DNA from: Bugulina stolonifera
Taxonomy: Eukaryota > Bryozoa > Gymnolaemata > Cheilostomatida > Bugulidae
Assembly (NCBI GenBank): GCA_935421135.1
Contig: OW285192.1
Location: 8,701,501-8,765,500 of the forward strand
Reading direction: 5' to 3'
Length of the DNA stretch: 64,000 bases
Position numbers and translations under genes: made by a program. Below the pieces are notes generated by a model. It was not told the DNA's origin. It made no database searches and saw only the letters and a program-made list of their open reading frames with translations. Positions 1 through 64,000 of this stretch are shown here, piece by piece (position 1 is the first letter of the stretch; every line of letters starts with the position of its first letter).

Positions 1-335
1 TGAATGAGGCTATATGCTCTGCATTCCCAACCTGAGTGCCAAAGGGGAACTGATAAGTAGCTAGTAGTTAGTATAGCATGTGGTGCAAGTAGTATATTTA
101 CTGTAGCTCAGTGCTAATTACAGTTTTTATCTCTCTGTCATACCTGTAAAGTATTAGTAATGTAGTAATACTGTATTCTTCCACATGTCTCTCTAACCAC
201 ATTTAGTGCATTCATAGATAATATTGTAAGTTGTCTTCTCTCTACCGACTGGTAACGAGCAACTTCAACATAAATAGAGTGGTATGGCAAGTATTGTATC
301 ATAGATTATGGATAAATGTGTAACATGTGTTGTAG
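1..335. other. Intron sequence upstream of first visible ACSL exon
   Basis: AT-rich sequence with no supported exon. It ends in a polypyrimidine-poor but usable acceptor (tgtgttgtag) just before the first recognised coding exon at 336. The exon(s) carrying the start codon and N-terminal membrane anchor of the synthetase were not found here and probably lie before the window. Confidence 0.5.
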
Positions 336-7505
<7,170 letters not shown>

Positions 7506-9271
7506 TAACCATGACAACTGGTGACTCAGTCAGATCATGACTCTGCTCAACTATATACAGCATTAGTAGATGTGATAGTGGTGTCTGCTGCTGCTAGCTA
7601 ATACAACTGTTTAGGCTAATTATATGTCTATGGTTAGAACAGGCTCTGCATACAAATACTTTAGATATGGGGGAGATAATTCCTATGTGTTTGCTATGCA
7701 ATTGTGTTATTTTGGTGGTAAAGTGTAGAAGGGAAGGCAATATGTACTAGGTTATGTCATTGATTTTAATCATTTATAACCATGTTCATCTACTTTGTTA
7801 ATAAGATGTTTGTTGATGTTTTGTAACATGTACACTGTATATTGTGTGTAATATTTGTGTAGGCTGTATTTAGTGCCCCCAAAGTATATTATTTGGTGTA
7901 AACGTAGCCTTAGCCCATCATTTAGTGTTCACTGTCTCTAAATTAATCTTACCTGACTATCACTGTAGACAACTGCAGTTTTATCATATTTATACAAGCC
8001 ATGTATAGTTGCATAAGATAGGCCATGCTTATGTCAATATTCCTGGTATTGAGTCAATCTATGGTTTAGAAACTAAAATATATAATTTTCACGAAATATA
8101 AGTTTAGCAGATTCAAACTATGTTGTGCCTTATTACTCTTATACATTGTAATTGTTACACAATACATATTTTAGATTTAAAAGTTATTTTGGTGATATCT
8201 TTACATTTGAGACCTACAGATAGTTTTGTAATATCAGAGTATATTAGAAACACAGGGTCACTTACTACAGAGTGGATATGTTGCTGTTGATGTCATTCTA
8301 TTACTGCTGATGAATTGAGTTTTAGGTGTGGAAATTCTGTAGGTTTGGTCTCTGCTAACAAGGCTGGGTTGTGAGATTACATTATAGAACCCTTGTTTAA
8401 ACCCTCCAAAATAATGGTAATCAGTATAACAATAACTAGGGCTGGGAATATTTTCAACATATTATTATTATACATTGTATTGCAAGTATTTTATAACTGT
8501 ATGTCCCCTGAAGGTGTCATGTATTACTTCCTTTTGAGGTAGTACAGTGTAACAATAAATTGTCTAGTCTTTATTGTTACTAAAGTAAACCAAAGGGGTA
8601 TTTATTACCGGAATACTGGCACAGTGGTAAGTGGACTAGTTGACCACTACTATGGTAAGTGGACTAGGTGACCACTACAATGCTGATTTAGTAAATATGA
8701 ATGAATATCAGCATCATTTTGACAAGAATCTTATATATTGAAGCAGCTTTTATGGAACATCACAGATTTCAATTGAAAATATTGGTAGCAAAGATAATTT
8801 ATTTGCCTGGTGATTGCATAGTAAGGGAGATTGGAAGTGTGTAGAATTTCTTGAGCAAACATGACATTACTGCAGATTAGATAAAAAGAAAGACCATGGC
8901 TACCTAAGGAATATAATATATCACTAAGATTTTACTGTCATAATGAACTACCATAAGTTACCCATCATTTCAAGCAGAGAGGGCGGCGATATAGGTCTAC
9001 TCTAATACTATTACTTTACTTTCAAATAAAGCACTCTTTCATTTCGTAAGTGTTTCACTCATTGTAACTGATAGCATATAATTATATACCAAGTTCAATC
9101 TAGTTATTTATATCAACTTTAACTATTATTGCATCCACATTACTATTCAGATGTAGGGCAAGAGTTCTTTTACTGTTAAATAATTTTTCAGATACTACAG
9201 AATCTTATTTTTTAAATTTCGGTTGTCAGCTACATTGATAAATATTAACAGGTGCTTGCGTCAGCTGAAAG
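7506..9271. other. ACSL 3' UTR and intergenic DNA
   Basis: No coding sequence was recognised. AATAAA hexamers lie at 8554-8559 and 9025-9030 on the plus strand and are candidate polyadenylation signals for the synthetase gene; either would give a 3' UTR of 1.0-1.5 kb. The segment just before 9272 would hold the promoter and 5' UTR of the next gene; no clear TATA box was identified. Confidence 0.45.
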
Positions 9272-12200
9272 ATGATCAAAAAGGAAGTTTTGACGAATGT
9301 CTTTAAAGGTGTAAGCGAAAGAAAGAAGAAAAAATCGATTAGAGGTAACCTACCAATGGTGATAAATATCTTTACGCAAGAAATTCATTTTTGAGCAGTC
9401 AGAGACTCAGTGTTTCAAATCCATGAAAATACCAGTCTCTAATTGGAGTTTGAACCTGGGTCTCTATAGCACATCATCGCCTAGCACAGTCAGGGACTGG
9501 TATTTTTATGGATTTGGAACAAGTCTCTGACTGCTCAATAATAGATTCCTTGCTTAAAAATACATCATATATAAAAAAACAGCCAAACCTAACAAATTAT
9601 TTGTTATAGACGTGGCACAACAACCAAAATACATGTATTATAAGCACTGTATATGTATTGTAATATTATATGATATGTTAGTAATACGTTGTTATACAAA
9701 TGTAGCTATTCCATCTCACACTAACCTAATAGCTGTAGCCCATCTAAATACACTACATTGTATGTAAGAAAAGGGGAGAACCTATTTCAATACTGTTATT
9801 ATTTTAGCGTGCGTTGTTATAAATTTTGTATACTTGTAGCATAATAATTATACACATTAAATGAAATGTACAAATATATATAAACATAAAGCTGCTTCAT
9901 ATCATCCCAAAATAAATTTAGTGATAATTTGCTTACAATAATTTAATAGCCTATGTATATCCTTATTTACAAAAAATATAGCCTGAAAAAGTACATACAG
10001 GCATAATTTACCAGATTGTATTCACTATTTATTTTATAGTTGGTAAACACACCGTTGATAATGCTCCTGTGCTGCAATACCAGATATTATAAGAAACAAA
10101 ATAATTTTAACATAAATTTATGGGAAAACCATTTTGTAATATAATCAACCCCTTTGTAATACTAATATTAAGGTGTACTCGATAAAGAAGATCTGGCAGA
10201 GGTGTACAACTGCAGTAGTAGCAAGAAGAAAGTTAAACCTAAGTCACGAGGTGACAATGAAGTGGTGGACCAGAGAGTTAACGCTGTAGAGTTTAAGGAA
10301 GAACTGGTGGAAGCCTTGTTAGAGCAGCCCATTTGTAAGTTACATTGCTCTGTGAATCCCAGGCTAATTAATGACCTCTAGTAAAACAACAGTGGGAAAC
10401 ATAAAAGTGCAAAAAAGAATGAAAAATTAAATCGACAATTTTGGGTATAACTACGGTTTTGTGATAAAATTGTAACCCTAATAAGGTAATATAGCAGTAT
10501 ATGTGCATTATCAATACTTATTTTGTATAATTGCTATTCATCTATACAGGTACAGTACATTACATACATTGTACCATACAGTAGTAACAGCACCTTCATA
10601 GAACTAGTTTGTTGTAATAAAAGGGTTAGTTATATACAATTTCATGTATATATACTCATATACATGTACATGTAAACATGAGCGAAATCAACCAAGTACT
10701 ATGAAATGTACCATGTAGTACCATGTAGTACAAGTGCATGAATGTACCCCTATACAATGCTTATATGCTTGGCAAAATTTAGGAAATAGTGTAATGGTTT
10801 CTGTGATTTGGTGCGGTCGTCCTTGGACGACTATCGACCCAGAAATGAAGTGCCTATGAGTGGTAATAGGACTTCGCATTACATGAAAGATCGAGCGGTC
10901 TCAGTAGCCCAAATACTACCAAAGACGACCCATCTGATCTCAAGTCCGACCTTCAGACTATACAATGAAAGAGAGTGATCCGACCTAATAGGCGGTTCGC
11001 TAAGCGAATGACCTAGTAAAAGGAAGAGAAAGTCTCTGTATCAAGTATAGATGTGTCTTTATTGAAAGCCAAGTGAAGACTGAGACAATGAACAGTAAAA
11101 CAGTGCCCTTTATATAGTATAAGGACTTCCGGCCGACGTGACGTCGGGAAAAGACGACGTGTGGTCGTCCGAAAGTTGCGCAACAAGATGGCCGCCGGAA
11201 GCCCGACGGCCGACCCAAAATGGGTCGGGTTCTACAAAAGTTGCTTATAATGGTCCAATTCATGTACAAAATAAATATCAATGGATTCTGAGAGGTCGGG
11301 CCTCTGTACATGGGTATAAAAGGCATTAAAAGACTTAGATATAATCATATAATCATATACAACAATATAGGAGTAAAGTACAAGCAGATATATACATGTA
11401 TGCACACAATAATGAGTGTCAGATGTAAGATACGACTGGGCGTACCATCACATAGCCCCCTCACACTAGGTCATGGGTGTCTCTAGTGTCAAGTTCAGGA
11501 GGGTACGGTACAGTGTAGATTCTCTGGATACTATATCCAAGTCTGCTTGTATGAGCTGGAGCTGTTGGGGGTGGTTTAGATGCTGGTTGGCTAGTCCGCG
11601 AAGAGCTATTTCTCGAGCATAGAGAGGTTCCAGATGTTGGCGTAGAGTGTCCCCCACCTGTTGACGGCTGGCAAGGTAGTGAATCCGTGGCTTGAGTTCA
11701 GCAAGTTGTTGCATGAGCGACGGATCCGGAGATGCAGGACGTGTGGCATTCGGCTGAGTTAATACAGGAGATGCAGGAGGTGGGAACTGGACGGCAGGAG
11801 AGTCTGGAGCGGCTCGGAGTAGGTCCCTGGCAGGTGTGTGAGGAGAGCAGTGTGGCGAGACTTCTAGTGTCGGCCTAGACTGTAGTGGCTCAATTAGGAG
11901 AACCGGAGAAGCTGTACAAGAAGCTGCACATGAGACCTTGGGTGGAGAGCCTTCATAGAGAGTGCCTGGCTGAGCAGCAGGCATACTCTTCCTTGGAGCA
12001 GGCCGGGTCTTCCAAGAAGGTAGACGTCCGCGTCGGCCAGGGGAGGTGACGCTTACAGCGGAGGTACTAACACTGGGTCGCCAGGGAGAAGGTCCAGCTG
12101 GAGTGGTAGGCGACGAGGAAGAGGAGGAGGTAGCATCAGAGGGTGCTGAGTCGGGCGTCCGTTCTGGAGATGGAGAGGGACTGTGTCGTCTTTTAGGAGG

Positions 12201-15200
12201 CCGCTTCCGGGCAGAGGAGGTGCTAGGCAGGTAGACTGGCTTGTTTGTTCCCGACTGTCCGTCCATGGTAGGACGACATGGCAGGAATGGTGGGGGATCC
12301 TTTACGCCCCACCATTCCATGAGGGCCGCGTAGCTGGGCCCATCTGTGAGGAAGAGACGTTTCCCACAGATACTGGATCTCCGACTGAAGTGATGGCCTA
12401 GTGCATCACGGCTAACAGAGCTGCGTCCGCAACGGCAGTAGAAGCGTGCGAAGTGTTGCCAGATGTGTATGTTTAGCCTCTTGAGGGTTCCGGAAAAGCC
12501 ACACTTTGCACACTTGAGGTTAGGCTGACTCCTTCTGGCCAAGTCGTCTCGGGCCTGCTGGGTGAAGGTGCTAATCCACGGTTTAGTGGCTCCGGAATGC
12601 TGGGATGACTCTATGGGTAGCTTGTCAGTTAGTTTGTGCAGCTTAATTGTAGCTTGCTTCAGGGTAGAGGTGACAGGAGGTGGAGTAGGGGGAGGCGTGC
12701 CGTCTGGAGTGAGTGTCTTCCGCACAGGAGATGCGTCTACAATACACAATTCATTTGATGTGTATCCTCCGCCTTCTAACTCATGCTCTCTCCTGTGGAA
12801 ATGTGCAGGGGAATTCTCCTCTGTCCCGACTGGTCTATGCCGAGTGGGGAGGGAGAGAGAATTCATGCCTGACAGTTCCACAGGTGTGGGTTGTTCCTCT
12901 AATTCTGATTTGTTCCCTACTGGTAACACTGAGATTTGCTTACCTTCAGCTGTGAAGACAGGCTGATTGGAGTGATCCATACTGGAAGGAGTAGCCGTCT
13001 CGTCCACACGAGAATGAGAAAGGATACGAGTGCTATCGTTAGCTTCACTAGTGACACGAAGAGTGCAGAGGTTGTCACATGTAGGTATACATGCGCTTTG
13101 GTGAAGTGCTGGACGAGAAAGGACTACTCGTCTGTGAGCTGTCGTATTTATACTAGCCGAGGGATGAGCAATTGGTTCAATTGTAGGCAATGCCTCAGGC
13201 ACATTTTCTTTGTTCGACTCGTCAAATAAGCGCGGGAACACGGCAATAGTTGCCTTCGATTGCTTCTTATCCACTTTGGGGAACTTCGAGAGTTCGGCAA
13301 TCTGTATTTTCGGCTGAAACTGTTCGGCAATGTTAGATTCCGTACAAGAGCGTTTTGCTTCATGTACTTGAACTGCTGGCAGTATAGACTGTATCTCCGT
13401 CGTTGGGATTATGTCTTGAGGTTCGGCTACGCGACATTTCGCGTCCTCTGGATCAGGTCGGGCTGTTGAAACTTGAACATTCTTCGAGAGGTTCAGAGGT
13501 AGCTCTCCTGTTTGGTCCAGCACGGTTTGCTCCGTGTCGATCCTCAGGCCGCGGACTTGGACTGTAGTGTCTGGCAGTTCTACACACGATAAGTCGTCCG
13601 TCGGGGCATACTGAATTTTGGCGGGAATCAATTGCTGATTAGTGTCGGGTCTGGACGTGGCCAGATCCTGTTGATCCTTCTGAGTTGAGGATAGGTCGGG
13701 GTTACCTTGTGAGGTCTGGTCCGACGGGGCGGGACATATGAGTCGTCCTTTCAGCCTTGGGGAGTGATCTGTGGTCACTTCGGATGTGTCCGGCTTTGAG
13801 TGGAGTCGTTTCTTGCCTGATGTTGGCCTAGTGGGTATAGGTTCATCCACTGTGACGGGCGTAGGTGACACCGTCGGCCTGGAGTGTGATGGGCTAGTTA
13901 CCCGTGGGGTTTTCTGTTTGGAGTGGCTACTCTTGTCTTTAGGCTTAGTGGGTATAGGTTCTTCCACTAGGACGGGTTCTGATGTGTCCGTCGGCCTCCG
14001 TGGACGACCATTGTGGTTTGGTCCACTCTTCTTGGGTTTGGCCTCAGTAGGAATGGGTTCATCTACTGGGACGGGTTCTGATGTATCCGTCGGCCTTTGT
14101 GGACGACCAGTGTGGTGTGGTCCACTCTTCTTGGGTTTGGCCTCAGTAGGAATGGGTTCATCTACTGGGACGGGTTCTGATGTATCCGTCGGCCTTCGTG
14201 GACGACCAGTGTGGTGTGGTCCACTCTTCTTGGGTTTGGCCTCAGTAGGAATGGGTTCATCTACTGGGACGGGTTCTGATGTATCCGTCGGCCTTTGTGG
14301 ACGACCAGTGTGGTGTGGTCCACTCTTCTTGGGTTTGGCCTCAGTAGGAATGGGTTCATCTACTGGGACGGGTTCTGATGTATCCGTCGGCCTTTGTGGA
14401 CAACCATTGTGGTTTAGTCCACCTTCTCCTGAGTTGTTGTCTGTGTCGGCCACAGTAGGAATGGGGTCATCTACTGGGACGGGTTCCGGTGTGACCGTCG
14501 GTCCGTCATCCGCTTCTTGACATTTCTGTAGGAGGGTGTGTAGGGCTTTCCGTAGGAGGTCGGCGGGAAGCTCCTCTTGTGGTTTTGGAGGGCTGGCCTT
14601 GCCATCCTTGTTACTCTGGAAGGCCGTTCCGGTTTCCAGTGCTTCCTCCATATCATCGGGCTGTAACCATGTGTAGTACCAGCGTAGGCCGCGGTCGTGG
14701 ACTGTGAGGCAGAACTTCTCTACAGCCCACTCTTCCAAAGATGCAGGGGGTGCTCCTTCAAAGGCTGTTGCCATCAGTCTACGGATGAGAGCTGCATAGT
14801 CTCTGAGTGACGTGTGGGCTGGCTGTTCCAGGGTGGACAGCTTCCATCGGGCTTCTCTGGCAGATCGTCCATATTGTTCCCTCAGTCGGGAAAATATCTC
14901 TTCGACTGATCGGGGTCGGCCGCATTCTTGTGCGGGCCCGTGTAGGGCGGCTCTAAGCCGTATGAGGCGTGCTCTGTCATTCCAGTTGCAACGCTCTGCC
15001 ATAGCGGTGAAGTCTTCTATGAAGAGTTCTACGTCCTCTTGTCCGTTGTAGCTGAGTGTTTTGAGGTCCTGCTCGGCTTGGTACATCACCTGCTGAAGCA
15101 GGTTCCTTATTCGGTCCATGTCGGTAGGGTGTCGGGTAGTGCGTAGAACTACTTTGGTTTGTTAGGCCGTGTCGGCCTGATGGTCGTACTGAGTACCGTC

Positions 15201-18200
15201 AATCTATTCTGGATCCGAGGTCGGTCTTTGATTGAAGATCCGGCGTAGGTCGGGATACATCCAGCGGAACCACGAGAATTATGGGTGCACTTTAGCGTTT
15301 GTCACCTTCTCGTATCCAAGGTTCCCGGGTCCGAGTCCTTAATTGCCGTCGAAGTATTGAAGAATGAGGTCGGTCGGGTTACCCGAGGCCGAGGTCACCT
15401 TCCTTCGCTTCGCATCGTAAGAGTACGACCTTAGAATCCCACCGCTGCCACCAATGTAATGGTTTCTGTGATTTGGTGCGGTCGTCCTTGGACGACTATC
15501 GACCCAGAAATGAAGTGCCTATGAGTGGTAATAGGACTTCGCATTACATGAAAGATCGAGCGGTCTCAGTAGCCCAAATACTACCAAAGACGACCCATCT
15601 GATCTCAAGTCCGACCTTCAGACTATACAATGAAAGAGAGTGATCCGACCTAATAGGCGGTTCGCTAAGCGAATGACCTAGTAAAAGGAAGAGAAAGTCT
15701 CTGTATCAAGTATAGATGTGTCTTTATTGAAAGCCAAGTGAAGACTGAGACAATGAACAGTAAAACAGTGCCCTTTATATAGTATAAGGACTTCCGGCCG
15801 ACGTGACGTCGGGAAAAGACGACGTGTGGTCGTCCGGAAGTTGCACAACAAGATGGCCGCCGGAAGCCCGACCCAAAATGGGTCGGGTTCTACAAAAGTT
15901 GCTTATAATGGTCCAATTCATGTACAAAATAAATATCAATGGATTCTGAGAGGTCGGGCCTCTGTACATGGGTATAAAAGGCATTAAAAGACTTAGATAT
16001 AATCATATAATCATATACAACAGTATAGGAGTAAAGTACAAGCAGATATATACATGTATGCACACAATAATGAGTGTCAGATGTAAGATACGACTGGGCG
16101 TACCATCACAATAGATTATAGAGACATGCAGTGCATTGGATTACTACCATTATTTGTACAAGGATTTCAAAATCTTACACCTGGCTTACAAATAGTAGAA
16201 TTTGAGCTGCACTCCATTCATCCATTCATAATATACTATAATTTTATAAATAATAGAAGACACTACATAGTGATACACATGCTGTGTCTTTATAAGTTTG
16301 ATATACAGTAACCTATTGCATAATAGACTTAGTGTTAACTCATTTAGCTATCTTATGGTTAGGTAACACTTCTCAGTGAACTTTGCTCTTCAGAATCAAC
16401 ATGCAGTTCTATAAACCCGGATTCAGTTCATACCCTTATCTTATCACTGCTTCACTTTTCTACTTGCATATTAGACAACTAACAGTAGTCGATCAAAATA
16501 TTTTTCACTTTAGTTTTGTTACCGACTATAGTTCAATGGAATTATTTGTAGATTTGGTGATGTTACCTGCTACATTTCCCATACTTGCTTAAAATACAGC
16601 ATATTATATACAAAACTTGTACATGTACATGCATATAAATGTACTGATGTACATTGTAAGTGCAATTTGCTTTTTACACAATTCAAGAAACTAGGAATGT
16701 CTAACGTATTGCATAAAGAGAAAATTATGCCAAAAGCATTCGACAGAGTATTGTCAACAGCACTAATATTGTAATGGTTTCTGTGATTTGGTGCGGTCGT
16801 CCTTGGACGACTATCGACCCAGAAATGAAGTGCCTATGAGTGGTAATAGGACTTCGCATTACATGAAAGATCGAGCGGTCTCAGTAGCCCAATAACTACC
16901 AGAGACGACCCATCTGGTCCCAAGTCTGACCTTCAGACTATACGTTGAAAGAGAGTGATCCGACCTAGTAGGCGGTTCGCTAAGCGAATGACCTGACAAA
17001 AGGAAGTGAAAGTCTCTGTATCAAGTATAGATGTGTCTTTATTGAAAGCCAAGTGAAGACTGAGACAATGAACAGTAAAACAATGCCCTTTATATAGTAT
17101 AAGGACTTCCGGCCGACGTAGTGTCGGGAAAAGACGACGTAAGGTCGTCCGGAAGTTGCGCAACAACATGGCCGCCGGAAGCCCGACGGCCGACCCAAAA
17201 TAGGTCGGGTTCTACAAAAGTTGCTTATAATGGTCCAATTCATGTACAAAATGAATATCAATGGATTCTGAGAGGTCGGGCCTCTGTACATGGGTATAAA
17301 AGGCATCAAAAGACTTAGTAATAATCATACAAGTATATACGATAACATATAGTAATTTACAAACAGATATATACATGTATATGCACACAATAATGAGTGT
17401 CAGGTGTAGGAGACGACTGTGCGTACCATTACAATATTCCTATCTTAATATATTATTTTTAGCAAATAGCCATCCAATCCGAAAGACCTCTCATCACAGT
17501 TTTCTTGAAGCAGTCCGTCACGCTAACGAAGTGAATTTATGTGAAAGGATCCAAACAATAAACAACAATACACTCAAGCGTGTATCAACCACAGATCGAC
17601 CAATTAGAACACTTGATACAAAGGTTGCTTTAGCTGGCTATGAGCCTGAAAACTCTCTGCGTCGCATGAGCACTGCTGTACGGCCAACTCAACTCAGAAC
17701 AGAGAGTGGTTTGCGCAGACGTAGCGCCCTTGACAGACCTGTACAGATAAGTTCCCACAGTCTCACAGATGTCGGTGAAGATCAGACAACTTCCGGTAAA
17801 GATGCCCCCAGCTATGAACCTGAAAACTCTCTACGCAGAACTAGAAAAATAAGTGACCAGTCAAAACCTACGCAACGCCAAGGAAGAGAAAGAAGAAATG
17901 CTGTAGTCTTAGATAATCCGACTCACTCATACCTAGCATTCAAATCAGAAGAAAATCAAAAGATTCAATTGAGCAGAAATTCAAATATTTCTGATCCTGA
18001 ATCAACTACTTCTCCATCTATTGACATATTACCAGCAACCCCCACCACTCCAGGAACTCCCACAGCATCCAGAAGTTCCAAGACACCTTTGTTCACTTTG
18101 AGCATCCCTGAAAATGAAGAGATCAGAGACAACCCCCCATCAACTCCAAGCCCCAAACAGGTACGGAGAATCAGTACAAGCCTCAAGCTAAACAATTTGA

Positions 18201-18571
18201 CCCTACTGGCTCCAGGCAACAGGACTCCGCCTTCCAGTCCACTAATAAAGAGATCAAAGTCTAAAGAATCCAGCTTAGCTAGTAGCCCAACAGGTGCCCG
18301 TAGACCTAATAGGCTATCTCTAGGTAACTTAGCTTCAAGTGCTGGCAAGTTGCCTTCTCGGCCAAGTAGATCTTCTGTGTCCTCATTGGCTGCAATGCCG
18401 TCAGAGTTCTTTGAATCGAAGTCCTTAAACAAAATGGCTACCAAAAAAAAGCAACTAAACCTACAAACCGATGGTAGACATATAAATGCCACGCGCTACT
18501 GGAGTTGGTACGTTCATCACGCCTCCTATAGCTGGCAGAATTTCAACAATGACAATATATATTGCTATTAA
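9272..18571 (+). CDS. Basic, disordered protein of unknown function, three exons
   Basis: I do not recognise this protein. Exons: 9272-9308 (start codon then MIKKEVLTNVFK), 10173-10334 and 17463-18571. Phases match at both junctions (G|GT and T|CA), giving 435 codons. The N-terminal 66 residues are charged and probably helical (VEFKEELVEALLEQPI). The remainder is rich in Ser, Arg, Pro and Thr with no predicted fold. It has two copies of YEPENSLRR followed by M or T, several RR(M/I)ST-like basophilic-kinase-type sites, and TPTTPGTPT and SP/TP clusters, which suggest a phosphorylated, possibly cytoskeletal or nuclear protein. The second intron (7.1 kb) is swollen by a gag-only retrotransposon and a solo LTR, so exon 3 starts only 29 bp after the solo LTR ends. 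The last 25 codons are atypical; an unseen splice near 18474 is possible. Existence is likely; function unknown. Confidence 0.68.
9370..9570. repeat. Fold-back pair of tRNA-derived SINE fragments
   Basis: The left half (9370-9490) is a minus-strand copy of the SINE family also seen at 57437-57598: it has the tail, the caaatccatgaaaatacc block, a decayed B box (gagtttgaacct) and the cgcctagcac block. It is followed directly by an inverted copy of the tail half (9488-9567), so about 75 bp at each side can pair. It lies in intron 1 of the disordered-protein gene. It probably arose by insertion of one copy into another or by template switching. Confidence 0.75.
10335..10789. other. Intron sequence before the gag-only retrotransposon
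   Basis: This is the first part of intron 2 of the disordered-protein gene, starting at donor GTAAGT (10335). It is AT-rich with tacatgtacatgtaa microsatellite sequence near 10640-10740. No exon or element was recognised. Confidence 0.5.
10790..11452 (-). repeat. 3' LTR of gag-only element (663 bp)
   Basis: Plus-strand ends are TG...CA. Read on the minus strand it contains a TATA box (TATATAAAGGG, 11116-11106) and about 45 bases further an AATAAA signal (11063-11058), which places a very short R region between them. The same arrangement is present in all four close copies in this window. Confidence 0.93.
11456..11461 (-). other. Polypurine tract of gag-only element
   Basis: On the minus strand the sequence reads gtgaGGGGGcta immediately before the 3' LTR. 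A short G-rich purine run at this position is where plus-strand DNA synthesis would be primed. Identification is by position and composition only. Confidence 0.6.
11466..15119 (-). CDS. Gag-like protein of non-autonomous LTR retrotransposon, 1217 aa
   Basis: The intact ORF spans almost the whole internal region and starts about 335 bases after the 5' LTR. Residues about 1-170 look like a retrotransposon Gag capsid domain (YNGQEDVELFIEDFTAMAER, then RLRAALHGPAQEC, then FSRLREQYGRS and a Trp-rich end). Residues about 190-400 are acidic/proline-rich and hold a run of 33-residue repeats beginning PTDTSEPVPVDEPIPTEAKP. Residues about 400-870 are Ser/Pro/Thr-rich. At about 870-925 there is a Cys/His cluster (CAKC, HIWQH, CRCG, HH) resembling C2H2 fingers rather than the usual CCHC knuckle. 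A second disordered stretch is followed by a C-terminal helical segment of about 70 residues rich in Leu and Gln. It is far longer than a usual Gag (about 300-600 aa). No DSG/DTG protease, YxDD or DDE motif is present. It would form particles that carry the element's RNA. Confidence 0.88.
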   Translation of the reverse strand: MDRIRNLLQQVMYQAEQDLKTLSYNGQEDVELFIEDFTAMAERCNWNDRARLIRLRAALHGPAQECGRPRSVEEIFSRLREQYGRSAREARWKLSTLEQPAHTSLRDYAALIRRLMATAFEGAPPASLEEWAVEKFCLTVHDRGLRWYYTWLQPDDMEEALETGTAFQSNKDGKASPPKPQEELPADLLRKALHTLLQKCQEADDGPTVTPEPVPVDDPIPTVADTDNNSGEGGLNHNGCPQRPTDTSEPVPVDEPIPTEAKPKKSGPHHTGRPQRPTDTSEPVPVDEPIPTEAKPKKSGPHHTGRPRRPTDTSEPVPVDEPIPTEAKPKKSGPHHTGRPQRPTDTSEPVPVDEPIPTEAKPKKSGPNHNGRPRRPTDTSEPVLVEEPIPTKPKDKSSHSKQKTPRVTSPSHSRPTVSPTPVTVDEPIPTRPTSGKKRLHSKPDTSEVTTDHSPRLKGRLICPAPSDQTSQGNPDLSSTQKDQQDLATSRPDTNQQLIPAKIQYAPTDDLSCVELPDTTVQVRGLRIDTEQTVLDQTGELPLNLSKNVQVSTARPDPEDAKCRVAEPQDIIPTTEIQSILPAVQVHEAKRSCTESNIAEQFQPKIQIAELSKFPKVDKKQSKATIAVFPRLFDESNKENVPEALPTIEPIAHPSASINTTAHRRVVLSRPALHQSACIPTCDNLCTLRVTSEANDSTRILSHSRVDETATPSSMDHSNQPVFTAEGKQISVLPVGNKSELEEQPTPVELSGMNSLSLPTRHRPVGTEENSPAHFHRREHELEGGGYTSNELCIVDASPVRKTLTPDGTPPPTPPPVTSTLKQATIKLHKLTDKLPIESSQHSGATKPWISTFTQQARDDLARRSQPNLKCAKCGFSGTLKRLNIHIWQHFARFYCRCGRSSVSRDALGHHFSRRSSICGKRLFLTDGPSYAALMEWWGVKDPPPFLPCRPTMDGQSGTNKPVYLPSTSSARKRPPKRRHSPSPSPERTPDSAPSDATSSSSSSPTTPAGPSPWRPSVSTSAVSVTSPGRRGRLPSWKTRPAPRKSMPAAQPGTLYEGSPPKVSCAASCTASPVLLIEPLQSRPTLEVSPHCSPHTPARDLLRAAPDSPAVQFPPPASPVLTQPNATRPASPDPSLMQQLAELKPRIHYLASRQQVGDTLRQHLEPLYAREIALRGLANQHLNHPQQLQLIQADLDIVSRESTLYRTLLNLTLETPMT
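13935..14485 (-). repeat. In-frame 99-bp (33-aa) coding repeats in the gag-like ORF
   Basis: About five near-identical 99-bp units and flanking degenerate ones code for PTDTSEPVPVDEPIPTEAKP followed by KKSGPHHTGRP and two variable residues. The period is an exact multiple of three, so copy number can change without breaking the frame. The repeats also keep an antisense ORF open, which I regard as a by-product. Confidence 0.93.
15434..15453 (-). other. Primer-binding site, tRNA-Leu
   Basis: The 20 plus-strand bases gaatcccaccgctgccacca reproduce the 3' end of an animal tRNA-Leu (AAG/UAG type: T-arm, acceptor strand GCTGCCA, CCA). The minus-strand RNA would therefore pair with that tRNA. It is separated from the 5' LTR by one base. 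The tRNA assignment rests on remembered tRNA-Leu sequence. Confidence 0.85.
15455..16110 (-). repeat. 5' LTR of gag-only element (656 bp)
   Basis: This is the promoter-bearing LTR (minus strand). It lacks 7 bp present in its partner in the gcccgacggccgaccc region. It is otherwise nearly identical, including TATA box and polyadenylation signal. Adjacent host sequence begins with the duplicated ATAG at 16111. Confidence 0.93.
16111..16769. other. Intron sequence between two LTR insertions
   Basis: AT-rich intron of the disordered-protein gene, starting with the ATAG target duplication and ending with the ATAT duplication of the solo LTR. No exon, RNA gene or further repeat was recognised. Confidence 0.5.
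16770..17433 (-). mobile_element. Solo LTR of the gag-only family (664 bp)
   Basis: Full-length LTR with TG...CA ends, same orientation as the complete element 660 bp away, flanked by a perfect 4-bp duplication ATAT (16766-16769 and 17434-17437). It differs from the complete element's LTRs at scattered positions (for example agtgtcggg for gacgtcggg). It is the product of LTR-LTR recombination. It lies 29 bp before the third coding exon of the host gene. Confidence 0.93.
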
Positions 18572-18998
18572 CACTAGTCTTGGTCATTAATTTTTGCATC
18601 GTAGGGCAACATAGTAATATGCTGTAACCTGTACCTTATAGTTTAAGACAATCTTGGAGAAAAACATGCTCCAAGTGCTTATAAATGATGTTTTCCTTCA
18701 CTGGAAGTATATTTATGATATTATTTCAATTTGTGATGCAAATATATAATGGTAAACTGATTTTTATTGCTGTAACAACTACAACAGTTTAGCCCTTCTA
18801 AATATTATATAATAACATTAATTTAGAAATTCTTAATGGCAAAGCATCAGGATACACAGTAAAGATAGTCGAAAGGTTGACAAGTTAATCACTTCTAAAT
18901 CTAAATTACATAAAAATATAGTAGTTCTCAGTTAATGTTTTAGTTCAATAGTGAAGTGTTGGTTTTTTAACTTCATTGCCTTAGCTGACCTTAGTATC
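18572..18998. other. Convergent 3' UTR region
   Basis: This 427-bp stretch lies between two stop codons on opposite strands. A minus-strand AATAAA (plus-strand TTTATT at 18763-18768) is a candidate polyadenylation signal for the mucin-like gene. No canonical plus-strand AATAAA was noticed. The two transcripts probably overlap at their 3' ends. Confidence 0.45.
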
Positions 18999-21900
18999 TC
19001 ATGTGTGCGGTAAAGGGACACCAGGTAATGCTGTATTAGATTTAGACGCATCTAAATCTTTAACTGCCCTCTCTGCTTCATCACCAGCATCAAGGGAGAG
19101 TCTTTTTACCATATTCTCTTCAGTTTTCTCAAGGGCTGTTTTAGGGCCGGCATCACCAGGCTCCTCCTTACTCTTCACCAACTGGTTAAACTTTTCCACA
19201 GTCTATTCAAATATTATAAGTCTACTAAAAGACGCTGTAAGGTAAAGTATGAGAATACCGAAATGATGTTGATACTAGGTACTGATAATAGATGTTGTAG
19301 GCTATATAGTGGTGATTTCAGACAATCTCCTAACTGCATGGTTTATATATTTGTATATACATGTACATATACGTGTAGATTTGAATGCACCAGTCTTAGT
19401 AACTTTATAGCCAGTTGTACATACACAATTGTAATTATATTTTCATGCAGGGCTGTGTCATGTGTTTTCGTAATTAAGCATCATTGTAATGCCTACATCG
19501 CAATCCTTTGCCTGACTTATAGGGCCGACCTTTTTGTATCTGCCCCTCCCTCGGGTGCCTCTTATTATTAAGTCTTAGTCGTAACCCTGATGTCGTATGG
19601 GACCTAAGCGTTTTTCTAATTTAATTAATTCTTCGGCAATTCATGTAAACTGATGGCCTACATCAAGTGTCAATATTATAGTAATGGTATAAAACATGGT
19701 GACACATGTGAATATAATATGCATTCTTCACCAATAAGATAGAATATTATTGCCAAAACCACAACCCGGGAAGCATGGCATAATATGGGCACTCACCAGC
19801 TATTGATCATAATAAGAAGTTGCCCTCTTCCAATTGAGTGAGCACTCAGGTTGGCTTCATTCTCTCATTTCCATTCACAGACCACACCCACAGGTATAAA
19901 CCACACCTACAGGTACAGACCACACCCACAGGTATAGACCACACCCACAGGTATAGACCACACCCACAGGTATAGACCACACCCACAGGTATAGACCACA
20001 CCCATAGGTATAGACCACACCCACAGGTATAGACCACACCCATAGGTATAATAGACCACACTGCTAAAGAGGTATTCATAGGCTGCTACATTCGGGTTTA
20101 TCTTACCTCTTTTATTTGATTTTCAACTAGTGATAGTCTCTGGGTTGCCAATGACAGTCTATGATCTGCCATGGCCAGTGTGTTTCCTTGTAATGCTTTT
20201 AGGTTTTTAAGTTGTTCCTTCGTCATTGCATCTGCTCGGTGGCTATCAAGTCGGGCTAACTCTATCCCGTTCCCATCCACTGCACTCAAACTGGAAGTAA
20301 GACTAATTATAGCATGCTAGTATCTCACCTTCTCAAACCATAATTCTCATAAATTTATGTTGCATGTATTAAAACTCAGGTAAAAGATATTATAAAATAT
20401 CGCATCTACAGTAATTTGAGGAAATAGTTAGGAGTTGTCATTCCTAGCTTCGATGCTGTATAAGATAGTTTTATAACACTAATGAATATTACAATGTATA
20501 ACAAAGTGCACACATAGTGAATATCATTGCTATGCCAAAGAGAGTAAAAGGAAAGAGGGATCACTCAATGATAATACCCTGTCTCACGAAACACGCCCAA
20601 TTTGGAGGTACCGAAGTTCCGCGATCAGCTTTCCCGCCATTTGCTTACAGATATTTTAGGTAGCCGATCGCCTGTAATTGAATCTTAACGATTGTTATAT
20701 TTAAGACCACGTATTAAAATCTCGTTAGTGTGAATAGAGAGTTTATACGAGCCCGTTGTAAAGAAGCGCTTCTTATTGGTCTGCGGAACGCCAATCATAA
20801 TTACAGATTTGCCTACAAGGTATGGCAACTCCTTGCTTAAACCGTACCGCGTTCGGAGGCGGGAGGGAGACAGTTTTTGGCCGGATGAAACCTCTTTCCT
20901 TTTACGCTCTTTGGCTATGCCTGAACTGAATTAAAGACTCGACTAAACGAGAGGCCGCTAGCTTCGGCGGAGCAACTTCGTTGTTGGTTGGGATGGCTCT
21001 ATAGGCATGTGTGGTGCCAGTCCACTAGTGACCTTGATTAAAATTCAGCCAATCACCAAAGCTTATTTTAAATAATTTATATAATTGAAGTTGTTGTATC
21101 TAATATTGTAATGGTTTCTGTGATTTGGTGCGGTCGTCCTTGGACGACTATCGACCCAGAAATGAAGTGCCTATGAGTGGTAATAGGACTTCGCATTACA
21201 TGAAAGATCGAGCGGTCTCAGTAGCCCAAATACTACCAAAGACGACCCATCTGATCTCAAGTCCGACCTTCAGACTATACAATGAAAGAGAGTAGTTCAA
21301 CCTAGTAGGCGGTTCGCTAAGCGAATGACCTAGTAAAAGGAAGAGAAAGTCTCTGTATCAAGTATAGATGTGTCTTTAATGAAAGCCAAGTGTAGACTGA
21401 GACAATGAACAGTAAAACAGTGCCCTTTATATAGTATAAGGACTTCCGGCCGACGTGACGTCGGGAAAAGACGACGTGTGGTCGTCCGGAAGTTGCGCAA
21501 CAAGATGGCCGCCGGAAGCCCGACGGCCGACCCAAAATAGGTCGGGTTCTACAAAAGTTGCTTATAATGGTCCAATTCATGTACAAAATGAATATCAATG
21601 GATTCTGAGAGGTCGGGCCTCTGTACATGGGTATAAAAGGCATTAAAAAGACTTAGTAACATTCATGCAGTTATATACAGTTATATAGTGGAACAATACA
21701 TGAATAAGTAGTGAGTATGAGCACATGGAGACACGTATGTAGACAGTAATTAATGGTTTGGACATGTAATACAGTTAAAGGCAAGTATACGAACACTAAT
21801 TATGAGAATGTGAGTGTCAGATGAGTAGCGCTATAACAACTACTGAGCACTTAAGGTGCGATGGAGCTTCGTCCGGGAGTTGGAGTCGTATACAAATGTC

Positions 21901-23703
21901 CTGTACCATCACAATATTAGTCAATACCAACAGAGCTCCGTGATTCCGTGGCCTGAGAAGACCAACAAGTTGGCCTTTGCATAGCCTGACAAACGGCGCG
22001 CTGATTTGCTCTTGAACAAGGCTCCGAAGGCCGAAAAAGAACAATCGGCCTCTCGTGTAGCCGAGCCTTTACATTGAGATTGGGAGTTGTCAAACTAGCT
22101 TGTTTATTGATTGAATTCAAAAATGAAGCTGGTTAGACTGGTCTCCCCTCCCTACCCTAGTATCAAGAATAAGTATGGTAGCCGCTGGCTACACTATCCA
22201 CTTACCTCTTTGGGTTTTTTACCATGCACCAAATGCATATGACCAGAGTGATTATAAACAGCAGTATCATTAAACCCAATGCAAGATATACAACAATTCC
22301 AAGGGTCTTGCTTGCCCTACAAAAATAATTAGCATGTGTATTATATAAGCTTACAGCCATGTTGTCCACATCATACTTAATTATTGCCTTACTATTTTTG
22401 TTTAGATTCCACATGCAACATATGAATTTAAATATGAATATAGGCTACATTATTGTAGAGGTGATTGCATATCCATGATATCTAAAGACAACCGGTACTT
22501 TAAAACAGAGAGTTATCTTCTCTATACTTGAGAATTACCATAAATGCCATTTGAAATTTGCAAATTCAATAACCAATATGCTGATTCAATTTTAAATATT
22601 CAAGTAATCTCTACTGCATCAACTTCCTTTAGGAGGCAGATAATAGAAACAAACAGAAAGAAACAGCAACTAAATACTCAGCTTAACCAACACATACTTA
22701 CTGTTTTATCTTTGGTGGTTCCTCTGTTGATTGAAGGCGCTGAACATTCTTTGCAGTCGGAGTGACAGGCGGACTAGTAGTAGCTTTGGCTGTTCTGGTA
22801 ACAGGTGCTGTTGAAGAAACTGTTGACACCAGTTTGCTAGCAGTTGCAGACTCTGTTCTAGTTGTCGGCAATGTAGTTGTGACCGCATCTGATGATTTAC
22901 CAGCAGTTGGTGTACGGGCTGTCTCATTGATAGGTGGCACTGTTACTTTAGACATTCCCACTGTAGACACTGATGCTGTAGACACTGGCACTGTAGACTT
23001 TGATGATGTAGACGCTGGTGCTGTCGACGCCGATGCTGTAGACGCTGGTACTGTAGATTTTAATGTTGTAGATGTTATTACCATAGATGTTAAAACTGGA
23101 GACGCAGGTTCTGTAGACGCTGGGACTGTTGACTTTGATGCTGTAGATGTTATTACCATAGACGCTGATACTGTAGATGCTGATACTGTAGACGCAGATG
23201 TTAATGCTGTAGATGTTGAAACCGGAGACCTTGATACTGCAGACGCTGATGTTTCAGATGATATTGGTGCAACAGTACTGCTAGTATTGCTACTTAAGGG
23301 TGCATTCGTGGTGGTTAGCATATCTGTTGTTGAGTGTTTTGTCGTTGTATCGCCAAGGGCGTTAACATTATACAACTGAGCGTGATAAAACCACAGCTTC
23401 ACAAATATTTCACACACAAGAAGCGCTGTCCCTGGAAACAAAATGTCTGCATTTATTTTACCATCCTATTTTGCACCAATCAAGCATGAATGCCAATAAA
23501 TATCAATTATATTTGAATGTGATTTGTTATGAAATAGAAATCTGAATAAAATTCAAATGATGAGCAGGCAGCAGCTGTCTTTAGTGACAACCAGTCTCTG
23601 TGTGTTGTTTTCGAAGAGTTTTTTCAATTTAATAGAAAATTTGTGGTAGGTAATGTTTGCTGCAATATTATAACAAAAATAAAAAGTCACACATACCCCT
23701 CAT
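18999..23703 (-). CDS. Mucin-like single-pass type I membrane protein, five exons
   Basis: Exons on the minus strand: 23703-23697 (ATGAGGG), 23431-22702, 22316-22206, 20290-20107, 19202-18999. Every junction is GT-AG and phases close (G|GG, CA|G, AG|T, 0), giving 411 residues. Residues 1-25 (MRGTALLVCEIFVKLWFYHA...) look like a signal peptide. About 30-240 is Ser/Thr/Ala/Val-rich with imperfect repeats of the type STVPASTASAST, as in densely O-glycosylated mucin domains. About 252-277 is one hydrophobic membrane segment (VVYLALGLMILLFIITLVIC) followed by basic residues. The roughly 135-residue cytoplasmic tail contains a Leu-heptad stretch (exon 4) likely to form a coiled coil and ends in a charged segment. 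I do not know a named homologue. The 7-nt first exon is the weakest part of the model. Introns hold a minisatellite, two inverted-repeat elements and a solo LTR. Confidence 0.75.
19203..20106. other. Intron 4 of mucin-like gene
   Basis: This intron carries the minisatellite at 19877-20056 and a tacatgtacatatacgtg microsatellite near 19355. Nothing else was recognised in it. Confidence 0.5.
19877..20056. repeat. Minisatellite, 19-bp unit, about 9-10 copies
   Basis: Tandem agaccacacccacaggtat units with few variants (cataggt, cctacaggt). They lie in the last intron of the mucin-like gene, about 50 bp from exon 4. The sequence gives repeated GCGVYLWVWSIPV in antisense frames, which is not a real protein. 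Confidence 0.92.
20534..20915. mobile_element. MITE-like element with 25-bp terminal inverted repeats
   Basis: The left end gccaaagagagtaaaaggaa and the right end (reverse complement gccaaagagcgtaaaaggaa) match over about 25 bp with one mismatch. They are flanked by a 3-bp duplication TAT (20531-20533 and 20916-20918). It is 382 bp, non-coding, and more GC-rich than its surroundings. The 3-bp duplication would suit a PIF/Harbinger-type source, but that is a weak inference. It lies in intron 3 of the mucin-like gene. Confidence 0.75.
20934..22069. mobile_element. Second inverted-repeat element, split by a solo LTR
   Basis: The left end aagactcgactaaacgagag and the right end (reverse complement aaggctcggctacacgagag) match over about 24 bp with four mismatches, each next to TA. 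Removing the internal solo LTR and one 4-bp duplication leaves about 325 bp, a MITE-like size. It begins only 19 bp after the previous MITE ends. Ends and class are tentative. Confidence 0.55.
21107..21913 (-). mobile_element. Solo LTR, longer subtype of the gag-only family (807 bp)
   Basis: The first 540 bp match the other LTRs of the family, including the TATA box and AATAAA. The 250 bp before the terminal accatcaca are different and longer. It is flanked by a perfect 4-bp duplication ATAT (21103-21106 and 21914-21917). It is inserted in the middle of an inverted-repeat element within intron 3 of the mucin-like gene. On the minus strand this divergent segment is the start of U3, so the variation is confined to the upstream promoter region. 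Confidence 0.92.
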
Positions 23704-26432
23704 TCTTGTTGGCTGTCCAAAGTCATCCCAAGCAAAGTTTTAGTAAAAACTAGATGAACAGTGATACAGAGAAATGCAAGATGTGCATATTACATTGTAT
23801 CTCAATAACACCATTGTTAGTTGAGCTATTCAACAATTATATTAAGGTAGCCTTTCCTTAACAATCACTTTTAAAACTCTGCTATAGTCACTTTACACAG
23901 TCAATTAGTACATGAATTGATAATTATTGTTTGGCAATGTTACAATAATTTTTCTGGCTGATGAATAGACCCACTTTTACACGTAGATTAGCTTGCTATT
24001 ATAAACCTGCAATAATTCCTTATTATTGTCGTAAAAAATTTTATTCAGTTTAGTTGAACATGCTATTTTCAGCGGGCTGGAATATCAGCGGAGATAGTGG
24101 GATAGTGGAACAGAAGAGACATGTGTCTCAATGATTATAACTTGTCCCCCTTCTCCACTAGTAAGCCCAATAAACAACAGTTAGGAGATGGCTAGTCAGG
24201 TATCTACATGTAGGAAAGGCTGTGGCTATGAAAGTGGAAGAATCACCAAAGGCTGTGTAGTCTTCCTCAGTTTTCCTCTCTTGTATGAATGGGGCAATAT
24301 ACATGTAATAGGAAACCATTTATGCTAATTTTAGTTATTTACAGTGTATTTCTCTTTCGGCAGCTATATTGTTTCACCTAAGTATAGTACTATGGATATT
24401 TTGGAGAACTACAGGAAAATAGGCTACCCACTATCTCTATTCACTCATGCGAGTTTATAGAAGATGTGAAGAAGTTGTCTTCTCATTGTAATATAGCCTC
24501 AAATAAATGAAAAGTTTTCTTGCTAATTGCACTTCCATGATGTTTGAAATAAAAAAGCAAGTGAATATATGTGGCTAAGTATCATGTTATCAAAAGTGTG
24601 AAAGGAATTTATAAACTCTTGGTTAATAGAAAAGTTTTTGAATAACTGCCTTTCCATATTATGTGCTTTATAACAAGGGTTACTTAGATGACGTAGATTG
24701 CCTTTGTTTGAGATCAAATTGTAGCAGATGACATCATCTGCTCTTGTACTGGCAGACCTTTTTGAATAGTTATAGGCAAGTACTATTATATAACATGCTA
24801 TTCAGCGTTTTGATTGGTTTTGGTCAATTTTGGAAACTCTCCCTCTTTAAAGCAAATTTGATTGGTCAACAGATACACACAGCTTCAACTCCTTACCGAA
24901 TCAAGGTCATGATTGGTAGTGAGATACTTTTTGGGATTGAGTTGTATATCTTCTCTTCCACTGGCTTTGACTGCCCAACCTAAGGATGCCTGGTAGATTC
25001 CACATACATGTACCGTATACTGTACAATCATGCAAATCTTTGATGTTTGGAACACAGGTTAGTGAAATGCTATGCTCTCTGTAATTGTATGGAGAAGGTG
25101 AGTATTATATGGTTATTAAATCAGTGTGGCCTTCTCTGCCTCAATGACCTTGCTCTATTTAAAGCAGTTGCCGAGATGTTTTGCCGCAGCAATTGACGCT
25201 CTCGACACTGTGATGGAAGTGGGCAGAAAAATTCTTGAGCAAGTTAGCCTGTGCCTGAAATACAGGAGAGACTCTAGTTGTAGAGCTATAAAGTACAAAC
25301 AGTTAAATGCTTTTTGATCGGGACAGTTTAGTTGGAGCATTAAAAATAAACTGCAAACAACCTCTCCTGATTCAGTTTTAGTAAATAATGAGCTTCACAA
25401 AATGTGGAAGTACAATATGCCAATCCTGTTTTTTCCTCATCAGGAGGGTCCCAATCTGACAACTTTGTTTTCAAATCGTGTGCTTTTTAATTGGTCAGTT
25501 CCAACCAAGTGAATAGTCTCACTAATAGAGACATTATCTGAAGGTCTGTGATTAATCATGCTGTTAAACAAAAGTATAGAAACTAGGTTTTCGCTGCCCT
25601 GGGAAGTGTAATGCAGTATATTGACACTCTACTGGTGGGTGGCAGTAGAGAGAAAAAGTTATATGTTTGCTATTCACACTGTCCTGCCTTTAAAAAGTTT
25701 TTCCAAACTATCAGACGTTCAATTGCTGTACTATTCCAGTTCTTGTGGCATGTATATTTAAATCCGACAAGTCAATAATATGCTGGGACAGATACAGCCA
25801 TTGTATATACACTGTATATGCCTGTATACTCATACATTGTTTGTATCTGTAATCTGTATTACCGCTGCCGCAGTTCTGTTTAGCAGTTCTGCTAGACAGA
25901 ACTACATCCAGTTACAATCTACTTCTACTTTACAAAGAGAGGACAACTTCACTAAAAGGGTGCAAATGATTTGAACCACTCCAGCTCCTAGTTTAAATGA
26001 CAAGTACATAATATAATTATGTACTTAATATAAGAAATTCCTACTTTGTGGATCAAGGCTGTGAATTAGAAATTAAATTCACCTACAATAACACAGTTGT
26101 ATTTTCATGATGAATATACCTACAGACTTGCCAACATGGTTTCGCAATTTATAGTGAAAATAGATCGTTGATGAAGATGATGCTGTATTTATACAATCAT
26201 ATGCATGTATAATATAATGACACTGTGCACTGTCCTTATAAGCAATGTATATAATTAACATACACTATACATACACACATGTACTGTATAATATATAAGA
26301 GCTAAAGATTTCTTCAAGTGGTTCAGAACTCCCAAAAACCACATGTATTTGTTTACATGTGCATGTATATGTATATGCAGTTACAATGCAAATGAGTAAC
26401 ATGTATAATGAGTAATAGTGTTGGTAGAGCAT
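23704..26432. other. Intergenic DNA upstream of the mucin-like gene
   Basis: AT-rich, with no supported exon. Short ORFs, for example 25126-25317, lack recognisable domains or splice context. The promoter of the mucin-like gene should lie in the first few hundred bases, but no clear core element was identified. Microsatellite sequence (tacatgtgcatgtatatg) occurs near 26345. Confidence 0.4.
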
Positions 26433-27238
26433 TGTAATGTGACAAACGCATGCTGACGATAGTACGGGTGTGGGAAAGACCTAAGAGTGGTCAGCTAGAC
26501 CTGCTTTCAGTTACATAGACTGAGCAGTGATTATCTGGTAGATCGTATTGCGTGAACGACCCATAGGTCTGAGTCATTGCTTATAGTATAGTCTCGTGAA
26601 CATGGTCTATGCTAGTTTAGTCAATTTGGGCTTCAAGGTCCAATGGGATTGGGAGCTATTCTAGAAAAGACAACTTCAGATGCTTCTTGTAGTAGATGTG
26701 TCTCTATTGAAATTCAAGCAATAACTGAATCATAACATAAAAAGCGATCGCCTTATATAGTTTTACTTTTTCGGCGAACACTTTCGGTAAGCTACGATAG
26801 CTACTCGGCCATAAGTGTTGTGCAATAATATAAAAATGTACGACGTCGAACCCCTTTAGGGTCGGTCATGTACAAAAAACATGTATAATCATGTAGATAC
26901 ATATAGGACAAGACTGCAAGTTTATAATAGGCTCTTGGCCCTATAAAACCAGGCATACAGGTAAGGTTTACAATGAGTAGTGAACAAGTTTCAACCAATA
27001 TAAGATGAGTGCACAATACAAGCCAATATATTATACAATATAATTATAAATATGCACAATGTATGACCGCATATACATATTATATACATGTACAAGAGTA
27101 ATTAGACAATACATGGCAAGAATATACTAAGTATGAGATAAGGAAGACAACTGCCAAGGCACTAGTTCGTGTTAAGTGTTTGATAGGTGTAGGTAGAGGC
27201 TTATAATGTCAGTACAAAGGAATGTCCGCCTCACTACA
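26433..27238 (-). mobile_element. Old, diverged solo LTR related to the gag-only family
   Basis: It shares the family's start (tgtaatgtg), the agatgtgtctctattgaaat block carrying the minus-strand AATAGA/AATAAA position, and the cgccttatatag block (TATA box). It ends in ctaca. Its proposed length (806 bp) equals that of the longer solo LTR. Flanking tetramers are gcat and gtat, an imperfect duplication, as expected for an old copy. Exact ends are uncertain. Confidence 0.55.
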
Positions 27239-27293
27239 GTATCTCCGCATTAAAATCCACCAAGTGATTTGCACTTTTCTTTCAATGAGTACT

Positions 27294-27303
27294 GAAGAAC
27301 TAT
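27294..27303. other. Left target-site duplication of foldback element
   Basis: GAAGAACTAT sits immediately outside the left end (GCAAAAGTC...). It is repeated exactly outside the right end at 48977-48986. Homology between the arms stops at this base. Confidence 0.88.
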
Positions 27304-27389
27304 GCAAAAGTCAATAATGCACCCAATTTCTAAAGGCATTATTTCATGTAGTATGAGGTAGTAAATATTCATAAGAATATACAGTTATA

Positions 27390-30175
27390 CCATTGAAATT
27401 TATTTAGGTAGTATATAGTATAGTATATATTAGTGTCTATATGCTGAAAGATAGTCGGTAGTCAAGATAGCCGATAGTCAACCTGTTTTCTCCATTGAAA
27501 TTTATTTAGGTAGTATATAGTATAGTATATATTAGTGTCTATATGCTGAAAGATAGTCGGTAGTCAAGATAGCCGATAGTCAACCTGTTTTCTCCATTGA
27601 AATTTATTTAGGTAGTATATAGTATAGTATATATTAGTGTCTATATGCTGAAAGATAGTCGGTAGTCAAGATAGCCGATAGTCAACCTGTTTTCTCCATT
27701 GAAATTTATTTAGGTAGTATATAGTATAGTATATATTAGTGTCTATATGCTGAAAGGTAGTCAGTAGTCAAGATAGCCGATAGTCAACCTGTTTTCTCCA
27801 TTGAAATTTATTTAGGTAGTATATAGTATAGTATATATTAGTGTCTATATGCTGAAAGATAGTCGGTAGTCAAGATAGCCGATAGTCAACCTGTTTTCTC
27901 CATTGAAATTTATTTAGGTAGTATATAGTATAGTATATATTAGTGTCTATATGCTGAAAGATAGTCGGTAGTCAAGATAGCCGATAGTCAACCTGTTTTC
28001 TCCATTGAAATTTATTTAGGTAGTATATAGTATAGTATATATTAGTGTCTATATGCTGAAAGGTAGTCGGTAGTCAAGATAGCCGATAGTCAACCTGTTT
28101 TCTCCATTGAAATTTATTTAGGTAGTATATAGTATAGTATATATTAGTGTCTATATGCTCAAAGATAGTCGGTAGTCAAGATAGCCGATAGTCAACCTGT
28201 TTTCTCCATTGAAATTTATTTAGGTAGTATATAGTATAGTATATATTAGTGTCTATATGCTGAAAGATAGTCGGTAGTCAAGATAGCCGATAGCCAACCT
28301 GTTTTCTCCATTGAAATTTATTTAGGTAGTATATAGTATAGTATATATTGGTGTCTATATGCTCAAAGATAGTCGGTAGTCAAGATAGCCAATAGTCAAC
28401 CTGTTTTCTCCATTGAAATTTATTTAGGTAGTATATAGTATAGTATATATTAGTGTCTATATGCTCAAAGATAGTCGGTAGTCAAGATAGCCGATAGTCA
28501 ACCTGTTTTCTCCATTGAAATTTATTTAGGTAGTATATAGTATAGTATATATTAGTGTCTATATGCTGAAAGGTAGTCGGTAGTCAAGATAGCCGATAGT
28601 CAACCTGTTTTCTCCATTGAAATTTATTTAGGTAGTATATAGTATAGTATATATTAGTGTCTATATGCTGAAAGATAGTCGGTAGTCAAGATAGCCGATA
28701 GTCAACCTGTTTTCTCCATTGAAATTTATTTAGGTAGTATATAGTATAGTATATATTAGTGTCTATATGCTCAAAGATAGTCGGTAGTCAAGATAGCCGA
28801 TAGTCAACCTGTTTTCTCCATTGAAATTTATTTAGGTAGTATATAGTATAGTATATATTAGTGTCTATATGCTCAAAGATAGTCGGTAGTCAAGATAGCC
28901 GATAGTCAACCTGTTTTTCCCATTGAAATTTATTTAGGTAGTATATAGTATAGTATATATTAGTGTCTATATGCTCAAAGATAGTCGGTAGTCAAGATAG
29001 CCGATAGTCAACCTGTTTTCTCCATTGAAATTTATTTAGGTAGTATATAGTATAGTATATATTAGTGTCTATATGCTGAAAGATAGTCGGTAGTCAAGAT
29101 AGCCGATAGTCAACCTGTTTTCTCCATTGAAATTTATTTAGGTAGTATATAGTATAGTATATATTAGTGTCTATATGCTGAAAGATAGTCGGTAGTCAAG
29201 ATAGCCGATAGTCAACCTGTTTTCTCCATTGAAATTTATTTAGGTAGTATATAGTATAGTATATATTAGTGTCTATATACTGAAAGATAGTCGGTAGTCA
29301 AGATAGCCGATAGTCAACCTGTTTTCTCCATTGAAATTTATTTAGGTAGTATATAGTATAGTATATATTAGTGTCTATATGCTGAAAGATAGTCGGTAGT
29401 CAAGATAGCCGATAGTCAACCTGTTTTCTCCATTGAAATTTATTTAGGTAGTATATAGTATAGTATATATTAGTGTCTATATGCTGAAAGATAGTCGGTA
29501 GTCAAGATAGCCGATAGTCAACCTGTTTTCTCCATTGAAATTTATTTAGGTAGTATATAGTATAGTATATATTAGTGTCTATATGCTGAAAGGTAGTCGG
29601 TAGTCAAGATAGCCGATAGTCAACCTGTTTTCTCCATTGAAATTTATTTAGGTAGTATATAGTATAGTATATATTAGTGTCTATATGCTGAAAGATAGTC
29701 GGTAGTCAAGATAGCCGATAGTCAACCTGTTTTCTCCATTGAAATTTATTTAGGTAGTATATAGTATAGTATATGTTAGTTTCTATATGCATACAGGTAG
29801 TTGGTAGTCAACCAGCTTTCCCCATTGAGATTTATTTAGGTAGTATATAGTATAGTATATGTTAGTGTCTATATGCTGAAAGGTAGTCGGTAGTCAAGAT
29901 AGCCGATAGTAAACCTGTTTTCTCCATTGAAATTTATTTAGGTAGTATATAGTATAGTATATATTAGTGTCTATATGCAGAAAGGTAGTCGATAATCATG
30001 GGTAGTTGGTAGTCAACCAGCTTTCCCCATTGAGATTTATTTAGGTAGTATATAGTATAGTATTTGTTAGTTTCTATCTGCATACAGGTAGTCGATAGTC
30101 ATGGGTAGTTGGTAGTCAACCAGCTTTCCCCATTGAACTTTATTTAGGTAGTATATAGGACAATATATGTTAGTG
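27390..30175 (+). repeat. 102-bp satellite array, left arm, about 27 copies
   Basis: Unit: ccattgaaatttatttaggt, a tagtatatagtatagtatat block, tagtgtctatatgctgaaag, and a tagtcggtagtcaagatagc block followed by cgatagtcaacctgttttct. Copies are nearly identical, differing at a few diagnostic sites (gctgaaag/gctcaaag; gatag/ggtag). The innermost three copies are degenerate and carry catacaggtagttggtagtc. The unit contains internal inverted symmetry around the gactat/atagtc blocks. Confidence 0.96.
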
Positions 30176-33100
30176 TTTATACACGTAGAGGTAGTCGGTC
30201 TCCTTTGTGTAAAGTATAGAATGCTATTTTTCCATCTGGTAACCCTTGTCTTCTTCTGTAGCCAGTTCCTTTTCCATCTTGGTTTCGAACAAATAAGGAG
30301 GTACAACTGGGCGTTTGAACTTCGAAAATCTTCTCCGGGCCGTAATTGGAATACTTCCCAGTGTAAACCTGTAGAGTACATAGGCCGAAATGTATGCATG
30401 TAGCTAATTACATCTCCACTCCTAGCACAGCTGAAATCTTGAAATATAACCATTCTGTTCATTTTCAATGTAAAAAAGCACTCGTCAAATGAACTGGTTT
30501 TGTCGTTTACCACGAAATATTCAATCATCTGAGGGGTAGTTTTACAGAATGAAGCGACAATGAGCGAGAAAATGCGACTTCGCAATAATGTTAGCTTGAG
30601 GAAACTTTAAATGCAATTACAAAAATCACACGTCATTTCTGTTCTCATAGTGCCAAAGCAACCTCCCATTTTATAAAGATTTCTAGCATTTGAGGTGCGG
30701 CCAAGTATTTTTTTGCATGAAACTTTTGATCATACATAAATATTTTGATATGCAAATTTCTACACCTCACATAGTGCCAGTGTAGTTGTTGTGGTCAATA
30801 TATTTATCATACAAGTAAAAATAACAAACATTTGTCAGATCGCCATTGATAAGCTGGAAAAGATTGGTCTAGTGTTAGTGCTCATGCTCGGTAAACACTG
30901 CCCAATTAGAAGTGGTTGTGCCTGCAGCTTTCTATAGTAACCACAGTAACAACAGCTGCACATGGTCAAATAGCAGTTACTAGTATTACCAGACATAACT
31001 AGTAATACGAGATAGTTATAAATATTGTTGTTTAGGATTGCTACTGCTATGATGCCCTAATGGCTATATGAATTGAGTTGCGGGAGGTTTATAATATGTT
31101 AGACTGGGGCAATACAACAGCTACAACAATGGATAGCTGTTTGTTTTACTGCTGCAAAAAATATCAAAGACACACCAGTTATTCTCTTCGCCATATTAAC
31201 CCCCTAAAGTAGGGAATATGTGTGAATGTGTTCTGATGGCCTGCATATAGAAAGTTGGTCTCAACATTCACTCATGGAGAACATGTGTCACTTTTCCTAA
31301 CAAGTATTCTTCAAAATTGATCAACAAACCGGCTCTAGCAACTAAAAGTCACGTTAAAGATCCACCTCTGCCCTGATTCGCAAAGAGAAGCCAGATTCTG
31401 GCGGGGTATGTGACCACATTGGGGTGGCAGGTTGATGTAGTGGTCACTGACCATGCACTCCTGTTGTGGAAGGTGAGCTCTTCCACTCAGAGCCCAGTTC
31501 CTGTCGCTCATACAAGTTTCGAACATCTGAGGTTCGTTAAATAGGATGGCTAAGTGGCTCGACAGTAACATAAGAAAATACTTCATTACTCTAGGTATTT
31601 TGGTACATGTAATACACCTATATCTATATACATACAGTAGATAATATACCCATTCATACATCCTTCTACTATATAACATAGGCTACTTGCAGTATCAGAG
31701 AGCAATATTCAATGAATCATGCTACATGCAATGTCAACAGGAAAGTAGACCAAAAAGTCGTTGGCTCTCAAATTCGCCATGTATGTTCATAAGTAGCGTA
31801 ATTTATTTATTTGTTGCTTTTAGTACTGAACATAACTAATAGTGGTAGGTGAAATAAACTACATAATAATGTTACGTTTTGGTCTTAAATCACAAACTAT
31901 TGATATTTTTAGCTGCATCCTAAGATACTTGATGCAACATCTGTAGCTGCATGCATATCTAGTAATACTACCAGAAGTAATGTATTTCTACCAAGTTCTG
32001 AAAGCAACTCTAATGGCAGCATTTGAGTGTTTTTATCAACTTCTAAAAGGCCTCTTAGTCTCTGAGGTCACTTGAATTTGTACAATATTTTCATTAACTG
32101 GATTATTATTATTGCTGCTCACAACTCTTCATGCCTAGCCTATTGATGTGGGATGTAGACAAGTAGGAAATGTTGATAGAGAGGTTTAGAAACCTATGAC
32201 TTGTATGTTCATAGGAATCTCACAAGTTCAGTAGCGGATATTAACAAATATTTTTCAAACTATTCCCAACTTTATGCTATTTTAAAATGATTGTGTTCCT
32301 TTGTTGAATGTTACATTATGTAATTTAAACAGAGTTTCTCAAACACATTAGAAGTCTGTGATAGTGATGTCCTGGTTATACATAGCAATTTTCGAAATCG
32401 ATAGAATCTGTACAATTGTACTAAAATATGCCATTACACCTAGAACTGGCACTTTAGGAGGTGTAGAAAAGTCATATTTGAAATCTGATTTAGACACATG
32501 TTTTTGTATGTGGCCCATCTTCGATTGCTAGAGCGGCTACTTTTTTTTTCAAGATATTCAGAGGTTGCTTCTGTACTATCATATGAGTGATCTGTACAGT
32601 TTCTAAATAGATGTTCTCCAATCGGACAGTTTGGCGGAAAGACAGATATTTTCGCTGATCACTTTCATTTCCCCAAAGACTTTTACTGCTTGTTCCAATA
32701 TTGGCAAGCTCACAACACATTCTAGGGTGAGCGATTAATCAGCACTATATGGTTAATCATGATGAAATATTATTTCGACTTTTGCTGCCAGAGGTATGAT
32801 TGTAACATTACTGCCAGATTAATACACCAGGAATGCAGAACAGTATCATAGTTGTGTGCATCGTTTGTGCTACACAATGTACATCATGTACACATAGATG
32901 TGTGTTTTGTAAAAGTAGAGTGACCTAGAATAATATGCAAGAGTAGACAATTATATTTGTTCTATAAATACCTGGTTGGAGGCAGATACAGCAAGTTTAC
33001 CTTGAGATCCAGAGTGGTGTTCATGGCTTGTACATGCAGTTGTAGCAGAGGACTAGTTTTAGAATGAATACCAGTTATACAGACAGTACTTCCATCATGA

Positions 33101-33452
33101 CTGACTAGGTTGTGCCCATTGTTCATTATGCCCACCTTTCAAGCCACATAATATTCTATAACACAGTTGGTTTGCTTAGTTGTACAGCTGTGTACCCTAC
33201 CATTAGGTGTTGTATTTCATGTACACCCTTTGTATCTAACATATAATTACAGGATTAGTAGTTGTTAGTGAAATACATTATTAGAATTTATCTCTTATCA
33301 GTAAACAATCTGTATTTGTGAGACACCATGTTGTATGGCACTAAATTATCTCATCTGTTTACCTAATATTGGCTTTGCAGCACTGATTTCTGCTATCCTT
33401 CTGTCCACATACATGTATTATGTCTTTAGTAAGGCAGAGATTCAAACAAGAC
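30176..33452. other. Unique part of left foldback arm
   Basis: Mostly the inverted counterpart of 42668-44870. Shared landmarks include the putative exon remnant at 30177-30368 and the segment containing gggtggcaggttgatgtagt (31421-31440). A block of about 0.8 kb (roughly 31910-32710) has no counterpart in the right arm. No intact gene was recognised. Confidence 0.7.
30177..30368 (-). pseudogene. Possible captured terminal exon, left arm copy
   Basis: A 192-nt minus-strand open segment after a plausible acceptor (ctctacag) begins VYTGKYSNYGPEKIFEVQTP, continues with a DGKGTGYRR motif and ends PLRV followed by a stop. Its twin in the right arm (44666-44857) has exactly the same length and frame with several substitutions. 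The stop lies right at the junction with the satellite. I do not recognise the protein. A longer ORF in another frame covers the same bases, so coding status is uncertain. Confidence 0.35.
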
Positions 33453-33947
33453 ATCATAGCCTCAATAAATGTTATCAATAAATAATAGCAAAGTAATATG
33501 GTTTCAATAAATTCATTCTTTGGTCCTAAGGTCTGTAACATAGCATTTTACTTTCTAATAATAACTATATGCCTGCATTTTGTGGGAGGGAGGTTTCCAT
33601 CTCTTATCAGTAAACAATCTGTGTTTGTGAGACACCATGTTGTATGAAGCTAAATTATCTCATTGGTTTTGTAGCATTGATTTCTGCTATCCTTGGTCCA
33701 CATGCATGTGTTATCTCTTTAGTCAGGGAGTTAGTGCTGGGAAGAGCTGCATGTAGTTAAGAAGCTCTGCTTGGCTACTTAACAAGGTGAATACGAAAGG
33801 TTTATTGATATTACAAATGTGTATGGCATAACATATTAACCATGTACCTGAAAAGCAGATGCTTTCAAAAAGACTTATGTAATTGCTGATTTAAACAGAC
33901 GGTACACACAGCTCTTTAGCTATATGATACATAGTTGAATATTTGAA
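33453..33947. other. Apex (spacer) of the foldback element
   Basis: This is the non-palindromic centre between the two arms. It contains a partial direct copy (33595-33730) of the arm segment at 33287-33440, which holds acaccatgttgtatg and the tttctgctatccttggtcca block, so the apex has also been duplicated locally. No ORF of note. Confidence 0.65.
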
Positions 33948-34117
33948 TGTTTGAATCTCTGCCTGACTGAAGACATAATACACGTATGTGGACCAAGGAT
34001 AGCTGAAATCAGTGCTACAAAACCAATATTATGTTAACAGATGAGATAATTTAGTTCCATACAACATGGTGTCTAACAAATACAGACTGTTTACTGATAA
34101 GATATGGAAACCTAATA

Positions 34118-34122
34118 ATGTA
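34118..34122. other. Left target-site duplication of BEL/Pao element
   Basis: ATGTA precedes the left LTR and is repeated exactly at 42663-42667. Joining the flanks across one copy restores continuity with the opposite foldback arm (gtgaaatacattattag), confirming insertion into the palindrome. Confidence 0.92.
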
Positions 34123-34780
34123 TGTAGCAGCCCCCCTGGTTGAGCTTTGAATTCACTGATGCTGTTTGTTTAGCGTTACGTTTTTATTTCTGTATAATAA
34201 TAGCCTTAGCACCTTAGCACCGTGAAACTAAAATAATGAGGAATAACATTTAAGCATAGTTATGTAGCTAATATAGAGTATGTATAGTTGGTTAAGAAAT
34301 GTTAGAAGTAAAATATACATGCTAGTTATAAATGAAACTGCAAGAAATTAAGCACACAAAACATTATTTCCAATAATATTTAATAATATGGAGCTAAATA
34401 AATACCTTGATAACACCATCCAGGAGAGTGCTAGTATTAGAGTATACTTGCTGTAACTTGTATAATAGAAATTATAATATGTGTATATAGGATGTTCTAA
34501 AGCCTACATTATTACGGCTAGGCTTCTAAACTCAAAATGCCTAATGGTAAAATATCTCATATAAATGAAAAATAAGAAAAATGATTCACTTGATAGCTGT
34601 TGTAACAGTAAATCATACGTGGCAGCGGATCTTTGTCTTGCAATAATGTTGCAAGTACATGTAGGAGGAAACAGGATAAAGAATGGGGGCTTGGGTGGAT
34701 GAATCAAGCAGCCATTGCATAGCAGTAAACAACTTACTGAAATTTTAAATCTAATGTATATTTCTAACAAAGACTTCACA
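34123..34780 (-). repeat. 3' LTR of BEL/Pao element
   Basis: It runs from tgtagcagccccc to aaagacttcaca on the plus strand. On the minus strand an AATAAA (in cagaaataaaaacg) lies near the end of the LTR and is a candidate polyadenylation signal. Confidence 0.95.
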
Positions 34781-34832
34781 CTCCCACCTAAAATTTCACA
34801 AATCTAACAAGGTTTACAACACTATTCATTTT

Positions 34833-37800
34833 CTAGCAATCGACTTTGTCGACATTGTCAATCAGTACAACAAGTTTTGAAACTGGTCGAGTAAGATAAT
34901 TTTCAGAATTTCTAGGCTGTTTTGTATTACCCAGCAATAGTTTGACTGAGCGGATGCGATTATCGGCTGATTTTATACATTTAGCAACTTTCGCCATTTT
35001 CCAGTTTTGCCGCGGTACATTAGTCTCCTGAATGAGCACTATTGCCCCTTGTTTGATGTCGGGTAAATCTTTTATCCATTTTTGTCGCGATTGCAAATTA
35101 GCTAGATACTCAGTTTTCCAGCGTTTCCAGAACACGTTGGCTAAGTGCTGCACCGCTCTCCAGCGCTTCCGAGAGTATACATCAGCTTCTTCAAAGGTGT
35201 GTGGTGGTGGTAAGACCACATCGGACTTCATGGTCAGCAACATGTTTGGAGTTAAGGGAACTTGCTCTTCGCTGACTGCTGATAGAGGCCTTGAGTTGAT
35301 AATTGACATGACCTCGTAGAATAGGGTCCGAAGCCCACTTGTGTCCAACCTTCCAGGATGCGATTTCGCAATCCCCATTAGCACGTTTCTAGCAATTCTG
35401 ATCATTCGCTCCCACACACCTCCCATATGACTGGCATTGGGAGGATTCAGTTTAAATTCGAGTTCCCCCTTCCTTGACAGTTCAGAGATAGCTCCAACAA
35501 AGTTGGTGCCTTGATCACATCTAACCTCTGCTATTGGACCTCTGATAGAGACCACATTCCTGAAGCCATTGATGAATGAGGTTGTACTCATGTCATCAAG
35601 AACCTCTATATGAACTGCGCGGCTGGCTAAGCAGGTCACTATAAGGCCATATCTCTTAATCTCAGATCTCCTTTCTTTAACTACAAAAGGGCCAAAGCAA
35701 TCGAGTCCCACACACGTAAATGGAGGGCTAGGGGTGGTGCGTGAATCAGGTAGCTGCGACATTTGTGGGATACTTGGGCTAGCTCTGATTTTTCTGCATG
35801 TCACACATTTGTGGATCAGAGATGAGATTGCAGATTGACCATTTACAATCCAGTAGCCTGCGCTACGTATCTTTGCTAATGTTGTTGTTCGACCTTGATG
35901 GGCAGCAGCTTCATGGTAGTGACGTGTTAGGAGCACCGTGGTGTGGCTGTTACGTGGTAGTATGATAGGATGTCTCTCTGCATATGTGAGAGAGCTCTCA
36001 CCCAACCTTCCACCTACCCTCATAAGGCCACTGTCATCTATGAAGGGATCCAGATTATATATTGAGCTGCCTTTAGTTAGTTGGTTACCATTTGAAAGAG
36101 TCTTTAACTCTGGAAAGTTTTCTTCTTGGATAGATTTGATTATTAGGCTCACTATCAAGTCGTGTTTGGCGGTTGGACTGGATTGTTTATTTTTGAGTGC
36201 ATGAAGTTTATTGACAAGGGCACCAATCGCTTTCAATGCAGTTTTCCAGCTGGAAAAGCGTTCTAAGCGCTGGCTTAGGCTGAATGGCGGTTTTTGGCTT
36301 GTTGCTGATAGAGCTTTGACTTCCAGGTCATCGACTCTTACCTGTGGTGTCGGTTGCTCTGGCATCATAATTGGCTCACACAAAAGAAAATCTGGCCCTG
36401 TGAACCAATTCGAGTTGATTAACTGGTTTATCGTCATGCCTCTAGAGGCGTGATCAGCGGGATTGACAGATGTTGGGATATAGAACCAGTTTTCAGGGTC
36501 GCAGTTGTCCCTTACTTGCTGTATCCTATTTGTGACATAGACATGGAATTTCTTTGTTTTGTTTTTCAAGTATCCAAGAACTACTTGAGAATCTGTCCAA
36601 AATGTTTCTGTTACTTTCACTCCAATTTCAGCTCTGATAAGGCTGGACAGCTTAGATGACACAACGGCTGCTTGCAGTTCGAGACGTGGAATGGTAATTG
36701 CCTTGAGCGGGGCCACCCTGGCTTTACTCATTAACAATGAGCAGTGAACTTTGTCTTCAGCGTTGACGAGTCTCAGGTAACTAACTCCTCCGTAGCCAGA
36801 GGTGCTGGCATCTGAGAAGTGGTGTAGTTCGGCTCTGGTGATGGCGCCAAATCCAGGTGGTTTGTAGCAACGTGAGATGTTTATATTGATGAGGTCAGGT
36901 AGCGATGATTCCCAGCTCTCCCACCGTGACAGCAGCTCTCCAGTAAGAGGATCGTCCCAAGATGTTGCAACCCGGCACATGTCCTGCAAAATATTCTTTC
37001 CCTGCAAAATGAATGGAGATAGGAATCCAAGTGGGTCATAAATTGAGGCAATGGTAGAAAGAATGCCCCGCCGGGTGCGAGGGCTCTCCTTTGGAGTAAA
37101 GCTAAACTGGAAGCTATCCGATTTTAGTGACCAGAGAAGTCCTAGTGTGCGTTCCATTGGCTGAGAAACATCATCTGGTGATAGAGATTGGATATCTTGG
37201 ATGTTCCTTTCTGATTCTGGCAAGAATTGGAGAAATTCAGGTGAATTGGAGGCAAACTTATGTAGACGGAGGTTTCCTTCCCTGCAAATTGAAATAGCGT
37301 CACTGATCAGTGTTTTTGCGGCGTCAGCATTGGGAAAGCTTATTAGTCCGTCATCAACATAGAAATTATCTCTGATGAATGCTTTAGATGATGAGTTACT
37401 GTTGTTACTTGTCTCACACAGAGTGCGAAGGCCAAAGGTCGTACATGCAGGGGATGAAGTGGCGCCAAAGATATGCACCTTCATGCGGTAACTAACAATT
37501 TCGTCTTGGTCATTAAACCAGAGAAACCTGAGAAAGTCTCTGTGCTCTGGAATGACACGGAATTGATGGAACATTCTGGCAATGTCACAGGTCACTCCTA
37601 TCTGCTCCTTTCGGAATCGCATCAGGATCCCAACTAGGCTGTTGAGTTGGTCTGGCCCTTGAAGAAGGTAGTCGTTTAGGCACATACCTCCCACCTTGGC
37701 AGCACCATCAAATACTACCCGAATTTTGTTCGGTTTCTTTGGGTGGTACACACCAAAGTGAGGTATGTACCAAGATTTTGGATTGTCCTGCTCATCCTTT

Positions 37801-40800
37801 GGTACTAATTCAGCATCACCCTGTGCTATTATCTCATTCATAAATTGGCGGTAGTGGTCCGAAAAGGCGGAGTCAGTGAGCTGCTTTTGGAGTAGCTTAA
37901 AGCGCCGAGCTGCAATTTGCTTCGAGTTATTAGCTTGAGGTTTATGTTTAAAGGGCAGTGGCATTGTCATGTAGCCATCTTCATCCTTATAGATTTGTTC
38001 TTTCATTAATTTCAAAAATTCGACATCGTCTATAGAAAGAGTGTTTGTTTCGTCACTGTTGGACGCTTTGAAGTCAGAGCTAAGAATGCTGATCAGCTGT
38101 GCTACTTGTTCATTATGTGTGTCAGGTTTTACAAGGAAGTCAATTTTTGATCTGTCAACTGTAGGAGTCTGCAGTATGTTAGCAGTTACTCTTATTTGGT
38201 TTGTAGCTATCTGTGGAGGTGTTGAATCACCCATTAGAGCCCAACCTAAGTCTGTCAATTTGGCAAAGGGTTCACCATCACTGCCGACAATATAGTCTCT
38301 TGGAATATATGCTTGTGTCAGGTTGCCACCTATAAGAAGACCTACATCTATGTCCTCTCGTAGTGGCATGAGCTTGTTGGAAAGGTGACGTAAGTGAGGC
38401 CACTTTCGTACAGAATCTGGTGTCGGGATGTGGTCCCGGTTGAGGGGGATTTTTGTTTGTGCATACACATTTGGTAAGTTTAGGTACTTGTGGTGGTTGT
38501 ATCCACGTACTTGTAGTCCGAAGACCTCAGCCCTGCTCACTGTATCACCATCAACATTGCTCAGTGTGCTCATGTTCAAATCAGAGTTTTTGACATCACT
38601 TGTGTTAAGTTTTGCTAGTGTGCTATTTGTGATGAAACTATTGTCAGCTCCAGAATCTATTAGTGCATAAACAAGTACTTCATTATTTGGATCAGATTTG
38701 GAAGATACAAAAACTGGTACGGTCCATGACATGATCTGTGAACTCCTACATGTATCTGCATTGTTTGTATTAGCGACTTGAACTAGTTGTGGTGTTGTTG
38801 GTTTGCTTCCAGCACTTTTTTCGCCTGCATTTGGTGCTGCATTCTGATCAGTTGGTTTTGTTTTAGAAGACTTGTTGGTTTCATTGTAATTGGAAGGCTT
38901 TCTATTTTGCTGCTTATCATTTTGACTTTCAGCATGTTCCTTGCGCCTAGACATTACAAAGTCATGTGACACAGTTGGGTGATTTTGGCTGCAATTGTTT
39001 TTACGGCACTTGGCAGGGTTTTTGCAATCTTTTGACATATGGTTTGGTTTCAGGCAAGAAAAGCACAACAAATTGTTTTTCATGAACTCAACCTGTTTCT
39101 CATGACTCAACTTAGCTAGATCATTGCAGTTGGATGTTCTGTGATTAGACATGTTACATTTGAGGCATACACTGGGTTTTGATTCTGCATTTCTGACATG
39201 TGCTTTCCTTTCTGGCTTTTTAAAATTATCTGACTTCATCTGCTTATTAGGTTTTTCACTTAGACTCATATTGTGCAAAGTTTGTGTCAAAGAATTGTTC
39301 ATTGTGTCAGATTCATCCGTTAGAAATTCAATGAAGTCCCTGAGAGGGGGAAACTTCCCATGTTTCTTCTCTAGTTTTGTGGCCTTTGAAGACCACTTCA
39401 GTGCTATAGCATATGGCAGCTTAAGAATGAGGTTCTTGTTGGCGGCCTTAGAGTCAAGGCTAAGGTCACCAGAGTCATATGCTGCACAAGACTCGAGAAA
39501 ATCAACAAACCTTTCTAGTTGCTCTCCGTCATTTGACTTAATCTTTGGCCAGTCTTCCAACTTCTTCTCAAAGGCTTCTGTTATAACCTCAGGCTTACCA
39601 TATCTTTTGTCTAGTTTCCTCCATGCATCTCGGTAAGCGTCTGCAGTCTTTACCCGACAATAACCACTGATAGCATCCATTGCCTTACCCCCAACATATT
39701 GTTGAAGCTTAAGCCACTTCTGCCCTGGGGTGCATTGACTCATGTCAAAGGCCTCTTCAAAGGTAGTCTTCCAATCAGCATATTTGAGTGGGTCACCATA
39801 AAATACTGGTGGCTCTCCGGGCCTCTGCCGCACCGTATTAATGGCTTCAGCCAGGTGCTTGGCAAAATCAGGGTGGGTGCTTACACTGGAAGTCGGTGAC
39901 TGATCCAGTATCGGGTTCCTGTGTATTTCTACCGGTGGTCGACGCATAGGTGTGGTTGGCAGCCCTAAATGTTCAGAATGGTGAGAGTATGATGACTGTC
40001 TAATACCCGAATTTCGTACTGAAGGAGGCCGCATGAGTGATACAGCATCACCACGCAGTTCCTCCTCCTCTGCTATTGCTTCAGCAAAAATCTTTTGCTT
40101 CTGTACTTCAGCTCGTAGCTCAGCTTGGAGCTTAGCCTGGGTCATCAGGCTTTTGTTTTTCTGAACTTGAGACTGAAGTTTAAGACTCTCTTCTTCTAGT
40201 TGTGCAGATGCTATCTCTGCCTCTAGTATTGCTTGTTTGTTGGCAGCTGCAGCTTCGGCTTCTGCTCGCAGCCTTCTCAATGATTGGCTGTGGTTGCTCG
40301 AGTTACGGGAGGATAATGATTTATGATTTGAGCTGTGATTAGAACGTTGACTGCGAACGCTACGTTGACTGCGAGCGCTGGCACAACCAGGTTTCTCTGC
40401 CGCTTTATCTGGGTGTTGACTCGGTATCTCAATACTAGGGCCATCGTTAGAATGATGCTTGGGCTTAGCGCTAAGGTCACCCATTCTATCAGAAACATTT
40501 TCGCTTAATTCCCGATTATCTGCAGAAACTCTGTCTACCTCTTTGCGCAAAGTTGGACTAACTTCCAAGTCGCCATTTGCAGTTTTGAACTTTTCATATA
40601 ACTGTATAACATGGGTTAAACCAACACTTAACTCATTATCCATACTAGCAAGGCGCTCATAATGCAGTTGCACATCTCTATCGCTTAATTCCTCGAGGAA
40701 GGAAGCATGTATTACGCTTAAGGCTTCTATTGCTTGTTGCAAATCAGATAATATGGGTAGATTTTGAATTCTGAGAGAAGATCTAGTATTTTGTTCGGTA

Positions 40801-40991
40801 TGCTGTGTCGTAGTATAGACTGGTTTACTGGCCGCCAAATCTATCGTGCTCTGCTCTGCTGTTTCACTACGCGCTGTTCCATCATGCGCTGTTCCATCAC
40901 GCGCTGTTCCATCACGCGCTGTTCCATCACGCGCTGTTCCATCACGCGCTGTTCCACTATGCGCTGTTTCACTATGCACAGACTCTACCAT
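34833..40991 (-). CDS. BEL/Pao Gag-Pol polyprotein, 2052 aa, intact
   Basis: One ORF codes for the capsid and enzymes of the element. Approximate residues: 12-44 tandem GTARD repeats; 230-320 a charged coiled coil; 380-560 the gag domain typical of BEL/Pao (FYGDPLKYADWKTTFEEAFD); 609-680 zinc knuckles (CLKCNMSNHRTSNC, then CFSCLKPNHMSKDC); 777 aspartic protease LIDSGADNSF; 1090-1250 reverse transcriptase with CDIARMFHQF and the YVDD catalytic box (about 1210); 1390-1480 RNase H-like region (HHFSDAST, FWTDSQVVLGYL); 1685-1735 HHCC integrase zinc-binding region; 1763-1862 integrase core with D, D (RCDQGTNF) and E (GGVWERM); 1905-1980 the C-terminal domain common to this superfamily (FWKRWKTEYL). 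No frameshift or internal stop. The start was chosen as the first ATG of the open frame. Confidence 0.97.
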   Translation of the reverse strand: MVESVHSETAHSGTARDGTARDGTARDGTARDGTAHDGTARSETAEQSTIDLAASKPVYTTTQHTEQNTRSSLRIQNLPILSDLQQAIEALSVIHASFLEELSDRDVQLHYERLASMDNELSVGLTHVIQLYEKFKTANGDLEVSPTLRKEVDRVSADNRELSENVSDRMGDLSAKPKHHSNDGPSIEIPSQHPDKAAEKPGCASARSQRSVRSQRSNHSSNHKSLSSRNSSNHSQSLRRLRAEAEAAAANKQAILEAEIASAQLEEESLKLQSQVQKNKSLMTQAKLQAELRAEVQKQKIFAEAIAEEEELRGDAVSLMRPPSVRNSGIRQSSYSHHSEHLGLPTTPMRRPPVEIHRNPILDQSPTSSVSTHPDFAKHLAEAINTVRQRPGEPPVFYGDPLKYADWKTTFEEAFDMSQCTPGQKWLKLQQYVGGKAMDAISGYCRVKTADAYRDAWRKLDKRYGKPEVITEAFEKKLEDWPKIKSNDGEQLERFVDFLESCAAYDSGDLSLDSKAANKNLILKLPYAIALKWSSKATKLEKKHGKFPPLRDFIEFLTDESDTMNNSLTQTLHNMSLSEKPNKQMKSDNFKKPERKAHVRNAESKPSVCLKCNMSNHRTSNCNDLAKLSHEKQVEFMKNNLLCFSCLKPNHMSKDCKNPAKCRKNNCSQNHPTVSHDFVMSRRKEHAESQNDKQQNRKPSNYNETNKSSKTKPTDQNAAPNAGEKSAGSKPTTPQLVQVANTNNADTCRSSQIMSWTVPVFVSSKSDPNNEVLVYALIDSGADNSFITNSTLAKLNTSDVKNSDLNMSTLSNVDGDTVSRAEVFGLQVRGYNHHKYLNLPNVYAQTKIPLNRDHIPTPDSVRKWPHLRHLSNKLMPLREDIDVGLLIGGNLTQAYIPRDYIVGSDGEPFAKLTDLGWALMGDSTPPQIATNQIRVTANILQTPTVDRSKIDFLVKPDTHNEQVAQLISILSSDFKASNSDETNTLSIDDVEFLKLMKEQIYKDEDGYMTMPLPFKHKPQANNSKQIAARRFKLLQKQLTDSAFSDHYRQFMNEIIAQGDAELVPKDEQDNPKSWYIPHFGVYHPKKPNKIRVVFDGAAKVGGMCLNDYLLQGPDQLNSLVGILMRFRKEQIGVTCDIARMFHQFRVIPEHRDFLRFLWFNDQDEIVSYRMKVHIFGATSSPACTTFGLRTLCETSNNSNSSSKAFIRDNFYVDDGLISFPNADAAKTLISDAISICREGNLRLHKFASNSPEFLQFLPESERNIQDIQSLSPDDVSQPMERTLGLLWSLKSDSFQFSFTPKESPRTRRGILSTIASIYDPLGFLSPFILQGKNILQDMCRVATSWDDPLTGELLSRWESWESSLPDLININISRCYKPPGFGAITRAELHHFSDASTSGYGGVSYLRLVNAEDKVHCSLLMSKARVAPLKAITIPRLELQAAVVSSKLSSLIRAEIGVKVTETFWTDSQVVLGYLKNKTKKFHVYVTNRIQQVRDNCDPENWFYIPTSVNPADHASRGMTINQLINSNWFTGPDFLLCEPIMMPEQPTPQVRVDDLEVKALSATSQKPPFSLSQRLERFSSWKTALKAIGALVNKLHALKNKQSSPTAKHDLIVSLIIKSIQEENFPELKTLSNGNQLTKGSSIYNLDPFIDDSGLMRVGGRLGESSLTYAERHPIILPRNSHTTVLLTRHYHEAAAHQGRTTTLAKIRSAGYWIVNGQSAISSLIHKCVTCRKIRASPSIPQMSQLPDSRTTPSPPFTCVGLDCFGPFVVKERRSEIKRYGLIVTCLASRAVHIEVLDDMSTTSFINGFRNVVSIRGPIAEVRCDQGTNFVGAISELSRKGELEFKLNPPNASHMGGVWERMIRIARNVLMGIAKSHPGRLDTSGLRTLFYEVMSIINSRPLSAVSEEQVPLTPNMLLTMKSDVVLPPPHTFEEADVYSRKRWRAVQHLANVFWKRWKTEYLANLQSRQKWIKDLPDIKQGAIVLIQETNVPRQNWKMAKVAKCIKSADNRIRSVKLLLGNTKQPRNSENYLTRPVSKLVVLIDNVDKVDC

Positions 40992-42004
40992 TGCTGTGTA
41001 GTGGTTAAAACAGTCTTTTTACAAAGGGTATACAACTCTTAATTGAAATATGTTACACAGTATAGGAGTGGTATTGTGAAATCTCTGCCCTTGGTTATAC
41101 AGCAGGAAATTATTTTGCTATGTCAACACTATTGTTGTAGTAGAGAAGTGTTTACTGCTATACTGGCTTGCTTGGGCAATAGGTCACACACCAATAACTT
41201 GGGTTGTTTACAGACAACTAGGAGGTAGTGCCAACGCACCAGTGGTTTGATCTACTCAAACAAAGGTCGAAGGTCAGCTTTGATAAATAGCTGTCGATGA
41301 TTAATTAAATGATTAATTACTGCTCAATGGGACATAGATTCACTGTTGCCACTGTATGATTTTACTGTCACGACCAATGATAGAAAATATACAAACTTGT
41401 ACATGCACTATGCAAAAATAGGGCTATGTAGCAAAATTCCTAATAGAATTGTTATAACCAAAATTATACCTCTTTACTGTTCAGTAGAAACAGAATATTA
41501 CTGCTCTATATAAAAAGAGAAAGTAGCTCTACTATGCTTCACTAACAAGCAGCTGAAAGTTAGTGATCAAGAAGTTAGTTTAGTAGATTTTGTGATCATA
41601 GACATGCAGTTACTAAGAGTTCAACCACACAACTTATCTGTCCTGAAGATTTGTCGCTCTGGCTCTGGCTCCGGCCCTGGCTCAATACAGACTTTACTGC
41701 GGCTCCGACTCCGGCTCTTGGCTCTGTTGACACTTTCTTCCTGTCGACGTATAGTTGAGGGAGTTCTTGTATGCTGGCACGTTAGCAGATTCGCTTGGGG
41801 AATTTAGTTTGTTAAGGTAGTTCTTTGTTGATTGGGAAGCTTGACATCAGGGTATTTGATGTAGTGTGTTTGGAACTTGTTTTAGTTACTTGTAGATATC
41901 CGAGTTTCATACGTACAGGTAGATAATGTACATGTACAGGTTTCACTTACTACGAAGGATTGTTTTGAGTTTCCCTTGCGGCGAGTAAATGTCACAAGTT
42001 TCAC
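40992..42004 (-). other. 5' leader of the BEL/Pao element
   Basis: About 1.0 kb of untranslated sequence between 5' LTR and start codon, expected to carry primer binding and packaging signals. It includes a short imperfect ctggctccgg-type repeat (41655-41720). Short ORFs here have no recognisable domains. Confidence 0.6.
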
Positions 42005-42662
42005 TGTAGCAGCCCCCCTGGTTGAGCTTTGAATTCACTGATGCTGTTTGTTTAGCGTTACGTTTTTATTTCTGTATAATAATAGCCTTAGCACCTTAGC
42101 ACCGTGAAACTAAAATAATGAGGAATAACATTTAAGCATAGTTATGTAGCTAATATAGAGTATGTATAGTTGGTTAAGAAATGTTAGAAGTAAAATATAC
42201 ATGCTAGTTATAAATGAAACTGCAAGAAATTAAGCACACAAAACATTATTTCCAATAATATTTAATAATATGGAGCTAAATAAATACCTTGATAACACCA
42301 TCCAGGAGAGTGCTAGTATTAGAGTATACTTGCTGTAACTTGTATAATAGAAATTATAATATGTGTATATAGGATGTTCTAAAGCCTACATTATTACGGC
42401 TAGGCTTCTAAACTCAAAATGCCTAATGGTAAAATATCTCATATAAATGAAAAATAAGAAAAATGATTCACTTGATAGCTGTTGTAACAGTAAATCATAC
42501 GTGGCAGCGGATCTTTGTCTTGCAATAATGTTGCAAGTACATGTAGGAGGAAACAGGATAAAGAATGGGGGCTTGGGTGGATGAATCAAGCAGCCATTGC
42601 ATAGCAGTAAACAACTTACTGAAATTTTAAATCTAATGTATATTTCTAACAAAGACTTCACA
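42005..42662 (-). repeat. 5' LTR of BEL/Pao element
   Basis: Same length and, base for base as far as I could read, the same sequence as the 3' LTR. It is followed by the duplicated ATGTA at 42663-42667 and then by the right foldback arm. Confidence 0.95.
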
Positions 42663-43332
42663 ATGTATTTCACTAACAACTACTAATCCTTTAATTATAT
42701 GTTAGATACAAAGGGTGTACATGAAATACAACACCTAATGGTAGGGTACACAGCTGTACAACTACATGTAAGCAAACCAGCTGTGTTATAGAATATTATG
42801 TGGCTTGCAAGATATGCATAGTGAACTATGAGCACAACCTAGTCAGTCATGATGGAAGTACTGTCTATATAACTGGTATTCATTCCAAAACTAGTCCTCT
42901 GCTACAACTACATGTACATGTACAAGCCATGAACACCACTCTGGATCTCAAGGAAAACTCGCTGTATCTGCCTCCAACCAGGTATTTATAGAACAAATAT
43001 AATAGTCTACTCTTGCATATTACTCTAGGTCACTCCACTTTTACAAAACACACATCTAGGTGTACATGATGTACATTGTGTAGCACAAACGATGCACACA
43101 ACTATGATTCTGTTCCGCATTCCTGGTGTAATAATCTGGCAGTAATGTTACAATCATACCTCTGGCAGCAAAAGTCGAAGTATTATTTTATCATGATTAA
43201 CCATAATAAAAATGTGCTGATTAATTGCTTACCCTAGAAAGTGTCGTGAGCTACTTGTTTTGACTGGTAGTGTTTGTAAGCAACTTTCTAAGTGAGCATG
43301 GTTGTGGTTTTGTCTGATCGTTTTATATAAAT

Positions 43333-43450
43333 TTATTTACTCTTCAAATTTGCAAGTAATGCTTGTCTATGGTGGGGTGACACAGGACTTTCAGCATGCA
43401 CTCTTTCTGATGGACTTGGCGAGTTTATGTTTTCTTTTGGTTTGCCGAAT
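43333..43450 (-). other. Possible short C-terminal exon in arm-specific block
   Basis: After an acceptor-like caatag the minus strand reads FGKPKENINSPSPSERVHAE, then about 18 more residues ending ANLKSK and a stop. Length (118 nt) and composition look exon-like. There is no upstream exon, no recognisable family and no partner in the other arm. Coding status is speculative. Confidence 0.2.
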
Positions 43451-44665
43451 CTATTGACAATTTGATCACACTTTAAATATAGAGCAACAACCACATATTA
43501 TACTTGTGTAACAATAATATGTAATTCACTTAAAACATCAATAGTTTGCAATTTAACAACAAAATGTAACATTCTTATGTAGTTTATTTCACCTACCATT
43601 ATTAGTTATGTTCAGTACTAAAAGCAAGCAATAAATAAATTACACTACTTATGAACACACATGGCCAATTTAAGAGCCAAGGACTTTTTGCTCTAGTTCC
43701 CTGTTGACATTGCGTGTAGCATGATTCATTGAATATTGCTCTCTAATAATGCAAGTAGCCTATGTTATATAGTAGAAGGATGTATGCATGGGTATATTAT
43801 TCTACTGTACATGTATATAAATATAGGTGTATTACATATACCAAAATACCTAGAGTAATGAAGTATTGATGACTTTTAGTTGCTAGAGCCGGTTTGTTGA
43901 TGAATATTGAAAAATACTTGTTAGGAAAAGTGACACATGTTCTCCCTGAGTGAATGTTGAGACCAACTTTCTATATGCAGGACATCAGAACACATTCACA
44001 CATATTCCCCACTTTAGGGGGTTAATATGGCGAAGAGAATAACTGGTGTGTCTTTGATATTTTTTGCAGCAGTAAAACAAACAGCTATCCATTGTTGTAG
44101 CTGTTTTATTGCCCCAGTCTAACATATTATAAACCTCCTGCAATTCAATTCATATAGCCATTAGGGCATCATAGCAGTAGCAATCCTAAACTATAATATT
44201 ATGACTATCTAGTATTACTAGTTATGTCTAGTAATACTAGCAACTGCTATTTGGCCATGTGCTGCTGTTGTTACTGTGGTTACTATAGAAACCCCCAAGC
44301 ACAACCACTTGTAATTGGGCAGTGTTTACCATTACGCATGGGCACTAACACTAAACCAATATTTTCCAGCTAATCAATGGCAATCTGACAAATGTTTGTT
44401 ATTTTTACTTGTACGATAAATCAATTGACCACAAGAACTATAATACTGGCACTATGTGAGGTGTAGAAATTTGCATCAAAATATTTATGTATGATCAAGA
44501 GTTTCATGCAAAAAATACTTGGCCGCACCTCAAGTGCTAGAAATCTTAAAAATTGTTTTTTTACATTGAAAATGAACAGAAGGGTTATATTTCAAGATTT
44601 CAGCTGTGCTAGGAGTGGAGATGTTATTAGCTACATTCATACATTTCAGCCTATGTACTCCACAG

Positions 44666-44857
44666 GTTTACACTGGAAAGGATTCCAATTACGGCCCGGA
44701 GAAGATTTTCGAAGTTCAAACGCCAAGTTGTACATCCTTATTTGTCCGGGACCAAGATGGAAAAGGAACTGGCTACAGAAGAATACAAGGGTTACCAGAT
44801 GGAAAAATAGCATTCTATACTTTACACAAGGAAGACCGACTACCTCTACGTGTATAA
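44666..44857 (+). pseudogene. Possible captured terminal exon, right arm copy
   Basis: Twin of 30177-30368, reading VYTGKDSNYGPEKIFEVQTP and ending PLRV plus stop. It differs from the left copy at several residues (D/Y, D/N, I/R, E/G), so the copies are not being kept identical. A 158-codon ORF (44491-44967) in another frame overlaps it and runs on into the satellite; I consider that ORF less protein-like. Confidence 0.35.
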
Positions 44858-44870
44858 ACACTAACATATA

Positions 44871-47800
44871 TTGTCCTATATACTACCTAAATAAATTTCA
44901 ATGGGGAAAGCTGGTTGACTACCAACTACCCATGACTATCGACTACCTGTATGCATATAGAAACTAACATGTACTATACTATATACTACCTAAATAAATC
45001 TCAATGGGGAAAGCTGGTTGACTACCAACTACCCATGACTATCGACTACCTTTCTGCATATAGACACTAATATTGACTATACTATACACTACCTAAATAA
45101 ACTTCAATGGAGAAAGCAGATTGACTATCGGCTATCTTGACTACTGACTACCTTCCAGCATATAGACACTAATATATGCTATACTATATACTACCTAAAT
45201 AAATTTCAATGGAGAAAGCAGGTTGACTATCGGCTATCTTGACTACCGACTACCTTTCAGCATATAGACACTAATATATACTATACTATATACTACCTAA
45301 ATAAATTTCAATGGAGAAAACAGGCTGACTATCGGCTATCTTGACTACCGACTACCTTCCAGCATATAGACACTAATATATACTATGCTATATACTACCT
45401 AAATAAATTTCAATGGAGAAAACAGGCTGACTATCGGCTATCTTGACTACCGACTACCTTTCAGCATATAGACACTAATATATACTATACTATATACTAT
45501 CTAAATAAATTTCAATGGAGAAAACAGGTTGACTATCGGCTATCTTGACTACCGACTACCTTTCAGCATATAGACACTAATATATACTATACTATATACT
45601 ACCTAAATAAATTTCAATGGAGAAAACAGGCTGACTATCGGCTATCTTGACTACCGACTACCTTCCAGCATATAGACACTAATATATACTATACTATATA
45701 CTACCTAAATAAATTTCAATGGAGAAAACAGGTTGACTATCGCCTATCTTGACTACCGACTACCTTTCAGCATATAGACACTAATATATACTAAACTATA
45801 TAGGCCTACTACTTAAATAAATTTCAATGGAGAAAACAGGCTGACTATCGGCTATCTTGACTACCGACTACCTTCCAGCATATAGACACTAATATATACT
45901 ATACTATATACTACCTAAATAAATTTCAATGGAGAAAACAGGTTGACTATCGGCTATCTTGACTACCGACTATCTTTCAGCATATAGACACTAATATATA
46001 CTATACTATATACTACCTAAATAAATTTCAATGGAGAAAACAGGTTGACTATCGGCTATCTTGACTACCGACTATCTTTCAGCATATAGACACTAATATA
46101 TACTATACTATATACTACCTAAATAAATTTCAATGGAGAAAACAGGTTGACTATCGGCTATCTTGACTACCGACTACCTTTCAGCATATAGACACTAATA
46201 TATACTATACTATATACTACCTAAATAAATTTCAATGGAGAAAACAGGTTGACTATCGGCTATCTTGACTACCGACTATCTTTCAGTATATAGACACTAA
46301 TATATACTATACTATATACTACCTAAATAAATTTCAATGGAGAAAACAGGTTGACTATCGGCTATCTTGACTACCGACTATCTTTCAGCATATAGACACT
46401 AATATATACTATACTATATACTACCTAAATAAATTTCAATGGAGAAAACAGGTTGACTATCGGCTATCTTGACTACCGACTGTCTTTCAGCATATAGACA
46501 CTAATATATACTATACTATATACTACCTAAATAAATTTCAATGGAAAAAACAGGTTGACTATCGGCTATCTTGACTACCGACTATCTTTCAGCATATAGA
46601 CACTAAGATATACTATACTATATACTACCTAAATAAATTTCAATGGAGAAAACAGGTTGACTATCGGCTATCTTGACTACCGACTATCTTTCAGCATATA
46701 GACACTAATATATACTATACTATATACTACTTAAATAAATTTCAATGGAGAAAACAGGTTGACTATCGGCTATCTTGACTACCGACTATCTTTCAGCATA
46801 TAGACACTAATATATACTATACTATATACTACCTAAATAAATTTCAATGGAGAAAACAGGTTGACTATCGGCTATCTTGACTACCGACTATCTTTCAGCA
46901 TATAGACACTAATATATACTATACTATATACTACCTAAATAAATTTCAATGGAGAAAACAGGTTGACTATCGGCTATCTTGACTACCGACTATCTTTCAG
47001 CATATAGACACTAATATATACTATACTATATACTACCTAAATAAATTTCAATGGAAAAAACAGGTTGACTATCGGCTATCTTGACTACCGACTATCTTTC
47101 AGCATATAGACACTAATATATACTATACTATATACTACCTAAATAAATTTCAATGGAGAAAACAGGTTGACTATCGGCTATCTTGACTACCGACTATCTT
47201 TCAGCATATAGACACTAATATATACTATACTATATACTACCTAAATAAATTTCAATGGAGAAAACAGGTTGACTATTGGCTATCTTGACTACCGACTATC
47301 TTTGAGCATATAGACACTAATATATACTATACTATATACTACCTAAATAAATTTCAATGGAGAAAACAGGTTGACTATTGGCTATCTTGACTACCGACTA
47401 TCTTTGAGCATATAGACACTAATATATACTATACTATATACTACCTAAATAAATTTCAATGGAGAAAACAGGTTGACTATCGGCTATCTTGACTACCGAC
47501 TATCTTTCAGCATATAGACACTAATATATACTATACTATATACTACCTAAATAAATTTCAATGGAGAAAACAGGTTGACTATCGGCTATCTTGACTACCG
47601 ACTATCTTTGAGCATATAGACACTAATATATACTATACTATATACTACCTAAATAAATTTCAATGGAGAAAACAGGTTGACTATCGGCTATCTTGACTAC
47701 CGACTATCTTTCAGCATATAGACACTAATATATACTATACTATATACTACCTAAATAAATTTCAATGGAGAAAACAGGTTGACTATCGGCTATCTTGACT

Positions 47801-48890
47801 ACCGACTATCTTTGAGCATATAGACACTAATATATACTATACTATATACTACTTAAATAAATTTCAATGGAGAAAGCAGGTTGACTATCGGCTATCTTGA
47901 CTACCGACTATCTTTCAGCATATAGACACTAATATATACTATACTATATACTACCTAAATAAATTTCAATGGAGAAAACAGGTTGACTATCGGCTATCTT
48001 GACTACCGACTATCTTTGAGCATATAGACACTAATATATACTATACTATATACTACCTAAATAAATTTCAATGGAGAAAACAGGTTGACTATCGGCTATC
48101 TTGACTACCGACTACCTTTCAGCATATAGACACTAATATATACTATACTATATACTACCTAAATAAATTTCAATGGAGAAAACAGGTTGACTATCGGCTA
48201 TCTTGACTACCGACTATCTTTCAGCATATAGACACTAATATATACTATACTATATACTACCTAAATAAATTTCAATGGAGAAAACAGGTTGACTATCGGC
48301 TATCTTGACTACCGACTATCTTTCAGCATATAGACACTAATATATATTATACTATATACTACCTAAATAAATTTCAATGGAGAAAACAGGTTGACTATCG
48401 GCTATCTTGACTACCGACTACCTTTCAGCATATAGACACTAATATATACTATACTATATACTACCTAAATAAATTTCAATGGAGAAAACAGGTTGACTAT
48501 CGGCTATCTTGACTACCGACTATCTTTCAGCATATAGACACTAATATATACTATACTATATACTACCTAAATAAATTTCAATGGAGAAAACAGGTTGACT
48601 ATCGGCTATCTTGACTACCGACTATCTTTCAGCATATAGACACTAATATATACTATACTATATACTACCTAAATAAATTTCAATGGAGAAAACAGGTTGA
48701 CTATCGGCTATCTTGACTACCGACTATCTTTGAGCATATAGACACTAATATATACTATACTATATACTACCTAAATAAATTTCAATGGAGAAAACAGGTT
48801 GACTATCGGCTATCTTGACTACCGACTATCTTTCAGCATATAGACACTAATATATACTATACTATATACTACCTAAATAAATTTCAATGG
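44871..48890 (-). repeat. 102-bp satellite array, right arm, about 39 copies
   Basis: Reverse-complement orientation of the left array, same 102-bp period. It has about a dozen more copies than the left. The innermost copies (44871-45160) are degenerate in the same way as the innermost copies of the left array, showing that the degenerate edge predates arm duplication. Variant units (ctttcagc/ctttgagc; ccgacta/ttggcta) are interspersed, typical of unequal exchange. Confidence 0.96.
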
Positions 48891-48976
48891 TATAACTGTA
48901 TATTCTTATGAATATTTACTACCTCATACTACATGAAATAATGCCTTTAGAAATTGGGTGCATTATTGACTTTTGC

Positions 48977-48986
48977 GAAGAACTAT
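48977..48986. other. Right target-site duplication of foldback element
   Basis: GAAGAACTAT directly follows the right end (GACTTTTGC) and matches 27294-27303 exactly. The first coding exon of the next gene starts 270 bp downstream. Confidence 0.88.
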
Positions 48987-49255
48987 TCAAACTTTATCAA
49001 AAGCTATTCAGTCTAACTATTTTTTTATCATGGAGCATAATTATGTTAGCATAACATACGTTGTATTATATCGATTACCCGGTAGAAATATAGCCATAAA
49101 GAGGGCCAGTAATAGTCCAAAATAACTAGCGAGAGAGGAACACCTTTTGTCTTTTTGGCAGTTTTGTTTTACATATTAAAAGCAAAGGGTTCATTAGAAG
49201 GAAACTAAATAACAGGCATTGTCAAAGTTTACAGCTATATTCTTGACAAGACAAT

Positions 49256-52200
49256 ATGGCAGAAGGAAATGATGCACGTGATGATTTGGTGAATTTTGAA
49301 ATACAATCAAGCGAAGGCGTTGAACCAGTGAAATGTTCCTTCTGCTGTTCAATTTCTGACAGTAGAGATGAGGGGAGTACAGGGGAGGAGAAGCTGAGAC
49401 TGCTGCCATGCAAGTGCAGACAACTTATATGCTACTCATGCTTCAAAGACACACAGGAAGCTGGCGGAGTGAAATGTTCATCATGCAGGTAAAATTATGC
49501 TCACATTTCCTACAAACCTCTCTACTGTGATAGATGTAAAGAAGCTTTCACACAGTGCTGTTCATTGTCGATAACAGTAAAAGCCAATCTGTGCTCTTAC
49601 ACTGGCCACGAGAGTCATCTACTGACCAATGTCGCTGGATTGGCGAGGGTTTTATTTCAAACCACCGATAAGAAGGAGGGGAGCCACCCCACTCTCCCAA
49701 GAAAGGTAGAATCAATTAAAAAATCAGAAAATACTGTTTTGAGAAGCAATAATAGTACAGTACATCTATGACACTGAGTAAATTTCTATAACAGCAGTTT
49801 AAGTATGTCTGTACCTCATATACACATGTCATAACCACTCAGCACTTGCCCACCCAACCGATTCACATATACAAGCCTTGTAACATTTAACACAATATAT
49901 GACAGAACTGAATAGGGCACCATCATGGTTAATAGTATACCATTAGTTTTATTGTAGCTTTGAATGTTTGGCTGATGGTTATTCACAACTTGAGCTGCTA
50001 ACATCTGAGCCTAGAAAACCGCAGCCGCAGCAGCCGAACGAGGACATTAGACTGAGAACTGATTGCCATACGGAAGTGAGATCTTTCAAGTGCGACAAGT
50101 GCAAAGATACTGTTCAGCCAGCGAAGAAATACTGTACTGAGAAATCTTGTCAGGAAAGATATTGTGAGCGCCATTTACAGGTAGGTTTAGTCTAAATTTA
50201 TGACTTGCTTCTAGAAATTAAAATTTGGATACTCTTCTAACTTGAAACTTGCTCATCCATATACTAATTCGGTAATGCCATGCAGATAATTTACTAGATT
50301 GTGTAGTGTTATTAATTAATTTGAATTTATAGCAAGTCTAAAAATATACTCTATATTATAGAGTCATGATTCATTCTATGAAGGAGAAGACCATACAATT
50401 ATTGACGAGCAGACTTACCTCCAAAACCCACATCTGCATAGAGTACCTTCGACTTGCCGTCTGAGTGGACATATTGACCATGCCTGCACAAAGTGCTTCA
50501 AACGATCATGTGCATCTTGTGGTCCAGATCATTCAAATAACATTCCATGCAAAGGTGTGACATTTAAAATATGTGTAAGACCTTTCAGCGTTAGTTTGTA
50601 AATCTGTTCTGATAATTATTTAATTTAATAATTATATAAGTATTATACATGTAATAGATACAGTGATTATATTATATATTATTATATATATTATATACAA
50701 TATATAATATATTATATACAATTGTATACTATGCATTCATGTACATAGACCTAGGTAGGTATTATGTACATAAAGTTACACAGTCATGGTACATACAGTA
50801 AAGGGACATTTCGAAAATGTCAGTTCGAAACAGGACGTTCAGATAACTTTCTTTTGGGGTTTGGGGATTAGGGTTTGGGGTAAGGAATTGGGGTTTTGAA
50901 GTCGTCAAATTCGGTACATACACTGCAATTAATGTTTCCATTGTTATGTGTGAGCGGTGACTAGTGTCTACACATTGGTCGGCAATTCAAAACAGCGAGC
51001 TATAATGGAGTCATAATAATTCGTATGAAGATAGGACTAGTGTTCTCTCCTGTGCCAGGACACAACAGTATCATCCATGTAGATTAAGAATCGAAAGATA
51101 ACGTTCTCATAATTTTACCTAACAGTAATGCCTCATCTCAACAGCTAAAGCTAGAGGAATGAATTATTTTTGTGTTTGTAGATGCCGAAGGGCATAAGTG
51201 GGAGTCAGAGGGAGTAGTGGACAAGGAAGTTACTAATCAATTCAGATGGCTAGAAGAGTTGTTATCTGAAAAGATGGTCAGCTACGGAGCTGCAACCAAT
51301 AATGTGGTAGAGAAGAATACAATGCATGAAGAAAGAGATCGCGGATTGTTAGAAGATGTAACTTCTCAAGAGGAGTATGAAGTGAGTTTTTCTCTGAGTT
51401 TAAATACACTGTAGATTTTATTTGAATTGTTGCAACCATGGTCAAAGTTCGAAAGTTTACTTTGACTAGATTTTGATGTTAGGTCAATATTTTTTAAACT
51501 ACTAGATAAGACGAAGCAGAAGGCATTCCTTAAAAATGCAATGCAGGATTCAGACGCATCGCGATCAGAATGTTGGATTATATGCTGGCTATCAGCAATA
51601 TGCACAGGACAAGATGGATGTCTTAAGGACCCTTCAAGAGGAAATACAGGAACTACACATTGGAAACCCTCTAAATAAGTTTGATAAATTTGAAGATGTT
51701 AAAGAAAGGATAACCAATGCAGTAGAAGAAGGAATTGATGAATGCTGTTGGAGAGAGCCCTTGGCATTTGTACTAACAGGTAACTAATCAATCTGTGCAA
51801 ATTACAGCCTTTACAGGGTTAAAAAATTGATTTCTTTCAATTTAGTTGAAATATTTTTGATTTTGCTCTATATTTATCCTTTATCCTTAATTGACCTGAT
51901 TTGAGTTATATACATGCAGTAGTGGAGAAGATATCCTCTTCATGTTTTTATTGGTTGACCACTCCTACATTTACTTCAAACAAACACAATATTAGTGTTT
52001 GGACAACAAATAATAGCTTGAAAACTAGAATTTAGCGAAATTATAATTGAAATTTTTTTCTTTAAAAACCAATTAAAGAGCTTCGATTTAATCATTTGAT
52101 TTACTTACGCCATTCTTGGAAAACCATGTTTAACTATAATGGTGTCAACATCTGCTTCAGCGGAATAGTCCCATACAGCAAGAAGTTCTAGAAACGAGAG

Positions 52201-55200
52201 GCTTAGTAATCCCATAGTGCTGACACAAGCCATCCTATGTTCAGCTTTTAGTCTGTCCACATATATGTAACTCCCAAATCACTACATGCAGGTGTATGGG
52301 ACTTTATATTAGTAAATTATTGTAGATTAGGAAACATGCTTATCCCTTATCACCTTTTTTAGTATTTGTTTTATTTCAAACTTAGATTATCGACGACAAG
52401 GTGAAAGAAACCTCATTGAGGTTCCAAAGGCCATACATTATATTGTACAATGCCATTGTCGAACCACGCAATGCTGTTACGACGTAGCCATGCAAGGGAA
52501 CAAAACACTGTGGGTGGCTCACGAACATGGTTTATCTTACTATGATCTTCAACCAGAAGATAGTCACCAGCAATTGCTGTGCAGACCAAAAAAGGCAAAT
52601 GGAGAGTTTATCTGCACTGCTGTAGCCCCATATAAAGCGAACGTTTACTTCACTGTCGAAAGCAAAGATGGAAATGAAGGCCAAGTTAAGGCTTGCCTGC
52701 GGACCAAGCAAGACTGTGGAAAGGCTATTACACTGTTCACATATGAAAGTGACACAAGTCAGCCAGCTGATCTGGCAGCGAGTGACAATCTTTTAGCGTT
52801 AACTAACAGCAGAGAAGACAAAGTCATCCTTTACAATTTGGCAACCGAAGAGAAAAACTCTTATACGTTAGCAGATAAGCCGAGAGGAGTATGTTTCCAC
52901 CCTAATGGCAACCTCCTGGTGACGGATCACACAAATGGAACTCTTACTGAATATACTATTAATTCAGCCGGTGAACCAGAAAGAGACCATCCTGTGGTCT
53001 GTTGTGACTTGACTGAACCAGATGCTATCTGTGTCGATAGTACAGGACTTATATACGTGAAGAGTACATCCAAGAAGTTGGTGTACATTATTTCTGAAGG
53101 TAAGTTTGGCTAATTAGCTGTATGATTGAAAGATGCGAATTGCTGCCAGAAAGTCAGCTGCTATAGAGCTCTACCTCCTCAAATTCAAAGTGAGAGAAAA
53201 TGCTGGACAGTAGTAGATATGAATCATATTCATATTAGAGGGCAATAAAATGTCATATAACAGGGATTATGATCACTAGTTGGTTGCTACTTCCGTTTCA
53301 TTAGAGTGAGTGAGTGGGTAGGTCACTAACTCCCACTCCCACATGGGCCATTCCATGGGGACTGATCAAATTTGCGTGCTGGCCCGACTCGGATTCTTTT
53401 GAAAATTTACAGGTTGAAAGAGCACCCTTGAATTAGTGGGAAACCACCAATTTTTTTTCTATTTAAGCCCTGTGGTTCCGGCAGCAGCTCGTTGAAAAGT
53501 GGGAAAATGTGGTGGGGACAACTCCAAATTGAAATTTTTGAAATTCCTAAACATTCAAATTACTACTGTGGCCACTGTATGATACTTAGAGCTGTAATTT
53601 TTGTTACATAGATACTTTTATATATGTGCTTCAGCTCCATTACTTATTCAAGCCTGTATGGTCAACATATTGAGGGTCAGAGGTCACCGAAAACACCTCT
53701 CGGAGCTAGTTTGACCCAAATTCACTGAAAATCGACCAGATAGACACTGCTGGATCTGATGAAAAAAAGATTGATATACAATAACTAAGTATTGAGGATG
53801 CTCAATACAAGGATAAATGAATTTTTGAGAATAAAAAACACTTTCCAGAATAAACTATATGGCGACAGCGGCTCAAATTCAACATGGCCGTCGTCCGAGT
53901 TGGCGTTTTGGGGCATTATTCAAGGCTAAATCTACTAAACTTAGTAGTGAAAATTAATGGTGAAAATGTTGCTATATACACAATTCACACCTGTAGATTC
54001 CATTTCTGCAATAAAAACTTTGTCTTTTTGGGTCTAAAAGGCTGAATTCTCAGATTCAAATTTTACATATATTCGCTATAATATAGTGACTACATGGCCA
54101 TGCAGTTACTTGGCTATGGCCATAGAAGTCAGTCAAGACTTAATTTGAGGTACAATTTGCAACTTGGCCTGGTTATACAACCTTATTTGTGAAGAAAAAT
54201 GGGTGAAATCCTTTTTAATAGCGCAAACATGCAGTTTTGGTAACTTTACCATGACTCGTCCTTTCACACGTTTGTTAAATGAGGTAAGATAGCTAATCTA
54301 AGCAGCATTTCAAGGTGTGTGTTATACCAAGTATTGTTTAATGAAAAAGAAGGTGAAGAAAGTGATGCTCCATGGAACTAAGGCATCTTTAATCAGTGGG
54401 TGAGGCTGAGGAGTTAAAGGTTATTTAAACTAGTTCAAGACAAATTTTGGGGTCACCATTAGTTATCAAATTCTACTCAAATATATGTACATGCATAACT
54501 ATAGCCACAGCCCTCGAACAATAACTTTTAACAATTTTTGTATATATTTACATGTAGCTGACAATTTAACCGTTGTTTGCTAATTAGCTCCAAAAATATC
54601 TTTTTGGTCCTATATAAATGACCAGAACTAAGGTAAGTGGTGCGACATGCATTAACTTTTAATCAACAGAGTGATCAAAAATATGAATATGGTTTTGTGA
54701 GACTTAGTTTTAGTTGTACCTAGCAAGTTGAAATTATATTACAAGTGTTCGCTTGTTTCCAAAGGTAATAATGTTTAATGTACTTGCTAGCATCACCTCG
54801 CCAAATTTACCGGTCCTTATACCGACAACTCGATTTTCAATCAAGATAGTTTTGACCCTTCGAAAGACAAAACCACTTATCTGAAAAAAATTACGCTCAG
54901 TGAATAAAAGAAGAGCAGATCTCACCTTTCTAAGTGCAGACAACCATATTGACCTGGGCATAATAATTGTTATACTATAGACTGCTGAAATTCAATCTCT
55001 TCTAATAAATACTGTACAACACTTATACACCGGAAAAGGAACTATTCACATATCATGAACAAAAAATATTTTTGAAGCTAATTAGTAAAGACTGGTTTAA
55101 TTGTAAGCTAAATACATGTACGTGTATATATACATGTATGTAAGTTTGTCAAAACTATTGTTTGTGGGCTGTGGTTATAATTTTCCATGTATATTTTTGA

Positions 55201-57022
55201 TTAAAATCTGATAACTAATGGTGACCATAAAAAAATCCCGAGCTAAAACAACCTCACCCACTGATTAAAGAAGCCTTAGTTCTATGGAACTCCATCTTCT
55301 TCCCCTTCCTTTTCATTAAACAATACTTGGTTAAGTCTGACCTGGAAACACTGCATAGCTTAGCTATTCTGCCTCATTTAACAAACGTGTGAAGGGAAGA
55401 GTAATGGCAATGTTAACAAAACTGCATGTTTAGGCTAGTAAAGCGGATTTCACCCATTTTTCTTCACAAGTAGGTTGCATAGCCAGGCCTAGCCCCAAAC
55501 TGCACCTTAAATTAAGTCTTGATTGGCCTTTATGGCCATAGCCAATTAACTGCATTGGTGATATAGTCACAATATTATAGCGAATGTATGTAAAATTTGA
55601 ATCTGAGAATTCAGCCTTATAGACCCAAAAAGACAAAGTTTTTATTGCAGAAATGGACTCTACAGGTGTGAATTGTGTATATAGCAACATTTTCACCATT
55701 AATTTTCACTACTAAGTTTAGTAGATTTAGCCTTGAATAACACCCCAAAACGCCAACTCGGATGACGGCCATGTTGAATTTGAGCCGCTGTCGCCATACA
55801 GTTCATTTTGGAGAGTGTTTTTTATTCTCAAAAATTCATTTATTCTTGTATTGAGCATCCTCAATACTTAGTTATTGTATATCAATCTTTTTTTCATCAG
55901 ATCCAGCAGTGTCTATTTGGTCGATTTTCAGTGAATTTGGGTCAAACTAGCTCCGAGAGGTGTTTTCGGTGACCTCTGACCCTCAATATGTTGACCATAC
56001 AGGCTTGAATAAGTAATGGAGCTGAAGCACATATATAGAAGTATCTATGTAACAAAAATTACAGCTCTAAGTATCATACAGTGGCCACAGTAATAATTTG
56101 AATGTTTAGGAATTTCAAAAAATTCAATTTGGAGTTGTCCCCACCACATTTTCCCACTTTTCAACGAGCTGCTGCCGGAACCACAGGGCTCAAATAGAAA
56201 AAAAATTGGTGGTTTCCTACTAATTCAAGGGTGCTCTTTCAACCTGTAAATTTTCAAAAGAATCTGAGTCGGGCCAGCACGCAAATTTGATCAGTCCCCA
56301 TGGAATGGCCCACATGCTTTCAGGAACTATGTTCACACTCCACTAGTTAGCACATAGAGGTAACTCTATGAGTTAGCCTCATTGAATCTCATCTTATCTC
56401 ATCTATGTACAATGTAGGTATAACTGGTATTGGGGTACAAGTGTGCTATCATAATAGATTACATCAAGTTGAAAATCAAAACTCATTATAAAAACTACAT
56501 TACACAATGTGCACGCTTGTATCAGTAAAGAATTGTTGGGTGGGATACTGGGGCAGTCACTATACCAACAGGTGATACATTTACACATTTTACACATAAC
56601 ATGCAACAGTTACAATTACATAATATTGTGAACTGCAACACACGTACAAGACTTCAGATGGGTTTACCTAGTCAATGCCAGGGTGTATAATTATGACTTC
56701 ACGCCTGACCAAGAAATTGTAACTCCTTATTCCTGTCTATTGATTATAGGGTGAAGTTGTCCTCTCTCTCCCTTGTTCTGAGTGTTATTACTTTTTACAA
56801 CTAGTCCTACCTGTATGTACAATTATTGACAGTACGCATTAGAAAGATATTTTAACACTAATTTTTTGACCATCTTTTCTTACAGGGATGACGCATAAAC
56901 CGTTAGTAAGTGATGATATACATGTGAGTCATGGGGGAATAACTACTAATGGAAATTACTTGTGGATGGCAGGGTATGCTGAAAAAGAATTTCGTTGTTT
57001 TAGCATTCAATTTGATGATTAG
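49256..57022 (+). CDS. TRIM-like protein: C4C4 RING, zinc clusters, helical region, beta-propeller
   Basis: Exons: 49256-49488, 49958-50180, 50362-50554, 51182-51381, 51554-51779, 52386-53099, 56886-57022. All are GT-AG and in phase, giving 641 residues. Residues 26-78 are a RING-type finger with Cys in all eight positions (CSFC, PCKC, ICYSC, CSSC), the CNOT4-like C4C4 pattern. About 105-150 and 180-220 are Cys/His clusters of B-box type (CDKC, CQERYCERH; then HIDHACTKCF and CASCGPDH). About 217-358 is charged and mainly helical, a likely coiled coil. About 359-641 looks like a six-bladed NHL/YVTN-type propeller (TLWVAHEHGLSYYDL, GVCFHPNGNLLVTDH, DAICVDSTGLIYV). By family it is probably an E3 ubiquitin ligase with a propeller for target binding. 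It is paralogous to the next gene with the same intron phases. The final intron (3.8 kb) contains a palindromic element. Confidence 0.85.
50640..50720. repeat. AT-rich palindromic microsatellite
   Basis: A run of tatat/tatta units able to fold on itself, in intron 3 of the first TRIM-like gene. It is simple sequence with no evident function. Confidence 0.7.
53345..56311. mobile_element. Palindromic (foldback) element B, about 3.0 kb
   Basis: The two halves are inverted copies: the left begins gggccattccatggggactg and the right ends with its reverse complement, with recognisable homology through most of about 1.4 kb per arm. The spacer lies near 54.6-55.1 kb. It is flanked by a perfect 4-bp duplication ACAT (53341-53344 and 56312-56315). 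No ORF of interest. Arms differ by scattered substitutions and small indels. It lies in the last intron of the first TRIM-like gene. Four-base duplications occur in several DNA-transposon superfamilies, so the class is not assigned. Confidence 0.85.
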
Positions 57023-58399
57023 GCATAATGTATTTACATATTGGATGTGGCAGTATATTATGTGTTGATATCTAAGCAGTGCTTTATGGATATTGCACAA
57101 TTTTTAATTTATCTGTCTAATTTATGTACAAGTAGTTTATTGCTAGAATAATGATCAATGGGGCACAATAAATATGCTATAATGTACATGTAGCATGCTT
57201 TTGCATGTATATTCTATTGCTGTAACAACTGTGGAAAAGTCACATACGGCTAGTAATAATGAAATAGTTATTACAGAACAAATACTTTCTTAGAGCATGA
57301 GCATGTGAAATCTTCTTCTGCGAAGTCAGTTTCGAGTTAAATAAAAAATGTGCCATAATGATGGAGCCGAAAATGTAAATATAATATACAAGTATATCTA
57401 TGTTAGGGGGGTTTGGCCATTTTTTTATATAATGATGTATTTTTAAGCAAGGAATTTATTTTTGAGCAGTCAGAGACTTGTTTCAAATCCATGAAAACAC
57501 CAGTCCCTGACTGGAGTTCGAACCCGGGGCCTCTACACCACCTAATCGCCTAGCACAGTGAACAGAACATGCTACCACTACACCAGCTCAGCAACCTTAA
57601 AAAAAGAAAGCTTCACCAGTGAGCAGTAGACATGCTCTGAGCGAACTGCACACGAGGCATACTGTCAGCATGGCTATAAAAACAATGAATTATTTTTTTA
57701 CTGCTATCTCTTGCTGTAATAGTAAGACCAATAACATCTGTCACAGATACCCACCTTCACTGTTGCACACTGCTCGGGCTATTCTCACAGGTTTACACTA
57801 ACTATCAAGTAGTCACTACTCCACTCCACCCAGTATTGTATCAAGCAATATGGCCTCACAGTACTAGTTCCATAATCATCATGGCACTGCAGAATTATGC
57901 TCTTTTAGTTAATATATTACTAAGTGCAGACAACTCCTAAGATTTGCAGTATGAATAACAATGTATTGAATAATGCTGTAAATGTAATGGTCCAGTGTTC
58001 ACTCCTCCACTCTAGCACTCATTTAGTAGTGACAACTGTTAGCAGTATCTGCTATGCAATGCCTATCACATAAGTTTGTTAGTAGTTAGTTGGGATTTAA
58101 AATGCAGTTTCATTTTAGGCCTGTACAGTTGTATAGAACATGAAGCCTGTGCTCTATACTGTAGTTCCTCATTGTATAACAATGAGTAATTCAATATTAA
58201 TTAGGGTGTGAAACTGAAAGCAAAACAGCAGAGAGTGCAGGCTAACGTCAATAGTATTTATGTGAAGGTAAAAAGGTAAAAGTGCCTTCTTAGTAAATGA
58301 GTGGACGTCCATTGTTGTAACTCTAGTTCTTGATTGATTATAATTGATTGTAAAATAAGTAGCTATATTCAAACTGGATAACTAAAGAAGGAATCGACA
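57023..58399. other. Intergenic DNA between the TRIM-like paralogues
   Basis: This 1.4-kb stretch holds the 3' end of the first gene, a tRNA-derived SINE (57437-57598) and the promoter and 5' UTR of the second gene. No coding exon was recognised. Confidence 0.5.
57437..57598 (-). repeat. tRNA-derived SINE
   Basis: Read on the minus strand it starts ggttgctgagctggtgtagt, contains an A box (TGGTGTAGTGG) and, about 55 bases on, a B box (GGTTCGAACTCC). These form an internal RNA polymerase III promoter. A non-tRNA body (cagtcagggactggtgtttt) follows, with a tail ending gcttaaaaatacatc. A relative with the same body and tail lies at 9370-9570. The acceptor and anticodon stems are not preserved, so it is a SINE and not a tRNA gene. 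Confidence 0.85.
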
Positions 58400-61300
58400 A
58401 TGGCTGGGCTAGAGAACAGCAACCCTGAGAATAATACTAGTAATAATTATGGAACTATGTGGATATGCTCCTTTTGCCTGGGAAGTTCACATGAGCCAGT
58501 TCAACTAGTGGAACAGGAAGGTGTTATAACAGGTCTGAAAGTACGTCCTTGCAAGTGTCGACCAGTAAAGCTGTGTTGCTTGTCATGTTCCAGTCAGAGA
58601 GATACTAAATGCAGTGATTGCCAGTAAGTGTTTTACACTTTCCAGCATTTTAACAATCAAATCACTGTTGCTCTTATAACTGTCATTTGGCCAAGGTTAC
58701 ATACCTTGAAAAACTTTGGTTGATGGAAATGTTTCACAACTAGATTTGTATTTAGCTAAGTGTTTTGGGTATTGTTAGCCATACTATTGAGAAAAAACCG
58801 TTTACCAAATGTCATTTTCCAAAGGTAATAAGTTCTAATGAAGAGTGACAGGTTTTGGTGAGGCATCTACTCCATGGATACTCATAAGTTATAGTTTTTT
58901 CTCTTGTTTCTAAGAGAGAAAAAACAAAATTTCAAACAGCCTATGAGTGCCCATGGTCAGCTCACAGCAACTTTCATCTTCTTTCAAGCTGATACTAATG
59001 AAGGGATCATCTGGGTTAAAGGCAAATTTAATTTAGCCTTTTATGTACCACTAAAAAGTTCACTGAAAGACTTTGGCTAAAGATCGTAGTTGTACACTTT
59101 GAACTTTTATTTCCACAATGTCGCCACAATATAATAATTCTCTGTATATATCTACTACTGAAACTAAATTACTCCTATGTAGTGATCCACTACTGCAAGT
59201 TCAACAGGGAATGTGTAAATTTGTTCGCTCCCCATAAGGCCTACTAGCTTTACCCTCACATAAAGTTCAAAAATAGGAAATTGTATTGAACTTGTTTGAA
59301 GTGAGGAGTTCCCAAATACTGACTACGACTCCCTGGAGGACATTCAGCTTGATCGTGTCAGCACAGAAGGCATCAGCAGTCAAGCAAAGGACGACCAGGC
59401 AGAGCAAGTCGTCACTGAAATTCCAACAGCTGATGTTTTTCCTTGTGATGCAAGAAATTGCGATCAAGTTGCAGATGGCTACTGTGTTCAGTATAAAAAG
59501 AGATTTTGTGTGATGCATATGGAAGTAAGTTCTAATTTCCCTAGGTTTCCATGGGAAGATTCGTTATTGTCAACCTATAAGGTTATGATTTATAATTATA
59601 CGGGAGTTGTCAAACAATTAAATAATGATTAATGCTGATTTATCATTCCAGAGAAGGATTTAATCTTTTTCCAAATTGGAGCTTTTCTTTCATGAATGAT
59701 CACCGTAAAACTAACTTTATGATAATGTATAAGTAGTATTGTCAGTGCAGATCTACACAGACACCCGCCCATTTTCGGTACGTGTTAGCCCTAGATCCCA
59801 AAAATCCCCGGGCGGACTACTACCCCACCCGTCCTCTCGCCCCCTCCCCTCCCCTAAACCTCACTCTATGTGCAAAGCCCTAGAACCTAACCCCCCGATC
59901 GCGGGTGGGGTTTCAAAAACCTCATCGGCTGTTCCGCAGAACCCAGGCTAAAGAGCAAACCCCAAACCCCGCCCCCGTCCCACAGCTCGGGCGAGGGGGC
60001 GCGCGCCCCCCACCCGTCCTCCCCTCCACCTGTCCCCTCCCCTCCGCCTCTCGGCGGTCCTCGTTTGAGAGTCCAGCCGTGGCCCCACGCCGCCCTCCCC
60101 CCGCTCAGCCCCCACCCTCCCGCCCCAACGACCCGTCGCCGCCCTCGCGGCCGGACCGTCGGCTGGAGCGGGGGCGCGCGCGACTTTTGACCTACGAGTT
60201 AAAAGGTAAGTACGGTGAACCGAAGGAAAATACGGGTTAGAGTAATGATAGGCTACGCCCGTGCAGAGTTTACGGCGCTGACAATACTACTATAAGAAAC
60301 TTACCGGGTGGTGGTGGTTCCGGATGATGGCTCGAACGATCCGATGATTTCTTCGCCGGGGACTGTTGAGACTGAACTGGTCGGGGTGACGCCGCACCCG
60401 CGCGCCCTTCTTACCTCATACTACTATAGACAATAAACAGTCCACAATTGCTACCAACTACCTCATTTAGCACTAACCTTCTTTTCTACTTGTTGACATC
60501 TCTGATCAGGTGCTGACTAGTAGGTAGGTGTCTCTGTTTAGTCTCCCTATAAAAATATAAAGTAGCAGGGTGTAAGTTATTTTTTTTTTTGCTTCATACC
60601 ATTATATACAATAAACACATCACAATTGCTGCCAATTACCCTATTTAGCACTCACCTTATGTTCTACTTGTTGACATCTCTGATCAGGTGCTGACTAGTA
60701 GGTAGGTGCCTCTGTTTAGTCTCCCTACAAAAATATAAAGTAGCAGGGTGGAAGTTATTTTGTTTTGCTTCATACCATTATATACAATAAACACATCACA
60801 ATTGCTGCCAATTACCCTATTTAGCACTCACCTTATGTTCTACTTGTTGACATCTCTGATCAGGTGCTGACTAGTAGGTAGGTGTCTCTGTTTAGTCTCC
60901 CTATAAAAATATAAAGTAGCAGGGTGTAAGTTATTTTTTTGCTTCATACCATTATATACAATAAACACATCACAATTGCTGCCAATTACCCTATTTAGCA
61001 CTCACCTTATGTTCTACTTGTTGACATCTCTGATCAGGTGCTGACTAGTAGGTAGGTGTCTTTGCTTAGTCTCCCTATAAAAAAATATAAAGTAGCAGGG
61101 TGTAAGTTATTTTTTTGCTTCATACCATTATATACAATAAACACATCACAATTGCTGCCAATTACCCTATTTAGCACTCACCTTATGTTCTACTTGTTGA
61201 CATCTCTGATCAGGTGCTGACTAGTAGGTAGGTGTCTCTGTTTAGTCTCCCTATAAAAATATAAAGTAGCAGGGTGTAAGTTATTTTCTTGCTTCATACC

Positions 61301-64000
61301 ATTATATACAATAAACACATCACAATTGCTGCCAATTACCCTATTTAGCACTAACCTTATGTTCTACTTGTTGACATCTCTGATCAGGTGCTGACTAGTA
61401 GGTAGCTGTCTCTGTTTAGTCTCACTCTGTTGACTAGAGGCTGATTGTACATACTGCTAGGGGCGCGGCGGGGTTTGGGGTTTGCTCTTTAGCCTGGGTT
61501 CTGCGGAACAGCCGATGAGGTTTTTGAAACCCCACCCGCGATCGGGGGGTTAGGTTCTAGGGCTTTGCACATAGAGTGAGGTTTAGGGGAGGGGCGAGAG
61601 GGCGGGTGGGGTGGTAGTCCGCCCGGGGATTTTTGGGATCTAGGGCTAACACGTACCAAAAATGGGCGGGTGTTTGTGTAGATCTGCACTGACCATACTA
61701 CTTGTATAGTGTAGAAAGTATAAATAAACATTCAATAAATGTACATTATTAGTACAACACTCTGATTTGGGTATGGATTTTTAATCTATTCGATCTTTGA
61801 CATTTTTTTGTGATTAAAATGGATTGCCTCAAAGCCAAAATTTTACAATAGGCTACATAAATAGATGTATATCCACATAACACATGTGCATGAATTCATT
61901 TGGTGTATCGGTGAGCAATACACCACGCCACTCTGGTTAGAACTATAATCAGGTTCATAATCTACCGGCGAGAAGAATAATTTTATTTTCACTAATATTG
62001 CTATTATAATGGATACAGTATATACATACATTGAGCTACATTGTATATTGCAGCATCATAAAGATATGTTTACCTCTCATTCAATTATAAACTGGATTGA
62101 ATATCAGAGTAACAAGAGGCTACACAAAGTTGAATCAAGTTGCAAACTAGACAAGAGCCACACAGACCATGCATGCGAGGAATGTTTCAAAAGAGCCTGC
62201 TCAATTTGTGAAGAAAGTGAGGGAGACAATGCTCCATGTCCAGGTAAGCATAAGCACTCTCTGGCTCAAAGAACTGTTTATTTTTCGTTATTTGGCATGG
62301 TTTTACTGATCAAAATTAGCGATACGATAATTTGTAGCATCCTGATGGAACAAGGAGAGTGACATATTACTTTTCAACTTTGTGAATGAAAAATTCAATC
62401 TGATAGTCCTTGGAGAAACCAAACACCAAAAAGGCCTAGAACACTAAGGTTCTCTAAAAAGATCAGTTTACGTTTCACCCCTGCTTTGGAGTTATTTTTG
62501 GTCTCCAGAATTACATTGTACTTTTCTATCTGAAATAGTGGCTAGATGTAGGCCTATAATTTAAAATTACTGTTTTTTTTCAATTCACTTTGCTATGTTT
62601 TATGGCAATATTAGAGACCGCTAACGGAAAACATATTTGGGGTCCCAGAGAGAAGGTGATGAAAAGAGTTGATGAATCATTGAGGAACCAGGTCATAGAA
62701 GCAAATAGAAAAATTGAGGAATTGAAGAAATTAAAGACAAAATACACTAGTGAGCTGACAGACCGCTACAGCCGACTGAGAAAAAATGTCACAGCAGAAA
62801 CAGAAGACAGAGTAAGTACTTGCAAGATGCAACTAAAAAAGTATTCAAAGTGATGGGGGTTACCTCTGATGTATCGACCTACATATTGTAATAGTGGTTT
62901 TTGTGAGTAATCTTAGCAGAGAATTTAAATATAATTTGTACTTCATATTAAAACGTTCTTAGAGACCATCATTGAGGTAATCGAAATCAATTACGACCAA
63001 CTGTGTATCTCATCAAACAAATTTAGGATCATAAAGCCACGTAGCTTGGAAACCTATACTGCAATCCACTTTACTCCTTCACTATCAGCAGAATGATGTG
63101 ATGAGAAGATTCCATGTTCGGTTTTGAATTAATGAATGTCCTACATTGCTGCTTTCTTTGCAGAAGGGTGACATTACAACATATTCAGATTTGATGGATG
63201 CACAGATCAATGATCACTGTACACAAGATCATGGGATCTGTGCTGAATATAAGCAGCAGATAGATGATAAAATTAACTGGTTCGAGAAGTTCAACCAGGA
63301 AACTAAAGCAGTGATTGAGGGGTCTATGCTAGCCAGGTTTGACAGCTATCAGGAAATAAAGAGGAAAATGAAAGCTGCTATAGAAGAACCAATTCCATCT
63401 TGTGATTGGAAAGAACCACTAGTTCTTGTGTCACAAGGTTAGAAGACATTCCAAATAAGTATAATTAATTCGAATTATGAATGAACCTTTGTGCATGTAC
63501 AGTAAGTACAGCATAACTGTGCTATCTGACTTTATCAGATATTATCAATGTTGTCGTTGTCTGATATGCTGTATTTGCCTACTATAATAATAACTGTTAG
63601 GCAACTACTATCCATTAAATATAAAACACTATTATTAGCTAAAAGAAGCATGAGAGCTTTGGTTAAAGTTCCTAAACAACTTCAGTACACTTCATTGGCT
63701 TGCGGAACAAACGAGAGCTGTTGTTATGATGTCGGTTTTCAAGGTTGTGGTACATTGTGGGTTGCTACTGATGGTGGATTGAAGTTCTATGACATTCATT
63801 CAGATAATAGTCACATGCATTGCCTTAGCTCATGTGAAAACGTCTTTGAAGAGAATTTTATTTGCACATCAGTAGCAACACATAATCTGGTAGTGTATTA
63901 TACCATGGAAGCTGTAAACCAGCCGAAGGGAAAAGTGAAAGCTCTGCTTCGTCGATGTGATAGTAGCTGTGACTGTGATCGCCGTGTAAAACGTGATTGT
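58400..64000 (+). CDS. TRIM-like paralogue with C4C4 RING (3' partial)
   Basis: Exons seen: 58400-58623, 59302-59524, 62054-62243, 62615-62811, 63164-63437, 63639-64000 (open at the window edge). Phases match those of the upstream paralogue at every junction, giving 490 residues so far. Residues 23-74 are a RING-type finger with CSFC, RPCKCR, CCLSC and CSDC (all Cys). About 125-149 is a Cys/His cluster (CDARNC, FCVMH). About 175-212 is a second one (CKLDKSHTDHACEECF, then CSIC). About 213-369 is strongly charged helix likely to form a coiled coil (ANRKIEELKKLKTKY) and ends KEPLVLVSQ, matching REPLAFVLT in the paralogue. From 370 the propeller begins (CCYDVGFQGCGTLWVATDGG). Likely role, from the family only: ubiquitin ligase-type regulator. 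Its second intron is expanded by an inverted-repeat element. Confidence 0.83.
59760..60415. other. GC- and CpG-rich segment inside element C
   Basis: In contrast to the AT-rich surroundings, this stretch is strongly C-rich on the plus strand and CpG-dense (e.g. ggcgcgcgccccccaccc). It includes splice-donor-like aaaaggtaagtacgg (plus, about 60204) and accggtaagtttc-like sequence on the minus strand (about 60310). An ORF at 59905-60240 is low-complexity Pro/Arg and probably non-coding. Confidence 0.7.
60421..61430. repeat. Tandem repeat, about 175-bp unit, about 6 copies
   Basis: Units start at gcttcatacc (60591, 60767, 60941, 61117, 61291), with spacing 174-176, plus a diverged first copy from about 60421. 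The unit contains ttgacatctctgatcaggtg and the ctgactagtaggtaggtgtc block. Copies are nearly identical apart from the length of a T run. Confidence 0.95.

Follow-up and report, generated by a model that had tools for sequence, protein, structure and literature searches.

The 64-kb stretch of Bugulina stolonifera DNA analyzed here (hereafter, the window) contains a long palindromic element that is very probably a non-autonomous foldback DNA transposon of the Mutator-like type. It belongs to a multi-copy family with near-identical ends, 9-10-bp target-site duplications, copying of the whole palindrome, arrays of variable size and no recognised coding region. Its classification as a foldback element and, less certainly, as Mutator-like was adopted because its plan is that of Tetris, FB4 and Tm1 and only the scale differs. 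The original prediction had described a 13-kb foldback with arms of 6.1 and 6.5 kb and a perfect 10-bp duplication outside each end, and both points were borne out, since the element spans 27304-48976 and measures 13,133 bp once the nested retrotransposon is removed. Inverted arms form most of the element, self-alignment giving a left arm of 6,145 bp (27304-33448) and a right arm of 6,489 bp (33948-34122 plus 42663-48976). Going inwards, each arm starts with a terminal domain of 86 bp, continues with an array of 102-bp units and closes with an inner arm measuring about 3.2 kb on the left and 2.3 kb on the right; a loop of about 0.5 kb lies between the two arms (Table 1). The outermost 244 bp of the arms are a perfect inverted match, and the left and right inner-arm segments are 91-93% identical, or 85% when globally aligned across gaps. 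Within the window, GCAAAAGTCAATAATGCACC was found once on the forward strand (27304) and once on the reverse strand (48957-48976), and the only two occurrences of GAAGAACTAT, starting at 27294 and 48977, form a perfect 10-bp target-site duplication. The bases outward of the two GAAGAACTAT copies are not the same and, once joined, the flanks find no match in the genome other than themselves, which places the 10-bp match outside any longer shared repeat. An Rfam scan of 27000-49300 gave no match, and the 20-bp end was absent from the IMG/VR contigs scanned.

Table 1. Parts of the foldback element and of its nested retrotransposon, in window coordinates
Feature	Position	Strand	Remarks
Left target-site duplication, GAAGAACTAT	27294..27303	.	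Exact match
Left 86-bp terminal domain, begins GCAAAAGTCAATAATGCACC	27304..27389	+	Same sequence as the right one
Left array, 27.5 units of 102 bp	27390..30199	+	
Left inner arm	30200..33448	+	Its two longest open frames (179 and 115 aa) lack a Pfam match
Dispersed repeat, about 224 bp	31353..31575	+	In the left arm, lacking in the right arm
Loop between the arms	33449..33947	.	Smaller local inverted repeat extends into the loop
Right inner arm, first piece	33948..34122	-	Severed by the nested retrotransposon
ATGTA, 5-bp duplication left of BEL/Pao	34118..34122	.	
Nested BEL/Pao LTR retrotransposon, 8,540 bp	34123..42662	-	LTRs and Pfam domains
ATGTA, 5-bp duplication right of BEL/Pao	42663..42667	.	
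Right inner arm, remaining part	42668..44834	-	
Right array, 39.5 units of 102 bp	44835..48890	-	TRF inner edge at 44853
Right 86-bp terminal domain	48891..48976	-	
Right target-site duplication, GAAGAACTAT	48977..48986	.	Exact match

The BEL/Pao retrotransposon was inserted in the right arm of the foldback, near the loop, and its open frame (34833-41018) has Pfam matches to Peptidase_A17, DUF5641, DUF1759 and Integrase_H2C2. Its two LTRs, of 658 bp each (34123-34780 and 42005-42662), show 100% identity, which means that the insertion is young.

In the genome (235 Mb in 27 contigs) the 20-bp end was found 84 times in exact form, 41 forward and 43 reverse, and 132 times with up to two mismatches, for which the reversed-pattern controls gave 0 and 1, respectively; with 84 exact matches against none in the control, the presence of these ends is not due to chance. 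Convergent exact ends lying less than 45 kb apart were joined into 21 pairs including the window, which account for 42 of the 84 ends. Reading the borders of these pairs showed perfect 9-10-bp duplications in 13, near-perfect ones in three and none in five. The perfect duplications measure 10 bp in 11 pairs (the window, C2:7069183, C3:3893671, C5:6181754, C5:9530994, C6:16577248, C8:3044208, C9:4807312, C9:8776808, C10:11867685, and C10:12846806) and 9 bp in two (C2:17865734 and C11:7671836). Near-perfect duplications flank C6:1679562 (9/10), C6:9015765 (10/11), and C9:8663236 (8/10), and the pairs without duplication are C1:18335603, C2:18917820, C3:16561441, C6:16082662, and C9:11475736. Foldback elements are expected to produce duplications of 9-10 bp, and those found here also lie within the 8-11 bp described for MULE elements (PMC6446971). 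Additionally, two copies that lack the retrotransposon are 98.0% (C2:7069183, over 6,841 aligned bases) and 98.7% (C5:6181754, over 5,918 aligned bases) identical to the left arm of the window. For three insertions a paralogous empty site was sought in the genome and none was found, the joined flanks matching their own flanks only.

The remaining 42 ends were unpaired, and 24 of their loci were read, one of which (L073) has two ends. At six of the 24 (L069, L070, L078, L080, L082, and L084) the likeness to the element ends after 20-64 bp, and we read these as truncated copies or elements with other content. Among the pairs, C3:16561441 was rejected as a family copy because its flanks themselves form an inverted repeat; it was kept among the 21 and counted in the five without duplication. 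This region (L027-L029, C3:16561141-16581920) is a degenerate palindrome of more than 20 kb, with arms containing a stretch that, from its motif, is presumably PIF/Harbinger-like and that encloses the exact 20-mer. The 10.1-kb pair at C2:18917820, with a different interior, was rejected as an autonomous partner, having five open frames without Pfam match and no duplication. The corresponding region (L024-L025, C2:18917520-18928216) is a composite with the same 20-bp ends and an inverted repeat of 1,220 bp (99.3% identity), and may be a relative which captured other DNA. The centers of two long copies were also read. In the 33.5-kb copy (L055, C9:4820500-4827500) virus-like genes for an A32-type packaging ATPase and a retroviral-type integrase, Polinton-like by our reading, are apparently nested within the foldback, and in the 15.6-kb copy (L058, C9:8781100-8788100) a 143-aa frame presumably corresponds, from its pattern, to a copia-type RNase H, and probably to one more nested retrotransposon.

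The comparison of both arms among copies provides a marker of left and right. Three inner-arm segments were aligned among eight copies, with segment C lying next to the loop, B in the middle and A next to the array. In segment C (15 sequences), pairs of left arms are 0.3-2.3% apart and pairs of right arms 0.1-1.7%, but up to 5.1% where C2_17865 and C1_18335 are involved, and left-right differences amount to 5.0-7.6%. The two groups are separate in segment B (14 sequences; left-left 0.3-3.6%, right-right 0.0-2.3%, left-right 5.1-8.9%), and the ranges overlap in segment A (14 sequences; left-left 0.4-3.6%, right-right 0.4-4.6%, left-right 3.4-6.0%). Moreover, the 224-bp repeat occupies the same place, within unbroken alignments, in the left arms of eight copies (window, C2_7069, C5_6181, C2_17865, C1_18335, C10_12846, C6_16577, and C8_3044) and is missing from all eight right arms aligned (the same copies, with C9_8776 in place of C8_3044). 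Genome-wide, this repeat had 488 first-look candidates, 40 of which were scored. It stands alone at three loci, and 12 of the 40 matches listed lie between convergent family ends, five of them (C9_8776, C9_8663, C11_7671, C10:3697112, and C8:7350734) being placed between ends only. The left-arm segment 31360-31570 was dropped as a copy counter, as it corresponds to this separate dispersed repeat.

Since the arm-specific differences and the left-arm 224-bp repeat are common to the copies, the aligned copies derive from one lopsided ancestor, which is a strong argument against assembly folding and local inverted duplication. Long palindromes and tandem arrays are difficult to assemble and the element combines both, which would favor an error of assembly, or else an inverted duplication of the chromosome, the 10-bp match arising by chance. 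Nevertheless, we consider either of these extremely improbable in view of the 5-9% by which the arms differ in segments B and C, with the same pattern in copies located on separate contigs, the different duplications at many sites, and the three insertions with flanks that match only themselves. Judging from the alignments, the lopsided 13-kb palindrome moved as a unit, and faulty assembly and local inverted duplication are both rejected as its origin. The original prediction had likewise read the palindrome as a mobile insertion rather than a chromosomal duplication, to be refuted by a lack of other copies or by a 10-bp match within a longer shared repeat; other copies exist, the match is not part of such a repeat, and the reading is supported.

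The terminal domains and outer arrays differ from the inner arms in how alike they are on both sides. Ungapped comparison showed that the 86-bp ends are the same on the left and right in the window, C5_6181, C8_3044, and C9_8776, differ by one to four bases in C2_7069, C6_16082, C6_16577, C10_12846, C11_7671, and C1_18335, and by seven in C9_8663; distances of at least 22 in C2_17865, C9_4807, C9_11475, C2_18917, and C3_16561 are read as shifted alignment or as pairs that are not simple copies. In three copies, the outer 102-bp units of both arms lie 0-4 bases from a single consensus, and the innermost units show 0-2 differences when those of one side are compared and 6-9 when left is compared with right. 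The mean between-arm unit distance of a copy is intermediate to its two within-arm values. The 86-bp end resembles the 102-bp unit only weakly, the same level being reached by 10 of 500 shuffles. Ends and outer arrays are thus similar in both arms though the inner arms diverged, and exchange between arms or selection could account for this pattern.

The number of tandem units varies between arms and between copies, as is characteristic of foldback elements. The smallest array, found in a 0.66-kb copy, has 3.4 units, and the largest, in the right arm of C2:17865734, has 183.5 units (18.7 kb); the left arm of the latter copy has 15.5 units, and a perfect duplication surrounds the copy. Because the 168 units excised from this right array comprise only 32 distinct sequences, units or blocks of units were probably duplicated recently. 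The copy at C8:3044208 is 39.5 kb long, has a perfect duplication, and has a left outer arm of 29.9 kb from which four samples (315, 4,001, 7,001, and 2,719 bp) were entirely array; this array probably holds about 290 units, assuming that the remaining 15.9 kb are alike. At the other extreme, four small copies of 0.66-1.44 kb are made of the ends plus a few units. This wide range of array sizes, from 3.4 to 183.5 units, and the small copies with hardly more than ends would also suit a satellite-type repeat that came first and was acquired by a small transposon, the arms being built from dispersed array pieces. Such an origin seems very improbable to us, as at least 367 of the 654 exact matches to unit 31-mers lie within family element sequence and none was found in the window outside the element; besides, the 100 unit matches listed, in contig order (none on C1, and C2 to 17.88 Mb), all fall in two foldback copies. 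The foldback arm might also serve as a mobile satellite nursery, in which hundreds of units build up within one arm of an element that stays intact, and the enlarged palindromes of 27-40 kb still transpose and bring a finished satellite array to new sites, an idea that we regard as speculative and unlikely.

Outside the retrotransposon, the longest open frames of the element encode 179, 166, and 115 aa; the 166-aa frame is, by eye, a mirror copy of the 179-aa frame, and the 179- and 115-aa frames lack a Pfam match. Because nothing in the element resembles an enzyme gene, movement of the family must then depend on an enzyme supplied from outside. A genome search with the MULE profile PF10551 scored 18 candidates and retained seven places, all above the cut-off, none of which lies between paired ends, the closest exact end being 71 kb away. 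One place (L015, C2:24921044 region) has an open frame of 802 aa with matches to Transposase_mut and MULE, 55% identical to the best database protein, and the 15 kb around it contained a single end look-alike, with six mismatches. A relative 97% identical to it (L061, C8:12610261) contains tandem repeats with a period of 33 or 66 bp, and the surrounding 10 kb had no end look-alike. Likewise, no end-linked transposase was seen, mostly by eye, in the open frames of ten pairs, five more centers, and 24 unpaired-end loci.

The 9-10-bp duplications together with the long arms fit MULE transposases, and the link to Mutator, which is drawn with less certainty, is based on duplication length and arm type rather than on an enzyme. 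A foldback moved by a non-Mutator transposase is an alternative that we judge unlikely. It is favored by the MULE profile search and the surroundings of the 802-aa frame, which yielded no enzyme, and by the precedent of Galileo, whose published description combines foldback-like arms with a transposase of the P superfamily (PMC3573991). All 13 perfect duplications measure 9-10 bp, which agrees with the 8-11 bp given for MULE elements in the source cited above and speaks against this alternative. The P-type transposases produce duplications of 7-8 bp, a length seen in none of the 13 perfect cases. Under the preferred Mutator-like reading, a MULE transposase acting in trans would be encoded elsewhere and would recognize the conserved 86-bp ends, and perhaps also the 102-bp units. 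The entire 13-kb palindrome would then be excised and inserted at a staggered 9-10-bp cut, and filling in of this cut would generate the target-site duplication. Growth of the arrays and their evening-out between arms could proceed by unequal exchange or template switching. Points that count against this reading are the negative outcome of the transposase searches, the five pairs without duplication, the overlapping distances in segment A, the right-right value of 5.1% in segment C, and the three insertions for which no empty site turned up.

A text search of the literature, by description, returned relatives in plan and none recognisable as this element. Tetris of Drosophila virilis, compared by plan, likewise has an outer flanking domain, a tandem-repeat domain, an inner domain and a middle, and its description reports 8-10-bp duplications, no coding region and no autonomous partner found, similar to the findings here (PMC4079207). 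Its arms reach 1,735 bp and are built from units of about 220 bp (PMC4079207), whereas the arms described here measure 6-6.5 kb, with a 102-bp unit and, on one side of a copy, an array as long as 18.7 kb. The Tetris unit was reported to have seeded satellite-like arrays (PMC4079207), and the notion that tandem units of a foldback seed satellites may apply here. FB4 (Foldback) of Drosophila melanogaster is described as non-autonomous, of unknown enzyme, with 9-10-bp duplications and repetitive, rearranging arms, is grouped with MULE for these reasons, and has captured a host gene; it resembles the present family in autonomy, duplications and arms, but its arms measure only about 700 bp (PMC8277862). 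The likeness to Drosophila FB and MULE-linked foldbacks in the original prediction thus held for the plan, and the search for a MULE transposase carrying these ends found none. The Tm1 Mutator/Foldback elements of root-knot nematodes share composite arms, variable tandem units, and longer and miniature forms, with 9-bp duplications, units of 13-15 bp and class averages of 0.4-2.6 kb, and according to the account one copy encodes a Phantom-like transposase, unlike the family described here, for which none was found (PMC3169594). Rehavkus-1_TC from Tribolium is a 9.5-kb element with a satellite-type 164-bp unit repeated in its inverted ends (PMC10218199), and the Rehavkus group has 9-bp duplications and encodes a PHD-finger transposase (PMC10218199; PMC6446971). 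With respect to size, the arms of at least 6 kb compare with the 0.7-1.7 kb given for FB4, Galileo, and Tetris, and with a whole length of 0.4-2.6 kb for Tm1. In addition, dozens of ends and long copies with a built-in left/right marker in a single genome show which parts of a palindrome are alike between arms and which are arm-distinct. The family also allows the study of satellite-like arrays within transposon insertions and offers a test case for which enzyme mobilises FB-type elements.

Other repeats were observed in the window. An LTR element at 10790-16110 has LTRs of about 660 bp that are 98.5% identical and a single 1,231-aa frame, which by our own reading is presumably gag-like, with no pol seen; LTR-like copies stand alone at 16765-17433 and 21102-21688. 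Units of 37 bp and of 15/30 bp form tandem arrays at 1788-2190 and 22938-23200. A 3-kb inverted-repeat element at 53344-56312 has arms of about 1.27 kb at 88.8% identity and ends TGGGCCATTCCA, and at 59728-61706 a 176-bp tandem array lies between inverted repeats of about 245 bp, another foldback-like plan in the window.
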